Positions 1 to 64,000 of a stretch of 64,000 bases of DNA are shown one piece after another. Source of the DNA: Cronobacter universalis NCTC 9529 (lineage in GTDB: Bacteria > Pseudomonadota > Gammaproteobacteria > Enterobacterales > Enterobacteriaceae); the NCBI RefSeq assembly GCF_001277175.1, contig NZ_CP012257.1:186001-250000 (forward strand), read 5' to 3'. Made by a program: the position numbers and the translations under genes. The notes under the pieces were generated by a model. That model had not been told where the DNA came from. It saw only the letters and a list, made by a program, of their open reading frames with translations, and ran no database searches. Position 1 is the stretch's first letter. Each line of letters opens with the position of its first letter.

Positions 1-9
1 AGTAATCAT

Positions 10-31
10 AAATGGGGCGCAAGCCCCATTT
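10..31. terminator. Hairpin downstream of yifB
   Basis: A perfect 9-bp stem, AAATGGGGC paired with GCCCCATTT, encloses a GCAA tetraloop. It lies just past the 3' end of yifB, which is on the minus strand. The T-runs on both sides are short, so it may act as a modest bidirectional terminator between yifB and a convergent gene to the left (yifE in E. coli order). The stem is seen directly; the terminator role is inferred. Confidence 0.55.
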
Positions 32-83
32 GTCTTATGTATCGCCCGCTGGCGGCTTATATACCTGGATAATGTTATTCCCG

Positions 84-1604
84 TTATGCCATAAGTTTTT
101 GCAAGTGCGCCAGCATCCTGTCTATTGCGCGATAACTCAGCGCTTCCTGCAAATGTTCACGACCAATCCTTTCCTTCTGTTCGCTATCTGCGATAGTGCG
201 CGCTACTTTAAGTAAACGCTGCCAGGCGCGAATGGATAGTCCCAGTTTAATTAACGCCGCTTCAAGCCACTGCGCATCTGTCGGGCTAAGTACGCAGAAC
301 TGGCGTATCTCCCGATTATCCAGCATGGCGTTGAGCTTCCCTTGCCGTGCAAATTGACATTCACGGCTTTGAAGTACCCGTTCTCGTACTTGTGAGCTGC
401 TTTCGCCTGCCTGTCCCGCCTGACTAAGCATACCTGGCGGAGGAAGAGGAATTTCGATTGAGATATCAAACCTGTCGAGAAAGGGGCCTGAAAGACGACC
501 GAGATAACGTAGCGTTTGTTCTGGCGAGCAGCGGTTATGATTCCCTTTGTAGTGTCCTGTCGGGCTGGGGTTCATGGCGGCGATAAGCTGAAAGCGCGCC
601 GGATAGGTTAATTTCGCCCGCGTCCGTGAAAGATGAATTTGCCCGGATTCGATGGGTTCGCGTAATGCATCCAGCACCCGCCGCTCAAACTCAGGTAATT
701 CATCAAGGAAAAGCACGCCATTATGAGCCAGTGAAATCTCGCCCGGCGCAGGTATTGCTCCTCCACCCACCATGGCATTCAGCGATGCGCTATGGTGAGG
801 GGCTCTGAATGGCCGCTGACGCCACTGATGATTCAATGCGACGGGATTGACCAGACTCAGTATTGCGGCGCTCTCCAGCGCCTCCTGGTCGCTCAGAGGC
901 GGAAGTAACCCATTGAGTCTGCTGGCGAGCATCGTTTTTCCCGTGCCGGGCGGCCCTATAAACAGCAAGTTATGGCCGCCTGCTGCCGTTAACTCCAGTG
1001 CGCGCTTTCCCTGCGGTTGCCCGATAACGTCGTTCAGGTCTCCCGCTGGCGCTCTGAATTCAAAGCCGGATGGCTGAGCAGGTTCCAGCGTGGTTTTCCC
1101 TTCAAGAAAAGCACAGACCTCCTGTAAATGATGAGCGACAAGACAACCCTCTTTGTTAATGAGCCCAACTTCTTGCGCATTGTCATGCGCGACGATAATT
1201 TTCCTTTTACACCCAAGCGCCTCCATAGCGGCTGAAATAGCGCCGGGTACGCCTCTTAACGCGCCTGTAAGCGCAAGCTCTCCTACAAATTCATATTCAC
1301 CAAGATGCGATGCGTGCAGCTGCTCAGAAGCAGCGAGAAGCGCTATCGCAATTGGCAAATCATAGCGTCCTCCTTCTTTTGGCAGATCGGCAGGGGCAAG
1401 ATTAATAGTGATCTTTTTCGCCGGAAAATCATAACCACTATTGATGATCGCGCTACGTACCCGATCCCGGGATTCTTTAACGGTTGTTTCCGGCAGGCCG
1501 ACAATCGTCAGGCCTGGCAGCCCTGCGCTGATATGAACCTCGACCGTCACGAGAGGTGCTTTAACCCCAAGCGCAGCGCGAGTATGGATAACTGATAGCG
1601 ACAT
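84..1604 (-). CDS. yifB: YifB/ComM family Mg-chelatase-like AAA+ ATPase
   Basis: This 506-residue protein has the ComM/YifB layout: an N-terminal Lon-S5-like domain beginning MSLSVIHTRAALGVKAPLV, a Mg-chelatase-type AAA+ core with Walker A GPPGTGKT near residue 217 and a Walker B-like FLDELPEF, and a C-terminal Mg-chelatase domain. Family members are hexameric helicases that promote branch migration during integration of incoming DNA in naturally transformable bacteria; in enterobacteria the role is less clear. Length equals the E. coli protein. It is divergent from the ilv operon, as in E. coli, and separated from ilvL by about 350 bp. Confidence 0.95.
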   Translation of the reverse strand: MSLSVIHTRAALGVKAPLVTVEVHISAGLPGLTIVGLPETTVKESRDRVRSAIINSGYDFPAKKITINLAPADLPKEGGRYDLPIAIALLAASEQLHASHLGEYEFVGELALTGALRGVPGAISAAMEALGCKRKIIVAHDNAQEVGLINKEGCLVAHHLQEVCAFLEGKTTLEPAQPSGFEFRAPAGDLNDVIGQPQGKRALELTAAGGHNLLFIGPPGTGKTMLASRLNGLLPPLSDQEALESAAILSLVNPVALNHQWRQRPFRAPHHSASLNAMVGGGAIPAPGEISLAHNGVLFLDELPEFERRVLDALREPIESGQIHLSRTRAKLTYPARFQLIAAMNPSPTGHYKGNHNRCSPEQTLRYLGRLSGPFLDRFDISIEIPLPPPGMLSQAGQAGESSSQVRERVLQSRECQFARQGKLNAMLDNREIRQFCVLSPTDAQWLEAALIKLGLSIRAWQRLLKVARTIADSEQKERIGREHLQEALSYRAIDRMLAHLQKLMA

Positions 1605-1885
1605 AACCCCTCCTCAGGCGTGAAGCATCGCCAGAATAAAGAGGTTTATCGAGGTGAAATACGCGCTTATTCGATACATATAGCGATCTTTTTCTGCAAG
1701 ATATTGCATATTTAAAATTTGCCCGAGATGTCTCGCAAAAGCGTAATAAGTTTTCAGAAGAGCATTGCGCCGGCAGGCGCGATCGCTAAAAATCCTGAAA
1801 AAATTTCAGTTAACGCTACTGGTTGATTACGTTGGGTTTTAATAGATTTGCTGAATGTATTGCAGTGCTGCGTCATAAATATTTC
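1605..1885. other. yifB-ilvL intergenic region
   Basis: An AT-rich gap of about 280 bp upstream of the ilv promoter and of divergent yifB. No gene is seen. In E. coli the corresponding DNA carries an IHF-responsive upstream activating region for ilvGMEDA; the AT-rich runs around 1660-1720 and 1840-1890 would fit, but no site was assigned. Confidence 0.4.
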
Positions 1886-1914
1886 TTGTCACAGCTTTGT
1901 TCTCTGTGATAACT
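1886..1914 (+). promoter_or_regulatory. Candidate ilvLXGMEDA promoter
   Basis: TTGTCA (1886-1891) and ATAACT (1909-1914) are separated by 17 bp, placing a start near 1921. A transcript from there to the attenuator T-run at 2108 would be close to 187 nt, the size expected for the enterobacterial ilv leader RNA. The boxes are seen; promoter activity is inferred. Confidence 0.55.
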
Positions 1915-1954
1915 CTTAGGTATTCCTTCGAATATGACGTAAGTACATACAGAA

Positions 1955-2053
1955 ATGACAACCCTTCTACTAGTGATTAGCCTGGTCGTGATTAGCGTGG
2001 TGGTGATTATTAACCCACCGTGCGGGGCTGCACTCGGAAGAAGAAAGGCTTAG
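1955..2053 (+). CDS. ilvL: ilv operon leader peptide IlvL
   Basis: A 32-codon ORF beginning MTTLLLVISLVVISVVVII and ending GAALGRRKA. Eighteen of its first nineteen codons after the start region are dominated by Leu, Val and Ile, the amino acids made by the operon, which is the signature of ribosome-mediated attenuation. When charged Leu, Val and Ile tRNAs are scarce the ribosome stalls here and the downstream terminator does not form. Too short for usual gene callers. The downstream GC-rich hairpin with T-run at 2074-2108 completes the attenuator. Confidence 0.95.
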   Translation: MTTLLLVISLVVISVVVIINPPCGAALGRRKA

Positions 2054-2073
2054 AAATCAAGCCTGAATCGTCG

Positions 2074-2108
2074 AAAACCCCCGCACCGAAAGGTCCGGGG
2101 GTTTTTTT
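2074..2108 (+). terminator. ilv attenuator terminator
   Basis: CCCCCGCACC pairs with GGTCCGGGGG (one mismatch) around a GAAA loop and is followed by seven Ts. It sits 20 nt after the ilvL stop and before ilvX, exactly where the ilv attenuator is found in enterobacteria. Confidence 0.95.
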
Positions 2109-2138
2109 ATGACCTAAAACTTAAGCGAGGAACAGAGA

Positions 2139-2189
2139 ATGAGTAGCAGCATAAAATTCTGTTGTCCGCATTGTAAGGCGGGGAACTAA
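2139..2189 (+). CDS. ilvX: Small peptide IlvX
   Basis: A 16-residue [19 protein letters not shown], preceded by AGCGAGGAACAG and ending two bases before the ilvG start. E. coli IlvX is also 16 residues and, as I recall it, keeps the same skeleton (xSxxKFC...GN). Its function is unknown; close coupling to ilvG suggests translational coupling. The CCPHC cluster here resembles a half zinc-knuckle and differs from the E. coli peptide. Confidence 0.8.
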
Positions 2190-2191
2190 CT

Positions 2192-3838
2192 ATGAATGGT
2201 GCACAGTGGGTGGTACATGCTTTGCGAGCTCAGGGAGTGGATACCGTATTTGGCTATCCGGGCGGGGCGATAATGCCGGTTTATGATGCGTTATACGACG
2301 GCGGCGTGGAACACCTACTGTGTCGGCATGAGCAGGGCGCAGCAATGGCGGCCATCGGCTATGCACGCGCTACCGGTAAAACCGGCGTATGTATCGCTAC
2401 CTCCGGGCCAGGCGCTACCAATCTGATCACGGGCCTTGCGGATGCGCTGCTGGATTCGGTTCCCGTTGTGGCAATCACCGGGCAGGTCGCGGCGCCGCTT
2501 ATCGGTACCGATGCCTTTCAGGAAGTCGACGTACTCGGTCTGTCGCTTGCCTGTACCAAACACAGCTTTCTCGTAGAGTCGCTGGACGAGCTGCCGGAAA
2601 TCATGGCGCATGCTTTTCATCTGGCGAGCTCGGGTCGTCCTGGGCCGGTACTGATCGATATTCCTAAAGACATTCAACTGGCCAGTGGGGAGCTTGAGCC
2701 ATGGCTTTCCAGTGTCGAGGATACGTTTGTTATCCCTCAGGCGGAGCTGGAACAGGCGCGTACCTTACTGAGCCAGGCTGAAAAACCTATGCTCTATGTC
2801 GGCGGTGGCGTCGGCATGGCGCAGGCGGTGCCGGCGCTGCGCGAATTTATGGCGCAAACGCAGATCCCTTGCGCGGTCACGCTGAAAGGGCTTGGCGCTG
2901 TGGAAGCGAGCTATCCGTGGTATGTCGGCATGCTGGGTATGCACGGCACTAAAGCCGCGAACCTGGCGGTGCAGGAGTGCGATTTGCTGATAGCGGTTGG
3001 CGCGCGCTTTGACGATCGCGTCACCGGTAAGCTCAATACTTTTGCTCCCCACGCCAAAGTTATCCATATGGATATCGATCCGGCTGAACTGAACAAGCTG
3101 CGTCAGGCGCATGTAGGGCTGCAGGGCGATCTCAATGCTTTATTACCCGCGCTGCAACGTCCGATGACGATCGACGCCTGGCGTGAGCGCGTCGCGGCGC
3201 TGCGAAGTGAACATGACTGGCGTTACGATCATCCCGGCGAAGGCATTTTTGCACCGTTGTTATTAAAGCAGCTCTCTGACCGCAAACCGGCAAACAGCGT
3301 TGTGACCACCGATGTAGGCCAGCATCAGATGTGGGCGGCGCAGCACATGCGCTTTAGCCGCCCGGAAAATTTCATCACCTCAAGTGGTCTCGGCACGATG
3401 GGGTTTGGACTGCCCGCGGCGGTAGGTGCACAAGTGGCGCGCCCTGACGATACCGTTATCTGCGTGACGGGCGACGGCTCCTTCATGATGAACATTCAGG
3501 AGCTGGGTACCGTGAAGCGTAAGCAATTGCCCCTGAAGATTGTTCTGCTGGATAACCAGCGCCTTGGAATGGTGCGCCAGTGGCAGCAGCTTTTCTTCTC
3601 AGAGCGTTATAGCGAGACGAATCTGTCTGATAACCCTGATTTTCTGACGCTGGCCAGCGCCTTTGGCATTGCCGGTCAGCGCATCACCCGTAAAGACCAG
3701 GTGGAAGCCGCGCTGGAGGCTATGTTCAACAGCGAAGGTCCTTATCTGCTGCACGTTTCAATCGATGAAGCTGAAAACGTCTGGCCTCTGGTGCCTCCTG
3801 GCGCCAGCAACTCACAAATGCTGGAGAAAATATCATGA
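2192..3838 (+). CDS. ilvG: Acetolactate synthase II large subunit, intact
   Basis: A 548-residue ThDP enzyme that condenses two pyruvates to acetolactate, or pyruvate with 2-ketobutyrate to acetohydroxybutyrate, the first common step of valine, leucine and isoleucine synthesis. The ThDP-activating Glu is E47 in CRHEQGA and the ThDP/Mg motif is GDGSFMMN near residue 428. The frame is uninterrupted, unlike E. coli K-12 where ilvG carries a frameshift, so a valine-resistant isozyme II should be made. It overlaps ilvM by 4 nt, consistent with 1:1 synthesis of the two subunits. Confidence 0.98.
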
Positions 3839-4092
3839 TGCAACATCAACTCGCCGTACAGGCTCGCTTTCGACCGGAAACCCTGGAACGTGTGCTGCGC
3901 GTGGTGCGTCACCGTGGCTTTCAAATTTGCGCCATGAATATGGCGGCTGGCGCTAATGCGGAAAATATAAATATTGAGCTGACCGTTGCCAGCCCTCGTC
4001 CAGTCGAATTACTGTTTAGTCAGCTAAGCAAACTGGTCGATGTCGCGTGCGTCGAAATCCAGCAACCCACATCACAACAAATCCGCGCCTGA
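3835..4092 (+). CDS. ilvM: Acetolactate synthase II small (regulatory) subunit
   Basis: An 85-residue ACT-type subunit, [12 protein letters not shown] through SQQIRA, nearly superimposable on E. coli IlvM. It binds and stabilises IlvG. Its start lies within the ilvG stop (ATGA), so translation is probably coupled. Isozyme II is known for weak valine feedback inhibition. Confidence 0.96.
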
Positions 4093-4112
4093 GCGCAAAA
4101 GGAAGAAGAAAA

Positions 4113-5042
4113 ATGACGACGAAAAAAGCTGATTACATTTGGTTCAACGGCGAAATGGTTCCCTGGGGCGAGGCGAAAGTTCACGTCATGTCCCATGCGT
4201 TGCACTATGGTACATCAGTCTTTGAAGGGATCCGCTGTTACGATTCGCATAAAGGGCCGGTCGTGTTCCGCCATCGTGAACATATGCAGCGCCTGCGTGA
4301 TTCCGCCAAAATTTATCGCTTCCCGGTTAGCCAGTCTGTTGATGAGTTAATGGAAGCCTGTCGCCAGGTCATTCGTGAAAACAAACTCACCAGCGCGTAC
4401 ATCCGTCCGCTGGTGTTCGTGGGCGATGTCGGTATGGGTGTTAACCCGCCTGAGGGCTACAAGACGGACGTCATTATCGCCGCGTTCCCGTGGGGCGCGT
4501 ATCTGGGTGCGGAAGCGCTGGATCAGGGGATCGACGCGATGGTCTCTTCATGGAATCGCGCGGCGCCAAACACCATTCCTACCGCCGCCAAAGCAGGCGG
4601 TAACTACCTTTCCTCTCTTTTGGTCGGCAGTGAAGCGCGTCGTCACGGTTACCAGGAAGGCATCGCGCTGGATGTTCACGGTTATATCTCTGAAGGCGCG
4701 GGCGAAAACCTGTTTGAAGTTAAAGATGGCGTCATCTATACCCCGCCGTTTACCTCTTCCGCGCTGCCTGGCATCACCCGTGACGCCATCATCAAGCTTG
4801 CCAAAGATATGGGCATTGAAGTCCGTGAGCAGGTGCTCTCCCGTGAATCCCTGTACCTGGCCGATGAAGTGTTTATGTCCGGCACTGCGGCGGAAATCAC
4901 GCCGGTGCGTAGCGTAGATGGCATTCAGGTAGGCGAAGGCCGCTGTGGCCCGGTCACCAAACGCGTTCAGCAGGCATTCTTTGGCCTGTTCACCGGTGAG
5001 ACCGAAGATAAATGGGGCTGGCTGGACCAGGTTAACCCGTAA
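4113..5042 (+). CDS. ilvE: Branched-chain amino acid aminotransferase
   Basis: A 309-residue class IV PLP aminotransferase that makes Val, Leu and Ile from their 2-keto acids with glutamate. The PLP-binding lysine is K160 in [11 protein letters not shown]. The ATG at 4113 follows a strong GGAAGAAG ribosome site and gives the usual E. coli length; the reading frame extends 22 codons further upstream into ilvM but that extension has no support. Third structural gene of ilvGMEDA. Confidence 0.98.
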
Positions 5043-5060
5043 GCACAATAACACCTGCAC

Positions 5061-5078
5061 GGGCGGCATCAGCCGCCC
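5061..5078 (+). other. ilvE-ilvD intercistronic hairpin
   Basis: GGGCGGC and GCCGCCC form a perfect 7-bp stem with an ATCA loop in the 64-bp gap between ilvE and ilvD, followed by CTTTTG rather than a long T-run. It may stabilise the upstream mRNA or cause partial termination; the stem is visible, the role inferred. Confidence 0.5.
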
Positions 5079-5106
5079 GGCTTTTGTAGAGACTGGAGTG
5101 AAAAGC

Positions 5107-6957
5107 ATGCCTAAGTACCGTTCTGCCACCACCACGCACGGCCGCAATATGGCGGGTGCCCGCGCCTTATGGCGCGCCACGGGAATGACCGATGCCGATT
5201 TCGGCAAGCCAATTATCGCGGTTGTGAACTCCTTTACTCAGTTTGTGCCGGGCCATGTGCATCTGCGCGATCTGGGAAAACTGGTTGCGGAGCAAATCGA
5301 GGCGGCTGGCGGCGTGGCGAAAGAGTTCAACACCATCGCGGTGGATGACGGCATCGCTATGGGACACGGCGGCATGCTCTATTCACTGCCGTCCCGCGAG
5401 CTTATTGCCGACTCTGTCGAGTATATGGTGAACGCCCACTGTGCGGACGCTATGGTTTGTATCTCCAACTGCGACAAAATCACCCCCGGGATGCTGATGG
5501 CCTCCCTGCGTCTGAACATTCCGGTGATTTTCGTCTCCGGCGGTCCGATGGAAGCCGGTAAAACCAAACTTTCCGACCAGATAATCAAACTTGATCTGGT
5601 CGATGCGATGATTCAGGGGGCGAACCCGCATGTCAGCGACGAGCAGAGCGACCAGGTAGAACGTTCCGCCTGCCCGACCTGCGGCTCCTGCTCCGGCATG
5701 TTCACCGCCAACTCCATGAACTGTCTGACCGAGGCGCTGGGCCTGTCGCAGCCGGGCAACGGCTCGCTGCTGGCGACCCATGCCGATCGTAAAGATCTCT
5801 TCATCAATGCGGGCAAACGCATCGTTTCGCTCACCAAACGTTATTACGAGCAGGACGACGCCAGCGTATTGCCGCGCAATATCGCGAGCAAAGCGGCGTT
5901 TGAAAACGCCATGACGCTCGACATCGCGATGGGCGGCTCCACCAACACTGTCCTGCATCTGCTGGCCGCGGCCCAGGAAGCGGAAATCGACTTTACGATG
6001 AGCGATATCGACCGTCTCTCCCGCAAAGTACCGCAGCTGTGCAAAGTGGCGCCCAGCACCCAGAAATACCATATGGAAGATGTTCACCGCGCGGGCGGGG
6101 TCATCGGCATTCTCGGGGAACTGGATCGCGCCGGTCTTCTGAACCGCGAGGTGAATAACGTGCTGGGGCTGACGCTGCCGCAGACGCTTGAACAGTACGA
6201 CGTCATGCTCACCCAGGATAGCGCGGTGAAAGAGATGTACCGCGCAGGTCCGGCGGGCATTCGCACCACGCAGGCGTTTTCGCAATCCTGCCGCTGGGAT
6301 TCGCTGGATGACGATCGTCAGGAGGGCTGCATCCGCTCGCTGGAACATGCCTACAGCCAGGATGGCGGCCTTGCGGTGCTGTATGGCAACTTCGCAGAAA
6401 ACGGCTGCATAGTGAAAACGGCGGGCGTTGATGAAGATAGTCTGGTGTTCCGCGGCCCGGCGAAAGTCTATGAAAGCCAGGACGACGCGGTTGAAGCGAT
6501 CCTTGGCGGTAAGGTCGTCGCGGGCGATGTGGTGGTGATCCGCTACGAAGGGCCGAAAGGCGGTCCGGGTATGCAGGAGATGCTCTATCCGACCAGCTTC
6601 CTGAAATCAATGGGCCTCGGTAAAGCCTGCGCGCTTATTACTGATGGTCGTTTCTCGGGCGGCACGTCCGGGCTTTCCATCGGCCACGTCTCTCCGGAAG
6701 CCGCCAGCGGGGGCAACATCGCGCTTATCGAAGATGGCGATATGATAGCGATTGATATCCCCAACCGCGGTATCCAGCTTGAAGTCAGCGACCAGCAGCT
6801 TGCGGCGCGCCGTGAAGCGCAGGAAGCGCGCGGTGCTGACGCCTGGACGCCGCGTAACCGCGAGCGTCAGGTTTCCTTCGCGTTGCGCGCTTACGCAAGC
6901 CTCGCCACCAGCGCCGATAAAGGCGCCGTGCGCGATAAATCGAAGCTGGGAGGCTGA
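5107..6957 (+). CDS. ilvD: Dihydroxy-acid dehydratase
   Basis: A 616-residue iron-sulfur enzyme that dehydrates 2,3-dihydroxy acids to the 2-keto acids of valine and isoleucine. Cluster-ligand motifs CISNCDK and CPTCGSCSG are present, as is the IlvD/Edd-type [12 protein letters not shown] near the C-terminus. The ATG at 5107, giving [15 protein letters not shown], matches the known start; 54 upstream in-frame codons overlap ilvE and are not coding. Two bases separate its stop from ilvA. Confidence 0.98.
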
Positions 6958-6959
6958 TC

Positions 6960-8501
6960 ATGGCCGAATCGCAACCGCTTTCCGCCGCCCCCTGCGGGGC
7001 GGAATATCTGCGCGCCGTGCTGCGCTCTCCGGTCTATGAAGTGGCGCAGGTTACGCCGCTGCAAAAGATGGAGAAGCTGTCGGCACGGCTTAATAACGTG
7101 GTGCTGGTGAAGCGCGAAGACCGCCAGCCGGTACACAGCTTTAAGCTGCGCGGCGCTTACGCCATGATGGCGAATCTCAATGACGAGCAGAAAGCGCGTG
7201 GCGTGATTACCGCTTCTGCGGGCAATCATGCGCAGGGCGTGGCGCTTTCGGCATCCCGTCTGGGCATTAAATCGCTTATCGTTATGCCGGTCACCACGGC
7301 GGATATCAAAGTGGATGCGGTACGCGGTTTCGGCGGCGAAGTGCTGCTGCATGGCGCGAATTTCGACGAGGCGAAAGCCCATGCGATTTCGCTCTCTCAG
7401 CAGGGTTTTACTTACGTGCCGCCGTTCGATCATCCCGCCGTTATCGCCGGGCAGGGAACGCTGGCGCTGGAGCTGCTTCAGCAGGACGCGCATATCGATC
7501 GCGTATTTGTACCGGTCGGCGGCGGCGGTCTGGCTGCAGGCGTCGCGGTGTTGATCAAACAGCTGATGCCGCAGATCAAAGTGATCGCTGTCGAAGCTGC
7601 CGATTCCGCCTGCCTGAAAGCGGCGCTTGAGGCCGGGCACCCGGTCGATTTACCGCGCGTCGGTCTGTTTGCGGAAGGCGTGGCGGTAAAACGTATCGGT
7701 GATGAGACGTTCCGTGTTTGTCAGGAGTATCTCGACGACATCATCACTGTAGACAGCGATGCAATCTGCGCGGCAATGAAAGATCTGTTTGAAGATGTCC
7801 GCGCGGTGGCGGAGCCTTCCGGCGCGCTGGCGCTGGCGGGCATGAAAAAGTACGTCGCGCAGCATGATATTCGCGGCGAGCGTCTGGCCCATGTGCTCTC
7901 TGGCGCCAACGTGAACTTCCACGGGCTGCGCTATGTCTCTGAACGCTGCGAACTCGGCGAACAGCGCGAGGCGCTGCTGGCGGTGACGATCCCGGAAGAG
8001 AAAGGCAGCTTCCTGAAATTCTGCCAGTTGCTGGGCGGACGCGCGGTCACGGAGTTTAACTACCGCTTCGCCGATGCCAAAGACGCCTGCATTTTCGTCG
8101 GCGTGCGGATCAGCCGCGGGCTTGAAGAGCGGCATGAGATCATCGCGCAGTTAACGGGCGACGGCTATGGCGTGGTGGATCTCTCCGACGACGAGATGGC
8201 GAAGCTGCATGTGCGCTACATGGTCGGCGGGCGCCCTTCGCGGCCGCTGCGCGAGCGGCTGTACAGCTTTGAATTCCCGGAGGCGCCGGGCGCGCTGCTG
8301 CGTTTTCTGCACACGCTCGGCACGCACTGGAACATTTCGCTGTTCCATTACCGCAGCCATGGCACCGACTACGGGCGCGTGCTGGCGGCCTTTGAACTCA
8401 GCGAACATGAGCCGGATTTCGAAACCCGGCTTAATGAGCTTGGTTACGAGTGCCATGATGAAACCGGCAACCCGGCGTTTCGATTCTTTCTCGCGGGTTA
8501 A
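6960..8501 (+). CDS. ilvA: Threonine deaminase (biosynthetic)
   Basis: A 513-residue PLP enzyme converting threonine to 2-ketobutyrate, the committed step to isoleucine. The PLP lysine is K62 in HSFKLRGAY and the glycine loop is VGGGGLAAG. Two C-terminal ACT-like regulatory domains (about residues 335-510) bind isoleucine and valine. Last gene of ilvGMEDA; its TAA overlaps the TAA of convergent ilvY in a TTAA palindrome (4-nt overlap). Confidence 0.98.
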   Translation: MAESQPLSAAPCGAEYLRAVLRSPVYEVAQVTPLQKMEKLSARLNNVVLVKREDRQPVHSFKLRGAYAMMANLNDEQKARGVITASAGNHAQGVALSASRLGIKSLIVMPVTTADIKVDAVRGFGGEVLLHGANFDEAKAHAISLSQQGFTYVPPFDHPAVIAGQGTLALELLQQDAHIDRVFVPVGGGGLAAGVAVLIKQLMPQIKVIAVEAADSACLKAALEAGHPVDLPRVGLFAEGVAVKRIGDETFRVCQEYLDDIITVDSDAICAAMKDLFEDVRAVAEPSGALALAGMKKYVAQHDIRGERLAHVLSGANVNFHGLRYVSERCELGEQREALLAVTIPEEKGSFLKFCQLLGGRAVTEFNYRFADAKDACIFVGVRISRGLEERHEIIAQLTGDGYGVVDLSDDEMAKLHVRYMVGGRPSRPLRERLYSFEFPEAPGALLRFLHTLGTHWNISLFHYRSHGTDYGRVLAAFELSEHEPDFETRLNELGYECHDETGNPAFRFFLAG

Positions 8502-9391
8502 CGGTAGCCCGGCAGGAGTTTCCAGAAGGCTTCAACAAGCGGCTCATGCAGCCGCTTTTTTTGTGCGCACACGCCAAGCTCGAACGGCGTCTTTTCATCG
8601 CTGCGCTCAAGGATCAGCACGCGGTTGCGCACCGGCTCAGGGCTATTTTCCAGCACGACTTCCGGTATCAGCGCCACGCCGCAGCCCAGCGCCACCATTG
8701 ACACCATCGCTTCATGTCCGGCGACGGTCGCGTAAATAAACGGATTACTGATTTTATGACGGCGAAACCACAGCTCAATGCGCCGCCGTACCGGGCCCTG
8801 ATCCGGCATGATAAACGGCACTTTCGTCCAGTCCGGCTCTGGTATGGAAACCTGCGCGCGCACCGGGCAAGGGAGCGCTGGGGCTATCAGCACCACGCTC
8901 AGGTTTTCCAGCATCGAGAATGCGACCGCGGCGGGCAGGGCTTCCGGCTTACCAGCGATAGCGATATCGGCCTCGCCGGAATTGACCTTTTCCACGGCGT
9001 CAGCCGCATCGCCGGTAGTCAGCTTAATCTCTACCGAAGGGTGTTCGGCGCGAAAGCGATCGAGGATCGGCGGCAGATGGCTGTACGCGGCCGTCACCGA
9101 GCAAAACAGATGCAGCTCGCCTGAGAGCGTCGGCCCCTGCTGGTCGATCGTGTGGCGCAACTGCTGGTATTGCAGCAGCGTCTGTTGCGCGAACTGGCGC
9201 AGCGCTTCGCCCGCTTCGGTCAGCGTGACGGCGCGGTTATCGCGAATAAACAGCGGCTGGGCCAGATCCTCCTCCAGCCGCTGGATCTGGCGTGACAGCG
9301 TCGAAGGACTGACGTGCATGGCCCGCGCGCTGCGGCCAAAATGGCGGCTTTCCGCCAGATGCAGGAACATTTTCAGATCGCGTAGATCCAC
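8498..9391 (-). CDS. ilvY: LysR-type activator of ilvC
   Basis: A 297-residue LysR-family regulator with an N-terminal winged helix (MDLRDLKMFLHLAESRHFGR) and an effector domain that in E. coli senses the IlvC substrates acetolactate and acetohydroxybutyrate. Divergent from ilvC with a 262-bp shared control region, the classical LysR arrangement, so it should repress itself and activate ilvC. Confidence 0.97.
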   Translation of the reverse strand: MDLRDLKMFLHLAESRHFGRSARAMHVSPSTLSRQIQRLEEDLAQPLFIRDNRAVTLTEAGEALRQFAQQTLLQYQQLRHTIDQQGPTLSGELHLFCSVTAAYSHLPPILDRFRAEHPSVEIKLTTGDAADAVEKVNSGEADIAIAGKPEALPAAVAFSMLENLSVVLIAPALPCPVRAQVSIPEPDWTKVPFIMPDQGPVRRRIELWFRRHKISNPFIYATVAGHEAMVSMVALGCGVALIPEVVLENSPEPVRNRVLILERSDEKTPFELGVCAQKKRLHEPLVEAFWKLLPGYR

Positions 9392-9413
9392 AGAGGCGAC
9401 TCCCTGAGATGGC

Positions 9414-9480
9414 GTTGCGGAAAACGCAACGTGATGTTGTCAATATATCAATTTCCGCAACGAATTTCCTGTCATATAGT
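9414..9480 (+). promoter_or_regulatory. ilvY/ilvC control region: IlvY-type operators and ilvC promoter
   Basis: GTTGCGGAAA (9414-9423) has its inverted copy TTTCCGCAAC at 9452-9461, and GTTGCG also pairs with CGCAAC at 9425-9430. A candidate ilvC promoter, TTTCCG (9452-9457), 17 bp and TATAGT (9475-9480), overlaps the distal arm, so a bound regulator would touch the -35 box. The repeats are seen; assignment to IlvY follows from gene context. Confidence 0.65.
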
Positions 9481-9492
9481 GGTCTTAACCGG

Positions 9493-9584
9493 TTTCAGGT
9501 TACCGGTGTGGCGGCTTTCTCTGACCGGGCTCGCAACCCTGGGGCGCAGGACTCGCGAAAACGCCGTCTTCCTGTAACCTGAAA
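9493..9584 (+). other. Long inverted repeat in the ilvC 5' leader
   Basis: TTTCAGGTTAC (9493-9503) and GTAACCTGAAA (9574-9584) form a perfect 11-bp helix closing a 70-nt GC-rich domain, wholly inside the presumed ilvC leader. The last 70 nt before the ilvC ATG are not in the structure. It could be an RNA stability element or a regulatory leader; no known family is assigned. Confidence 0.55.
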
Positions 9585-9653
9585 TCTGTACCGTCGCTTT
9601 TGACGACGCATTAAACCGAACAATAAGACAATACAACATCACGAGGTATCACC

Positions 9654-11129
9654 ATGGCTAACTACTTCAATACTTTGAATTTGCGTCAGCAGCTGGCGCA
9701 ACTGGGTAAATGCCGCTTCATGGCGCGCGACGAATTCGCCGATGGCGCAGGCTACCTCAAAGGTAAAAAAGTAGTCATCGTGGGTTGCGGCGCACAGGGT
9801 CTCAACCAGGGCCTGAACATGCGTGATTCCGGGCTGGATGTTTCCTATGCCCTGCGTAAAGAAGCTATCGCCGAGAAGCGCGCCTCCTGGCGCAAGGCGA
9901 CGGAAAACGGTTTTCAGGTAGGCACTTATGAAGAGCTGATCCCGCAGGCGGATCTGGTCGTTAACCTGACGCCGGACAAACAGCACTCTGATGTTGTACG
10001 CGCTGTGCAGCCGCTGATGAAAGACGGCGCCGCGCTGGGCTACTCCCACGGTTTTAACATCGTTGAAGTGGGTGAGCAGATCCGTAAAGACATCACCGTG
10101 GTGATGGTGGCGCCTAAGTGCCCGGGTACGGAAGTCCGTGAAGAGTACAAACGTGGTTTCGGCGTGCCGACGCTTATCGCCGTGCATCCGGAAAACGATC
10201 CGAAGGGCGAAGGCATGGCTATCGCGAAAGCGTGGGCGGCGGCAACCGGCGGTCACCGCGCAGGCGTGCTGGAATCGTCTTTCGTTGCGGAAGTGAAATC
10301 TGACCTGATGGGCGAGCAGACCATTCTGTGCGGCATGTTACAGGCTGGCTCTCTGCTGTGCTTCGACAAGCTGGTGGAAGAGGGTACCGACCCGGCTTAT
10401 GCAGAAAAACTGATCCAGTTCGGCTGGGAAACTATCACCGAAGCGCTGAAGCAGGGCGGCATTACGCTGATGATGGATCGCCTTTCCAACCCGGCGAAAC
10501 TGCGCGCTTACGCGCTCTCCGAACAGCTGAAAACGATCATGGCGCCGCTGTTCCAGAAACACATGGACGACATCATCTCCGGCGAATTCTCTTCCGGCAT
10601 GATGGCGGACTGGGCGAACGACGATAAGAAACTGCTGACCTGGCGCGAAGAGACCGGCAAAACCGCGTTTGAAAATGCGCCGCAGTATGAAGGCAAAATC
10701 AGCGAGCAGGAGTATTTCGACAAAGGCGTGCTGATGATCGCGATGGTGAAAGCGGGCGTTGAACTGGCGTTTGAAACCATGGTGGCTGCCGGCATCATCG
10801 AAGAGTCTGCGTACTATGAGTCTCTGCATGAGCTGCCGCTTATCGCGAACACTATCGCCCGTAAGCGCCTGTATGAAATGAACGTGGTTATCTCGGATAC
10901 GGCGGAATATGGCAACTACCTGTTTGCCAACGCTGCCGTGCCGCTGCTGAAAGAGTTTATGACCACACTGCAGCCGGGCGATCTGGGTAAAGCCGTAGAG
11001 GGCACCGCAGTGGATAACGCGCAGTTGCGTGACGTCAACGATGCGATTCGCAGCCACGAGATCGAAAAAGTGGGGCACAAACTGCGCGGTTATATGACCG
11101 ACATGAAACGTATCGCGGTCGCGGGCTAA
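9654..11129 (+). CDS. ilvC: Ketol-acid reductoisomerase (class II)
   Basis: A 491-residue NADPH- and Mg-dependent enzyme converting acetolactate and acetohydroxybutyrate to dihydroxy acids. The length and the doubled C-terminal knotted domain mark the long class II form of enterobacteria. The Rossmann motif [18 protein letters not shown] is near residue 44. Preceded by ACGAGG ten bases before the ATG. Substrate-inducible through IlvY. Confidence 0.98.
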
Positions 11130-11141
11130 CCGGCATTGTTA

Positions 11142-11357
11142 AAAGGTGGGTGCGTTCCACTTACCCACCCTACGTACGGGTAACCGTCGTTTCGTGGGGC
11201 GGGTAAGCACCGCGTACCCGCCGCCAGCGTTTTGATGTAGCGGCATTAACGTAGTTATTCGTAGGGCGGGTAAGCCCCGCGCACCCGCCGCCAGCATTTT
11301 GATGTCGCGGCGTTAACGTAGTTTTTGTAGGGCGGGTAAGCACCGCGCACCCGCCGT
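11142..11357. repeat. BIME-like array of GTAGGGCGGGTAAGC repeats
   Basis: Three direct copies of a palindromic unit of the type GTAGGGCGGGTAAGC...GCACCCGCC begin near 11194, 11261 and 11327, spaced by similar CCAGC-TTTTGATGT-GCGGC-TTAACGTAGTT linkers (period about 66 bp). They are preceded at 11144-11173 by one copy in the opposite orientation (GGTGGGTGC...TTACCCACC). Such REP/BIME-like intergenic elements are common in enterobacteria. They lie between ilvC and ppiC, which converge. Confidence 0.8.
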
Positions 11358-11390
11358 GAAGCAACGAAAGGTTTTCGCAATCAATGCCAG

Positions 11391-11423
11391 AAAAAAGGCC
11401 TTCTCACAGAGAAGGCCTTTTTA
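11391..11423. terminator. Bidirectional terminator between ilvC and ppiC
   Basis: AAAAGGCCTTCTC and GAGAAGGCCTTTTT form a 13-bp stem with an ACA loop and A/T runs on both flanks. It immediately follows the ppiC stop on the minus strand and can also end ilvC transcripts. Confidence 0.9.
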
Positions 11424-13844
<2,421 letters not shown>

Positions 13845-13867
13845 AACGGCGGGCGTCGTGCCGATAA

Positions 13868-13896
13868 TAAAAAACCGCCTCAGGGGCGGTTTTTTA
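13868..13896. terminator. Bidirectional terminator between rep and gppA
   Basis: AAAAAACCGCC, TCAG loop and GGGCGGTTTTTT: a GC stem flanked by A and T runs in the gap between convergent rep and gppA. Confidence 0.92.
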
Positions 13897-13907
13897 TGCG
13901 CTGGACG

Positions 13908-15392
13908 TTACTGCACGTCGAGCTGCCAGTGCACGTAGCTTTGCCAGAGCTGCTCCTGCCCTAACATTTCGGCTCCCAGCGGGTGAATGGAAAACCAGTC
14001 CTGCGGGAGCGTCGCGGTGAGCGTTTCGTCGCGCGCGGTGAGCGTGACGTCAGGCAGCATATCGTCGCGACGACGGCTGGCGAAGATAATCGCCAGACGC
14101 AGCAGTCGGCAAAGACGTTCGGCCACGCGCAGCGGGACGGCGTTTTGCTGCTGCAGCGCGGAGAGATCGACCGTGCCGGTCTGGTTCAGCAACAGCGTCG
14201 CCAGCAGCTTTTTCTGCGCGGGCGTAAAGCCCGGCAAATCCAGGTTATTCACCAGATAAGCGGCGTGCTGGGGCGCGCGTTTGAAATCGACTGCCAGGCC
14301 AACTTCATGCAGCAGGCTGGCGCTGTGCAGCAGCGCACGGCTGAGATCGTCAAGGGCCCATTCGTGCTCCACGCTGACGGCAAACCGTTCCGCCAGCTGC
14401 GCCACGCGTCCGGCCTGGGCGATATCCACCATAAAACGCCGCTGAATGTTTTTCAGCGTACGGTTGCGAATATCCTGATCCACCGCCAGATGCAGCATGC
14501 CGTACACCAGCCCTTCGCGCAGCGCGCCGCCGGCAAGCGTCATGCATTCGATTTCCAGTTCGCTGAAAATCGCGATAAGAATGGCGAGCCCGCTCGGGAA
14601 GACCAGCGCGCGCTCCAGCGTCAGGCCCTCGATCTCAAGCTCCTCCAGGCGGCCGCAGTGAATGGCGCGCGCCTTGAGCTGCTGGAGTTTCGCAAGGGTA
14701 ATACGCTCGTCCATTCCCTGCGCCATCATGATTTCCTGCAGCGCCTGTACGGTGCCTGAGGCTCCGACGCAGATTTTCCAGCCCTGACCGCGCAGTTGCG
14801 CGATAACCGGTTGCAGGATCTCGCGGGCGGCCTGTTCGGCGCTGGCGAAATGTTCCTGCGTCAGGCTGCGGTCGGTAAAGAAGCGCTCAAGGAAGGTCAC
14901 GCAGCCCATCGGCAGGCTGAAAAGCGAGGTTGCCCGCGCGCCGGTGCCGGTCACAAGCTCTGTGCTGGCGCCGCCGATATCGACAACGAGGCGCCTGTCA
15001 GCGCCGCCGGTGGTGTGCGCCACGCCCTGATAGATCAGCCGCGCTTCTTCTTCGCCAGCAATAACCTGAACCGGGCAGCCGAGGATCTCCTGAGCGCGGG
15101 CGACAAACACATCGGCATTAGTGGCAAGGCGCAGCGTCGCGGTGGCGACTACGCGGATTTGCGACGGGGGGATATCCTGGAGCCGTTCAGCGAACAGACG
15201 CAGACATTGCCAGCCGCGCTCCATGGCGTCCGCCGAGAGCGCATTGTCGGCGCCGAGGCCCGCCGCGAGGCGGACCTTGCGTTTCACACGCGTGAGCGTC
15301 TGAATGCTTCCGGCCACCTCACGTACCACCAGCATATGAAAGCTGTTCGAACCGAGGTCGATTGCCGCATACAGTGAGGAGGTGCCGGGCAT
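13908..15392 (-). CDS. gppA: Guanosine pentaphosphate phosphohydrolase
   Basis: A 494-residue Ppx/GppA-family enzyme (ASKHA fold) that converts pppGpp to ppGpp in the stringent response. The N-terminal phosphate-binding loop [17 protein letters not shown] and the second loop [11 protein letters not shown] are typical. Length equals E. coli GppA. It lies downstream of rhlB on the same strand with a 5-bp gap, so the two are probably co-transcribed. Confidence 0.97.
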
Positions 15393-15397
15393 AGCGT

Positions 15398-16663
15398 TTA
15401 TCCTGTACGACGACGGTTACGCGGCGCGCCGGAACGACGCGGGCCATTACCGGTACGCGGACGCGACAGGCGCTTCGGCGGCGGCAGTTCGCTTAACAGC
15501 GCATCCGGGTTGTATTTACTCACCGGAATGGAGTGGCCGATATAGGTTTCAATCGCCGGCAGGTTCAGCGCGTACTCTTCACAGGCGAGGCTGATGGAGT
15601 GGCCGCTGGCGCCCGCACGACCGGTACGGCCGATGCGATGCACATAGTCTTCGCAGTCGTCCGGCAGATCGTAGTTGAAGACGTGCGTGACGGCAGGAAT
15701 ATGCAGGCCGCGCGCCGCGACGTCCGTTGCGACCAGAATATCGAGATCGCCGCGGGTGAATTCATCCAGAATACGCAGGCGTTTTTTCTGCGCCACGTCA
15801 CCGGTCAACAGGCCGACGCGATGACCGTCTGCCGCCAGATGGCCCCAGATGTCTTCGCAACGGTGTTTGGTATTGGCGAAAATGATGGCGCGATCCGGCC
15901 ACTCTTCTTCAATCAGCGTCTGGAGCAGGCGCATTTTCTCTTCGTTAGACGGATAGAAAAGCTCTTCTTTAATACGGTGGCCCGTTTTCTGCTCCGGCTC
16001 GACTTCGACATATTCCGCGTTGTTCATCTGCTCAAACGCCAGTTCGCGCACGCGGTAAGAGAGCGTAGCGGAGAACAGCATATTGAGACGCTCTGCGGCG
16101 GCCGGCATACGGCGGAACAGCCAGCGAATATCTTTGATAAAGCCCAGATCGTACATGCGATCGGCTTCGTCGAGCACCACGACCTGAATCGCGCCCAGGT
16201 TGACGTGGTTTTGTTTGGTGTAATCGATAAGACGGCCGGTGGTGCCGATCAGAATATCGACGCCGCTTTCCAGCACTTTGAGTTGTTTGTCATAGCCGTC
16301 GCCGCCGTAGGCGAGACCCAGCTTAAGGCCGGTGGCTTCAGCCAGCGGCTCTGCGTCGGAGTGAATCTGCACCGCCAGTTCGCGGGTCGGCGCCATAATC
16401 AGGGCGCGCGGTTGATTCACCTGACGGTTTTCCACCGCAGGGTGTGAGAGTAAATAGTGAAACGTTGACGTTAAAAACGCCATCGTTTTGCCGGTACCGG
16501 TTTGCGCCTGCCCTGCAACGTCACGGCCCGCGAGCGTTAACGGGAGTGCCAGAGCCTGGATAGGGGTGCAGTTATAAAACCCTTTTTTCTCAAGGGCTTG
16601 AACTACAACAGGGTGCAGGGCGAAGTCGGAAAACTTCTGTTCAGTCAAGTGTGTTTTGCTCAT
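15398..16663 (-). CDS. rhlB: DEAD-box RNA helicase RhlB
   Basis: A 421-residue DEAD-box helicase of the RNA degradosome, where it binds RNase E and unwinds mRNA for PNPase. Walker A AQTGTGKT is at residues 53-60; LDEADRM, SAT and [10 protein letters not shown] motifs follow. The basic C-terminal tail ([21 protein letters not shown] region) is normal for RhlB. Divergent from trxA. Confidence 0.98.
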
Positions 16664-16667
16664 AGTG

Positions 16668-16676
16668 TGGTAGAAT
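16668..16676 (+). promoter_or_regulatory. Candidate trxA extended -10 promoter
   Basis: TGG followed by TAGAAT looks like an extended -10 element about 105 bp before the trxA ATG and just upstream of the divergent rhlB start. No good -35 box was seen, which such promoters do not require. Weakly supported. Confidence 0.3.
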
Positions 16677-16780
16677 ATCAGCTAACTATTGCTTTACGAA
16701 AGCGTATCCGGTGAAATAAAGTCAACCTTATGTTGGTTAATGCTACACCAACATGACAGGCCTAATCTTTGGAGTAAAAC

Positions 16781-17110
16781 ATGAGCGATAAAATTATTCA
16801 CCTGACTGACGACAGTTTCGACACGGATGTACTTAAAGCGGACGGGTTGACGCTGGTTGATTTCTGGGCAGAATGGTGTGGTCCGTGCAAGATGATCGCC
16901 CCTATCCTTGATGAAATCGCTGATGAATATCAGGGCAAACTGACGGTTGCCAAGCTGAACATCGACCAGAACCCGGGCACCGCGCCGAAATACGGCATCC
17001 GCGGCATTCCGACTCTGCTGCTGTTCAAGAACGGTGAAGTAGCGGCGACCAAAGTCGGTGCGCTGTCTAAAGGCCAACTGAAAGAGTTCCTCGACGCCAA
17101 CCTGGCGTAA
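16781..17110 (+). CDS. trxA: Thioredoxin 1
   Basis: A 109-residue cytoplasmic thioredoxin with the redox motif WCGPC (C33, C36) and the cis-proline in GIRGIPTLL. It reduces ribonucleotide reductase, PAPS reductase and other disulfides. Its ATG follows TTTGGAG. Stands between divergent rhlB and downstream rho, as in E. coli. Confidence 0.99.
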
Positions 17111-17190
17111 TGGTTCCCCGCCGGGGCGATCACGGTTCCTAAATACTCAGGACCGCTGGACGCCCGGCTTCAGTCATGCTAACTTAATTT

Positions 17191-17219
17191 TTGACTTCAA
17201 TTTAAACTTACCTTTTAGT
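17191..17219 (+). promoter_or_regulatory. Candidate rho promoter
   Basis: TTGACT (17191-17196), a 17-bp spacer and TTTAGT (17214-17219) lie about 250 bp upstream of rho. This leaves a long untranslated leader containing rhoL, as expected for a gene that terminates its own transcription. The -10 box is poor. Confidence 0.4.
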
Positions 17220-17257
17220 TTGAATCTTGTAATACCCGACGCTTCCCGCCCGTGACA

Positions 17258-17380
17258 ATGTCAATACCGAGACCGGTAGGCGAGAAGAGCATTAACTCCG
17301 GGACTTATCACTCATTCCGTCTTGTCGTTTCAGTTCTGCGTTCCTTACCTGCAACCAGGCAACGAACAGACATGAGATGA
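17258..17380 (+). CDS. rhoL: Candidate rho leader peptide RhoL, shifted frame
   Basis: A 40-codon ORF starting MSIPRPVGEK and ending TRQRTDMR, 85 bp upstream of rho. The end matches the end of the E. coli 33-residue RhoL (TRQRKDMSR, from memory). The DNA encoding its middle (SCRFSSA in E. coli) is also conserved here but in another frame, separated by a one-base length difference; that other frame has a TAA just upstream and no start. So the leader ORF seems to have been re-framed, with the conserved end kept. A GTG two codons upstream is an alternative start. Confidence 0.5.
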   Translation: MSIPRPVGEKSINSGTYHSFRLVVSVLRSLPATRQRTDMR

Positions 17381-17465
17381 AGCCCGTTAACAGGCATGGA
17401 TGACCCTGCCATACCATTCACAACATTACGTTCGAGATTTACCCCGAGTTTAAGAACCCACCACT

Positions 17466-18725
17466 ATGAATCTTACCGAATTAAAGAATACGCCGGTTTC
17501 TGAGCTGATTACTCTCGGCGAAAATATGGGACTGGAAAACCTGGCCCGCATGCGCAAACAGGATATTATTTTCGCCATCCTGAAACAGCATGCGAAGAGT
17601 GGCGAAGATATCTTTGGCGACGGTGTGCTGGAGATATTGCAGGATGGCTTCGGCTTCCTCCGTTCTGCAGACAGCTCCTACCTTGCCGGTCCCGACGACA
17701 TCTACGTTTCTCCCAGCCAAATCCGCCGTTTCAACCTCCGCACAGGGGATACCATCTCCGGTAAGATTCGTCCGCCGAAAGAAGGCGAGCGCTACTTCGC
17801 GCTGTTGAAAGTGAACGAAGTCAACTTCGATAAACCGGAAAACGCACGTAATAAGATCCTGTTCGAAAACTTAACGCCGCTGCACGCCAACTCTCGTCTG
17901 CGCATGGAGCGCGGCAACGGGTCGACCGAAGATTTGACGGCGCGTGTTCTGGATCTGGCATCGCCGATCGGCCGCGGTCAGCGTGGTCTTATCGTGGCGC
18001 CGCCGAAAGCCGGTAAAACCATGCTGCTGCAGAACATCGCGCAGAGCATCGCGTATAACCATCCGGATTGCGTCCTGATGGTACTGCTCATCGACGAACG
18101 TCCGGAAGAAGTGACCGAGATGCAGCGTCTGGTGAAAGGCGAAGTGGTTGCGTCCACGTTCGACGAACCGGCTTCCCGCCACGTTCAGGTCGCCGAGATG
18201 GTTATCGAGAAGGCCAAGCGCCTGGTTGAGCATAAAAAAGACGTTATCATTCTGCTCGACTCCATCACCCGTCTGGCGCGCGCTTACAACACCGTCGTGC
18301 CGGCCTCCGGCAAAGTACTGACCGGTGGTGTGGACGCGAACGCCCTGCATCGTCCGAAGCGTTTCTTCGGTGCGGCGCGTAACGTGGAAGAGGGCGGCAG
18401 CCTGACCATCATTGCGACTGCTCTGATTGATACCGGCTCTAAAATGGATGAAGTTATCTACGAAGAGTTCAAAGGCACCGGTAACATGGAACTGCACCTC
18501 TCTCGTAAGATTGCGGAAAAACGCGTCTTCCCGGCTATCGATTACAACCGTTCCGGTACCCGTAAAGAAGAGCTGCTGACGACTCAGGAAGAACTGCAGA
18601 AAATGTGGATCCTGCGTAAAATCATTCACCCGATGGGTGAGATCGACGCGATGGAATTCCTCATTAATAAACTGGCGATGACCAAAACTAACGACGAATT
18701 CTTCGATATGATGAAACGTTCGTAG
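17466..18725 (+). CDS. rho: Transcription termination factor Rho
   Basis: A 419-residue hexameric RNA-dependent ATPase. The N-terminal helix bundle and OSB fold bind RNA ([12 protein letters not shown]), Walker A is [10 protein letters not shown] near residue 178 and [10 protein letters not shown] is near 203. No insertion domain, as in other enterobacteria. Its leader of about 250 nt allows Rho to autoregulate. Confidence 0.99.
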
Positions 18726-18742
18726 TCAGCGGAAACTCGGGG

Positions 18743-18774
18743 AACGCCACGTCACGACGTGGCGTTTTTCTTTG
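18743..18774 (+). terminator. rho terminator
   Basis: AACGCCACGTC and GACGTGGCGTT form a strong hairpin with an AC loop, followed by TTTCTTTG. Eighteen bases after the rho stop. Confidence 0.9.
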
Positions 18775-18804
18775 TTGCTCTATACGATAGGCAACAAGCG
18801 CGAT

Positions 18805-18826
18805 CTTTACAGGATTTACTGTAAAG
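18805..18826. promoter_or_regulatory. Perfect 8-bp palindrome upstream of wecA
   Basis: CTTTACAG, GATTTA, CTGTAAAG: perfect inverted repeat 150 bp before the wecA start in the region expected to hold the ECA operon promoter. Could be an operator or a weak hairpin; no regulator is known to me for it. Confidence 0.4.
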
Positions 18827-18975
18827 GTGCGCCAGTTTTTATCTGGTCTGAGCTATGTTTATCTTACTGAATAATAATTAGTCTGTTCAGGGATGAGGGG
18901 CGGAGGAGTGCTTAGAAAGCCTGACTGCCGCAGTTATACTTCCTCCGGACTTAACGTTTGCAGAGAGCGCACACT

Positions 18976-20076
18976 GTGAATTTAGTTACCGTTGGTACTG
19001 AGCTACTCAGTATTTTTTTATTCACATTTGTTTTTCTTTTTTTTGCACGAAAGCTGGGCAAAAGGGTTGGTCTGGTCGATAAACCCAACTTCCGTAAGCG
19101 CCATCAGGGGCTTATCCCGCTCGTGGGCGGCATCTCCGTCTACGCAGGCATCTGCTTTACCTTCTTCATTGCGGACTACTACATTCCTCATGCGGCGTTA
19201 TACCTGGCGAGCGCCGGCGTGCTGGTGTTTGTCGGCGCGCTGGATGACCGATATGACATTAGCGTAAAAATCCGCGCCGTTATCCAGGCCGTTATCGGCG
19301 TGGTGATGATGACGGTGGGCGGGCTCTATCTGCGAAGCCTTGGCTATATTTTCGGGTCGTGGGAGATGGTGCTGGGGCCGTTTGGGTATTTCCTGACGCT
19401 GTTCGCCGTCTGGGCGGCGATTAACGCTTTCAACATGGTTGACGGCATCGACGGCCTGCTGGGCGGGCTTTCGTGCGTCTCTTTCGCGGCCATCGGGATG
19501 ATCCTGTGGTTCGACGGGCAGACCAGCCTGTCGATGTGGTGCTTCGCCATGATCGCCGCCATCCTTCCTTACATTCTGCTGAACCTCGGCGCGTTCGGGC
19601 GACGCTATAAAGTCTTTATGGGCGATGCGGGCAGTACGCTTATCGGTTTTACCGTTATCTGGATCCTGCTGGAGACCACGCAGGGGAAAACGCATCCGAT
19701 TAGTCCGGTGACCGCGCTCTGGATCATCGCGATTCCGCTGATGGACATGATAGCCATCATGTACCGCCGCCTGCGTAAAGGCATGAGCCCGTTCTCGCCG
19801 GACCGTCAGCACATTCATCATCTGATCATGCGCGCCGGTTTTACTTCTCGTCAGGCGTTTGTCCTGATCACGCTCGCCGCCGCGCTGCTGGCCGGTATTG
19901 GCGTGGCATCGGAATATGCGGCCCATATTATCCCCGAGTGGGTAATGTTGGCATTATTCTTGCTAGCATTTTTCTTCTACGGCTACTGTATCAAACGGGC
20001 ATGGAAAGTGGCGCGCTTCATCAAACGCGTTAAGCGTCGCATTAAGCGCGGAAGCAACAAGCCCACCGCTAATTAA
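18976..20076 (+). CDS. wecA: UDP-GlcNAc:undecaprenyl-phosphate GlcNAc-1-phosphate transferase
   Basis: A 366-residue polytopic inner-membrane enzyme that starts ECA (and many O antigens) by making Und-PP-GlcNAc. Family motifs ALDDRYD, NAFNMVDGIDGL and HIHH are present and the C-terminus is basic. I chose the GTG at 18976 (VNLVTVGTELL), which aligns with the E. coli start; the frame extends six codons upstream. First gene of the ECA operon. Confidence 0.97.
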   Translation: MNLVTVGTELLSIFLFTFVFLFFARKLGKRVGLVDKPNFRKRHQGLIPLVGGISVYAGICFTFFIADYYIPHAALYLASAGVLVFVGALDDRYDISVKIRAVIQAVIGVVMMTVGGLYLRSLGYIFGSWEMVLGPFGYFLTLFAVWAAINAFNMVDGIDGLLGGLSCVSFAAIGMILWFDGQTSLSMWCFAMIAAILPYILLNLGAFGRRYKVFMGDAGSTLIGFTVIWILLETTQGKTHPISPVTALWIIAIPLMDMIAIMYRRLRKGMSPFSPDRQHIHHLIMRAGFTSRQAFVLITLAAALLAGIGVASEYAAHIIPEWVMLALFLLAFFFYGYCIKRAWKVARFIKRVKRRIKRGSNKPTAN

Positions 20077-20093
20077 AGAAAAACGGGGACGTG

Positions 20094-21143
20094 ATGAATC
20101 AAAAAGTGCCGGGCACTCCGCCAGGAGTGGCAGATAATGAACTGGATATTCGTGGTCTGTTCCGAACGCTGTGGGCAGGGAAATTCTGGATAGTCGGCAT
20201 GGCCGTGTTGTTTGCGCTGGTCGCGCTCACTTACACGTTCTTCGCGCGCCAGGAGTGGAGCGCGATGGCGATCACCGACCGACCGACCGTCAACATGCTG
20301 GGCGGCTACTATTCGCAGCAGCAGTTCCTGCGCAATCTGGATGCGAAAGCCAACCTGGCGCCGGTGGATCAGCCCTCGGTGATGGACGACGCTTATAAAG
20401 AATTCATCATGCAGCTCTCCGCCTGGGATACCCGCCGCGATTTCTGGTTGCAGACGGACTATTACAAACAGCGTCAGGTCGGCAACAGCAAAGCCGACGC
20501 CGCGCTGCTGGATGAGTTTATCGACAATATCCAGTTCACCGCGGGCGACGTCACCCACAATCAAAACGACAACATCCGCTTGATTGCGGAAACCGCGCCC
20601 GACGCCAACAACCTGTTGCGTCAGTACATCGCGTTCGCCAGCCAGCGGGCCGCCAGCCATCTTAACGATGAGCTGAAAGGCGCCTGGGCCGCGCGCACCG
20701 TGCAGATGAAAGCGCAGGTGAAGCGTCAGGAGGCCGTCGCGAAATCGATTTTCGATCGCCGCGTGCACAACGTTCAGCAGGCGTTGCAGGTGGCGGAACA
20801 ACACAACATTTCTCGCAGCGAAACGGACGTTCCCGCAGATGAGCTGCCGGATTCTGAACTGTTCATGCTGGGTCGCCCGTTGTTGCAGGCGCGTCTGGAA
20901 AATCTCCAGGCGGTAGGGCCGACCTATGACATCGACTACGACCAGAACCGGGCGATGCTGGCGACGCTGAACGTGGGGCCGACGCTGGACCCGCGCTTTC
21001 AGACCTATCGCTATCTGCGCACGCCGGAAGAGCCGGTTAAACGCGACAGCCCACGTCGCGCGTTCCTGATGATCATGTGGGGAGCTGTTGGGGCGTTGAC
21101 TGGCGCTGGCGTGGCTCTGGTCCGCCGCCGTCGCACCGCATAA
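20094..21143 (+). CDS. wzzE: ECA chain-length regulator WzzE
   Basis: A 349-residue polysaccharide co-polymerase with N-terminal (about residues 29-49) and C-terminal (about 325-343) membrane spans and a large periplasmic domain. It sets the modal length of ECA chains and of cyclic ECA together with WzyE. The PRRAFLMIMWG motif at the second span is typical. GTG at 20091 directly precedes the ATG and is an alternative start. Confidence 0.96.
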   Translation: MNQKVPGTPPGVADNELDIRGLFRTLWAGKFWIVGMAVLFALVALTYTFFARQEWSAMAITDRPTVNMLGGYYSQQQFLRNLDAKANLAPVDQPSVMDDAYKEFIMQLSAWDTRRDFWLQTDYYKQRQVGNSKADAALLDEFIDNIQFTAGDVTHNQNDNIRLIAETAPDANNLLRQYIAFASQRAASHLNDELKGAWAARTVQMKAQVKRQEAVAKSIFDRRVHNVQQALQVAEQHNISRSETDVPADELPDSELFMLGRPLLQARLENLQAVGPTYDIDYDQNRAMLATLNVGPTLDPRFQTYRYLRTPEEPVKRDSPRRAFLMIMWGAVGALTGAGVALVRRRRTA

Positions 21144-21200
21144 GCACGCGTCCTGGATGAAGGCGCGCGTCGCCTTCATCGTCAACTGAAGAGAATCGTT

Positions 21201-22331
21201 GTGAGAGTACTAACCGTTTTTGGCACGCGACCAGAAGCCATCAAAATGGCGCCGCTGGTTCATGCGCTGGCACAGGATCCCGCGTTCGACACCCGGGTTT
21301 GCGTCACGGCTCAGCATCGCGAGATGCTGGATCAGGTGCTGCATCTTTTTTCCATTGTGCCGGACTACGACCTGAACATCATGAAGCCCGGACAGGGGCT
21401 CACCGAGATCACCTGTCGCATTCTGGAAGGGCTGAAACCGATTCTGACTGAATTCCGCCCGGATGTGGTGCTGGTGCATGGTGATACCACCACCACCATC
21501 GCCACCAGCCTGGCCGCGTTTTATCAGCGTATTCCCGTCGGTCACGTCGAGGCGGGACTGCGCACCGGCGATCTCTACTCGCCGTGGCCGGAAGAGGCCA
21601 ACCGCACGCTTACCGGCCATCTGGCCATGTATCACTTCGCCCCGACCGAACTGTCGCGCCAGAATCTGCTGCGCGAAAACATCCCTGAAGCGCGGATCTT
21701 CGTTACCGGCAATACGGTTATCGATGCGCTGATCGCCGTGCGCGACCGCGTTATGGCGGATGAACCGTTGCGCCTGCGCCTTGAAACGCAATACCCGTTC
21801 CTGGACGGCGACAAGAAAATGATTCTGGTCACGGGCCATCGTCGCGAAAGTTTCGGCGAAGGATTCGAGCAGATTTGTCGCGCGCTGGCGGATATCGCCG
21901 CGCAAAACCGCGACGTACAGATTGTCTATCCGGTGCACCTCAACCCCAACGTTACCGAACCGGTAAACCGTATTCTGGGCCACGTCGAAAACGTGGTGCT
22001 GATCGAGCCGCAGGAGTATCTGCCGTTTGTCTGGCTGATGAATCACGCATGGCTGATCCTGACCGACTCCGGCGGCATCCAGGAAGAGGCGCCGTCGCTG
22101 GGTAAACCGGTACTGGTGATGCGAGAAACCACCGAGCGGCCGGAAGCGGTCGAAGCGGGCACCGTGCGTCTGGTGGGCACGGACACGCAGCGTATCGTCG
22201 CTGAAGTGACGCGGCTGCTGAACGACGAGGCGGCGTACCAGGCCATGAGCCACGCCCATAACCCTTATGGCGACGGCCAGGCATGCGAACGGATATTACA
22301 TGCACTTAAAAATAATCGGGTATCACTATGA
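21201..22331 (+). CDS. wecB: UDP-GlcNAc 2-epimerase (non-hydrolysing)
   Basis: A 376-residue enzyme making UDP-ManNAc from UDP-GlcNAc for ECA. The N-terminus [14 protein letters not shown] and [44 protein letters not shown] motifs are diagnostic. GTG start at 21201 after GAAGAGAATC. Its stop overlaps the wecC start. Confidence 0.97.
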
Positions 22332-23590
22332 GTTTTAAAACCATTTCGGTGATTGGTCTGGGTTATATCGGTTTACCCACCGCGGCGGCCTTTGCCTCGC
22401 GAGAAAAACAGGTCATCGGCATCGACATCAATCAGCATGCGGTCGATACCATCAACCGGGGTGAAATTCATATTGTCGAGCCGGAGCTCGACAACGTTGT
22501 GAAAACCGCCGTGGAAGGCGGTTTCCTGCGCGCCAGCACACAGCCTGTCGAAGCGGACGCCTATCTCATTGCCGTTCCCACGCCGTTTAAAGGCGATCAC
22601 GAGCCGGATATGACCTACGTACAGGCGGCGGCGGAGTCTGTCGCGCCGGTGCTGCGTAAAGGCGCGCTGGTGATTCTGGAATCCACATCGCCGGTCGGCG
22701 CGACCGAACAAATGGCGCAGTGGCTCGCGGCGCTGCGCCCGGATCTCAGCTTCCCGCAGCAGGCTGGCGAGGCGGCGGATATTAATATCGCCTACTGCCC
22801 GGAGCGCGTGCTGCCAGGCCAGGTAATGGTCGAACTGATTAAAAACGATCGCGTGATTGGCGGGATGACGCCGGTCTGCTCGGCGCGCGCCAGCGAACTT
22901 TACAAAATCTTCCTGGAAGGCGAGTGTGTGGTCACTAACTCCCGCACCGCCGAGATGTGTAAACTCACCGAAAACAGCTTCCGCGATGTGAATATTGCGT
23001 TCGCCAACGAACTGTCGCTGATTTGCGCCGATCAGGGCATTAACGTCTGGGAATTGATTCGTCTCGCGAACCGCCACCCGCGCGTGAACATTCTGCAACC
23101 GGGCCCTGGCGTCGGCGGCCACTGCATCGCGGTCGATCCGTGGTTTATTGTGGCGCAGAACCCGCAGCAGGCGCGTCTCATCCGTACCGCGCGTGAAGTG
23201 AACGACCACAAACCTCACTGGGTCATCCAGCAGGTGAAAAGCACGCTGGCCGACTGTCTCGCCGCGACCAACCGCCGCGCCAGCGAGGTGAAAATCGCCT
23301 GCTTTGGCCTGGCGTTTAAACCGAATATCGACGATTTACGCGAAAGCCCGGCGATGGAAATCGCTGAGCTTATCGCTGACTGGCACAGCGGCGAAACGCT
23401 GGTCGTCGAGCCGAATATTCATACGCTGCCGGCACGCCTTGAAGGTAAGTGCCGCCTGAGCGCGCTCGACGACGCGCTGGCCGAGGCCGACGTGCTGGTG
23501 ATGCTGGTCGACCATCAGCAGTTCAAAGCCATCGACGGCTCGACGCTCAACCACGCCTGGGTCGTCGACACCAAAGGAGTCTGGCGATGA
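22328..23590 (+). CDS. wecC: UDP-ManNAc dehydrogenase
   Basis: A 420-residue NAD-dependent UDP-sugar dehydrogenase that oxidises UDP-ManNAc to UDP-ManNAcA, the second ECA sugar. The Rossmann motif [11 protein letters not shown] is at the N-terminus; the central [13 protein letters not shown] carries the catalytic cysteine. Overlaps both wecB and rffG by 4 nt. Confidence 0.97.
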
Positions 23591-24654
23591 AACGCTTTCT
23601 GGTTACGGGCGGCGCCGGCTTTATCGGCTCCGCCGTCGTCAGACACCTTATCCAGAACACCGACCACGCCGTGCTGGTGGTGGATAAACTGACCTACGCC
23701 GGGAATCTGGCGTCGCTGGCGCCGGTCGCGCAGGACGCGCGTTTCGCGTTTGAACAGGTCGATATCTGCGACGCGCAGAGCCTGGATCGTCTGTTCACGC
23801 AGTTTAAGCCGGACGTCGTCATGCATCTGGCGGCGGAAAGCCATGTCGACCGCTCTATCGACGGCCCGGCGGCGTTTATCGAAACCAACATCGTCGGCAC
23901 CTATACGCTTCTGGAGGCGGCGCGCCGCTACTGGAGCGTGCTGAGTGACGCCGAAAAAGCGGCGTTTCGTTTTCACCATATCTCGACCGACGAAGTGTAT
24001 GGCGATCTGCACGGCCTCGATGATTTCTTTACGGAAACCACGCCGTATGCGCCAAGCAGCCCGTACTCCGCGTCCAAAGCGGGCAGCGACCATCTGGTTC
24101 GCGCCTGGCGGCGCACCTATGGTCTGCCGACCATCGTGACCAACTGCTCCAATAACTACGGGCCGTACCACTTCCCGGAGAAACTGATCCCGCTGACCAT
24201 CCTTAACGCGCTGGCGGGTAAACCGCTGCCGGTATATGGCAACGGTCAGCAGATCCGCGACTGGCTCTATGTGGAAGACCACGCGCGCGCGCTCTGCCTG
24301 GTGGCGACGGAAGGCGTCGTGGGTGAAACCTACAACATCGGCGGCCATAACGAGCAGAAAAACCTCGATGTTGTGAAAACCATCTGCGCGCTGCTGGAAG
24401 AGCTGGCGCCGCAAAAACCGGCGGGCGTGGATCAGTACAGTTCGCTTATCACGTTCGTCCAGGACCGTCCCGGCCACGATCTGCGTTACGCCATCGACGC
24501 CAGCAAAATCGAGCGCGAGCTCGGCTGGCGTCCGCAGGAAACCTTTGAAAGCGGAATGCGTAAAACGGTGCAGTGGTATCTCGACAACGAGACCTGGTGG
24601 AAGCAGGTTCAGGACGGCAGCTATCAGGGCCAGCGTCTGGGGCTTGCGCGCTAA
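23587..24654 (+). CDS. rffG: dTDP-glucose 4,6-dehydratase (ECA)
   Basis: A 355-residue extended SDR making dTDP-4-keto-6-deoxyglucose for the Fuc4NAc branch. TGGAGFIGS binds [18 protein letters not shown] supplies the catalytic Tyr-Lys. ATG at 23587 overlaps the wecC stop and gives the E. coli length; upstream in-frame codons inside wecC are not coding. Confidence 0.97.
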
Positions 24655-24672
24655 ACACGACTGGAGACCGGC

Positions 24673-25554
24673 ATGAAAGGCATTATTCTGGCGGGCGGCT
24701 CTGGCAGCCGCCTTCATCCTATTACTCGCGGCGTTTCCAAACAGCTTCTGCCCATCTACGACAAGCCGATGATCTACTATCCGCTGTCGGTATTGATGCT
24801 GGCGGGGATCCGCGAAGTGCTCATTATCACCACGCCTGAAGACCAGATCTATTTCCAGCGCCTGCTGGGTGACGGCTCCGCGTTTGGGATTTCGCTGGAG
24901 TACGCCGTGCAGCCGAGCCCGGATGGCCTCGCGCAGGCGTTTATTATCGGCGAGCAGTTTCTCGCGGGCGGTCCTTCCTGCCTGGTGCTGGGCGATAATA
25001 TCTTTTTTGGTCAGGGCTTTAGCCCGAAACTGCGCCACGTCGCGGCACGAACCGAAGGCGCGACAGTGTTCGGCTATCAGGTTATGGACCCTGAGCGTTT
25101 CGGCGTGGTGGAGTTTGACGACAATTTCCGCGCCATTTCCATCGAAGAAAAACCGACGCATCCGAAATCCCGCTGGGCCGTGACCGGGCTCTATTTCTAC
25201 GACAGCAACGTGGTGGAATACGCGAAACAGGTTAAACCCTCCAGCCGCGGCGAGCTTGAAATCACCTCCATTAATCAGATGTACATGGAGGCAGGCAAGC
25301 TGAACGTTGAGTTGCTGGGCCGTGGTTTCGCCTGGCTTGATACCGGCACGCATGACAGCCTGATCGAGGCCAGCACCTTCGTGCAAACCGTCGAAAAACG
25401 CCAGGGCTTTAAAATCGCGTGTCTGGAAGAGATTGCCTGGCGCAATGGCTGGCTCAATGACGACGACGTTCGACGCGTCGCGCAGCAGCTCGCCAAAACC
25501 GGCTACGGCCAGTATCTGCTGGAGCTGCTCCGTGCACGTCCGCGCCAGTATTGA
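24673..25554 (+). CDS. rffH: Glucose-1-phosphate thymidylyltransferase (ECA)
   Basis: A 293-residue RmlA-type nucleotidyltransferase forming dTDP-glucose. Signature [19 protein letters not shown] at the N-terminus, and [10 protein letters not shown] around residue 158. Its 3' end overlaps the wecD start by 23 bases. Confidence 0.97.
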
Positions 25555-26215
25555 ACCCCTGGAGTGGGAGAGCCGGTTTTTCGGCATCGACAGCGCGATT
25601 GTCCGTTTCTCCGATACCGCGCCGGCGTTAGACGTGGCGCAATTAGACGGCTGGTCGCGCGTGCAGGCGAAAGTGCACGCCGCCCGCTGCGATCTGCTGG
25701 ATGGCCTGGCGCAGCTCGGCTTTCAGCTGGTGGAGGGCGAAGTGGATTTCGCGCTCACGCTCACGCCTGATGCGCCCGCGCGCGACGCGCAGATAACGAC
25801 CGCCACGCCCGACGATATCCCGCTGCTGCGCGACGCGGCGGCGGAGGCGTTCGCCATGAGCCGGTTTCGCGCGCCCTGGTATGCGCCTGACGCCAGCGGA
25901 CGGTTTTACGCGCAGTGGGTCGAAAACGCGGTAAAAGGCGCGTTCGACCACGAATGTCTCATCCTGCGCGCGCCGCAGGGGGCGCTGCGCGGTTTCGTCA
26001 CGCTGCGCGCGCTTAACGAACAAGAAGCCCGCATCGGCCTGCTGGCCGGTCGCGGCGCCGGAGAAGCCCTGATGCAGGCGGCGCGCCAGTGGTGCGTCAC
26101 GCGCGGGCTTTACACCTTGCGGGTCGCGACGCAGGCGGGCAACCGCGCCGCGCTGCGCCGCTATATTGCCAGCGGCGGCAACATCGAAAGCACCGCTTAT
26201 TGGTTATACAGGTAA
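25532..26215 (+). CDS. wecD: dTDP-fucosamine acetyltransferase
   Basis: A 227-residue GNAT-fold acetyltransferase that N-acetylates dTDP-4-amino-4,6-dideoxygalactose. The acetyl-CoA loop is [15 protein letters not shown] and the end ESTAYWLYR matches the family. I chose GTG 25532 ([14 protein letters not shown]), aligning with E. coli [14 protein letters not shown]; it lies inside the rffH end. The longer frame upstream is rffH shadow. Confidence 0.93.
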
Positions 26216-26220
26216 CTATC

Positions 26221-27351
26221 ATGATCCCATTTAACGCACCGCCCGTGGTTGGCACGGAAATCGACTATATGCAGTCTGCGATGAGCAGCGGCAAGCTGTG
26301 CGGCGACGGCGGTTTTACCCGCCGCTGCCAGCAGTGGATGGAACAGCGTTTCGGCAGCCCGAAGGTGTTGCTGACGCCGTCCTGCACCGCGTCGCTGGAG
26401 ATGGCGGCGCTGCTGCTGAATATCCAGCCGGGCGATGAAGTGATCATGCCGAGCTTTACGTTCGTCTCCACCGCTAACGCCTTTGTGCTGCGCGGCGCGA
26501 AAATTGTCTTTGTGGATGTGCGCCCGGACACCATGAATATCGATGAAACGCGGATTGAAGCGGCCATCACCGACAAGACCCGCGCCATCGTGCCGGTGCA
26601 TTACGCGGGCGTGGCCTGCGAGATGGACGCCATTATGGCGATTGCCGAGAAGCATCAGCTCTATGTGGTGGAAGACGCCGCGCAGGGCGTGATGTCGACC
26701 TATAAAGGCCGCGCGCTCGGCACTATCGGCCACATCGGCTGCTTTAGCTTCCATGAAACCAAAAACTACACCGCCGGCGGCGAAGGCGGCGCGACGCTGA
26801 TTAACGATCCGGCGCTGATTGAGCGCGCGGAGATCATTCGCGAAAAAGGCACCAACCGCAGCCAGTTCTTCCGCGGTCAGGTGGACAAATATACCTGGCG
26901 CGATATCGGCTCCAGCTACCTGATGTCCGATTTGCAGGCCGCCTATCTCTGGGCGCAGCTGGAAGCGGCAGACCGCATTAACCAGCAGCGCCTGACGCTG
27001 TGGCAGACTTATTACGACGCGCTCGCGCCGCTGGCGCGCGCCGGACGCATCACGCTGCCGTCGATCCCCGATACCTGCCGCCATAACGCGCATATGTTTT
27101 ACATTAAGCTTCGCGATATCGACGATCGCAGCAAGCTTATCGCGTACCTCAAAGAGGCCGAGATCCTGGCGGTGTTCCACTACATTCCGCTGCACGGCTG
27201 TCCGGCGGGCGAAAAATTTGGCGAGTTCCACGGTGAAGACCGCTTCACCACCGCCGAGAGCGAACGCCTGCTCCGCCTGCCGCTGTTCTTTAACCTCGCG
27301 CCGGTCAATCAGCGCACGGTGATCAATACGCTGCTGAGCTATTTCGGCTGA
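26221..27351 (+). CDS. wecE: dTDP-4-amino-4,6-dideoxygalactose transaminase
   Basis: A 376-residue DegT/DnrJ/EryC1 PLP aminotransferase using glutamate. The PLP lysine lies in SFHETKNYTAGGEGG near residue 181. ATG at 26221 gives the E. coli length. Five bases after wecD and one base before wzxE. Confidence 0.97.
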   Translation: MIPFNAPPVVGTEIDYMQSAMSSGKLCGDGGFTRRCQQWMEQRFGSPKVLLTPSCTASLEMAALLLNIQPGDEVIMPSFTFVSTANAFVLRGAKIVFVDVRPDTMNIDETRIEAAITDKTRAIVPVHYAGVACEMDAIMAIAEKHQLYVVEDAAQGVMSTYKGRALGTIGHIGCFSFHETKNYTAGGEGGATLINDPALIERAEIIREKGTNRSQFFRGQVDKYTWRDIGSSYLMSDLQAAYLWAQLEAADRINQQRLTLWQTYYDALAPLARAGRITLPSIPDTCRHNAHMFYIKLRDIDDRSKLIAYLKEAEILAVFHYIPLHGCPAGEKFGEFHGEDRFTTAESERLLRLPLFFNLAPVNQRTVINTLLSYFG

Positions 27352-27352
27352 T

Positions 27353-28603
27353 ATGTCGCTCGCTAAAGCTTCCGTGTGGACCGCCGGGTCCACGCTTATC
27401 AAAATCGGCGCCGGGCTTGTGGTCGTCAAACTGCTGGCGGTCGCGTTTGGCCCGGCGGGCGTCGGCCAGGCGGGGAATTTCCGCCAGCTGATTACGGTGC
27501 TCGGCGTGCTGGCCGGGGCGGGTATTTTCAACGGCGTGACGAAACTGGTCGCGCAGCATCAGCATGACGCCGCCGGGCTGCAGCGCGTCACGGGTACGGC
27601 ATCGGCGATGGTGCTGGGCTTCTCGACGTTACTGGCGGTGATTTTTCTGCTGGCGGCGGGGCCGATTAGCGTGGGGCTGTTTGGCCATGCTCGCTATGAA
27701 AACGTGGTGCGCATGGTGGCCTTCATCCAGATGGGGATCGCCTGGGCCAACCTGACGCTCGCGATTATCAAAGGCTTTCGCGACGCGGCGGGCAACGCGC
27801 TGGCGCTGATTATCGGCAGCCTTATCGGCGTGGCGGCGTATTACGCCTGTTTTCGTCTTGGCGGGTATGAAGGCGCGCTGCTGGGTCTGGCGCTGGTGCC
27901 TGCGCTGGTGGCCATTCCGGCGGTCTGGATGCTGATGCGGCGCGAGCATGTGCCGCTGCGCTACCTGAAACCTTCCTGGGACGGCCCGCTGGCGCGCCAT
28001 CTCGGTAAATTCACGCTGATGGCCCTGATGACGGCGGTAACGCTGCCGGTCGCGTATGTGATGATGCGAAACCTGCTGGCCGCCCGTTACGGGTGGGAGG
28101 CCGTCGGCATCTGGCAGGGGGTGAGCAGCATCTCCGACGCCTATTTACAGTTTATTACCGCGTCGTTCAGCGTCTGGCTGCTGCCGACGCTCTCCCGTCT
28201 TGAGGCGAAGCGCGACATCACCCGCGAAATCGGGCGCGCGCTGAAGTTCGTGCTGCCCGCGGTGGCGACGGCGAGCCTCGCGGTGTATCTGCTGCGGGAT
28301 TTCGCCATCTGGCTGCTGTTCTCGCCGCAGTTTACTGCCATGCGTGACCTCTTCGCCTGGCAACTGGTGGGCGACGTGCTGAAAGTGGGCGCTTACGTCT
28401 TCGGCTATTTGATTATCGCGAAAGCCTCGCTGCGCTTTTATATTTTGACGGAAGTCAGCCAGTTTGCTTTATTAACCGGCTTTTCATACTGGCTGATCCC
28501 GGCGCACGGCGCGGCAGGGGCGGCCCAGGCCTATATGGCGACCTATATTGTCTATTTCGCCCTCTGTTGTGGCGTATTTTTACTCTGGCGCAGACAGACA
28601 TGA
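27353..28603 (+). CDS. wzxE: ECA lipid III flippase
   Basis: A 416-residue polytopic MOP-superfamily flippase that moves the Und-PP trisaccharide to the periplasmic face. About twelve hydrophobic segments are visible across the whole length, starting [24 protein letters not shown]. Overlaps wecF by 4 nt. Confidence 0.97.
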
Positions 28604-29676
28604 CAGCATTGATTCACGTTCTGGGGTCCGATATTCCCCATCATAACCAGACGGTACTGCGTTTCTTTAACAATGAACTGGCCGATACGAACGACCAGGC
28701 GCGCCGCTTTATGGTGGTGAGCGCCGATGAACAACTCGGCCAGCAGTACCCGGCGCTTTCGCTGAGCATTTATCCCGATAAAAAATCGCTCGCCCGCGCC
28801 GTTGTGGCGCTGGCGCGTGAAAACCGCCAGCAGCGCTTTTTCCTGCACGGCCAGTTTAATGCGCCGCTGTGGCTGGCGCTGCTCGGCGGCGGGCTGAAGC
28901 CCGCGCAGGTGAGCTGGCATATCTGGGGCGCGGATCTCTACGAAGCCTCGCGCAGCCTGAAATTCCAGCTCTTTTACCGGCTGCGCCGGCTGGCGCAGGG
29001 GCGCGTAGGCCATGTGTTCGCCACGCGCGGCGATCTCAGCCACTTTGCGAAGCGCCATCCTGGCGTGCCGGGGGAACTGCTTTACTTCCCGACGCGCATG
29101 GATGAAGGGTTAAACCAACTGCCGCCGCCAGAGCGCGACGGAAAACTGACGATTCTGGTGGGCAACTCCGGCGATCGGAGCAACGACCATATCGCGGCGT
29201 TGCAGGCGGTGCATCAGCAGTTCGGCGATAACGTCAGTGTGATTGTGCCGATGGGATACCCGTCGAATAACGACGCGTGGATCGATGAAGTGACGCGGGC
29301 CGGGCAGGCGCTGTTCAGCCCGGAAAACCTCAACGTGCTGCGTGAAAAGCTCGATTTCGACGCGTATCTGACGCTGCTGCGCCAGTGCGATCTCGGCTAT
29401 TTCATTTTTGCGCGCCAGCAGGGGATCGGCACGCTGTGCCTGCTGATTCAGGCGGGCGTCCCGTGCGTGCTGAGCCGCGAGAACCCGTTCTGGCAGGATA
29501 TGGTGGAACAAAATCTGCCAGTGCTGTTTACCGGCGATAAGCTTAATGAGGTGACGGTGCGCGAGGCGCAGCGTCAGTTGCAGATGGTCGATAAATCGCA
29601 AATCGCGTTCTTTAAACCTAACTACCTGACCGGCTGGCACCGCGCGCTGCGTATCGCTTCAGGAGAAGTGGCATGA
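28600..29676 (+). CDS. wecF: Fuc4NAc transferase
   Basis: A 358-residue glycosyltransferase (TDP-Fuc4NAc:lipid II transferase) that adds the third sugar and completes ECA lipid III. Start [20 protein letters not shown] is in the wzxE stop (ATGA). No membrane spans; peripheral to the inner face. Overlaps wzyE by 4 nt. Confidence 0.97.
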
Positions 29677-31034
29677 GCTTACTGCAATTCAGCGGCCTGT
29701 TTATCGTCTGGCTGCTGGCGACGCTGTTTATCGGCACGCTGACCTGGTTTGAGTTCCGCCGGGTGCGGTTTAACTTTAACGTCTTTTTCTCGCTGCTGTT
29801 CCTGCTGACGTTTTTCTTCGGCTTTCCGCTGACCAGCATCCTGGTGTTTCGCTTTAACGTGGCGGTAGTGCCCGCAGAAGTATTGTTGCAGGCGCTGCTT
29901 TCGGCGGGCTGTTTCTACGCGGTCTATTACGTCACCTATAAAACACGGTTGCGGGCGAGGACGCAGACCTCATCCGCCGGCGGCGGGCTGTTCACCATGA
30001 ACCGCGTCGAAACCCATCTGGCGTGGATAGTGATGATGGCGGTCGCCCTGGTGAGCGTCGGCATTTTCTTTATGCATAACGGCTTTCTGCTCTTCCGGCT
30101 GCACTCCTATAGCCAGATTTTCTCCAGCGAAGTCTCCGGCGTGGCGCTGAAGCGCTTTTTCTACTTCTTTATTCCGGCGATGCTGGTGGTCTATTTCCTG
30201 CGCCAGGACAGTCGCGCATGGATCTTTTTCCTCGTCAGCACCGTCGGGTTTGGCCTGCTGACCTATATGATTGTCGGCGGCACGCGCGCCAATATCATTA
30301 TCACCTTCGCCATTTTCCTGTTTATCGGCATTATCCGCGGCTGGATCTCGCCGGGGATGCTGGCCGCGGCGGGCGTAATGGGGATTGTGGGGATGTTCTG
30401 GCTGGCGCTGAAGCGCTACGGGCTGAATGTCAGCGGCGACGAAGCGTTTTACACCTTTCTTTATCTTACGCGCGACACCTTTTCGCCGTGGGAAAATCTG
30501 GCGCTGCTGCTGCAACACTACGGCGATATTGAGTTTCAGGGGCTGGCGCCGATTGCGCGCGATTTCTACGTCTTTATTCCGTCGTGGGTCTGGCCGGACC
30601 GGCCGCATATTGTGCTCAACACCGCCAACTATTTTACCTGGGAAGTGCTGAATAATCATTCGGGGCTGGCTATCTCCCCGACGCTGCTCGGCTCGCTGGT
30701 GGTGATGGGCGGCGTGTGGTTTATCCCGCCTGGCGCGGTGGCGGTCGGGCTTATCATCAAATGGTTCGACTGGCTGTATGAGCGCGGCAACCGCGAGCCG
30801 AACCGCTATAAAGCCGCTATTCTGCACAGCTTCTGCTTCGGCGCTATCTTCAACATGATTGTGCTGGCCCGCGAAGGGCTGGATGCGTTCGTGTCGCGCG
30901 TGGTCTTTTTTATGGTGGTCTTCGGCGCCTGTCTGGTGGTGGCGAAACTGATTTACTGGCTGCTGGATAACGCGGGGCTTATCCATCCGCGCCGCCGCCG
31001 CGCGCCGCCGCTGTCGCCAACGGAAATGCTTTAA
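29673..31034 (+). CDS. wzyE: ECA polymerase
   Basis: A 453-residue inner-membrane polymerase with at least ten hydrophobic segments and a long periplasmic loop between about residues 245 and 345. It joins repeat units into ECA chains under WzzE control. The start [21 protein letters not shown] matches E. coli. An RRRRAPPL basic tail ends the protein. Confidence 0.97.
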
Positions 31035-31046
31035 GGTTAAAGGAAT

Positions 31047-31790
31047 ATGATGTCTGAACAGGTTACCGCCCCGGTCTATACGCTTCGCGGGCTGCCGCTG
31101 CTGGGGTGGCGCGATATGCAACACGCGCTCGATTATCTCTATGCCGACGGTACGCTGCGTCACGGCACGCTGGTGGCGATTAACGCCGAAAAGATGCTGG
31201 CGCTGGAGGCCGACGCTGAAGTCCGCAGCCTGATTGAAGCGGCGGAATTTAAATATGCCGACGGCATCAGCGTGGTGCGCTCAGTACGTAAAAAGTACCC
31301 GCAGGCGCAGGTGTCGCGCGTGGCGGGCGCCGATCTCTGGGAGGCGCTGATGGCGCGCGCCGGCCGCGAGGGCACGCCGGTCTTTCTGGTGGGCGGCAAG
31401 CCTGAGGTGCTCGCGCAAACCATCGAAAAGCTCAAACGGCAGTGGAAGGTGAATATCGTCGACGCGCAGGACGGCTATTTTAAGCCGGAAGAGCGGGCGG
31501 CGCTGTTTGCGCGTATCCGCGACAGCGGCGCGCAGATTGTCACGGTGGCGATGGGCTCGCCGCGCCAGGAGATCTTTATGCGCGATTGTCGTCTCGTCCA
31601 CCCGCACGCCCTTTATATGGGCGTGGGCGGCACCTACGATGTCTTCACCGGCCATGTGAAACGCGCGCCGAAAGGGTGGCAAAACCTCGGGCTGGAATGG
31701 CTTTATCGTCTGCTCTCCCAGCCGAGCCGCCTCAAACGCCAGCTGCGCCTGCTGCGCTACCTGGGCTGGCACTACACCGGCAAGCTGTGA
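31047..31790 (+). CDS. wecG: UDP-ManNAcA transferase
   Basis: A 247-residue WecG/TagA/CpsF (GT26) glycosyltransferase adding ManNAcA to Und-PP-GlcNAc to form lipid II. The motifs [17 protein letters not shown] and GSPRQEIFM are diagnostic. Two adjacent ATGs at 31047 and 31050; AAAGGA lies 6 bp upstream. Last gene of the operon. Confidence 0.97.
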
Positions 31791-31796
31791 TCCGCA

Positions 31797-31826
31797 GGCG
31801 GCGTCCGTCGACGCCGCCGTTTTTCT
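31797..31826 (+). terminator. ECA operon terminator
   Basis: GGCGGCGTC, CGTC loop, GACGCCGCC followed by GTTTTTC, seven bases after the wecG stop. Confidence 0.93.
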
Positions 31827-32000
31827 CCTGATGGTTTATTGCGCAGTAAGCGCATTTTTACCACGCATTATTTGCCATTTCTCTCAAATTGCGGAACCAT
31901 TCGCCCGCCCCTTTACAGGACGCGGCAGGGTTTTACGCTGCCCGCAGGGGCTCAGGCATTCACCATCACAATAACCAGGTTCACCTGGACGCACGTGAAA

Positions 32001-32008
32001 CACAACAC
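32001..32008 (+). promoter_or_regulatory. Candidate GcvB sRNA pairing site in yifK leader
   Basis: CACAACAC, just upstream of the AGAGGA ribosome site of yifK, matches the CA-rich sequence paired by the GU-rich R1 region of the sRNA GcvB. yifK is a known GcvB target in Salmonella and E. coli. The motif is seen; regulation here is inferred. Confidence 0.55.
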
Positions 32009-32017
32009 AGAGGATCT

Positions 32018-33403
32018 ATGGCAGAGAATAAACCGGAACTACAGCGAGGGCTGGAGGCCCGACATATCGAACTAATTGCGCTCGGCGGCACTATCGGGGT
32101 GGGGCTGTTTATGGGCGCCGCCAGTACGCTGAAATGGGCAGGGCCGTCGGTGCTGCTGGCCTATATCATCGCCGGGCTGTTTGTCTTTTTCATTATGCGC
32201 TCAATGGGCGAAATGCTCTTCCTTGAGCCCGTAACCGGTTCGTTCGCCGTTTACGCGCATCGCTACATGAGCCCGTTCTTCGGCTATCTCACCGCGTGGT
32301 CCTACTGGTTTATGTGGATGGCGGTGGGCATTTCGGAAATCACCGCCATTGGGGTTTACGTCCAGTTCTGGTTCCCGGAGATGGCGCAGTGGATACCCGC
32401 GTTGATTGCCGTGGGCCTGGTCGCGCTGGCGAATCTCGCGGCGGTGCGGCTGTATGGCGAAATCGAATTCTGGTTCGCGATGATTAAAGTCACCACTATT
32501 ATCGTCATGATCGTAGTCGGGCTTGGCGTGATTTTCTTTGGTTTCGGCAACGGCGGCCATGCCATTGGCTTTGGCAATCTTACCTCGCACGGCGGTTTCT
32601 TTGCGGGCGGCTGGAAGGGCTTCCTGACGGCGCTCTGTATCGTTGTGGCGTCCTATCAGGGCGTTGAGCTGATTGGCATTACCGCGGGCGAAGCGAAAAA
32701 CCCGCAGGTGACGCTGCGCAGCGCGGTCGGTAAAGTGCTGTGGCGCATCCTGATTTTCTACGTGGGCGCGATCTTCGTTATCGTGACTATCTTCCCGTGG
32801 GATGAAATCGGCAGCAACGGCAGCCCGTTTGTGCTGACTTTCGCGAAAATCGGGATCACCGCAGCGGCAGGCATTATCAACTTCGTGGTGCTGACCGCGG
32901 CGCTCTCCGGGTGCAACAGCGGCATGTACAGCTGCGGGCGTATGCTCTATGCGCTGGCGAATAACCGTCAGTTACCGGCGGCGATGGGGAAAGTCTCACG
33001 CAACGGCGTACCGGTGGCGGGTGTGGCGGTCTCGATTGTGATTCTGCTGGTGGGCTCGTGCCTCAATTACATTATCCCGAATCCGCAGCGCGTATTCGTT
33101 TATGTCTACAGCGCCAGCGTGCTGCCGGGCATGGTGCCGTGGTTTGTTATCCTGATTAGCCAGTTGCGCTTCCGTCAGACGCACCAGGCGGCGATTGCCG
33201 CGCATCCGTTCCGCTCCGTGCTGTTCCCGTGGGCGAATTACCTGACGATGGCGTTTCTGGTCTGCGTGCTGGTGGGCATGGGATTCAATGACGATACGCG
33301 TATGTCACTCATTGTCGGCGCGATTTTCCTGGCGCTGGTGAGCGTTATTTATAAGCTTTTCGGGTTCGATCGGTACGGTTCGACCCCTAAAGTGGATGGA
33401 TAA
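32018..33403 (+). CDS. yifK: Threonine/serine APC transporter YifK (ThrP)
   Basis: A 461-residue amino acid permease with 12 predicted membrane segments and the APC signature [21 protein letters not shown] in the first span. E. coli YifK was shown to carry threonine and serine by proton symport. ATG at 32018 after AGAGGATCT gives the E. coli length; the frame runs 43 codons further upstream without support. Followed by the tRNA cluster, as in E. coli. Confidence 0.96.
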
Positions 33404-33506
33404 CCACCAGAATGCGCAAAGCATAACCAAACGCGCATTTTCTTCAAAAAAAGCACTAGACAGCAGGGCGCGAAGTCCGTAGTATCCCCACCCGCAACGG
33501 CGCTAC

Positions 33507-33583
<77 letters not shown>

Positions 33584-33637
33584 TTTAACCGGCGCTTGAG
33601 CTGCGGTGGTTTGAATACCGCGTGAAAGAATACAGTG

Positions 33638-33713
33638 GTGGCTATAGCTCAGTTGGTAGAGCCCTGGATTGTGATTCCAGTTGTCGTGGGTTCGAGTCCC
33701 ATTAGCCACCCCA
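33638..33713 (+). tRNA. hisR: tRNA-His(GTG)
   Basis: 76-nt tRNA with encoded CCA; acceptor GTGGCTA/TAGCCAC, anticodon GTG in ATTGTGATT. Confidence 0.98.
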
Positions 33714-33735
33714 TTATTTAAGAGTTTGTGGCGAT

Positions 33736-33821
33736 GCGAAGGTGGCGGAATTGGTAGACGCGCTAGCTTCAGGTGTTAGTGTCCTTCGGACGTGGGGGTT
33801 CAAGTCCCCCCCCTCGCACCA
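33736..33821 (+). tRNA. leuT: tRNA-Leu(CAG)
   Basis: 86-nt class II tRNA with long variable arm (TGTCCTTCGGACG), anticodon CAG in CTTCAGGTG, encoded CCA. One base shorter in the variable loop than I recall for E. coli. Confidence 0.97.
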
Positions 33822-33857
33822 CTACTTGATTGAACAAAAAAGTCAAAAAGCAGTATA

Positions 33858-33934
33858 CGGCGAGTAGCGCAGCTTGGTAGCGCAACTGGTTTGGGACCAG
33901 TGGGTCGGAGGTTCGAATCCTCTCTCGCCGACCA
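33858..33934 (+). tRNA. proM: tRNA-Pro(TGG)
   Basis: 77-nt tRNA, acceptor CGGCGAG/CTCGCCG, anticodon TGG in TTTGGGA, encoded CCA. The gene is intact and no second copy of its 3' end was seen in the window. Confidence 0.98.
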
Positions 33935-33940
33935 CTTTTG

Positions 33941-33966
33941 AACCTCGCTTCGGCGAGGTTTTTTGT
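33941..33966 (+). terminator. Terminator of the tRNA operon
   Basis: AACCTCGC, TTCG tetraloop, GCGAGGTT then TTTTG, seven bases after proM. Confidence 0.95.
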
Positions 33967-34119
33967 TTTCTGCCGTCTGACGTTTCACCTCTGCGTTTTA
34001 TTTCTCCTTCTGTTTTTATTTTTCTTCAACCTTTCTCATTGTCTGTTTCATATCTCTCACCGTAATCCCGATCACAAAGTTCGTTTATCCTGGTTAATCT
34101 GTTTCTTTACTAATCATCA

Positions 34120-34395
34120 ATGCCACCTCCCGGTACGAGCGGAAAAGGGAGCCTGACGCTAAACCTCGATAACGCGCTGAACCTGAAAGACGAGCCGCAC
34201 GAACCGCTACGCATTACGGGCGATAACGGCAGCGAGGTGAAGCTGCTCAATACGCCGGAAGGCATCTGGTCGGTAAGCGGTTTCGAGACGCCCGGCGGCC
34301 AGGTGTTTGACGTTTATCACAACAGCGCGCTCGGGGCCGCTAACACGCTTGGCGACCTGCTGATTCAGGAAAATATTCAGGTGAAACTGATGTAG
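34120..34395 (+). pseudogene. C-terminal remnant of a giant repetitive adhesin-like protein
   Basis: A 91-codon ORF (MPPPGTSGKGSLTLNLDN through LLIQENIQVKLM) resembles the last, non-repetitive part of large type I secreted or BapA-like proteins, where a motif of the type LxLxLDxxLxL...LxITGDxxxxVxL...GxxxDVYxxx...LLIQxxIxVxL closes the protein. It has no start-proximal ribosome site of note, no signal and no neighbouring adhesin or secretion genes. I read it as the surviving end of a deleted gene; a free-standing small protein is possible. It lies in an AT-richer patch (33966-34120 is T-rich). Confidence 0.5.
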
Positions 34396-34435
34396 CGGGC
34401 GGGTGACGGGGTTTAGCGACACCTGGCGTTATACC

Positions 34436-34453
34436 TGTCGCTCACAGGAGACA
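34436..34453. promoter_or_regulatory. Putative GlrR site 1 upstream of glmZ
   Basis: TGTC, ten bases, GACA: an exact match to the inverted repeat bound by GlrR, the sigma-54 activator of glmY and, in many enterobacteria, glmZ. About 190 bp before the RNA start. Confidence 0.7.
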
Positions 34454-34499
34454 TATAAGTTTTTAATATGTTTAGAAAAAATGCCAGGTCTGCAAACCC

Positions 34500-34517
34500 T
34501 GTCGCCATTTGATGACA
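34500..34517. promoter_or_regulatory. Putative GlrR site 2 upstream of glmZ
   Basis: A second exact TGTC-N10-GACA, 64 bp downstream of the first (about six helical turns), about 125 bp before the RNA start. Confidence 0.7.
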
Positions 34518-34613
34518 CCTGATGGCGGCGCCTGCTTGGGAGACCAACATACAGCCTCGGTCACAGTGGCGATGAAACAAGGGGTTAGCTATTGCAGACA
34601 AACGCTGCATACC

Positions 34614-34634
34614 TGGCACGATAAATGCTACAAT
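34614..34634 (+). promoter_or_regulatory. Overlapping sigma-54 and sigma-70 promoters of glmZ
   Basis: TGGCAC (34614-34619), five bases, ATGCTA (34625-34630) fits the -24/-12 consensus with GG and GC correctly spaced. TACAAT (34629-34634) is a sigma-70 -10 box ending seven bases before the RNA start. Overlapping promoters of this kind have been described for glmY and glmZ genes of enterobacteria. Confidence 0.8.
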
Positions 34635-34640
34635 AACCGT

Positions 34641-34840
34641 GTAGATGCTCATTCCATCTCTTATGTTCGCTTCGGCTTCATAAACCTAGGAATGACGCAG
34701 AGCCGTTTACGGTGCTTATCGTCCACAGACAGATGTCGCTTCGGCCTCATCAAACACCATGGACATAACGTTGAGTGAAGCACCACATTTGTTGTCAAAC
34801 AGACCTGTTTTGATACCTGCCCTCGGGCAGGTATTTTTTT
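34641..34840 (+). ncRNA. glmZ: Small RNA GlmZ
   Basis: About 200 nt, starting GTAGATGCTCATTCCATCTC, with long identity to E. coli GlmZ in the 5' hairpin, the central GACGCAGAGCCGTTTACGG segment and the ACGTTGAGTGAAGCACC region near the glmS-pairing part. Ends in terminator TACCTGCC-CTCG-GGCAGGTA plus seven Ts. GlmZ with Hfq activates translation of glmS (glucosamine-6-phosphate synthase); RapZ and RNase E inactivate it, GlmY protects it. Glucosamine-6-phosphate feeds UDP-GlcNAc, the substrate of the upstream ECA cluster. Confidence 0.95.
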
Positions 34841-34862
34841 GCCTGTAGATCATCTTTCGCGG

Positions 34863-35177
34863 CGTGGCGGTGTTGGCTGCGCGCGCTTACCCCGGTCACT
34901 TACTGATGTAAGCTCCCGGGGATTCGCTTACTTGCCGCCTTGCCACACCACGAAATCTGACCCACAGGCCGAAGGGGCTTTCGCGCCGTGGTTGCCCTGG
35001 CTGCGCGCGCTCACCCCGGTCACTTACTGAGGTAAGCTCCCGGAGATTTGCTTACTTGCCGCCTTGCCACACCACGAAATCTGATCCACAGGCCGAAGGG
35101 GCTTTCGCGCCGTGGCTGCCCTGGCTGCGCGCGCTCACCCCGGTCACTTACTGATGTAAGCTCCCGGGGATTTGCTT
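34863..35177. repeat. 124-bp tandem repeat, 2.5 copies
   Basis: Copies begin CGTGG at 34863, 34987 and 35111, an exact 124-bp period. Each contains a palindrome, CCCCGG-TCA-CTTAC, TGAT, GTAAG-CTC-CCGGGG, and the block TTGCCGCCTTGCCACACCACG. The third copy matches for 67 bp to 35177 and then diverges abruptly. The units resemble intergenic repeats scattered in enterobacterial genomes. Protein-like frames inside them are accidental. Confidence 0.85.
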
Positions 35178-35431
35178 GCTGCACAACAACATCTCTCAAA
35201 CCGCAGAGACAAAAAAGTGCCGGTGTCAAGTCTTCGGCTCAAATCAAGAAGGGCTTGAAACCGTATATGGGATAGTAGGTTAGCTACTTTCGGGGCCGCT
35301 TTGAAGAAGAGCGGCGTCGTCGGCTAGGAGCGACATAGGAGCTTTGGGAGAGAAAGCCGCATCGCACTGTGTAGTGCTCGATTGCCGAGGAACGGCGGGC
35401 CTGTCGCATCATCATAGCCCAACAGGCTCGG
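35178..35431. other. ICE right-end non-coding segment
   Basis: About 250 bp without a supported gene. It holds a short inverted repeat GCCGCT...AGCGGC (35295-35315) and an A6 run at 35211-35216. If the repeat break is the junction, this segment is the terminal attachment-site DNA of the ICE. Confidence 0.4.
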
Positions 35432-35484
35432 CGGCATCCAGAATGAAGAACGCGCAGCCTGGGCTGCGCGTTCGATGGATGCCG
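35432..35484. repeat. Nested inverted repeat at the ICE right end
   Basis: Inner arms GAACGCGCAGCC (35448-35459) and GGCTGCGCGTTC (35462-35473) are perfect over 12 bp around TG. Outer arms CGGCATCCA (35432-35440) and TGGATGCCG (35476-35484) are perfect over 9 bp. Together they could form a 53-nt cruciform or RNA hairpin 20 bp after the DUF2274 stop on the minus strand. No T-run follows, so it is not a textbook terminator; it may end or protect the trb mRNA. Confidence 0.7.
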
Positions 35485-35504
35485 TTGAATAGTATGCGGT
35501 GCAA

Positions 35505-35750
35505 TCATGGCGGCTTCGGTGGTGCGCTGCGGGTCGCCGTGCCCTTCCTGAATCCTCGATCGCCCGCCATGAACGCTTCCAGCATATGCGGGATCAGCGT
35601 CGCCGCATCGACTGCCTCGCCATACGCCTGCGCGTGTAGCGCGGCGTAGCGGTCGAGGTCGGCTTTTAAACTGGTCGGGCAAACGAAAGTCAGCTTGGTG
35701 CTCTCGGTCTTCGGCAGCGGGCCAAGCCGCAGCTTCTTGGTCGTGCTCAT
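35505..35750 (-). CDS. DUF2274 protein, last gene of the trb operon
   Basis: An 81-residue protein (MSTTKKLRLGPLPKTESTKLTF...) of the DUF2274 family, which is found almost only after trbI in ICE transfer operons. The core TKLTFVCPTSLKADLDRYAALHAQAYGE suggests a ribbon-helix-helix-like DNA-binding fold. Its ATG overlaps the trbI stop by 4 nt. Function unknown. Confidence 0.85.
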   Translation of the reverse strand: MSTTKKLRLGPLPKTESTKLTFVCPTSLKADLDRYAALHAQAYGEAVDAATLIPHMLEAFMAGDRGFRKGTATRSAPPKPP

Positions 35751-37030
35751 CGTGAAGTCCCCCGGTTGAAGAACAGCGGTTGGTACGGCCGCAGCACCAG
35801 ATCCCGGTTGACGATGATGCGAACCGGCAGGCCCGGTCGTTGCGTCAAGGTCGGCTGAATGTTGAGGTTGCGCCGGGTCATCTCCTGGCCGACCTGATTG
35901 ATGCTGTCTTGCGCGCTGTCGCGCCCAGCGATGATGACGCGATCACCATCCTGCCGGTTCTCCGGCGCGGCCAGCTCGGCACCGACGCCCAGCAGCGTGG
36001 TGAGTGCCGCACCGGCAAAGATGCGGCCCCAGTGGTAGTCCACATCGTCCTCCAGCCCGGCATAGCCGGCTGGGTCGGTGCCGGCCAGGTTGTCGAGCGT
36101 GAGCGAAGACGTGTCCGGCAGGATGATCCGGTTCCAGACGACTTGAACGCGGCTCTGCCCGTAGCTGACCTGGCTGTTGTATTTGCCCAGGATGCGCGAA
36201 CCCTGCGGAATCAGCAGGAAGCGCCCGGTGGCTGTGTCATAGACCGGCTCCGTCACCGTGGCGATCACGTCGCCGGGCAAGTCCGACTTGATGCCCGTCA
36301 CCAAGGCACCTGCGACCACCGTTCCGGCCATGACCTGATACGGCGAAGTTGGCAGGGTCAGATTGCCGGAATTACGGGTTTCAGTGGAGCCACCTTTCAG
36401 GAAAGCCTCTTTCTGGTCTTGCCGGTTTTGCACCGCTGTCGGGTCAGCAGGCTGGGCCGCCGTGGAGGCCGGCCCGGCCGCCAGCGGGTCAAACGCCGCA
36501 TTGGCGGCGAAGCCCGGCGCAGCGGCCACCTGTGTCTGCGCCACCGGCGCCGCATTCTGCCCTCCCGAGCGGAAGAACACGGACGAGGCCGCGGCCGCTT
36601 CGGCTTCTTTGCGCAGAGCATCGTTCGGGTCGTGGCCGGGGGCCGCGTAGGCGGCCGTCGCCGGCTGCTGCGACTTCACGATGGCAGGGCCAAGATCGCC
36701 CGGCAGCGGCGGCCCCAGTTCGGGAACGGCAGGCGGCAACGCCGGCGGCAGCTTGGAGTAGTCCGTCGGCAGCGCATCCAGTCCTTCCGACTTCGAGACA
36801 CGATCGACGTTGTAAAGCTCGGTCTGCTCGCCCGCACCGCGCCGCTGAGGTTGCAGCGACCACATCAGCGCGCCGAGCACGGCCACCGCCAGGACGCCGG
36901 CGAGGATGGCCAGCGTGCGCCGATTCAGGCGCGTGACCGGGCGCGGCTGGGCGCGCAGCGCCACCGCCTCGGGAGCGATCTTGCCCGCCGCCTGCGGCGC
37001 GGCAAGGTCGGGAGTGTCATCCTGGCTCAT
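35747..37030 (-). CDS. trbI: TrbI/VirB10 family transfer protein
   Basis: A 427-residue envelope-spanning scaffold of the mating channel. A short cytoplasmic N-terminus, one membrane span around residues 39-58 (TLAILAGVLAVAVLGALMW), a Pro/Ala-rich linker and a C-terminal VirB10 beta-barrel domain (from about 225, PYQVMAGTVVAGALVTGI...) that joins TrbG in the outer-membrane core. Two bases after trbG. Confidence 0.95.
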   Translation of the reverse strand: MSQDDTPDLAAPQAAGKIAPEAVALRAQPRPVTRLNRRTLAILAGVLAVAVLGALMWSLQPQRRGAGEQTELYNVDRVSKSEGLDALPTDYSKLPPALPPAVPELGPPLPGDLGPAIVKSQQPATAAYAAPGHDPNDALRKEAEAAAASSVFFRSGGQNAAPVAQTQVAAAPGFAANAAFDPLAAGPASTAAQPADPTAVQNRQDQKEAFLKGGSTETRNSGNLTLPTSPYQVMAGTVVAGALVTGIKSDLPGDVIATVTEPVYDTATGRFLLIPQGSRILGKYNSQVSYGQSRVQVVWNRIILPDTSSLTLDNLAGTDPAGYAGLEDDVDYHWGRIFAGAALTTLLGVGAELAAPENRQDGDRVIIAGRDSAQDSINQVGQEMTRRNLNIQPTLTQRPGLPVRIIVNRDLVLRPYQPLFFNRGTSR

Positions 37031-37032
37031 GG

Positions 37033-38025
37033 TCAGTTCCTCCGCGCAACGCCATCGGTGCGCTCGATCCGCACCAAGTCGCCGCCGTCGCCGCCCAGCC
37101 GCAGTTCGGCCGCGCCGAACAGGCGATCCACGACGTAGTACGGCGCGCGGAAACGGTAGTTCACCAATTGCCCGTCGCCCTGCGCGCCGATGACAAACAG
37201 CGGCGGCAACTCGCCCTGAGCAATGCCGGCCGGAAACTGGATATAGACCTTCTCTCCATCATCGAAGGCGCGTAGCGGCTTCCACGGCGGGTTGCTGCCC
37301 GATACCGCGTAGCGGAAGCGGATCTTGTCCAGCGACAGGCCCGTATCGACAGGCGTTGTCGCCTGCGCAGCCTGCGCCTGGCGCTGCAACGCGAGCATCC
37401 GGTCTTTCGGGTAGTCCCAGGATACCGACGCCATCCATGCCTTCTCGGTCGAGGTCAGCTCCAGCAGGTAGGTGCGCCGACTGGTGGTGATGACGAGATT
37501 GGTTTTCAGACCGGAACGGATGGGCTTGACCAGCACATTGACGCGCAGATCGGCCCCGCCGCCGCTGGACGTGTCGCCCACGATCCAGCGCACGGTATCG
37601 CCGGCGGCGACCGTCACCAGTTCCTCGCCCGGTTGAAGCGAAACCACCGTCACGCGCCCCGGCGACGCATAGACCTGATAAAGCGCGCCATCGGTGAACG
37701 GCCACACCTGAATCGCGTTGACGTAGCCCTCACGGGTAGGCGCGATACGCGCTTCTGCATTGGCACGGGAAACGCGCACCTTTTCGTCGGCCGGCTCCGG
37801 CGCAGCGGGGGCTTCATCGACTTCCGGCAGCGGCTTCAACTGCGCTGGCAGCGCCAGCGGTTCAGGGACGGCGACGACTTCGACGGGCTTGGGCGGTTCG
37901 GGCAACGGCTGGGCCAGCACCGGCTCGTCGAGCGAGATGGACGGCGGCGGCTTGCCCTGCGAGGCGCAGCCCGCGAGGGCCAGCAGCGTCAAAGGAAAAA
38001 CGTAAAGGCGGAAACGAAGTTTCAT
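37033..38025 (-). CDS. trbG: TrbG/VirB9 family transfer protein
   Basis: A 330-residue periplasmic/outer-membrane core component. The start at 38025 (MKLRFRLYVFPLTLLALAGCASQG) follows AAGGAG and overlaps the trbF stop by 4 nt; it creates a signal peptide with lipobox LAGC (Cys19), so the protein is probably a lipoprotein. The VirB9 domain spans about 105-325. The open frame extends 13 codons further upstream into trbF without support. Confidence 0.93.
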   Translation of the reverse strand: MKLRFRLYVFPLTLLALAGCASQGKPPPSISLDEPVLAQPLPEPPKPVEVVAVPEPLALPAQLKPLPEVDEAPAAPEPADEKVRVSRANAEARIAPTREGYVNAIQVWPFTDGALYQVYASPGRVTVVSLQPGEELVTVAAGDTVRWIVGDTSSGGGADLRVNVLVKPIRSGLKTNLVITTSRRTYLLELTSTEKAWMASVSWDYPKDRMLALQRQAQAAQATTPVDTGLSLDKIRFRYAVSGSNPPWKPLRAFDDGEKVYIQFPAGIAQGELPPLFVIGAQGDGQLVNYRFRAPYYVVDRLFGAAELRLGGDGGDLVRIERTDGVARRN

Positions 38026-38726
38026 GGTTTGGCTCCTTCGGAAGAATCCAGTTCGCGGCTCCATGACAGTCCGTTGACGTAGATACCCAATGGGTTCTTG
38101 CGCAGGCGCTGTTCGGTACGCGGGGTTTGCAGGACGGTCGAAAGCACGGCGTTCCAGCGTTCGGTGCCGGCGGGCGCACCGTTGACGTAGCGCTGCTCTG
38201 TCCAGCGCACGTTGAAAGACGTGTCGCTGGCGCGAACCACGCTGGTGATCTGCACCGTCACCGATTCCTTGCCGATGCGGGCGAATGGGTCATTGGTGCG
38301 GGCGTAGTCGTTGAGCACCGCCGCGCCCTTGTCGGTGGTGTAGTCGTAGGCATCGAGCCAGTTCTGCCGCACCACGATGGGATCGATGGACAGCGAGCGA
38401 ACCAGCGTCACGAAGCGCGCCAGGTGGTGCGCGATCTGCGCGTCGCCGGGCCGGTACGGCGTGGCGGCCTCACCTACGGCGCGCACCTGCCCGGCCTGAT
38501 CGACCTCGATGACATAGGGCGTCACGATGGACTGCGCCGAGCGCCACACCAGGCCGCCGGCCATCAGCAGCGCGAGCACTAGGCAGCCGAAGGCCATCAG
38601 TCGCCAGTTCTTGGCCTGCATGCGAGCCGAGCCGATACGGTCGTCCCATACCTGGGCGGCGGCTTGATACGGGGTGGCAGGCTGCGGCGTATCGGCGTAG
38701 CGCACCTGCGGGCGTTTGAATCGCAT
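38022..38726 (-). CDS. trbF: TrbF/VirB8 family transfer protein
   Basis: A 234-residue bitopic inner-membrane protein with a span at about residues 44-62 (LMAFGCLVLALLMAGGLVW) and a periplasmic VirB8/NTF2-like domain. It nucleates assembly of the mating channel. Eighteen bases after trbL. Confidence 0.95.
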   Translation of the reverse strand: MRFKRPQVRYADTPQPATPYQAAAQVWDDRIGSARMQAKNWRLMAFGCLVLALLMAGGLVWRSAQSIVTPYVIEVDQAGQVRAVGEAATPYRPGDAQIAHHLARFVTLVRSLSIDPIVVRQNWLDAYDYTTDKGAAVLNDYARTNDPFARIGKESVTVQITSVVRASDTSFNVRWTEQRYVNGAPAGTERWNAVLSTVLQTPRTEQRLRKNPLGIYVNGLSWSRELDSSEGAKP

Positions 38727-38744
38727 GGGTGTTCTCCTTGAAGG

Positions 38745-40112
38745 TTAGGTATCGGAATCCCGCAGGCTCGGGCCTTGCCCGGAGCCGCCGCCGTCGCCGC
38801 CGCGCAGCGTGTGGGCAGCAGTGGTCGCGGCATGGGTGGCCTGCTGGCGCCGGTGCATCCGCTTGGCCCAGGCCGGTTGCTCTTGCTTCTGCGAGCCTGC
38901 GGCGCCGTCTGCGGTCTGGCCGGGGCCAGCACCGTCGCTGCCGGCTTCTGTGCCGTTCCAGCCAGCGCGGAAGAAATCGGCCATCTTCTGCCCCGCAGCG
39001 GAAGCTCCAGAGGCGACGCGGCGGCCTGCGGCTTGTGCGCCGGTCTTGGCGACATTGCCGAGGCCAGCCGCCGCGCCCTTGGCACCGCCGCCGGCCGCAG
39101 TGGAACCGGCCTGGAACGCCGATCGGGCACTGCCGGCCGCCGAAGTCGCGGCACGCGCCCCGGCACCGGCCAGCTTTGCGGCCGCCGGGGCCATTCGTGC
39201 ACCGGCCATGACGGCGCCGCCCACGCCCGTTGCGGCGGCGCCGATGGCAACGCCGGTGCCGACAGCGCCGACCGCAGCACCAGCCATCGCGCCCGCACCA
39301 AGCTGCGGCGCACCGGACACCAGGCCGGTGGCGATACCGGGTCCGAAAATGCCCAGCGCAAGCAGCGCGAGCGAGGCCAGCATCACGACCAGCGCGTGGT
39401 CGATGGATGGCTCGTCGGGATGCACCTGGAACTCGGCGAACAGGCCGGAACCGATGCCGACGATGACGGCCAGCACCAAGACCTTGATGCCTGACGACAC
39501 CACGTTGCCCAGCACCTTTTCCGCGAGGAACGAGGTCTTGTTCCAGAGTGCAAACGGGATCAAGACGAAGCCGGCGAGCGTGGTCAGCTTGAACTCGATC
39601 AGCGTGATGAAAAGCTGTACCGCCAGCACGAAGAAGCAGAGGATCACCACCAGCCAGGCGATGAACAGCACCACGATGGGGTCGATGTTCACGAACACCT
39701 CGGGGAACCCAGCCATGTCCCCGATCTGTTCCAGAATCGGCGCGGCAGCGTCGATGCCGGTCTTCGCCAGCCGGCCAGGCTGAAGGAAGTTCTCCATCGT
39801 GATGGCCGAGCCGGTCGCGGTGATCCCCAAGCCGGCGAACGAGCGGAACACGATGCTCGCCAGCCAGTTGAAGTTGCCGATGATGTAGGCGAACGCGCCG
39901 ACATAGAGCACCTTGCGCAGCAGCTTGACGATCACGTCATCGCCCTGGCCGGTGGCGTGGCTCATGGCCCAATAAAGACCAGCGATCGTCATGTCGATGA
40001 CGATGAGTGTGGCGGTGAGAAACGCCACTTCGCCCTGCAACAAACCGAAGCCCGAGTCGATGTAGCGCGAGAACGTATCGAGGAAACGGTCGATGATGGT
40101 CACGTCGTTCAT
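38745..40112 (-). CDS. trbL: TrbL/VirB6 family polytopic transfer protein
   Basis: A 455-residue inner-membrane channel protein with about six spans between residues 20 and 275 and a long Ala/Gly-rich cytoplasmic tail (about 280-455), as in RP4 TrbL. Start overlaps the stop of the preceding exclusion lipoprotein gene by 4 nt. Confidence 0.93.
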   Translation of the reverse strand: MNDVTIIDRFLDTFSRYIDSGFGLLQGEVAFLTATLIVIDMTIAGLYWAMSHATGQGDDVIVKLLRKVLYVGAFAYIIGNFNWLASIVFRSFAGLGITATGSAITMENFLQPGRLAKTGIDAAAPILEQIGDMAGFPEVFVNIDPIVVLFIAWLVVILCFFVLAVQLFITLIEFKLTTLAGFVLIPFALWNKTSFLAEKVLGNVVSSGIKVLVLAVIVGIGSGLFAEFQVHPDEPSIDHALVVMLASLALLALGIFGPGIATGLVSGAPQLGAGAMAGAAVGAVGTGVAIGAAATGVGGAVMAGARMAPAAAKLAGAGARAATSAAGSARSAFQAGSTAAGGGAKGAAAGLGNVAKTGAQAAGRRVASGASAAGQKMADFFRAGWNGTEAGSDGAGPGQTADGAAGSQKQEQPAWAKRMHRRQQATHAATTAAHTLRGGDGGGSGQGPSLRDSDT

Positions 40113-40435
40113 GGCGAATCCTCGGACGGAGTGAGCAGAACGGCGCCCTCTGGCAATTCATCTGCGGGCGTATCGAAGCTCGGCGGAATCGGCGGAAGTT
40201 CAGCCAGCGAGTTGTATTCGTCCGGCCCGGTATGGCCGGCGAAAAAGCGCCGCCGGAAGGCTTCGGCGGCGGCGCGGCAGGCATCCTCGCCCACGGCCTG
40301 CCGGTCGGCCGCGCATTGCCCGCGCAATGCCTTGAGCCGCACCGGATCTGCGGCCAGGGCGTCGGCCAGGTTCTCGGCCGGCTGCTGGCCGCACGCGGTC
40401 AGCAGCACGGCCAGCAGGACGGAAGCGCTTCGCAT
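40109..40435 (-). CDS. TrbK-position entry-exclusion lipoprotein (EexN-like)
   Basis: A 108-residue lipoprotein, MRSASVLLAVLLTACGQQP with lipobox LTAC (Cys15). The body follows the pattern LAADPxRLKxLRxQCxxDRxxxGxxxCxxxAEAxRxRF, shared with the small lipoprotein at 48070-48333, so the two are paralogues. It sits between trbJ and trbL, where RP4 encodes TrbK, its entry-exclusion lipoprotein. Probably blocks redundant uptake of the same ICE. A Pro/Glu-rich tail of about 40 residues is specific to this copy. Confidence 0.8.
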   Translation of the reverse strand: MRSASVLLAVLLTACGQQPAENLADALAADPVRLKALRGQCAADRQAVGEDACRAAAEAFRRRFFAGHTGPDEYNSLAELPPIPPSFDTPADELPEGAVLLTPSEDSP

Positions 40436-40447
40436 GGCCGCCTCCGG

Positions 40448-41191
40448 TCAGTTGTTGTAGAAGTTGACGGACTGCGGCGTGTACGGCGTGCCGGTGCCGA
40501 GGAAGCGCCGCCGCACTTCGCGGGCGCGCTCCATAGCCGCCGCTTGCCGCGCCAGTTCCAGCGAAGCGGCCCGGTCTTGCGTGATCTGGAGCTGCTGCCC
40601 CTGGATCGACTGCTTGGCCTGCAAAGCCAGGAGCTGGTTCGTCGCCTGCATCGCTTGCAGCGCGCCGGTCGCCGATTGGCTCTGGTTCACGAGGTCGGCC
40701 AGCGCGCTTTCGTCTTGGGCGAGGTTCTGCGACACCTGCGCCTGCATCCGCATCGCGGTGTGCAGGCCGTTCAAGGTGTTCTGCCAGCGTTCGCGGGCGT
40801 CCTGCGCCATGCGGTCGCCGCTGATGGTGGCGGCGTACTGTTCCGGGTACAGGCGGGCGAACGTGGCATCCATGCTCTGCACGTCGTAGGCCAAGCCGCG
40901 CGCCTCGGCGATCAGGCGCTCGGTGGTGGCGAGCGTCGAGCGCAGGCGGTTGACGATGTTGAAGTCGAGGTTTGCCAGATTCCTGGCCTGGTTCATCAAC
41001 ATCTGCGCCTCGTTCTGGAGCTGGTTGATCTGGTTGTTGATCTGTTCCAGCGTGCGCACGGCGGTCAGCGTGTTCTGCACGAAGTTGGACGGGTCGAACA
41101 CCGTCAGCGCGGATGCGGGCTGCATGGCCAGCAGAAATACCGACAACACAGCAGCGAGTGAGACAGAGAGCAAACGGGGCTTGGTCTTCAT
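40448..41191 (-). CDS. trbJ: TrbJ/VirB5 family transfer protein
   Basis: A 247-residue secreted pilus-associated protein: signal peptide about residues 1-28 (ending QPASA), then a long helical, Gln-rich coiled-coil body (NNQINQLQNEAQMLMNQ). Start at 41191 overlaps the trbE stop by 4 nt; 33 more upstream codons are trbE shadow. Confidence 0.93.
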   Translation of the reverse strand: MKTKPRLLSVSLAAVLSVFLLAMQPASALTVFDPSNFVQNTLTAVRTLEQINNQINQLQNEAQMLMNQARNLANLDFNIVNRLRSTLATTERLIAEARGLAYDVQSMDATFARLYPEQYAATISGDRMAQDARERWQNTLNGLHTAMRMQAQVSQNLAQDESALADLVNQSQSATGALQAMQATNQLLALQAKQSIQGQQLQITQDRAASLELARQAAAMERAREVRRRFLGTGTPYTPQSVNFYNN

Positions 41192-43638
41192 AGTGAAACC
41201 TCCAGCGGTTGAGAAGCGAGAAAGGAAGCTGCCGCCGGAGCGGACGGCAGCAGGTCGGCGGCCCAGCCGAGGCCGCGATGGCGCAGCCACGCGCCGGCGA
41301 AGCCGGGAGCGCCGGCCTGCGTCAGCACGCGGTCAATATCGCGTTGGTCTTGAGGGGTGGATGCGCCCGCGAATGCGAGCGCGACAGGCCCCAGGTCGAG
41401 GTCGAATAGGCGGTTGCCGAGGCGCGACTGGTAGTAGTAGTCGCGCTTGGGCTGCGCGGTGGCGACGATCTCGATCTGCCGGCTGTTGAGCCCGAAGCCC
41501 TCGTAGATCGTGCGAATCTGCGGCTCGGTCGCCTGCGGATTAGGTAAGAAAATCCGACTGGCGCAACTCTCGATGATCGCGGGCGCGATGGTCGAATCCT
41601 TGATGTCGGCCAGCGACTGCGTGGCGAAGATGACGCTGACGTTTTTTTTCCTGAGCGTCTTGAGCCATTGCCGGATGCGGGCCGCGAAAGATGGCTCATC
41701 AAGGAATAGCCACGCTTCATCGAGGATCAGCAGCGTCGGCGCACCGTCGAAACGCTCGTCGAAGCGGGCGAACAGGTAGCGCAGCACCGCTTGCACGGCG
41801 GCGGGGCTGTGCATCAGTTCTTCCATCTCGAAGCCCTGCACGTCGGCCATGCCCAGCCGGTCGTGGTCAGCGTCCAGCAGCTTGCCGTGTGCGCCGCCCA
41901 GCACATAGGGCGCGAGCGCTTGGCGCAGCGCGTTGGACTGCAATAACACCGACAAGCCGGTCATGGTGCGCTGCTCCACCGGCGCACCGGCAAGGCTTCT
42001 CAGCGCCGACCAGATGGCAGCCTTCTCGTCCGGGCCGACCGTCACGCCTTCGTGCAGCAGCCGGCCCTCCACCCATTCCGCGGCCCAGGTGCGGTAGCCC
42101 TCGTGGGCAATTCGCGCGAGTGGCTGGAAGGCGATGCCGCCATCGGCACCGAGGTCGTAGTGCTCACCGCCAAGGCCGAGGATGGTGGCGCGCATCGAGC
42201 GCCCCATGTCGAAGGCGAAGATCCGCGAGCCGAAGTAGCGCCGGAACTGCATGGCCAGGATGGCGAGCAGCACCGACTTGCCCATGCCAGTCGGCCCGGC
42301 GACAAGGGTGTGGCCCACGTCGCCGATGTGCGTTACCAGCCGGAACGGCGTCGCACCATCGGTGCGTGTCACGATCAGCGGCGGGCCGTCGAGGTGGTCG
42401 TTCTTCTTCGGCCCGGCCCATACCGCTGACATCGGCATCATGTGCGCCAGGTTCAGCGTCGAAACGATGGGATGACGCACGTTCGCGTATGCGTTGCCGG
42501 GGACGGACGACAGCCAGGCATCGACCGCGTTGAGGGTTTCGGGGATCGTCACGAAGCCCCGGCCTTGGATAACGCGCTCCACCATGCGCAGCTTCTCGTC
42601 GGCCACGGCCGGGTCGGCGTCGAGCACCGTCACCGTGGCGGTGAGGTAGCCGAAGGCGACTTGATCGCTGCCCAGCTCCTGCAAGGCGGCATCGGCGTCG
42701 GCGGCCTTGTTGCTGGCATCGGTATCGACCAGCGGGCTTTCCTGCTGAAAGATCGTTTCGCGCAGCAGCGCGATGACGTTCTTGCGCTTGGCGAACCATT
42801 GGCGCCGCAAGCGCCCCAACTCCCGTTCCGCCTCGGCTTTGTCGAGACACAGGAAGCGCGTATTCCAGCGATACGCAAAGCCCAGGCGGTTGAGGTCGTC
42901 CAAAATCCCCGGCCAGGTCGAGGTCGGGAAGCCTCGTACCGACACCACGCGCAGGTGCTGATCGCCCAGCATGGGCGCCAGGCCGCCGACCAGCGCGGCA
43001 TCGGCCAGCAGCGCGTCGATATGGAACGGCACGTCGGGCACGCCGACGCGATAGCGGCGCGTGGAGACTGTGGCATGCAGGTAGGTCAGCGTCTGGCTGT
43101 CGTCCAGCCAGGCAATCTCCGGCATCACACCATCGAGCAGGTCGAACACGCGATCGGTCTCTGCCACGAAGGAATCGAGCCGACCGCGCCAGTCCACGCC
43201 CTCGGTGGGCCGGTTCTCGTACAGCATCCCAGCCGCACGGGCGCGAGACTCTTGCGGCGGTAGGTGTTGCAACGTGAAGTGATAGACGCTCTCGAAATGG
43301 CCATCCGACTCCTCGAACGCCGCGCGTCGCTCCTCATCCACCAGCCAGGACAGTGGTTCGGGAAAGGAGGACTGCGGATAGCTCGATGCCCGCATTCGCT
43401 CGGCCTCGATATAGAAGGCCCAGCCAGACCCGGTACGGCGAAGCGCGTTGTTCTGCCGCGCCGACGTGGCAATCAGTTCGCCCTGTGTCGCACTGTCCAG
43501 GTCGGGACCGCGAAACTGGAACGTGCGTTGAAACGAACCATCTTTGTTCAGTACAACGCCCGGCGCGACCAGCCCGGCCCAGGGCAGCCAGTCGGCAAGC
43601 AAGGCCGGGCGCTGACGATATTCGGCAAGGTTCAGCAT
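41188..43638 (-). CDS. trbE: TrbE/VirB4 ATPase
   Basis: An 816-residue ATPase powering pilus assembly. Walker A GPTGMGKS near residue 449, Walker B LLILDEAWLFLD near 635. The N-terminal CagE_TrbE_VirB domain covers about 190-400. Twelve bases after trbD. Confidence 0.96.
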   Translation of the reverse strand: MLNLAEYRQRPALLADWLPWAGLVAPGVVLNKDGSFQRTFQFRGPDLDSATQGELIATSARQNNALRRTGSGWAFYIEAERMRASSYPQSSFPEPLSWLVDEERRAAFEESDGHFESVYHFTLQHLPPQESRARAAGMLYENRPTEGVDWRGRLDSFVAETDRVFDLLDGVMPEIAWLDDSQTLTYLHATVSTRRYRVGVPDVPFHIDALLADAALVGGLAPMLGDQHLRVVSVRGFPTSTWPGILDDLNRLGFAYRWNTRFLCLDKAEAERELGRLRRQWFAKRKNVIALLRETIFQQESPLVDTDASNKAADADAALQELGSDQVAFGYLTATVTVLDADPAVADEKLRMVERVIQGRGFVTIPETLNAVDAWLSSVPGNAYANVRHPIVSTLNLAHMMPMSAVWAGPKKNDHLDGPPLIVTRTDGATPFRLVTHIGDVGHTLVAGPTGMGKSVLLAILAMQFRRYFGSRIFAFDMGRSMRATILGLGGEHYDLGADGGIAFQPLARIAHEGYRTWAAEWVEGRLLHEGVTVGPDEKAAIWSALRSLAGAPVEQRTMTGLSVLLQSNALRQALAPYVLGGAHGKLLDADHDRLGMADVQGFEMEELMHSPAAVQAVLRYLFARFDERFDGAPTLLILDEAWLFLDEPSFAARIRQWLKTLRKKNVSVIFATQSLADIKDSTIAPAIIESCASRIFLPNPQATEPQIRTIYEGFGLNSRQIEIVATAQPKRDYYYQSRLGNRLFDLDLGPVALAFAGASTPQDQRDIDRVLTQAGAPGFAGAWLRHRGLGWAADLLPSAPAAASFLASQPLEVSL

Positions 43639-43650
43639 GGCGTCCTCCCC

Positions 43651-43920
43651 TCACACGTCCAGAAGCGGGCGGTGTTTGATATGCCGCGCGAAGACCTGCA
43701 TGAACTGCGGATCGACGCGAGCACCCCATACGGCCAGCGAGTGGCCGACGATCCAGAGCACCACGCCGGGAATCCACAGTTGCAGGCCCAGTCCGACGGC
43801 GGCGGCCAGCGTGCCGTTGGCAATTGCCACGGTGCGCGGCGCGCCGCCCAGCAGGATTGGCTCGGTCAGCGAGCGATGCAGCGGCACCTCGAAGCCCGGA
43901 AGGTCGCTGGCCGTACTCAT
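43651..43920 (-). CDS. trbD: TrbD/VirB3 family transfer protein
   Basis: An 89-residue inner-membrane protein, MSTASDLPGFEVPLHRSLTE followed by two hydrophobic stretches (about 32-66). I chose ATG 43920, which overlaps the trbC stop by 4 nt; the longer frame through trbC is not coding. Confidence 0.92.
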   Translation of the reverse strand: MSTASDLPGFEVPLHRSLTEPILLGGAPRTVAIANGTLAAAVGLGLQLWIPGVVLWIVGHSLAVWGARVDPQFMQVFARHIKHRPLLDV

Positions 43921-44303
43921 ACGACGGCCCCGCCGGAGAACGAGAAGAACGACAGGAAGAACGAGGAAGCGGCGAACGCGATGCTCAACCCGAACACGAT
44001 CTGGATCAGCTTGCGAAAGCCGCCGCTGGTGTCGCCGAAGGCCAGCGCCAGGCCCGTGGCGATGATGATGATGACCGCGACGATGCGTGCCACCGGCCCC
44101 TGGATCGAATCCAGAATCGACTGCAAGGGCCCCTCCCACGGCATCGAGGAACCGGCGGCTTGCGCCGTGCCCGCCAGCAACAGCAGCAGCGCGGCCAGCA
44201 GCAGCCCTTGCCCCGCAGGGCGGGCGAGGCTGCGCAGTCGCGCTAGGCCGGACAGGTGAGGAAGCGGATTTACGGAAAAGCGGAAAGAATCAACGTGCGT
44301 CAT
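43917..44303 (-). CDS. trbC: TrbC/VirB2 pilin
   Basis: A 128-residue major pilin precursor: a long signal region ending AGTAQA near residue 49, then two hydrophobic helices (about 70-90 and 100-122) separated by a short hydrophilic turn, as in RP4 TrbC before cyclisation. Start overlaps the trbB end by 14 nt. Confidence 0.93.
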   Translation of the reverse strand: MTHVDSFRFSVNPLPHLSGLARLRSLARPAGQGLLLAALLLLLAGTAQAAGSSMPWEGPLQSILDSIQGPVARIVAVIIIIATGLALAFGDTSGGFRKLIQIVFGLSIAFAASSFFLSFFSFSGGAVV

Positions 44304-45369
44304 GGCAGTTCTCCAAGTTGGTTGGGGGACGGGGATGTGCAGCGGCGTCGGCTGCGAGAGGAGCCGGCGTCAGCTTGGGAAACGGCGTTTCCAGCGCGTC
44401 CGCCAGGCGATAGCCGGTGCCGTCGAAGCCGACGACACGGGCGATGGTTTCGACGTGGCGCTTGCGGCCGCGTCCGGCGATGTGAATGACGACGTTGACC
44501 GCCTCGGCGATCAGCGCCCGCGGCGGATTCACAGCGACTTCGAGAATCAACTGTTCGAGGCGCAGCAAGGCGCCCAGCGCGGAGCCGGCGTGGATGGTTG
44601 CAATGCCGCCGGGGTGGCCGGTGCCCCACACTTTGATGAGGTCGAGGGCCTCGCCGCCGCGCACCTCGCCGACGATCACGCGGTCAGGCCGCAGGCGCAT
44701 CGTGGCCCGCACCAGCTCGGTCATGGTGACGACGCCGGCGCGGGTGCGCAGCGGCACATGGTCGCGGGCCGCGCATTGCAGCTCGATGGTGTCTTCGAGC
44801 ACCAGCACGCGGTCGCCTGTGGCGGCGATCTCGGCCAGCAGCGCGTTCGCCAGCGTGGTCTTGCCGGTGCTGGTGCCGCCGGCGATCAGGATGTTCTGCC
44901 GCTCGCGCACGGCGCGGCGCAGGAACTCGGCCTGCCCGGCGGTCAGGATGCCGTCGGCCACGTAGCGATCCAGACCGATGATGCTCACGGCCCGCTTGCG
45001 CAGCGCGAAGGCTGGCCCCGGGGCGGCCGGTGGCAGGATGCCCTCGAAACGCTCGCCGGTTTCCGGCAGCTCGGCGGTCAAGAGCGGCTGGCTGCGATGC
45101 ACCTCCGCACCGACATGCGCGGCTACCAGGCGGATGATGCGTTCGCCATCTGCTTCGGGCAGTTCCACGCCCAGCGGCGAGCGACCCGACGACAACCGAT
45201 CCACCCACAGGGTGCGATCCGGGTTGAGCATGATTTCCACCACGTCCGGGTCTTCGAGCGCAGCGGCGATCAGCGGCCCCATCGCCGTGCGCAGCATCTG
45301 GATGCGGCGATCCTGGGACGCCGCTGCGGATGACCGGGGTTCGGGCGGGATCTGCGGAACGGCACTCAT
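44290..45369 (-). CDS. trbB: TrbB/VirB11 ATPase
   Basis: A 359-residue hexameric traffic ATPase at the cytoplasmic base of the mating apparatus. Walker A AGGTSTGKTTL at about 163-173, Asp box LVLEDTIELQ, Walker B-like VIVGEVRGGEALDL and His box GHPGGIATIHA. Overlaps the upstream RHH gene by 4 nt. Confidence 0.96.
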   Translation of the reverse strand: MSAVPQIPPEPRSSAAASQDRRIQMLRTAMGPLIAAALEDPDVVEIMLNPDRTLWVDRLSSGRSPLGVELPEADGERIIRLVAAHVGAEVHRSQPLLTAELPETGERFEGILPPAAPGPAFALRKRAVSIIGLDRYVADGILTAGQAEFLRRAVRERQNILIAGGTSTGKTTLANALLAEIAATGDRVLVLEDTIELQCAARDHVPLRTRAGVVTMTELVRATMRLRPDRVIVGEVRGGEALDLIKVWGTGHPGGIATIHAGSALGALLRLEQLILEVAVNPPRALIAEAVNVVIHIAGRGRKRHVETIARVVGFDGTGYRLADALETPFPKLTPAPLAADAAAHPRPPTNLENCHDAR

Positions 45370-45842
45370 GATGCACGCTCCGCAGTTCGTTCATGGGCGG
45401 ACGCCATCGCTGCTGCGTCATCCATCCGCATCGGATCGGGGTGCAATTCCTCCACCACGTCGCGCACCAGACTGCGGCCACGCAGCAGGTGACGGCCCAA
45501 CTGCTCGACGAACTGCTCGAAGCGCGCCTTGCCCTGGGCGCGGGCCGCGTCCTGGTGGGCTTCTGGCACTGGCGTGCTGACGGTCAGGAAATAGCGGATG
45601 AACAGCGCCAGCGTTTCGATCTGGATGTTCTGGTCGCGCTCCAGGCGTTCGGTCTGCCGCGACAGTCGATCCAGCCGCTTGGCAATAGCGGCCTCACGCT
45701 GGTCGCCAGCATCCGGTGACAGCCAGGACGCCAAGGCCGCTGCGACGATGGAGGACTTGGACACACCTTTCTTGGCGGCCAGTTCGTCCAGGCGCTTGGC
45801 GTGCTCGGGCTGGATGAAAAGGTTGAGGCGGTATTGGCTCAT
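45366..45842 (-). CDS. Ribbon-helix-helix (CopG-like) protein of the tra operon
   Basis: A 158-residue protein with an N-terminal RHH motif (SQYRLNLFIQPEHAKRLDELAAKKGVSKS begins at residue 2), a charged helical middle rich in Arg/Glu (about 50-75) and a short hydrophobic patch (LALFIRYFL). It lies between traG and trbB with 4-nt overlaps on both sides, a fixed position in this ICE family. Likely an autoregulator of transfer genes; not proven. Confidence 0.85.
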   Translation of the reverse strand: MSQYRLNLFIQPEHAKRLDELAAKKGVSKSSIVAAALASWLSPDAGDQREAAIAKRLDRLSRQTERLERDQNIQIETLALFIRYFLTVSTPVPEAHQDAARAQGKARFEQFVEQLGRHLLRGRSLVRDVVEELHPDPMRMDDAAAMASAHERTAERAS

Positions 45843-47836
45843 AGGTCGATTCCGTCGTTGGGGTCGAGGGAAGCCAGCCGGGCCGTGCGCTGCATGGACG
45901 GGTCGAGCTGGCCGGGAAGTGGCAGCACCAGGTCGTCGTCATCGAGCAGAGCCAGGTCGTTCGCATGTGCGTCAGGCTCGGGGTCGTAGGCGACGGTTTC
46001 GGAGAGTTCGGGCTGGCGGCGCGGGCCGCCGTCATCGGTGCCGCCCAGGCCATCGGCGGATGCCGAGGCCGGCGCCGCAGGTACGGCCGGGATCGCCAAG
46101 CCGCTCCAGTCGTCGGGGTGGGCTGGCGGCGCGTCGGCGTACCTCCCGACTGCGAGCGCGGGCGGTGGCAGGACGCGATTCTTGAAATTGGCGTCGGCGT
46201 AGTAGCGCAGCTTCTTCGCGCGGATCGGGGCGACGCTGGACACCATGACCACGGCGTCATCGGGCGGAAGCTGCATCACCTCGCCGGGCGTCAGCAGCGG
46301 ACGCGCGGTTTCCTGACGCGACACCATCAGGTGCCCCAGCCATGGAGCGAGCCGGTGGCCGGCGTAGTTGCGCTGCGCGCGAAGCTCGGTGGCAGTGCCG
46401 AGGGTTTCGGAAATCCTTTTCGCCGTCCTTTCGTCGTTGGTGGCGAAAGTCACCCGGACATGGCAGTTGTCGAGGATGGAATGGTTCTGCCCATACGCCT
46501 TGTCGATCTGGTTCAGGCTCTGAGCGATGAGAAAGCTGCGGATGCCGTAGCCGGCCATGAAGGCAAGTGCGGACTCGAAGAAGTCCAGACGACCCAGCGC
46601 CGGAAATTCGTCCAGCATCAGCAGCAGCTTGTGGCGGCGCGCGATGCCGTCGCTGCCATCGAGCGATTCGGTCAGCCGCCGCCCGATCTGGTTCAAGATG
46701 AGCCGGATCAGCGGCTTGGTGCGGCTGATGTCGGAAGGCGGCACGACCAGATAGAGCGATACCGGATGCTCGGCGGAAATCAGGTCGGCGATGCGCCAGT
46801 CGCAGCGCGACGTGACTTCGGCCACGGTCGGGTCGCGGTACAGACCGAGAAACGACATGGCGGTGGAGAGCACGCCCGACCGCTCGTTGTCTGACTTGTT
46901 CAGCACTTCGCGCGCAGCGGATGCGACAACCGGGTGAGGCGCATCGCCCAGGTGCTTCGTCGTCATCATCCGGTGCAGCGTCAGCTCGAAGGGACAAGCA
47001 GGGTCGCTGAGGAAGTTGGCGACGCCGCGTAGCGTTTTGTCCTCGCCCGCGTAGAGCACATGCAGGATCGCGCCGACCAGCAGCGCATGACTGGTCTTTT
47101 CCCAATGGTTCCTGCGCTCAAGCGCACCATCGGGATCGACCAGAATGTCCGCCACGTTTTGCACGTCGCGGACTTCATGCGCGCCGCGCCGGACTTCGAG
47201 CAGCGGGTTGTAGGCTGCCGACTGCGCATCCGTGGGGTTGAACAGGAGGCAGTGGCTAAACCGCGAACGCCAGCCTGCGGTGAGCGTCCAGTTCTCGCCT
47301 TTGATGTCGTGAACGACGACGGATGCGGGCCAACTCAACAAGGTGGGAACGACCAGGCCCACACCCTTGCCCGAGCGTGTGGGGGCGAAGGTCAGGACGT
47401 GTTCCGGGCCTTCATGGCGAAGGTACTGGCCGCGATGCAGCCCGAGGAAAACCCCGTCGGGCTGGATCAGACCGGCTTTGCGTATGTCGTCCGCATCGGC
47501 CCAACGTGCCGAACCGTAGGTGGTGACAAGGCGCGCTTGCCGCGAGCGCCACACCGACATGGCGATGGCGACCCCCACGGCCACCAGACCGCTGCCACCC
47601 GCGATAGCCCCGCCGATATCGAAGACGTGCGGCGCGTAGGCGTCAAAGAAGAACCACCACTCGAACAGCCGCCAAGGGTGATAGACCGGAGTTCCAAAGA
47701 AGTCGAACCACGGCGAGCCAAGGCGTAGTTGATAGCCCAGGGCGGCGGCTGTCCATTGCGTTGCACTCCACACGCCGGCGATCACGATGCCGAATACGGC
47801 GGCGATCTGCCCGAACAGTACGCCCTGAGCTTGCAT
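45839..47836 (-). CDS. traG: TraG/VirD4 coupling ATPase
   Basis: A 665-residue inner-membrane coupling protein that hands the relaxase-DNA complex to the mating channel. Two N-terminal spans (about 10-28 and 80-100), Walker A-like APTRSGKGVG near residue 150, Walker B LLMLDEFPALG near 404, and an acidic C-terminus. First gene of the transfer operon; about 230 bp upstream are free for its promoter. Confidence 0.96.
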   Translation of the reverse strand: MQAQGVLFGQIAAVFGIVIAGVWSATQWTAAALGYQLRLGSPWFDFFGTPVYHPWRLFEWWFFFDAYAPHVFDIGGAIAGGSGLVAVGVAIAMSVWRSRQARLVTTYGSARWADADDIRKAGLIQPDGVFLGLHRGQYLRHEGPEHVLTFAPTRSGKGVGLVVPTLLSWPASVVVHDIKGENWTLTAGWRSRFSHCLLFNPTDAQSAAYNPLLEVRRGAHEVRDVQNVADILVDPDGALERRNHWEKTSHALLVGAILHVLYAGEDKTLRGVANFLSDPACPFELTLHRMMTTKHLGDAPHPVVASAAREVLNKSDNERSGVLSTAMSFLGLYRDPTVAEVTSRCDWRIADLISAEHPVSLYLVVPPSDISRTKPLIRLILNQIGRRLTESLDGSDGIARRHKLLLMLDEFPALGRLDFFESALAFMAGYGIRSFLIAQSLNQIDKAYGQNHSILDNCHVRVTFATNDERTAKRISETLGTATELRAQRNYAGHRLAPWLGHLMVSRQETARPLLTPGEVMQLPPDDAVVMVSSVAPIRAKKLRYYADANFKNRVLPPPALAVGRYADAPPAHPDDWSGLAIPAVPAAPASASADGLGGTDDGGPRRQPELSETVAYDPEPDAHANDLALLDDDDLVLPLPGQLDPSMQRTARLASLDPNDGIDL

Positions 47837-48000
47837 CGACTGGCCTCCGATTTCCCTGCGCTGATTCCTCGTTCAAAAGCGGCACAGGGACGTGCCGCAT
47901 AGAGGGAGGATCGGTGCCGGGTAGGTGCCGGTCAAAGACCGTTATCGGAAGCAAGATGATGCAAAAAGCATCGTTCCAGGCTGGAGCGAAACCAATAGAA

Positions 48001-48029
48001 ACGCCGCAGGCGCGAGCGCGCTGCGGCGT
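48001..48029 (-). terminator. Terminator of the lysR-eexN transcript
   Basis: ACGCCGCAG and CTGCGGCGT, a perfect 9-bp stem with an 11-nt GC loop, followed on the minus strand by TTTCTATT. It separates the exclusion gene from traG. Confidence 0.7.
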
Positions 48030-48069
48030 GTTTGGTTAAGAGGGAAAATAATTTGTGAAGGACTAGCGA

Positions 48070-48333
48070 CTAGAACTTAGGTGGCGCCTCCGGCGGGGTA
48101 TAGGGCGTGTTGCCGCCGCCATAGAACCGCTTGCGCGTGGCTTCTGCCACGCGGTTGCAGAGTACGTCGCCAAGCGTCGCACGGTCGGTCTTGCACTGCT
48201 GACGCAACTCCTTCAACCGTGCAGGATCGGCAGCCAGTTCCTCGACGGTCGGGATGTTGGCCTGCTTGGGCGTCTCAGATGGGCCGCAGGCCGTGAGCAA
48301 GCCGGCCAGCAGCAATAGCGCCATTCGCTTCAT
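48070..48333 (-). CDS. eexN: EexN-family entry-exclusion lipoprotein
   Basis: An 87-residue lipoprotein, MKRMALLLLAGLLTACGPSE (lipobox LTAC, Cys16), then VEELAADPARLKELRQQC...DRATLGDVLCNRVAEATRKRFYGG. Same pattern, including both internal cysteines, as the TrbK-position protein at 40109-40435. Its start overlaps the LysR stop by 4 nt, so it is translated from the lysR mRNA. Confidence 0.82.
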   Translation of the reverse strand: MKRMALLLLAGLLTACGPSETPKQANIPTVEELAADPARLKELRQQCKTDRATLGDVLCNRVAEATRKRFYGGGNTPYTPPEAPPKF

Positions 48334-49274
48334 AGCTCGATTTCCTCCTGTGGGTCAGATTCGGCTGACGGCACGGGCCTTGCGCCTTCGGGCAAGTCGA
48401 TTGCCTGTACCCGTTCGACGAATCGAGTCAGCACTTCAGACTCTTCCCCTTCGCGCCGCAGAAGGTAGGTGGTCAGCATAGGGGAGCGCCCGGCCAATGG
48501 CCGGGCCACCACGCCGCATTCCCGGCTCGCCACGATATGCGGCAAGCCGGCTAGACCCAAGGCGAAGCCAGCGGAAACCACCACCATCATCAGCTCGAAC
48601 GAAGCGACACGTTCTGCGATCAGCGGCTCGCGGTCGGATCGACGCAGCATGCGTTCCACCTGGCGAGCATGGCCCTCGCACGCCTGCGGATCGCAGAGCA
48701 CCAGCGGAAATTGCAGCAATTCATCCAATGGGATTCGCTTGTGCTTGAGCAGGTGATGCCGCGCGGGCACAGCCACCATGAGCGGATCGCTCCATACGGC
48801 CTCGGCGGTTATGCCGTCACCCACTTCATCGGATTGAGCAAACCCCAAGTCGTACAGATCGTCTTGCAGGCCCTTGAGTTGCTGTGACAGCGGCACTTGG
48901 AAAAGCCGAATATCCACCTCGGGTTCCTCCTGCCTGCACATCGCCAGCAAGCTCGGGAGACGCGAAGACGTGATGCCGTCGGAAACGGCGATTCTCAACT
49001 GGCCGTGGAAGCCGTTGGATGCTGCTTTCACACTGTCGCGCGCTTGCTGCAAGGCCGTGAACACGCGTGGCACATGCTCTAGAAACAGCTTGCCTGCCCG
49101 TGTCAGGCGCGTGCTTCGGCTGGAGCGGATGAACAACTGTTCCCCTAGTTCTTCCTCCAGCTCCTTGATCGTGCGCGACAGGGGCGATTGCTCGATGTGC
49201 AGCTTTTCCGCTGCACGAGCGAAGTGGAGTTCTTCCGCAACGGCGACAAAGCAACGCAGGTGCCGTAGTTCCAT
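48330..49274 (-). CDS. LysR-type regulator adjoining traG
   Basis: A 314-residue LysR regulator: winged helix MELRHLRCFVAVAEELHFARAAEKLHI at the N-terminus and an effector domain of the CatR/BenM type. A LysR gene is common at this place in Tn4371-like ICEs. It could control the cargo, the exclusion gene or transfer. Divergent from tetR across 115 bp. Confidence 0.88.
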   Translation of the reverse strand: MELRHLRCFVAVAEELHFARAAEKLHIEQSPLSRTIKELEEELGEQLFIRSSRSTRLTRAGKLFLEHVPRVFTALQQARDSVKAASNGFHGQLRIAVSDGITSSRLPSLLAMCRQEEPEVDIRLFQVPLSQQLKGLQDDLYDLGFAQSDEVGDGITAEAVWSDPLMVAVPARHHLLKHKRIPLDELLQFPLVLCDPQACEGHARQVERMLRRSDREPLIAERVASFELMMVVVSAGFALGLAGLPHIVASRECGVVARPLAGRSPMLTTYLLRREGEESEVLTRFVERVQAIDLPEGARPVPSAESDPQEEIEL

Positions 49275-49389
49275 TTTGTAGTCCTTACTTTGGTTAGCGC
49301 ACAGCCGGAGGTGGCATATGTTTCCTATCGGCTGGCGCCTGTGCAGTTGTCACGCCCGAAAGTGTACTGTATAGTACGTTACATAAACG
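49275..49389. promoter_or_regulatory. lysR-tetR divergent control region with TetR-type operator
   Basis: GTACT, GTAT, AGTAC (49364-49377) is a perfect 5-bp inverted repeat 12 bp before the tetR start, a position expected for autorepression. The rest of the gap is short and must hold both promoters. Confidence 0.55.
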
Positions 49390-50085
49390 ATGAAGCCAAG
49401 GACAATCGAAGTGGTAAAGGATCAGCGCACATCACCGACGAAGCATCGAACCGCAAAGGGCGCACAGCGCCTTCAGGATCTAATCTCCGTTGCGGCTGAG
49501 CTATTCCTCGAACGCGGTTTCGACAGCGTCGCCGTGGATGACTTGATCGCCCGCGTGGGAGGTTCACGCAGCAACATCTATAGCCACTTCGGCGGCAAGG
49601 AAGGACTGTTCAAGGAGGCCATGATCAGTCTGTGCGCAGACGTGGCGAAGCCGCTGGAGCAGTTGCGAATCGGGAATGGCGGGCCAGAAGAAGTGCTTCC
49701 ATTGCTCGGCAAGCGGCTACTACAGTCCGCACTGTCCCCACGCACGCTTGCCCTGCACCGTCTCTTAGTCAATGAAGGCAGGCGCTTTCCCGATGTTGCA
49801 CAGGCAATGTGGGAAGTGAGTTACGGCAAGGCCATCGAGATCCTCTCCGACTGGATCGAGACGCAACAGCAATCGGGAAAAGACCTGTCTGGCGCGGTTC
49901 CAGCCAAAGTGCTTGCCGAACATTTCATTGGCCTGGTAGCCGGCCATGCCAAGCTGCTGGCAGCTTCAGGACTCCGTTCGTCACCTTTGTCCAACAGCGA
50001 GATCGACCGAATTGTGGGCCACGCCGTCCAGACCTTTCTTCATGGCTCATTGAGCCGTGGAGTGGAGCGTAGAGAGAAGAAATAA
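49390..50085 (+). CDS. TetR/AcrR-family regulator
   Basis: A 231-residue repressor: helix-turn-helix about residues 27-75 (LISVAAELFLERGFDSVAVDDLIARVGGSRSN region) and an AefR-like ligand-binding C-domain. Heads the plus-strand cargo. Such regulators often control efflux and detoxification genes; the RND operon further along is a plausible target as well as the hydrolase gene 130 bp downstream. Confidence 0.9.
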   Translation: MKPRTIEVVKDQRTSPTKHRTAKGAQRLQDLISVAAELFLERGFDSVAVDDLIARVGGSRSNIYSHFGGKEGLFKEAMISLCADVAKPLEQLRIGNGGPEEVLPLLGKRLLQSALSPRTLALHRLLVNEGRRFPDVAQAMWEVSYGKAIEILSDWIETQQQSGKDLSGAVPAKVLAEHFIGLVAGHAKLLAASGLRSSPLSNSEIDRIVGHAVQTFLHGSLSRGVERREKK

Positions 50086-50216
50086 CAACTGAATTTTTCT
50101 AGTCCGGGGTTAGCACTCACTCCATGAATCGGTCCTCTACCTCCAACGGAGAGAGCGATCCGGCCGAATCCAAGGCGAGATCAATTTGTCAACATTAAGG
50201 ATGAGGTACACACATC

Positions 50217-51461
50217 ATGATCGATCAGAAAGATAAATTTGACACTAAACAAGTACACGGCGCAAAGGCCAGCGCGGCGACTTCAGCACAGGTCGGAAAG
50301 CATTGGGCAGACCCTGGTTTTTTCAATGACAACGTACTGCTTGACGCACTGATCAAGCACATCCTGAGCCTGATGCCCTACGGCATGACCGATTTCGGCG
50401 AGGTCATGGACGTGGTGCACCAGCTCAAGGGCAGCGACGAAGAGGCTTGGGTCAGTGCCTGGGCCGCGCTGGCAGGCCGGCTGCAGGACAGGGCCGAAGC
50501 GGCTGACCAAAAAGGCAAGCGCGTCACCGCCGCCAGCGCCTTTCTTCGGGCCTCCACCTACTGGCGCTGCGCGCTCCTGTATTTCAGCGACTTCGAGGAC
50601 AAGCGCATGAAGGAGTACGCGGTCGCCAGCGCCTCGTGCTACGAGCGCTACATCAAGCTGTCGGGCTACCCCGGCGAGCGCATCGAAATCCCCTACGAGG
50701 GCGACTTCCTTCCCGGCTACTTCTACCGGTCGCCCCATGCGGGCGCAAAGGCACCACTGCTCATCGTCACGCCTGGCCGGGATACCTGGGCCGAAGACAC
50801 CCGCTGGGTGTGCGAAGGCGCGCTGCAACGGGGTATCCACTGCCTGACCTACGATGGTCCGGGCCAGGGATTCGCGCTGCGACTGAACAATCTCACCTTC
50901 CGCCCGGATTGGGAAAAGGTCGTCAGCCCGCTGATCGACTTCGCGCTGGAAAAATTCCCGGAAATCGACGCCTCCAACATCGCGCTGATGGGACTGAGCT
51001 TCGGCGGCTATCTGGCGCCGCGCGTGGCCGCGTTCGACAAGCGCATCAAGCTCTGCATCACCGATCCCGGCAACATCAGTTGGGGCCGCCAGATCATCGC
51101 GCAACTGGAGCGCTTCGCTGACCACCCGCTGGACCAGATTCCGGAGCAGATGCGCAACCTGGTGCGTGACTACGCCTGGAAGCACGGCGTGCCGAACACG
51201 ATCAAGGATGTGGTGCAGGCCCTCCAGCCCTACGACAACTCGGCCGTTCTGGACAAGGTGACCTGCGAGACGCTCGTGCTGGACGGCACCGGCGAGGTCT
51301 TCCATGGAGCCAAGCCGTTCTACGACGCCTTGCAAGGTCCCAAGGAATACCTGTTGTTCGACGAGACCTCGACGGCGCAGTCGCACTGCCAGATCGGCGG
51401 TTATGCGACGGCCACCGAATACATCTTCGACCGGATCGCCGAACGGTTGGGTTGCGCGTGA
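50217..51461 (+). CDS. Alpha/beta hydrolase, FrsA/DUF1100-like
   Basis: A 414-residue enzyme with an N-terminal helical cap (about 35-150) and a C-terminal alpha/beta hydrolase core. The nucleophile is probably S261 in MGLSFGGY; D356 (VLDGTGE) and H390 (SHCQIGG) are the likely partners. The layout recalls the C-C bond hydrolases such as 2,6-dihydropseudooxynicotine hydrolase and fungal Ayg1. Substrate unknown. Good ribosome site TAAGGATGAGG. Confidence 0.8.
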   Translation: MIDQKDKFDTKQVHGAKASAATSAQVGKHWADPGFFNDNVLLDALIKHILSLMPYGMTDFGEVMDVVHQLKGSDEEAWVSAWAALAGRLQDRAEAADQKGKRVTAASAFLRASTYWRCALLYFSDFEDKRMKEYAVASASCYERYIKLSGYPGERIEIPYEGDFLPGYFYRSPHAGAKAPLLIVTPGRDTWAEDTRWVCEGALQRGIHCLTYDGPGQGFALRLNNLTFRPDWEKVVSPLIDFALEKFPEIDASNIALMGLSFGGYLAPRVAAFDKRIKLCITDPGNISWGRQIIAQLERFADHPLDQIPEQMRNLVRDYAWKHGVPNTIKDVVQALQPYDNSAVLDKVTCETLVLDGTGEVFHGAKPFYDALQGPKEYLLFDETSTAQSHCQIGGYATATEYIFDRIAERLGCA

Positions 51462-51516
51462 TCCGCGCGTCCCGCTCGACCTGACAACCTCACGCAACTC
51501 CCATCAGGAACACGAA

Positions 51517-52386
51517 ATGAATTCTTCGCTTCCCAGTACCAATGAGTTCCGCCTTGGCGGAGAGCTGCCCATCAACCGGCTGGGCTTTGGCGCCATGCGC
51601 CTGCCTTGCAACGGCTTCCGTGGTCCGGCGCGAGACCCGGAAACCGGGCGTGCCGTGCTGCGCCGCGCAGTCGAACTCGGCGTCAACCACATCGATACGG
51701 CCGAGTTCTACCAGAGCACCGATGGTTCGGTACGCGCCAATGCGCTCATCCGTGAGGCGTTGTATCCCTATCGGTCCAACCTGGTGATCGCGACCAAGGT
51801 CGGGGTCGTGTTCAACCCGGATGGCAGCCATCGACCGGCCACCGGTGCCGACATGCGCAGGCTCGTCGAAGAGAACCTGTCGAGTCTTGGCCTGGACCGT
51901 CTCGATCTGGTGTACCTGCGCATCGGCGAGATGACGGTGCCTCACGGCGAGTCGCTGGCCGAACGCTTCGAGGCGCTGGCCGCACTGCGTGCAGAAGGCC
52001 TGATTCGGCATCTGGGCATCAGCAACGTCGATATCGGGCACTTCAACGAGGCCCGCGCCATCGCCCCGATCGCGGCCGTGCAGAACAACTTCCATATCGC
52101 CAAGCGCGAGGACCTGAGCCTGCTGAAGGCCTGCGAAGAAGCCGGCATCGCGTTCTGCCCGTTCTTCCCGCTCGGTGGGGGCATGGGGGAGATCGACGAC
52201 GGGCGGCTGGCCCGGGTCGCCGGAAGGCATGGTGCCACGCCGTCCCAGATCGCGCTGGCCTGGTTGTTGGCATCCTCCCCGGTGATGCTGGCGATCCCCG
52301 GCACGGGCTCCGTCGAGCACCTTCAGGAGAACGTCGCCGCCGGTGGCATTTCCCTCACCGAGGAAGACCATGCCGAACTGGCATGA
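51517..52386 (+). CDS. Aldo-keto reductase, YdbC-like
   Basis: A 289-residue NADPH-type AKR. Tetrad positions D60, Y65 and K94 are present; the usual catalytic His is R135 (LVYLRIG), as I recall for the YdbC branch. Start 51517 follows CATCAGGAACACGAA; an earlier frame runs into the preceding gene. Its end overlaps the next gene by 17 nt. Confidence 0.88.
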   Translation: MNSSLPSTNEFRLGGELPINRLGFGAMRLPCNGFRGPARDPETGRAVLRRAVELGVNHIDTAEFYQSTDGSVRANALIREALYPYRSNLVIATKVGVVFNPDGSHRPATGADMRRLVEENLSSLGLDRLDLVYLRIGEMTVPHGESLAERFEALAALRAEGLIRHLGISNVDIGHFNEARAIAPIAAVQNNFHIAKREDLSLLKACEEAGIAFCPFFPLGGGMGEIDDGRLARVAGRHGATPSQIALAWLLASSPVMLAIPGTGSVEHLQENVAAGGISLTEEDHAELA

Positions 52387-53698
52387 ATTCGGCGTCCGCT
52401 CGGTCATCTCGCGCTTAGCGCGAGGTGCCGCGCTGCTCGCCGTGGTTCTCGGAGCAGTCAGCCTGTCGTCCGGGTGCGCAACGGTGGATTTCAGCGAGTC
52501 TCCGGTCGGCTCGGTGAGCTTTGAAAAGTATCGACGCGACACGATCGCTCAAATCCAGGCCGGCCGCAGTTTCCAGCTTGCCGACCGGGATGCCGAGTTG
52601 GCGTGGAATGCCCCACAGGAGTGGCGGCCCGCTGAATCCGAGGCGGGAGCGCGTCCGCGAAAAGGGATTCTGTTCGTGCATGGCCTCGGCGATTCGCCCT
52701 GGTCCTTCCACGACGTGGGGCCGCCATTGGCGAGCCAAGGATTACTGGTGCGAACGGTGCTCCTCCCCGGCCACGGCACGCGGCCCGACGACTTGCTGAC
52801 GACAACGGCGGAGCAATGGCGCCAAGTGGTCTGGGAACAGGCCATGGCGCTGCAGCGCGACGTCGATGGCGAGGTGTACCTAGGAGGGTTCTCCACGGGA
52901 GCGAACCTGGTCCTTGACTACGCGTATTCGCATCCCGAGATCGCAGGACTGGTGCTGTTCTCGCCCGGCTTCAAGAGCATGCCCTTCGATTGGCTTGCGC
53001 CGCTGGCGGCCCGTGTCCGGCCCTGGCTCATCAAGCCTGACGGGACGATTCCGATGCAGAACGCCGTCAAGTACTTCAACGTCCCGTCCAACGGGTTCGC
53101 ACAGTTCTATCGGACCAGCGCCAACGCACGCCGGCTGCTGCGCGACCGGGCCTATGAGAAGCCGGTCTTCATGGTCGTTGCCGAGCACGATTCCGTGCTG
53201 GATACCGACTATCTGTTCGATGTCTTCCAGCAGCGCTTCACGCACCCGGACAGCCGCTTGGTCTGGTACGGAGGCGAGCCGGACGGACTGACGGATCGCC
53301 GGCGCGTTCTGGTCCGGCAGGACCGGCTGCCCGAATGGCGCATCAGCCAGTTCTCGCACATGAGCGTCACGTTCTCTCCCGCTAACACTGTTTATGGGGA
53401 CGGCGGCAGCCTGCGCCTGTGCCTGAACGGCTTGCGTGAAGGCGACACGCAGGCCTGCGAAAAGGGGGAGCCCGTCTGGTACTCGGACTGGGGCTATCGA
53501 GAGGAAGGGAAGATCCACGCACGGCTCACCTTCAACCCGTATTTCGAGTGGCAGACCTCGGTGATGCTGGCGATGCTTGACACCGCAACCACATCCGTCA
53601 TCTCGCAGGACGTCACGTTGAAGACCTCCACGAGCGAACGCTCCCGGCCAGCATCGCCCCCTCGATCCATTGACATTCCAAAAGCAGCCGAAAGGTAA
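52370..53698 (+). CDS. Exported alpha/beta hydrolase lipoprotein
   Basis: A 442-residue hydrolase with an N-terminal signal and lipobox SSGC (Cys36), so it is probably anchored in the envelope. Core motifs: VHGLGDSP oxyanion loop (about 103-110), nucleophile S175 in GGFSTGAN, FMVVAEHDSVLD around the acid. The His is likely in FSHMS. The start at 52370 lies inside the AKR gene. May act on exogenous esters or lipids; substrate unknown. Confidence 0.8.
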   Translation: MPNWHEFGVRSVISRLARGAALLAVVLGAVSLSSGCATVDFSESPVGSVSFEKYRRDTIAQIQAGRSFQLADRDAELAWNAPQEWRPAESEAGARPRKGILFVHGLGDSPWSFHDVGPPLASQGLLVRTVLLPGHGTRPDDLLTTTAEQWRQVVWEQAMALQRDVDGEVYLGGFSTGANLVLDYAYSHPEIAGLVLFSPGFKSMPFDWLAPLAARVRPWLIKPDGTIPMQNAVKYFNVPSNGFAQFYRTSANARRLLRDRAYEKPVFMVVAEHDSVLDTDYLFDVFQQRFTHPDSRLVWYGGEPDGLTDRRRVLVRQDRLPEWRISQFSHMSVTFSPANTVYGDGGSLRLCLNGLREGDTQACEKGEPVWYSDWGYREEGKIHARLTFNPYFEWQTSVMLAMLDTATTSVISQDVTLKTSTSERSRPASPPRSIDIPKAAER

Positions 53699-53707
53699 AG
53701 AGACACC

Positions 53708-54637
53708 ATGAAAAGAGTGCAGTTCAGCAGCTACGGCGGCCCCGAGACGATGGCATTCGCCGAATATACACTTCCCCCACTCGAAGCCCGACGGGTGCGC
53801 GTGCGCGTGAAAGCCGCTGCGATCAATCCGCTGGATTGGAAGCTGCGGCGCGGTGTCATGAAGTTCGTCACCGGACGGAAGTTTCCCCAGGGTATGGGTT
53901 CGGACTTCGCTGGGGTAGTGGAAGAAGTCGGCACCGATGTCACCGACTTCCGTGTGGGCGACGAAGTTTTCGGCACGGTCGAGATTAAGAGGCAAGGTGC
54001 GTTTGCCGAGGTCGTCGATGCCGACGCCAAGCTCATTGTCCGCAAGCCCGCCTCGCTCACGTTCAGCGAAGCCGCGTGCCTCCCCATCCCGGCGGCAACC
54101 GCCTGGGCGGCCGTCGTCGGCGTCGCGCGCGTGGGCCACGGTTCGAGAATCTTCATCCACGGCTGCAGCGGCGCCGTAGGCAGCAGCGCGGTCCAACTCG
54201 CGCAGGCGCATGGCGCGCAGGTGTGCGGCGCGTGCGGCGATGCTTCGATCGCTGCAGCGAGGGCTGCTGGCGTCAATCCGGTGTTTCCTTACTCGGAGAA
54301 GGCCTCGTTTGCATCCGACGGCCTCTACGACGCGGTGTTCGACACGCTCGGTACGCTGGCCGTCGCTGATGGACTGGCGATGCTCAAGCCCAAGGGCCGC
54401 TTCATCGACATCAATCCGACTCCGGCCAGGATGCTGCGCGGCCTCATCTCCGGGCGCTACCGGATGACGTTCTCGACAGGCGGTTTCAAGAATCTGGAGG
54501 AAATCGCCAAGTTAGCCGGCGACGGAAAGCTGCGTTCTTCCATTGGTCTGGAAGCGCCGTTTGCCGATGCGCTGTCAATGATCAAGGACACGGAAGTCGG
54601 CCGGCGCCCGCCAGGCCGAATCGTGTTGATCATGTAA
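53708..54637 (+). CDS. MDR-family NAD(P)H oxidoreductase (quinone reductase-like)
   Basis: A 309-residue zinc-free MDR enzyme. MKRVQFSSYGGPETMAF at the N-terminus, GSDFAGVVEEVG, and the nucleotide loop HGCSGAVGSSAVQLA near 149. Reduces quinones or enones in known relatives. Last gene of the plus-strand arm, 9 bp after the lipoprotein hydrolase gene. Confidence 0.88.
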   Translation: MKRVQFSSYGGPETMAFAEYTLPPLEARRVRVRVKAAAINPLDWKLRRGVMKFVTGRKFPQGMGSDFAGVVEEVGTDVTDFRVGDEVFGTVEIKRQGAFAEVVDADAKLIVRKPASLTFSEAACLPIPAATAWAAVVGVARVGHGSRIFIHGCSGAVGSSAVQLAQAHGAQVCGACGDASIAAARAAGVNPVFPYSEKASFASDGLYDAVFDTLGTLAVADGLAMLKPKGRFIDINPTPARMLRGLISGRYRMTFSTGGFKNLEEIAKLAGDGKLRSSIGLEAPFADALSMIKDTEVGRRPPGRIVLIM

Positions 54638-54744
54638 GCGTACCTGGAGGGAAAGCCAATTTTCTGATTTTGCCGAATCTATAGATCGCGCTTGAGGCTA
54701 TCCGCATTTAATTTCTGAGGGTGAGAACGCCAAAGTGTGCGGAG

Positions 54745-55764
54745 TCAATTCTCCGGGCACTTTTTATCACACGAATCGACCAACCTCTCAGGGTCGCTCT
54801 GCTTCGTCAGTTCCAGTGGAAACGCTGCTTTAACCGAGAAAACCCCCGTATCCGGGCGCGTTCCGAACCGCGCATCCCCAACAGTGACGTTGGTGTTCTC
54901 ACCATTTCCTTTGATCATCGCGAAGGGGAACCGAGACCAGTACAGGAAATCGGCCATCTGCTTGCTCTGCCCAGCCACCAGAGCAATCGCCGACTGGTCC
55001 ATGTGAGAGGAAACAAGTTCCTGGTCCAGCGATACATGAGGGTTGGGAAGCCAGCGAAAATCACCAAAGCCATACTGATGCTCTGTCTGCACGACGATCC
55101 TCCGCCTGAACGGGTCGGCAAATACCGGATTCGCCAGAACCTGCTGCGGTTGACCCAGACCAGACTCCTTGAACTCGCGGGCTACACGTTCTTCCACAAC
55201 TCGCCCACTCGCGACCATTGCGCCGCTATAGAGTGTGGTTACCAGAAGGGCCACTATCGCCGGGCTGGATGTCCGACCTGCGCCCGAGCGCTCGCGGCGC
55301 CGTGATAGCCAGATTCCTATGCCAAGGGCGAGCCAGATCCATGGATCGGCGATGAAAAGCGCATCGCCATAAAACCAACGCTCCGAGAACGGCATCAGAA
55401 GCCGGATGCCCCAGCTATTCATCCAGTCCAGCAAGGGGTGCGAAAGCGCGCCGATATAGCTGAGCAACAAGAGCTGCCCCGGCTGAACGGCGGGGCGCGC
55501 GCCTGGTCGTGAACCTCTACGGGTTTGCCATCTGTCGAACCACAGCAGCACGAGCGTTAGAACCGCTGGCAGCACGAGCAACCCGATCGGGCCATGTGTC
55601 CAGCCACGCCTGCACGAGAGAGCCTCGCCGAAAGCGATACACAAGACATCCACGTCGGACAGATTCGCGCCGATCATCAATGCCGGCATCGCGAGCGCCG
55701 TTCGCCGCTTGAGCCCGGCCTGCCCCAAAGCGGCGCCGACCAAAGTGTGAGTCAGGTTGTCCAC
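54745..55764 (-). CDS. YdjM-like membrane-bound metal-dependent hydrolase
   Basis: A 339-residue protein of the YdjM/DUF457 family: MDNLTHTLVGAALGQAG at the N-terminus, further metal-type His/Asp in GANLSDVDVL, GWTHGP and GALSHPLLDW, and at least five hydrophobic segments. Converges on the MDR gene across 107 bp. Last gene of the minus-strand arm. Confidence 0.85.
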   Translation of the reverse strand: MDNLTHTLVGAALGQAGLKRRTALAMPALMIGANLSDVDVLCIAFGEALSCRRGWTHGPIGLLVLPAVLTLVLLWFDRWQTRRGSRPGARPAVQPGQLLLLSYIGALSHPLLDWMNSWGIRLLMPFSERWFYGDALFIADPWIWLALGIGIWLSRRRERSGAGRTSSPAIVALLVTTLYSGAMVASGRVVEERVAREFKESGLGQPQQVLANPVFADPFRRRIVVQTEHQYGFGDFRWLPNPHVSLDQELVSSHMDQSAIALVAGQSKQMADFLYWSRFPFAMIKGNGENTNVTVGDARFGTRPDTGVFSVKAAFPLELTKQSDPERLVDSCDKKCPEN

Positions 55765-55819
55765 TACAAGAAGCTCGCAGTTTGGTTGTCTATTGGGCGA
55801 ATCGGTTCTCTCAAGAAAC

Positions 55820-56734
55820 TCATGGAGACGACTCCTCCACGCCCACCATTACGGCACTCTCGCGCCACAAGCGCTCCTGGGCCTCACGGTTGCGAGCCAG
55901 CTCCGAGGGATCGGGAAAGGTGGGATTTCCCTTGACGAGGGAGATGTAAATGCGCCCCTCCGGCAGGGAAAGCGTTCCGAGCGCCACGTCGGCCAGCATC
56001 CGACCCGAGTGCTCGGGCGCATTCATCACGAACTCGGGGCGGAAGATACCGACCAGAGGGAAGATCGTGCGCATCACGATGCTAAGGAGCGCCTTCTGCA
56101 ACGCAGACGCCTCGCGGCCGGCAGCGCCACCCGTTAGGCCCGGGTTGAAGGCGATGACCTCGATCTGGCGCGCCACCACCGTGTCATGCCGGGCCAGGGA
56201 CAGTGCCGTCATGAGGTTGCACAATTTCGACGCCGTGTAGGAGCGTATGCCGTCACCCGAACCGCCTTTCGGCGGATACGCCCACTCCTGAAGGTCGAGC
56301 GTCTTGGGACCGATCGCTTTGATGGGCGGGTTGTGCATGTTGCTCGACGTGATCACCACTCGACCCCGCTCAGCGATATGCGGCAGCAGCAGACGCGCCA
56401 GCAGATAGTGAGCAAGGTGATTCACGGCGAACGTGAGGCCATAACCCTCGGCGCTACGCTGATCGGCGGGTGTGCCATGCAGGCCTGCATTGAGGACAAG
56501 GATGTCAATACGTTCATCCCCAAGCTGCCGTATCACGGCGCCGGCAAAGTCGCGGACGCTGGCCAGAGAGGCAAGATCAAGCGGCAAGACATCAACGCCT
56601 TTCGGCACGGCGCGATTTTCTCCACGAGCGCCTATGATGACCCTTGTGTCAGGGGAAGCGGCCAGATCCTGCAGCGTGAATTGGCCAAACCCACTTGTGG
56701 CTCCGGTCATCACGACGACGTACTTCGAGTTCAT
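55820..56734 (-). CDS. Short-chain dehydrogenase/reductase
   Basis: A 304-residue SDR similar to retinol-dehydrogenase or protochlorophyllide-reductase types. TGATSGFG (G11, G15, G17) binds NAD(P), NAG is at 82-84, and S131, Y166 and K170 form the active site. Start 56734 (MNSKYVVVMT) is preceded by CGAGGTGAGACCG; the much longer open frame upstream overlaps the LpxR-like gene and is not coding. Confidence 0.88.
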   Translation of the reverse strand: MNSKYVVVMTGATSGFGQFTLQDLAASPDTRVIIGARGENRAVPKGVDVLPLDLASLASVRDFAGAVIRQLGDERIDILVLNAGLHGTPADQRSAEGYGLTFAVNHLAHYLLARLLLPHIAERGRVVITSSNMHNPPIKAIGPKTLDLQEWAYPPKGGSGDGIRSYTASKLCNLMTALSLARHDTVVARQIEVIAFNPGLTGGAAGREASALQKALLSIVMRTIFPLVGIFRPEFVMNAPEHSGRMLADVALGTLSLPEGRIYISLVKGNPTFPDPSELARNREAQERLWRESAVMVGVEESSP

Positions 56735-56813
56735 CGGTCTCACCTCGTTTCTCCTTGAGTCAGGCCACCTGCGCGACGGTCTAGTCGCTGTATCGAGAAC
56801 GCGATTTCTTCCA

Positions 56814-58043
56814 TCAGAACCGCCTGCCAATGGTGAAGCTCCCAAAGGCCGGTCGCTCGCGCTGTCCATCGAACTCGCGGGTCCGGTGGTAGCGCGCGAA
56901 GGCGAAACGCCAGTGGCCATGGGTAAATGCGATACCGAAGCCGATGTCTGCAACCAGTGGGCGCTTGTCCACGCTGTGGCTGGAGCGGAAGGTATTTCCG
57001 TCGAGCGTGATGTCGCGCAGGACCCAACGCGCATCGGCAGCGACGAAGAAATGGCCGCGCCACCCCTGCGTCGCGCTCGTGCGGATCGGGGATGTGTTCT
57101 CGCCGGCCGGCCGCATTGGCGCTGTACCAAAGTCGTCCGGCAGCAAATAGCCGAAACGGAACTCGATCCCGGTGTTGGCGTAAGTGGCGAAGTTGCCCAG
57201 GCTGCCGCCCCAATGGGTAATCGCGTCCCACCGCCATGGCCCGGCAGGCTGCTGCAGCGCGAACCGCTTTCGTCGCTCGTGAATGAACTGCACCACAGGT
57301 TCGTTTTGCAGTTGGTTGTCCCAGCCATTGAACCTGTCCACGCCAATGACGCCGTGCCACCAGTCCTGAACTTCTCCGGCTTTGGCAGCAGGCCCCACGA
57401 TGCCTAACCGTAGTTGCGAAGTCCGCAGGTCGTCGCCTTTTCGAGCGTTGTAGCCCACGCTGAACATCAATGCGCCGGCGTAAGGCCGGTCGTCTGCAAT
57501 CAGTTCGTGCGGCTCGCGGTCGGTGGGCGTGTACATCGTCTGACCGAGCCCAATAGTCATGTTCAACTCATCGAACCCGCCAGGCTGCAAGCCGGAGAAC
57601 GCGTGGTTCAACCGTCTGGCGATATCGGGCAGGCTCGGGTCATCCGCACGGTGGATTAGATTCGGCGAAACCAGCGTGAGCAGGAAGCCATTGGAGTACC
57701 CCTGGTCCTGCCCGAGGCCGCCGAACATGTCGTTGTCGATTCGCAGATTCACCGTGGATTCGGCCGCAATGCCTTTGCGGTCGCAGCGCTCCTCAGCCAG
57801 CGCCGAGCCACTCCAGAGCATTGCCCCAATCGCCATCCAGCCTTTCCACGCAGGGGATTCACTCGCTACATGCGGCAAGCGGCCAGAGCGCTTCGCCGCC
57901 AAGCGAACGGAACACAGCGTTTCCAGCCCAGGCACTTCTGCCTGGCACATGGCAGGTTCGCATGCGCCGTCGATAAAGCGATGATGGCGTGGCGTTGCAG
58001 TGGGTGACGGCGTGGGTCGCCGCTGTAGAGCCGGCTTATTCAT
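56814..58043 (-). CDS. LpxR-like lipid A deacylase (DUF2219)
   Basis: A 409-residue outer-membrane-type protein of the LpxR family, which removes the 3'-acyloxyacyl chain of lipid A. LRIDNDMFGG and GYSNGFLLTL correspond to the conserved Asn/Asp active-site strands, and the protein ends FGSFTIGRRF with the terminal Phe of beta-barrels. The signal (MAIGAMLWSGSALA) begins about 68 residues after the ATG, so the real start may be later, or the N-terminus is unusual. A TTG 30 bases upstream also keeps the frame. Confidence 0.75.
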   Translation of the reverse strand: MNKPALQRRPTPSPTATPRHHRFIDGACEPAMCQAEVPGLETLCSVRLAAKRSGRLPHVASESPAWKGWMAIGAMLWSGSALAEERCDRKGIAAESTVNLRIDNDMFGGLGQDQGYSNGFLLTLVSPNLIHRADDPSLPDIARRLNHAFSGLQPGGFDELNMTIGLGQTMYTPTDREPHELIADDRPYAGALMFSVGYNARKGDDLRTSQLRLGIVGPAAKAGEVQDWWHGVIGVDRFNGWDNQLQNEPVVQFIHERRKRFALQQPAGPWRWDAITHWGGSLGNFATYANTGIEFRFGYLLPDDFGTAPMRPAGENTSPIRTSATQGWRGHFFVAADARWVLRDITLDGNTFRSSHSVDKRPLVADIGFGIAFTHGHWRFAFARYHRTREFDGQRERPAFGSFTIGRRF

Positions 58044-58995
58044 TTGGACGTCGCACTTCTGCAGTTTCGCCAACGGCGAGAACCCGCTTTTCTGAAGCAG
58101 TCAGCCCCAGTCTTTTCCACTCCGCCGCCAGGCGAACTGGAGGTTCATCGAGCGGTTCGTAGGTCAACTTGAACGTCCCCCAGTGCATGGCGAAAAAGCT
58201 CCGCGCACCCAAGTCTAGATAGGCTTGGACAGCTTCCTCTGGATTCATGTGTTGCGCCCGCATGAACCATGCCGGGTCGTAGGCGCCGATCGGTAGAAGC
58301 GCCGCGTCAATCGCCGGAAAGCGACGACCGATCTCCCGGAAGCCGTCGAAATATCCCGTATCGCCCGAGTGATAAATGCTGGCGGATGGCCCCTCGACGA
58401 CGAATCCGCCCCATAGCGTTTCGTTGGCGTCGGTGAGGCCACGACGGCTGTAGTGCTGAGCAGGCACAAAAGACACTTTGGCGGAGCCAAGTTCAGCGGA
58501 TTCCCACCAATTCAGTTCGCTTGCGGGAATGCCCTTCTTCGCCAGGAACGCCTGCATGCCCAGCCCGGCGATCACCGGCGCACCGACCTGCTGTACGGAG
58601 GGAAGATCGAGGTGGTCGTAGTGGTTGTGCGTGATCAGCACGGCATCGATGGGCGGCAGGTTTTCGGGCAGCACGCCGGCCGGAACATTTCGTCCCCCCG
58701 GGCCCAGGGCAAGGTCGCCAAAGATCGGATCGATGAGGAACGACTTGCCCTCTAGCTGCACCAGCCAGCTTGCATGTCCAATCCAGGTGAGGCGAGCGCC
58801 TTCGCCCGGTCCCGGCGGACTGGCGATCGCTACGAGGTCGGTCTCGACACATGGGACGGGTGCTTTTCTTGGAACACCGCGGCCACGCCCGGCTAGGCTG
58901 TCCAGGACCAACATGCGAAATGCCGGCAGCACAGTACCAGGGGCCGCGCTGCCGTCGAGATTCCTGAAACGTCTGGAGCCATTGCGAGTTGCCAT
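58036..58995 (-). CDS. Metallo-beta-lactamase-fold hydrolase (NAPE-PLD/RomA-like)
   Basis: A 319-residue MBL protein with HNHYDH (H123, H125, D127, H128), SGDTGYFDGF and HWGTFKLTYEPLDEPP, the pattern of the NAPE-PLD/UlaG/RomA branch. Relatives cleave N-acyl phosphatidylethanolamine or other phosphodiesters. I chose ATG 58995 (MATRNGSRRFRNLDG) with a GGGAGGGG ribosome site. Overlaps the LpxR-like start by 8 nt. Confidence 0.85.
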   Translation of the reverse strand: MATRNGSRRFRNLDGSAAPGTVLPAFRMLVLDSLAGRGRGVPRKAPVPCVETDLVAIASPPGPGEGARLTWIGHASWLVQLEGKSFLIDPIFGDLALGPGGRNVPAGVLPENLPPIDAVLITHNHYDHLDLPSVQQVGAPVIAGLGMQAFLAKKGIPASELNWWESAELGSAKVSFVPAQHYSRRGLTDANETLWGGFVVEGPSASIYHSGDTGYFDGFREIGRRFPAIDAALLPIGAYDPAWFMRAQHMNPEEAVQAYLDLGARSFFAMHWGTFKLTYEPLDEPPVRLAAEWKRLGLTASEKRVLAVGETAEVRRPNE

Positions 58996-59160
58996 AGCTA
59001 CCCCTCCCACAAAAAGAAGATCGAGATGAACGCAGTTGGCAGTGGCTGGCCAGATAACGCGCTCCAGCACACATTCCCAATGCCCTGCGTCCCGCTCATT
59101 TCGAGTCGAATCCGAAACACAGCAAAAGCCCAGCAACGGGCCATGCCATGAATCGCCTTC

Positions 59161-59997
59161 TCAGAACCGATACAGGTAGCCGAGTCCCACGCCGTACTGC
59201 GTGCTCTTTTCGACCAGCGGGCTGTTGCGGATCGAACTGCCCATGTGCTTGGCGCCCATATCGAGGAACACCGTGTGCTTGGGCACAGGCTGCCAGTCAA
59301 CGCGCAGTCCGATTTCGGTATTGACCGAGGAACTGCCGCTGTAGGCCGGGCGCCAGCTTTGCGCTTCGTCCGACCTCACGCCGTAGTAGTAATCCACGTA
59401 CTTGCTGTCCACCCACTCGGCCGCGAGCCGCGGTGTCAAACCGATCGGGCCTGCGGTGAAACGCCGATCGATCTGCAGCGTCGCCCGCGTTCCCTTGCTG
59501 TTGCTCATGGCATCGGTCAGCACTTCGGCAGACAGGTTGGCAATGCCGCTGCGCCAGATGGCGGCACCGCCGACCCAGAAGCTGGAATCCCGGTCGCGCA
59601 TACCCGCGAAGTACGGCGAGTCGCCAGAATCGAACTCATCCATGGCATACCGGCCACGCAGCCTGAAAGACACCGGCCCCAACGACGGGAGCTTGACGTC
59701 CAGGCCAGGGCCGGCCACCTGAATCCACTTATTCTCATAGGTGATCATCGGCAAGCCACGCACGCGGTTATCGAAGTCCCGGTAAACGCGGTACTGCATG
59801 CCACCGGCGACGCCGATCCCCCATGTCGATTCACTGCGCTCGGCTTCGGCCATGGCCTGGCCTCTCGCGGACCTCTTCGTATCGTCGGTCTGAGCAACGG
59901 CGGCGGGAGTGGAGAAAATGCCGGCGACCAGAATCGGCAGCGCCGCATAAGACGGCTGGCGTCGCAGCCGGGCTGCGCAATGAAGGCGTGATGACAT
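59161..59997 (-). CDS. MipA/OmpV-family outer-membrane protein
   Basis: A 278-residue protein: signal peptide to about residue 35 (ending AAVAQ), then a beta-barrel of the MipA/OmpV type ending GVGLGYLYRF with C-terminal Phe. Relatives scaffold murein synthases or act as small porins; often found beside efflux or stress genes. Confidence 0.85.
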   Translation of the reverse strand: MSSRLHCAARLRRQPSYAALPILVAGIFSTPAAVAQTDDTKRSARGQAMAEAERSESTWGIGVAGGMQYRVYRDFDNRVRGLPMITYENKWIQVAGPGLDVKLPSLGPVSFRLRGRYAMDEFDSGDSPYFAGMRDRDSSFWVGGAAIWRSGIANLSAEVLTDAMSNSKGTRATLQIDRRFTAGPIGLTPRLAAEWVDSKYVDYYYGVRSDEAQSWRPAYSGSSSVNTEIGLRVDWQPVPKHTVFLDMGAKHMGSSIRNSPLVEKSTQYGVGLGYLYRF

Positions 59998-60254
59998 GAT
60001 TGATCCCTTTCAAGGAGAACGTGAAGAATGCCTCTCCCCATGCAGGGGATCGGCTGCTGGCGGACCGCGCCATCGAACTGCGCCGATAGGCTCGCGGACC
60101 GTCGGCAGACGGCCGCACTTCACCGTCTGCCTGACTTCCATCTCGTTTTGACGACCCGACGTCGTCTCGCACCAGTCCGGCCACACGCTGCTCGCCATGA
60201 AGGGAGGCGACGGACGCGCTGCGGGAGTGCCGCATCGTGGCGAAGGCTGCTGTG
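59998..60254. other. Gap between the RND and MipA/OmpV genes
   Basis: About 257 bp. Open frames here run across both flanking genes in poor frames and have no family resemblance; I see no supported gene. It is long enough for a separate mipA promoter on the minus strand. Confidence 0.5.
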
Positions 60255-63200
60255 TCATCGTTCAAGCGCCCCCTCGCCGGCGGTGGCGCGCTCGGTGTGT
60301 CGAAAGAATCCGAGCGATGCCAGCCATTTCTCGAACTTGTCCACGTACAGGAACACGGCAGGCACGACGAGCAAGCTCAATGCGGTCGATGTGATCAGGC
60401 CGCCGATCACCGCCATGGCCATGGGCCGGCGGAAGCTCGAATCCGCGCCAAGCCCCAGCGCGATGGGCAACATGCCGGCGATCATCGCGATGGTGGTCAT
60501 CACGATGGGGCGCGCTCGCTTGTGGCACGCGTCCAGCAAGGCATCGTGAACAGACAAGCCGCGATCGCGCATGCCGATGACCGCGTACTCGACGAGCAGA
60601 ATGGAGTTCTTAGTGACGATCCCCATCAGCATGACCAGCCCGATCATTGAAGGCACGCTCAACTGGCTGCGCGTGACCAGCAGCGCGAGAAACGCGCCGC
60701 CGATGGACAGCGGTATGGCCGAGAGAATGGTGATCGGCTGAAGAAAGTCCCTAAACAGCAGCACCAGCACGCAGTAGATGCACAGGACACCAACCACGAG
60801 CGCCATACCGAAGCCCGCGCCGAGTTCGGCAACGATTTCTGCATCGCCGGCCTCGACCACCTTCACGCTGGATGGCAGGGACTTAATCGAAGGCAGGTTG
60901 GCGGCTGCTGCTTGCGCCGTTCCAAGTGCGGTGCCCCCCAAGTCAGCCGAAATGGTGACGTTGCGAAGGCGGTCGTGGCGGTCGATCTGCGCAGGACCAC
61001 TCTCCACGGACAGACTGGCAACGCTGGCAAGCGGCACCGGCCCGTCGCGGCCCGGTACGCGCATGTTGCCGATCGTGTCAATGTCCTGCCGTGCTGCATC
61101 GGGAATGCGCGCACGGATATAGACCTGCCGGTTGTCCAGGTTCAGGCGCGCGACCTGCGAATCGAAATCGCCGCTCGTCGCCACCCGTACCACGTCGCCG
61201 ATCGCTGCGGTCGTCACGCCACGCTCGGCCGCGCGTTCCGGGTCGGGGCGGATGATGATCTCGGGACGTTCCAGGCTTGCGGTGGAGGCGATGCCCGTGA
61301 GGCCCTTGACGTCGCGCAGTTCGGATTCCACTGCCTCTGCGCTCGCCTTGAGCACCTCGGCATTGTCGCTGGCGAGGATGATCGAAAGTTTCTCCCCCGG
61401 CCCTCCACCACCAACAGCGAAGCGCGCGCCTGCAACGTTGAGCAGGCGCTCTCGCACAGCTTTCTCAATGACCTGCTGCGATGGCCGATCGCCACGCGGC
61501 CCCATCGTGAGCGTGAGCGACGCCCGCCGAACCTCGCCAGCACGCGTGCCTCCTGGCCCGGCACTCTGCGCAGTGCCCACCGTGGCGAAGACGTGGGCGA
61601 TGCCATCCACATCGCTGACGGCCTTGCGCGCAGACTCGGCAACCGCCAATGTGTCCGCCATCGAACTGGCCGGCGGCAACTCGATGCTCACGGTCGTCGT
61701 GCCACTGTCGGAGGCCGGGATGAAGCCCGTCTCGATGAAGGGTACAAGGGCGAGCGAAGCGGCCAGAAAGATGACCGCGCCGCCCAAGGTGGTCTTGCGG
61801 TGCTTCAGGCACCAGCGCGCCGTTGCCATGTACCAGCGCATGACCCGGCCATCTTCTTTCTCGGGAATCGGCTCGGGCTTGAGCAGGTAGGCTGCCATCA
61901 TTGGCGTGAGCAAGCGCGCGACGAGCAGCGACGCGAGCACGGCGATCACGGCGGTCCAGCCGAACTGCTTGAAGACCAAGCCGCCAATGCCGCTCATCAT
62001 GGCGGTCGGCAGGAAGACGACCACCAAGCTCATGGTGGTCGCCATGACGGCCAGGGCGATCTCGGTCACGGCATCCTCTGCTGCCTTCCGGATCGATTTG
62101 CCCATGTGCCGGTGGCGCTCGATGTTCTCGATCTCGACGATGGCGTCATCGACCAGGATGCCCACGACCACCGCAAGCGCCAGCAGCGTGACGGTATTGA
62201 GCGTGAAGCCCAGCCAGGCCATGGCCGCGAACGCGGGCAGGATGGACAGCGGTAGCGCGGTCGAGGCGATCAGTGTCGCGCGCCAGTCGCGCAGGAAGAG
62301 CCAGACGACGATCATCGCCAGGATGGCGCCTTCGTACAGCATCGCCATCGAACCTTCGTACTGCTCCAGCGTCTGGCCGACCGACCCAGAAATCTCCGTC
62401 AGGCTGAGCGCCGGATCGGCCTGCTGGAGGCCGGCCAGGGCCTCGCGAACGCCATCGGCCAGCCGCACTTCGTCAAAGCCCCTGGCGCGATACACGCTGA
62501 AGCCGACCACGTGCTTGCCATCGAGCAAGGCCGCGTGCGTGGGATCAGCCTGACCATCGATTATGGTCGCGATCTGGTCCAGCCTGAAGCTCGTGCCGTT
62601 CGACAGCGAGATCCGCAGGCCCGCAAGCTCCGATGCTTGGCGAACCGTGGCGATCGTGCGAACCGACTGCTCCTCGCCGCCGAGCTGTCCGCGGCCACCC
62701 GAGGACTGCTGCTGTACCTGGCGCAACGCTCGGGAGACATCCGCCGCGGTGATGCCAAGGGCAGACATGCGCAGCGGATCGACCTCGATCCGAACCTCGC
62801 GTTCGATGCCGCCAAGCCGCTCGAACCGGCCAACACCGGACACGCCGAGCACGGTCTTGGCGACTGTATCGTCCACGAACCAGGAAAGCTGCTCCTCGCT
62901 GAGACGGGAGGAAGCGATGGCATAGGTGAGCACCGGAGCACCGACGCTGTTGGACGCGCTGACCGTCGGTTGCAGCAGATCAGGCGGGAGGTCGGAGCGA
63001 ATGCCGTCCACCGCGTTCTTGGTCTCGATCAGCGCGTCCGACAGATTCTTTTCCAGTACGAATTGCACCTGGATCGACACCAAGCCATCCGTGACTGATG
63101 TGGTCAGATGGTTCAGCCCGCTCAAGGTCGCGAGCGCGTCCTCGACCTTGCGTGCGACCTCCGTTTCGAGTTGAGCGGGGGCCGCCCCCGGCTGCGACAA

Positions 63201-63344
63201 CGCTACCGTAACCATCGGCAGATCGAGGTCGGGCAAGTCCTGCGTGGGCAGCTTCTGGAATCCCCACAATCCGGCGAGCGCCAGCAGCGCGAACAGCAGG
63301 ATCGAGGGTATGGGATTGCGAATGGACCAGGTGGCGAAGTTCAT
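60255..63344 (-). CDS. HAE-1 family RND efflux transporter
   Basis: A 1029-residue proton-driven RND pump. Hydrophobic segments at about 12-30, then six after a 300-residue periplasmic loop, a second loop (about 545-855) and a second set of six. Proton-relay Asp pair in GILVDDAIVEIENIERH (TM4) and the TM10 motif GIVTKNSILLVEYA with its Lys are present. PDLDLPMVTV and LSGLNHLTTS are typical of the MdtB/MexK-like class. Overlaps the adaptor gene by 4 nt; no outer-membrane channel gene follows. Confidence 0.93.
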   Translation of the reverse strand: MNFATWSIRNPIPSILLFALLALAGLWGFQKLPTQDLPDLDLPMVTVALSQPGAAPAQLETEVARKVEDALATLSGLNHLTTSVTDGLVSIQVQFVLEKNLSDALIETKNAVDGIRSDLPPDLLQPTVSASNSVGAPVLTYAIASSRLSEEQLSWFVDDTVAKTVLGVSGVGRFERLGGIEREVRIEVDPLRMSALGITAADVSRALRQVQQQSSGGRGQLGGEEQSVRTIATVRQASELAGLRISLSNGTSFRLDQIATIIDGQADPTHAALLDGKHVVGFSVYRARGFDEVRLADGVREALAGLQQADPALSLTEISGSVGQTLEQYEGSMAMLYEGAILAMIVVWLFLRDWRATLIASTALPLSILPAFAAMAWLGFTLNTVTLLALAVVVGILVDDAIVEIENIERHRHMGKSIRKAAEDAVTEIALAVMATTMSLVVVFLPTAMMSGIGGLVFKQFGWTAVIAVLASLLVARLLTPMMAAYLLKPEPIPEKEDGRVMRWYMATARWCLKHRKTTLGGAVIFLAASLALVPFIETGFIPASDSGTTTVSIELPPASSMADTLAVAESARKAVSDVDGIAHVFATVGTAQSAGPGGTRAGEVRRASLTLTMGPRGDRPSQQVIEKAVRERLLNVAGARFAVGGGGPGEKLSIILASDNAEVLKASAEAVESELRDVKGLTGIASTASLERPEIIIRPDPERAAERGVTTAAIGDVVRVATSGDFDSQVARLNLDNRQVYIRARIPDAARQDIDTIGNMRVPGRDGPVPLASVASLSVESGPAQIDRHDRLRNVTISADLGGTALGTAQAAAANLPSIKSLPSSVKVVEAGDAEIVAELGAGFGMALVVGVLCIYCVLVLLFRDFLQPITILSAIPLSIGGAFLALLVTRSQLSVPSMIGLVMLMGIVTKNSILLVEYAVIGMRDRGLSVHDALLDACHKRARPIVMTTIAMIAGMLPIALGLGADSSFRRPMAMAVIGGLITSTALSLLVVPAVFLYVDKFEKWLASLGFFRHTERATAGEGALER

Positions 63345-64000
63345 GGCTTGGCCGCTCCTGCCGGACGGCCTTGGGAGATGCGCACCAGATCACGGTCCTT
63401 GAGGAACCCTGCGCCCTGGACGACGACGTGTTCATCTTTGCCAAGCCCGTCGGTGATCTCGACCTCCCGGCCATTGCGCCGGCCGACAGTGACGCTTCGC
63501 AGCGACACCCGGGGCGTTGCGCTGGCGTCGGCCAACGCGAGCACATGGCTGCGCCCATCGCGAATGACGACGCTCTCGGCGGGCACGACCAGCGCCGCGC
63601 CGCTCCCCAGCCCAAGGCTGCCGCTGGCGTACATGCCAGCCCGGGCCGAGCTACCTGGTCGGAGGTCGGCATAGACGATGGCCAGGCGCGAGGCGCTGTC
63701 CAGCACGGGCGAAGTCTGTCGAACGGTCGCCGTCGCGGTGTTGCCGTCGGGAAGTTCAAGCGTGACTTCCTGGCCGATCTTGACTTGGGCCAGTTGTCCC
63801 GCCGTCAGCTCGCCACGCCATTCCAGGCGCCCCTGGCGAATCATCCGGAACAATTCCTGGCCCACCGGGACGACGGTGCCAAGGGTCGCCGTTCTGGCGC
63901 TGATGACACCATCATCGGGCGCCCTGACGTCGGTGTAGCGCAGCCGTAGCGCATTGGCCGCGAGCAAGGCATCGGCGGTCTTGGATTGGGTCACGAGCTG
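63341..64000 (-). CDS. RND periplasmic adaptor (MFP), N-terminus beyond window
   Basis: The last about 219 codons of a membrane fusion protein; the gene continues past 64000. RYTDVRAPDDGVISARTATLGTVVPVGQELF is the returning lipoyl-like half motif, followed by a beta-barrel domain (EWRGELTAGQLAQVKIGQEV) and membrane-proximal domain (GRRNGREVEITDGL). It would connect the RND pump to an outer-membrane channel. Confidence 0.92.
   Translation of the reverse strand, partial: QLVTQSKTADALLAANALRLRYTDVRAPDDGVISARTATLGTVVPVGQELFRMIRQGRLEWRGELTAGQLAQVKIGQEVTLELPDGNTATATVRQTSPVLDSASRLAIVYADLRPGSSARAGMYASGSLGLGSGAALVVPAESVVIRDGRSHVLALADASATPRVSLRSVTVGRRNGREVEITDGLGKDEHVVVQGAGFLKDRDLVRISQGRPAGAAKP

What the first reader, a model, noticed from the sequence alone, without database searches (positions are those of the whole stretch)
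49275..64000. ICE cargo: a two-armed envelope, detoxification and efflux island
Seen: two convergent same-strand arms. Plus: tetR, FrsA/DUF1100-like hydrolase, YdbC-like AKR, exported lipoprotein hydrolase, MDR reductase. Minus: MFP, RND pump, MipA/OmpV, NAPE-PLD-like MBL hydrolase, LpxR-like protein, SDR, YdjM-like membrane hydrolase. Known: these families act on esters, carbonyls, quinones, lipids and drugs. Inference: a mobile system that senses a hydrophobic compound (TetR), modifies it by hydrolysis and reduction, expels it (RND) and alters envelope lipids. I know of no named system with this composition.
Basis: partly seen in the sequence, partly recalled or inferred. Interest (0 to 1): 0.75.

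Follow-up and report, generated by a model that had tools for sequence, protein, structure and literature searches.

The report
Mobile detoxification and drug-efflux gene cluster
A transferable DNA element in a Cronobacter bacterium carries a set of enzymes plus a pump that probably recognise, break down and expel some greasy, reactive compound, and much of the same set turns up together, rearranged, in unrelated bacteria.

Summary
The window lies in a Cronobacter chromosome and holds about half of a 55-kb Tn4371-type ICE (35209 to window-equivalent 90459). A 99.8-99.97% identical copy sits at another site in a second species of the genus. The window edge cuts the cargo: the minus arm continues into an outer-membrane channel and a second TetR.

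The set recurs. All 4 fetched genome loci with an FrsA-like hydrolase above 80% identity (Bordetella, Pantoea, Acinetobacter, Variovorax) carry much of it; Pantoea repeats the two-arm layout, and Bordetella has the core of both arms in one run. More distant versions occur in rhizobia, an Agrobacterium plasmid and Flavobacterium. Order and membership vary; LpxR and YdjM are not core. Each arm starts with its own TetR and a conserved putative operator.

The 'FrsA' fails the FrsA cut-off; its solved relatives include polyketide-shortening hydrolases and a nicotine-pathway hydrolase. Best reading: an inducible system that reduces and hydrolyses a hydrophobic carbonyl or quinone-like compound and exports it through an RND pump. 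Substrate unknown. It is a new variant of a known kind (RND operons with co-encoded reductases, as in SmeU1VWU2X), not a new category.

The parts
35209..64000 (.). Part of the Tn4371-type ICE inside the window; the element runs on to window-equivalent 90459
   Evidence: 99.8-99.97% identical in three aligned pieces in another species of the genus at another site; 8-bp repeat ACAAAAAA at both ends; trb/traG genes
48330..49274 (-). LysR-type regulator, probably traR of the ICE backbone, not cargo
   Evidence: Pfam LysR_substrate and HTH_1; position next to traG as in Tn4371 elements (PMC2789088)
49364..49377 (.). Operator 1, palindrome GTACTGTATAGTAC, putative TetR1 site
   Evidence: Exact copy also just upstream of tetR1 in Pantoea and Variovorax; 0.0 expected in five shuffles of each of these three regions
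49390..50085 (+). TetR1, AefR-like C-terminal domain; first gene of the plus arm
   Evidence: Pfam TetR_C_7; 70% relatives in Pantoea and Variovorax at the cluster
50217..51461 (+). FrsA-like alpha/beta hydrolase, marker gene of the block; solved relatives include polyketide-shortening hydrolases
   Evidence: S261, D356, H390 (presumed triad) invariant in 47 of 47 aligned sequences
51517..52386 (+). Aldo/keto reductase, PRK10376/YdbC subfamily
   Evidence: 297 bits against cut-off 280; genome-wide best match is inside the cluster in 6 of the 7 named carrier genomes searched, the seventh (Flavobacterium) having no match at 1e-20
52343..53698 (+). Exported, probably lipid-anchored alpha/beta hydrolase (GFSTG), monoacylglycerol-lipase-like
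   Evidence: 62-73% in Bordetella, Pantoea, Variovorax clusters
53708..54637 (+). MDR-family reductase, near quinone oxidoreductases
   Evidence: genome-wide best match in cluster in 7 of 7 named carrier genomes searched
54745..55764 (-). YdjM-like membrane protein, accessory
   Evidence: Pfam YdjM; among the eight other regions only on the Agrobacterium plasmid, 53%
55820..56737 (-). Short-chain dehydrogenase/reductase
   Evidence: Pfam adh_short; 48-63% in two rhizobial, the Variovorax and the Flavobacterium regions
56814..58073 (-). LpxR-like outer-membrane protein, accessory (start codon uncertain)
   Evidence: Pfam LpxR 346.7 bits; no match in the eight other regions
58036..59136 (-). NAPE-PLD-like metallo-beta-lactamase-fold hydrolase, HNHYDH motif (start codon uncertain)
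   Evidence: 4qn9 E=8.6e-60; 82% Pantoea, 75% Bordetella in cluster; motif
59161..59997 (-). MipA/OmpV outer-membrane barrel
   Evidence: Pfam MipA; MipA beside the pump in Pantoea, Bordetella, Variovorax and Acinetobacter
60255..63344 (-). RND permease, HAE-1 type, unnamed subfamily
   Evidence: Pfam ACR_tran; below the cut-off of all 24 NCBIfam models matched
63341..64000 (-). RND adaptor (MFP), cut by the window edge; full gene to window-equivalent 64474, followed by OMF and tetR2 outside the window

Best explanation
The cargo is an inducible, horizontally spread detoxification-plus-efflux module. Shown by sequence: two TetR-led arms on a Tn4371-type ICE; a core that recurs with the FrsA-like hydrolase in eight other regions (AKR, MDR, RND and MFP in 7 of 8 each, MBL hydrolase in 7 of 8 and at the edge of the eighth), with MipA (4 of 8), SDR (4 of 8), lipoprotein hydrolase (3 of 8) and related TetRs in some versions; conserved palindromes in front of the TetRs. 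Inferred: a hydrophobic compound carrying carbonyl, enone or quinone groups enters the envelope and is bound by MipA and/or the TetRs. TetR1 releases operator 1 and TetR2 releases operator 2. In the cytosol AKR, MDR and SDR reduce carbonyls, enones or quinones, and the FrsA-like serine hydrolase cleaves a C-C (beta-diketone) or ester bond. The exported hydrolase and the MBL hydrolase cut lipophilic ester or amide conjugates. The tripartite RND pump expels parent compound and products. LpxR, YdjM, the lipase-like protein, abh2 and tetR4 are accessories of this copy.
For: Loci were picked by FrsA alone, yet 9 of 35 also hold at least three other cargo families, including all 4 with FrsA above 80% identity. 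Seven of these nine genomes were searched whole: the best AKR match lies in the cluster in 6 (73-89% against at most 47% elsewhere; the seventh has no AKR match) and the best MDR in 7 of 7 (46-84% against at most 42% elsewhere). Pantoea repeats the two-arm order; Bordetella has OMF-MFP-RND-MipA-MBL-lipoprotein hydrolase-FrsA-AKR-MDR on one strand behind tetR2. Putative operators. Motifs intact. FrsA-like fold near DHPON hydrolase, AntI, Wdyg1p, Ayg1p; MDR near quinone oxidoreductases. In Clostridia related hydrolases sit with MarR-type (7 loci) and TM1586-type nitroreductase-like (8 loci) proteins, or with an RND pump in L015 and L017, among 26 loci compared. At strict cut-offs FrsA-like is rare: 1 of 369, 1 of 398, 2 of 392, 1 of 149 genomes, all centre genomes or the ICE twin.
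Against: No substrate, inducer or phenotype is known; the functional chain is family inference. 26 of 35 FrsA-like loci lack three or more cargo families (12 of these 26 have under 20 kb in hand), so the hydrolase is not tied to this block. In Acinetobacter and Variovorax an MBL elsewhere in the genome scores slightly better than the one in the cluster, and on the Agrobacterium plasmid a 48% AKR lies away from the cluster against 52% in it. Variovorax, rhizobial and Agrobacterium pumps are only 51-52% identical, so the pump is exchanged. In Cronobacter operator 1 was not found before arm 2, nor operator 2 before arm 1, so co-response of the arms is not shown. The Acinetobacter lipoprotein-hydrolase match is fragmentary. 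The top Foldseek hit is SMU_737, named an acylaminoacyl peptidase, and true FrsA structures also match, so the fold does not settle the reaction.
Confidence: 0.68

Rival explanations
1. Catabolic island: the enzymes degrade a compound for growth and the RND pump is incidental.
For: Tn4371-family ICEs often carry catabolic genes (PMC2789088, passages); solved relatives of the FrsA-like protein include the nicotine-pathway enzyme DHPON hydrolase.
Against: No ring-opening oxygenase, CoA ligase or uptake transporter appeared among the 17 of 18 cargo proteins scanned; a pump recurs with the enzymes in 7 of 8 other regions; the regulators are TetR-type.
Confidence: 0.15
2. Two independent cargo units side by side: an AefR-type TetR/enzyme operon and a TetR2/RND efflux operon with envelope genes, answering different signals.
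For: Distinct TetRs and distinct putative operators for the arms; in Variovorax the enzyme arm at 65-87% identity sits beside a pump of only 52%.
Against: One collinear gene run in Bordetella behind an operator-2-like site, and RND-MipA-FrsA-AKR-MDR in one run in Acinetobacter.
Confidence: 0.3
3. Quorum-signal or lipid-mediator quenching (acyl-homoserine lactones, N-acyl ethanolamines, oxylipins): hydrolases and reductases inactivate acyl signals and the pump moves them.
For: NAPE-PLD-like MBL, monoacylglycerol-lipase-like hydrolase, MDR nearest to a chloroplast quinone-oxidoreductase homologue.
Against: None of the hydrolases meets a curated lactonase cut-off: the UilS lactonase model gives 20 bits for abh2 against a cut-off of 400.
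Confidence: 0.15
4. Chance accumulation of common enzyme families in ICE cargo, with no joint function.
For: AKR, MDR, SDR and TetR are common families; order and membership vary.
Against: Per genome the chance that the best AKR match falls within 12 kb of FrsA is about 0.3-0.6% (assuming random placement); it does so in all six named genomes with a match.
Confidence: 0.05

Closest known systems
SmeU1VWU2X efflux operon of Stenotrophomonas maltophilia
   Same: RND pump operon with co-encoded reductases of the SDR family, one of them implicated in relief of oxidative stress (PMC12189255, PMC8300704; passages).
   Different: LysR-regulated and MexEF-type; no alpha/beta or MBL hydrolases and no MipA are named in the passages read. 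The RND here is 25.9% identical to a plasmid OqxB, which I recall as a MexF relative.
MhqR/QsrR quinone-detoxification regulons of Bacillus and Staphylococcus
   Same: Dedicated repressors with quinone/nitroreductases and an alpha/beta-fold phospholipase/carboxylesterase (PMC6798810, passages); clostridial FrsA-like loci also pair the hydrolase with a MarR-type and a nitroreductase-like protein.
   Different: No RND pump in the passages read, a different hydrolase family, and dioxygenases that were not seen here; no common ancestry of the sets is claimed.
MipA-MipB/ParRS/MexXY-OprA polymyxin response of Pseudomonas aeruginosa
   Same: MipA/OmpV barrel working with an envelope lipoprotein to raise an RND pump (PMC10936184, abstract and passages); the Variovorax region has MipA, a two-component pair and an RND operon side by side (the two-component pair is my reading of the sequence).
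   Different: Here MipA is inside the pump arm and the lipoprotein is an alpha/beta hydrolase, not a beta-lactamase fold; polymyxin response is untested.
Tn4371-family ICEs with RND pump cargo (C. litoralis KT71, P. aeruginosa 2192)
   Same: Same backbone order and variable region next to traR/traG; RND pumps reported as cargo (PMC2789088, passages).
   Different: Those pumps are described as mex/oqx-related; no enzyme set like this one is described in the passages read.

Membership tests
Tn4371-type ICE | trb/traG transfer genes | tested here: met
   TrbI, CagX, VirB8, TrbL, CagE/TrbE-type, T2SSE and T4SS coupling-protein domains
Tn4371-type ICE | RlxS relaxase | tested here: inconclusive
   RlxS model 653 bits, E=6e-196, but its curated cut-off is 850
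Tn4371-type ICE | tyrosine integrase, ParA, RepA | tested here: met
   Phage_integrase, CbiA/ParA and RPA domains
Tn4371-type ICE | 8-bp direct repeat of the TTTTTCAT type | tested here: met
   ACAAAAAA at 35209 and window-equivalent 90452 is the reverse complement of TTTTTTGT, listed for the PA7 and K279a elements in PMC2789088
FrsA esterase | NCBIfam equivalog cut-off (477 bits) | tested here: not met
   46.8 bits; the wider Pfam FrsA-like model is met (39.7 against 22)
C-C bond (polyketide-shortening) hydrolases | fold and a Ser-Asp-His set | tested here: inconclusive
   Foldseek TM 0.68-0.71 of the query to 2jbw, 6hxa, 8qd7, 8qda, but SMU_737 ranks first and FrsA structures match too, so the fold is not diagnostic; S261, D356, H390 invariant
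C-C bond (polyketide-shortening) hydrolases | C-C cleavage activity | not testable with these tools
   needs enzymology
YdbC-type AKR (PRK10376) | NCBIfam subfamily cut-off 280 | tested here: met
   297.3 bits
LpxR lipid A deacylase | Pfam LpxR | tested here: met
   346.7 bits
LpxR lipid A deacylase | catalytic residues | tested here: inconclusive
   the His of 3fid HRIIG aligns with the query's HGVIG (that this His is catalytic is recalled); other residues not aligned
NAPE-PLD-like MBL | HxHxDH and similarity to NAPE-PLD | tested here: met
   HNHYDH at residue 170; 4qn9 206 bits
MexEF/OqxAB-type RND | NCBIfam OqxB or identity to OqxB | tested here: not met
   279 bits against 2200; 25.9% to oqxB
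MdtBC-type RND | NCBIfam MdtB/MdtC cut-offs | tested here: not met
   420.7 against 1584 and 438.5 against 1774
SmeU1VWU2X-like system | LysR control, MexEF-type pump, SDR genes in the pump operon | tested here: not met
   TetR at the head of the pump arm and a pump below the OqxB cut-off; an SDR in the pump arm is present

The most novel reading that the evidence does not exclude
This is an unnamed resistance system found across phyla, built around a C-C bond hydrolase that disarms one class of natural product (aromatic polyketides, acylphloroglucinols or quinones made by plants, fungi or soil bacteria). In proteobacteria it is joined to reductases, an outer-membrane MipA receptor and an RND pump; in gut and rumen Clostridia to nitroreductases or another pump. 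It spreads by ICE and plasmid.
Probability: 0.25. Interest if true: 0.75.

Novelty: new variant of a known kind. Interest (0 to 1): 0.5.

Why it matters
If right, one mobile cassette joins recognition, chemical inactivation and export of a hydrophobic toxin, and related cassettes occur in Enterobacterales, Burkholderiales, Acinetobacter and on an Agrobacterium plasmid. That would give a concrete, testable substrate hunt for hydrolases of the FrsA/DHPON group and a unit to look for in resistome and plant-microbe surveys. The conserved operators make the inducer screen straightforward.

Tried and rejected
tRNA-Pro as attachment site: no direct repeat of 14 bases or more between window 33851-34300 and the sequence downstream; the ends were found instead by comparison with the second copy. 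Close DNA copies of the cargo: 13 plasmid records matched, each over at most 3% of the query, within the RND gene; no FrsA match in E. coli genomes by blastn. Named pump type: rejected by NCBIfam cut-offs. Quorum-lactonase reading of abh2: 20 bits against 400. A shared operator linking both arms in Cronobacter: not found. MBL-FrsA fusions (P0077, P0117) first looked like proof of a link with the window's MBL; in P0117 the fused domain scores best as Lactamase_B, with Lactamase_B_2 below its cut-off (P0077 was not rescanned), so I do not count it as direct evidence for the NAPE-PLD-like gene. Cotton link (Pantoea gossypiicola and Variovorax gossypii by name, Agrobacterium salinitolerans from cotton root): too few cases to claim. 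Literature: searches (68 papers, 20 listed; 168 papers, 10 listed; 1 paper) showed no paper that, by title and abstract start, describes this gene set; searches returned none. The tool cannot search 'aldo/keto' or 'alpha/beta' with the slash, so these searches are weak.
Full report
WHAT IS THERE. The plus arm is tetR1, FrsA-like hydrolase, aldo/keto reductase, exported hydrolase, MDR reductase. The minus arm in the window is MFP, RND, MipA, MBL hydrolase, LpxR, SDR, YdjM. The window edge cuts the island. Reading on gives the rest of the MFP, an outer-membrane channel (NodT family), tetR2, a lipase-like protein (Abhydrolase_6 just below its Pfam cut-off), tetR3 (77% identical to tetR2), another alpha/beta hydrolase and tetR4, then the relaxase. 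In the extended sequence the minus arm reads tetR2-OMF-MFP-RND-MipA-MBL-LpxR-SDR-YdjM, starting with its own TetR.

HOST AND ELEMENT. Ten kilobases of the genome's second contig match mostly Cronobacter plasmids (30 of 50 records with a match; best hits C. dublinensis at 81% over 93-97% of the query, and C. sakazakii or C. malonaticus at about 91-92% over 75%), so the host is a Cronobacter species. The cargo lies in an ICE of the Tn4371 type: trb and traG genes, RlxS-like relaxase below its curated cut-off, a signal peptidase (TraF by position), ParA, RepA and a tyrosine integrase, in the order described for Tn4371 elements with the variable region next to traR and traG (PMC2789088, passages). 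The ends are 35209 and window-equivalent 90459, with ACAAAAAA at both; its reverse complement TTTTTTGT is a listed repeat of two Tn4371-like elements in that paper. GC is 63.9% against 57.9% on the left and 59.2% on the right. Another species of the genus (G005) carries the element at 99.8-99.97% identity in three aligned pieces with different flanks. I recall the flanking genes as hemY here and a pyruvate kinase there; no call names them.

IS IT A BLOCK? I searched a collection of 84,980 species genomes by six short peptide patterns of the FrsA-like protein; this is a sparse scan and its 35 loci are a floor. All 35 were compared with the cargo proteins. Nine of 35 hold at least three other cargo families: Bordetella, Pantoea, Acinetobacter, Variovorax, four rhizobial loci (three of them nearly alike) and Flavobacterium. 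The other 26 do not; 12 of these 26 have under 20 kb in hand. All four with FrsA above 80% identity are among the nine. I extended seven of the nine by 15-20 kb on one or both sides. Pantoea shows the same two convergent arms: tetR1-frsA-AKR-lipohydrolase-MDR, then an insert (a TetR, an OMF, and proteins that I read as HlyD, EmrB and PqiAB/MlaD-like), then MBL-MipA-RND-MFP-tetR2 on the minus strand, with the pump at 93% and the OMF only as a fragment. Bordetella has tetR2 facing OMF-MFP-RND-MipA-MBL-lipohydrolase-frsA-AKR-MDR, all on one strand. Acinetobacter has tetR-MFP-RND-MipA-frsA-AKR-MDR in one run. Variovorax has the enzyme arm, tetR2, SDRs and MipA beside a more distant pump. Of two plasmid records with FrsA above 60%, the one from A. 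pusense carries AKRs, MFP, RND, YdjM, alpha/beta hydrolases and TetRs; the one from A. salinitolerans carries a shorter set with no pump in the 21.7 kb shown. Across the eight regions other than Cronobacter, AKR, MDR, RND, MFP and MBL occur in 7 each (the eighth, the A. pusense plasmid, has an MBL at the edge of the stretch, but no MDR match; Flavobacterium lacks AKR, RND and MFP), MipA in 4 (one by Pfam only), SDR in 4, an intact lipoprotein hydrolase in 3, YdjM in 1, LpxR in none.

CONTROLS. Seven named carrier genomes and the plasmid record were searched whole. The best AKR lies in the cluster in 6 of 7 named genomes (Flavobacterium has no match at 1e-20), at 73-89% against at most 47% elsewhere. 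The best MDR lies in the cluster in 7 of 7, 46-84% against at most 42% elsewhere, that one a partial match. On the plasmid the best AKR (52%) is at the cluster, but a 48% one lies elsewhere, and there is no MDR match. For the MBL, the best is at the cluster in Bordetella, Pantoea, the rhizobial isolate, R. anhuiense, Flavobacterium and the plasmid, but in Acinetobacter and Variovorax another copy scores slightly higher. Random placement within 12 kb of FrsA has a chance of about 0.3-0.6% per genome. The hydrolase itself is rare: 1 of 369 class, 1 of 398 phylum, 2 of 392 family and 1 of 149 Acinetobacter genomes, the hits being the centre genomes and the ICE twin (cut-offs of 1e-60 to 1e-100). 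At the loose cut-off of 1e-3, 20 of 60 relatives matched, but apart from the window's genome and the twin none above 46.1 bits.

REGULATION. The exact palindrome GTACTGTATAGTAC stands just upstream of tetR1 in Cronobacter (49364), Pantoea and Variovorax, with 0.0 expected in five first-order Markov shuffles of each of these regions; with two mismatches allowed there are two more sites, one each in Pantoea and Cronobacter, away from the cluster. TGGCACNNNGTGCCA and near copies stand upstream of tetR2 and tetR3 in Cronobacter as pairs 35 bp apart, and upstream of tetR2 in Pantoea, Variovorax and Bordetella; a Bordetella copy with one mismatch also stands before the OMF gene run. With two mismatches allowed this second motif has a high background (9 found, 7.8 expected in the Cronobacter stretch), so only the exact or one-mismatch sites at TetR promoters carry weight; the Acinetobacter promoter has only a looser version. 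In Cronobacter operator 1 was not found before arm 2, nor operator 2 before arm 1.

CHEMISTRY. The FrsA-like protein fails the FrsA equivalog cut-off. Its nearest solved relatives by sequence are DHPON hydrolase, SMU_737, AntI and the Ayg1 type; that DHPON hydrolase cleaves a C-C bond is recalled, while 'polyketide shortening' is in the titles of the AntI and Wdyg1p/Ayg1p entries. A confident model (mean pLDDT 88.8) gives the same neighbours with SMU_737 first, and FrsA structures further down, so the fold does not fix the reaction. S261, D356 and H390 are invariant in 47 of 47 aligned sequences: the window's and 46 that I chose from the 120 listed of 458 found. The MDR is nearest to plant and bacterial quinone oxidoreductases; reduction of enones by such proteins is recalled. 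In Clostridia, FrsA-like relatives at about 50-56% sit with MarR-type (7 loci) and TM1586-nitroreductase-like (8 loci) proteins out of 26 loci compared (L022-L024 look alike; one member of each group was checked by Pfam), and in L015 and L017 with a pump, ACR_tran in L015. This points to electrophilic carbonyl or quinone-like compounds. It is inference, and I give the chemical class about 0.3.

COMPARISON AND VERDICT. RND operons with reductases (SmeU1VWU2X), quinone regulons with an alpha/beta hydrolase (MhqR), MipA tied to an RND response (P. aeruginosa) and RND cargo on Tn4371 ICEs are all in print (passages or abstract). The combination here, and its spread, I did not find in print. The pump meets no NCBIfam named-pump cut-off. 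So: a real, mobile, modular detoxification-plus-efflux set, a new variant of a known kind, substrate unknown. On checking this report I moved the C-C hydrolase fold test from met to inconclusive and corrected several counts; the odds did not need to change.

Noticed in passing
P0077 and P0117: FrsA-like hydrolase fused to an N-terminal metallo-beta-lactamase-fold domain of about 240 residues, apparently of a different type from the window's MBL.
   Followed up: partly
L015 and L017, around 10001-15200: Clostridial FrsA-like hydrolase directly followed by an RND pump (ACR_tran by Pfam in L015), with a TetR-like protein (just below the Pfam cut-off) and a flavodoxin-like protein nearby.
   Followed up: partly
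Window-equivalent 66204-66794 and 69112-69702 (L002:4204-4794 and 7112-7702): Two TetR paralogues 77% identical, each with a pair of TGGCAC/GTGCCA palindromes 35 bp apart upstream: a duplication.
   Followed up: partly
L066/L006 (Pantoea), between MDR and MBL: Insert with a TetR and a second exporter set (OMF, HlyD-like, MFS-like) and PqiAB/MlaD-like proteins in the middle of the block (names are my reading of the sequences); the OMF of arm 2 matches only as a fragment.
   Followed up: no
L007 (Acinetobacter) 2051-2375: Fragmentary matches to the lipoprotein hydrolase on the minus strand, apparently a decayed copy.
   Followed up: no
Sources of L006, L020, L050: Three carriers are linked to cotton by name or isolation source; too few to mean anything yet.
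   Followed up: no
L020/L071 (Variovorax) region: MipA followed by what reads as a response regulator and a histidine kinase, divergent from an OMF-MFP-RND operon.
   Followed up: no
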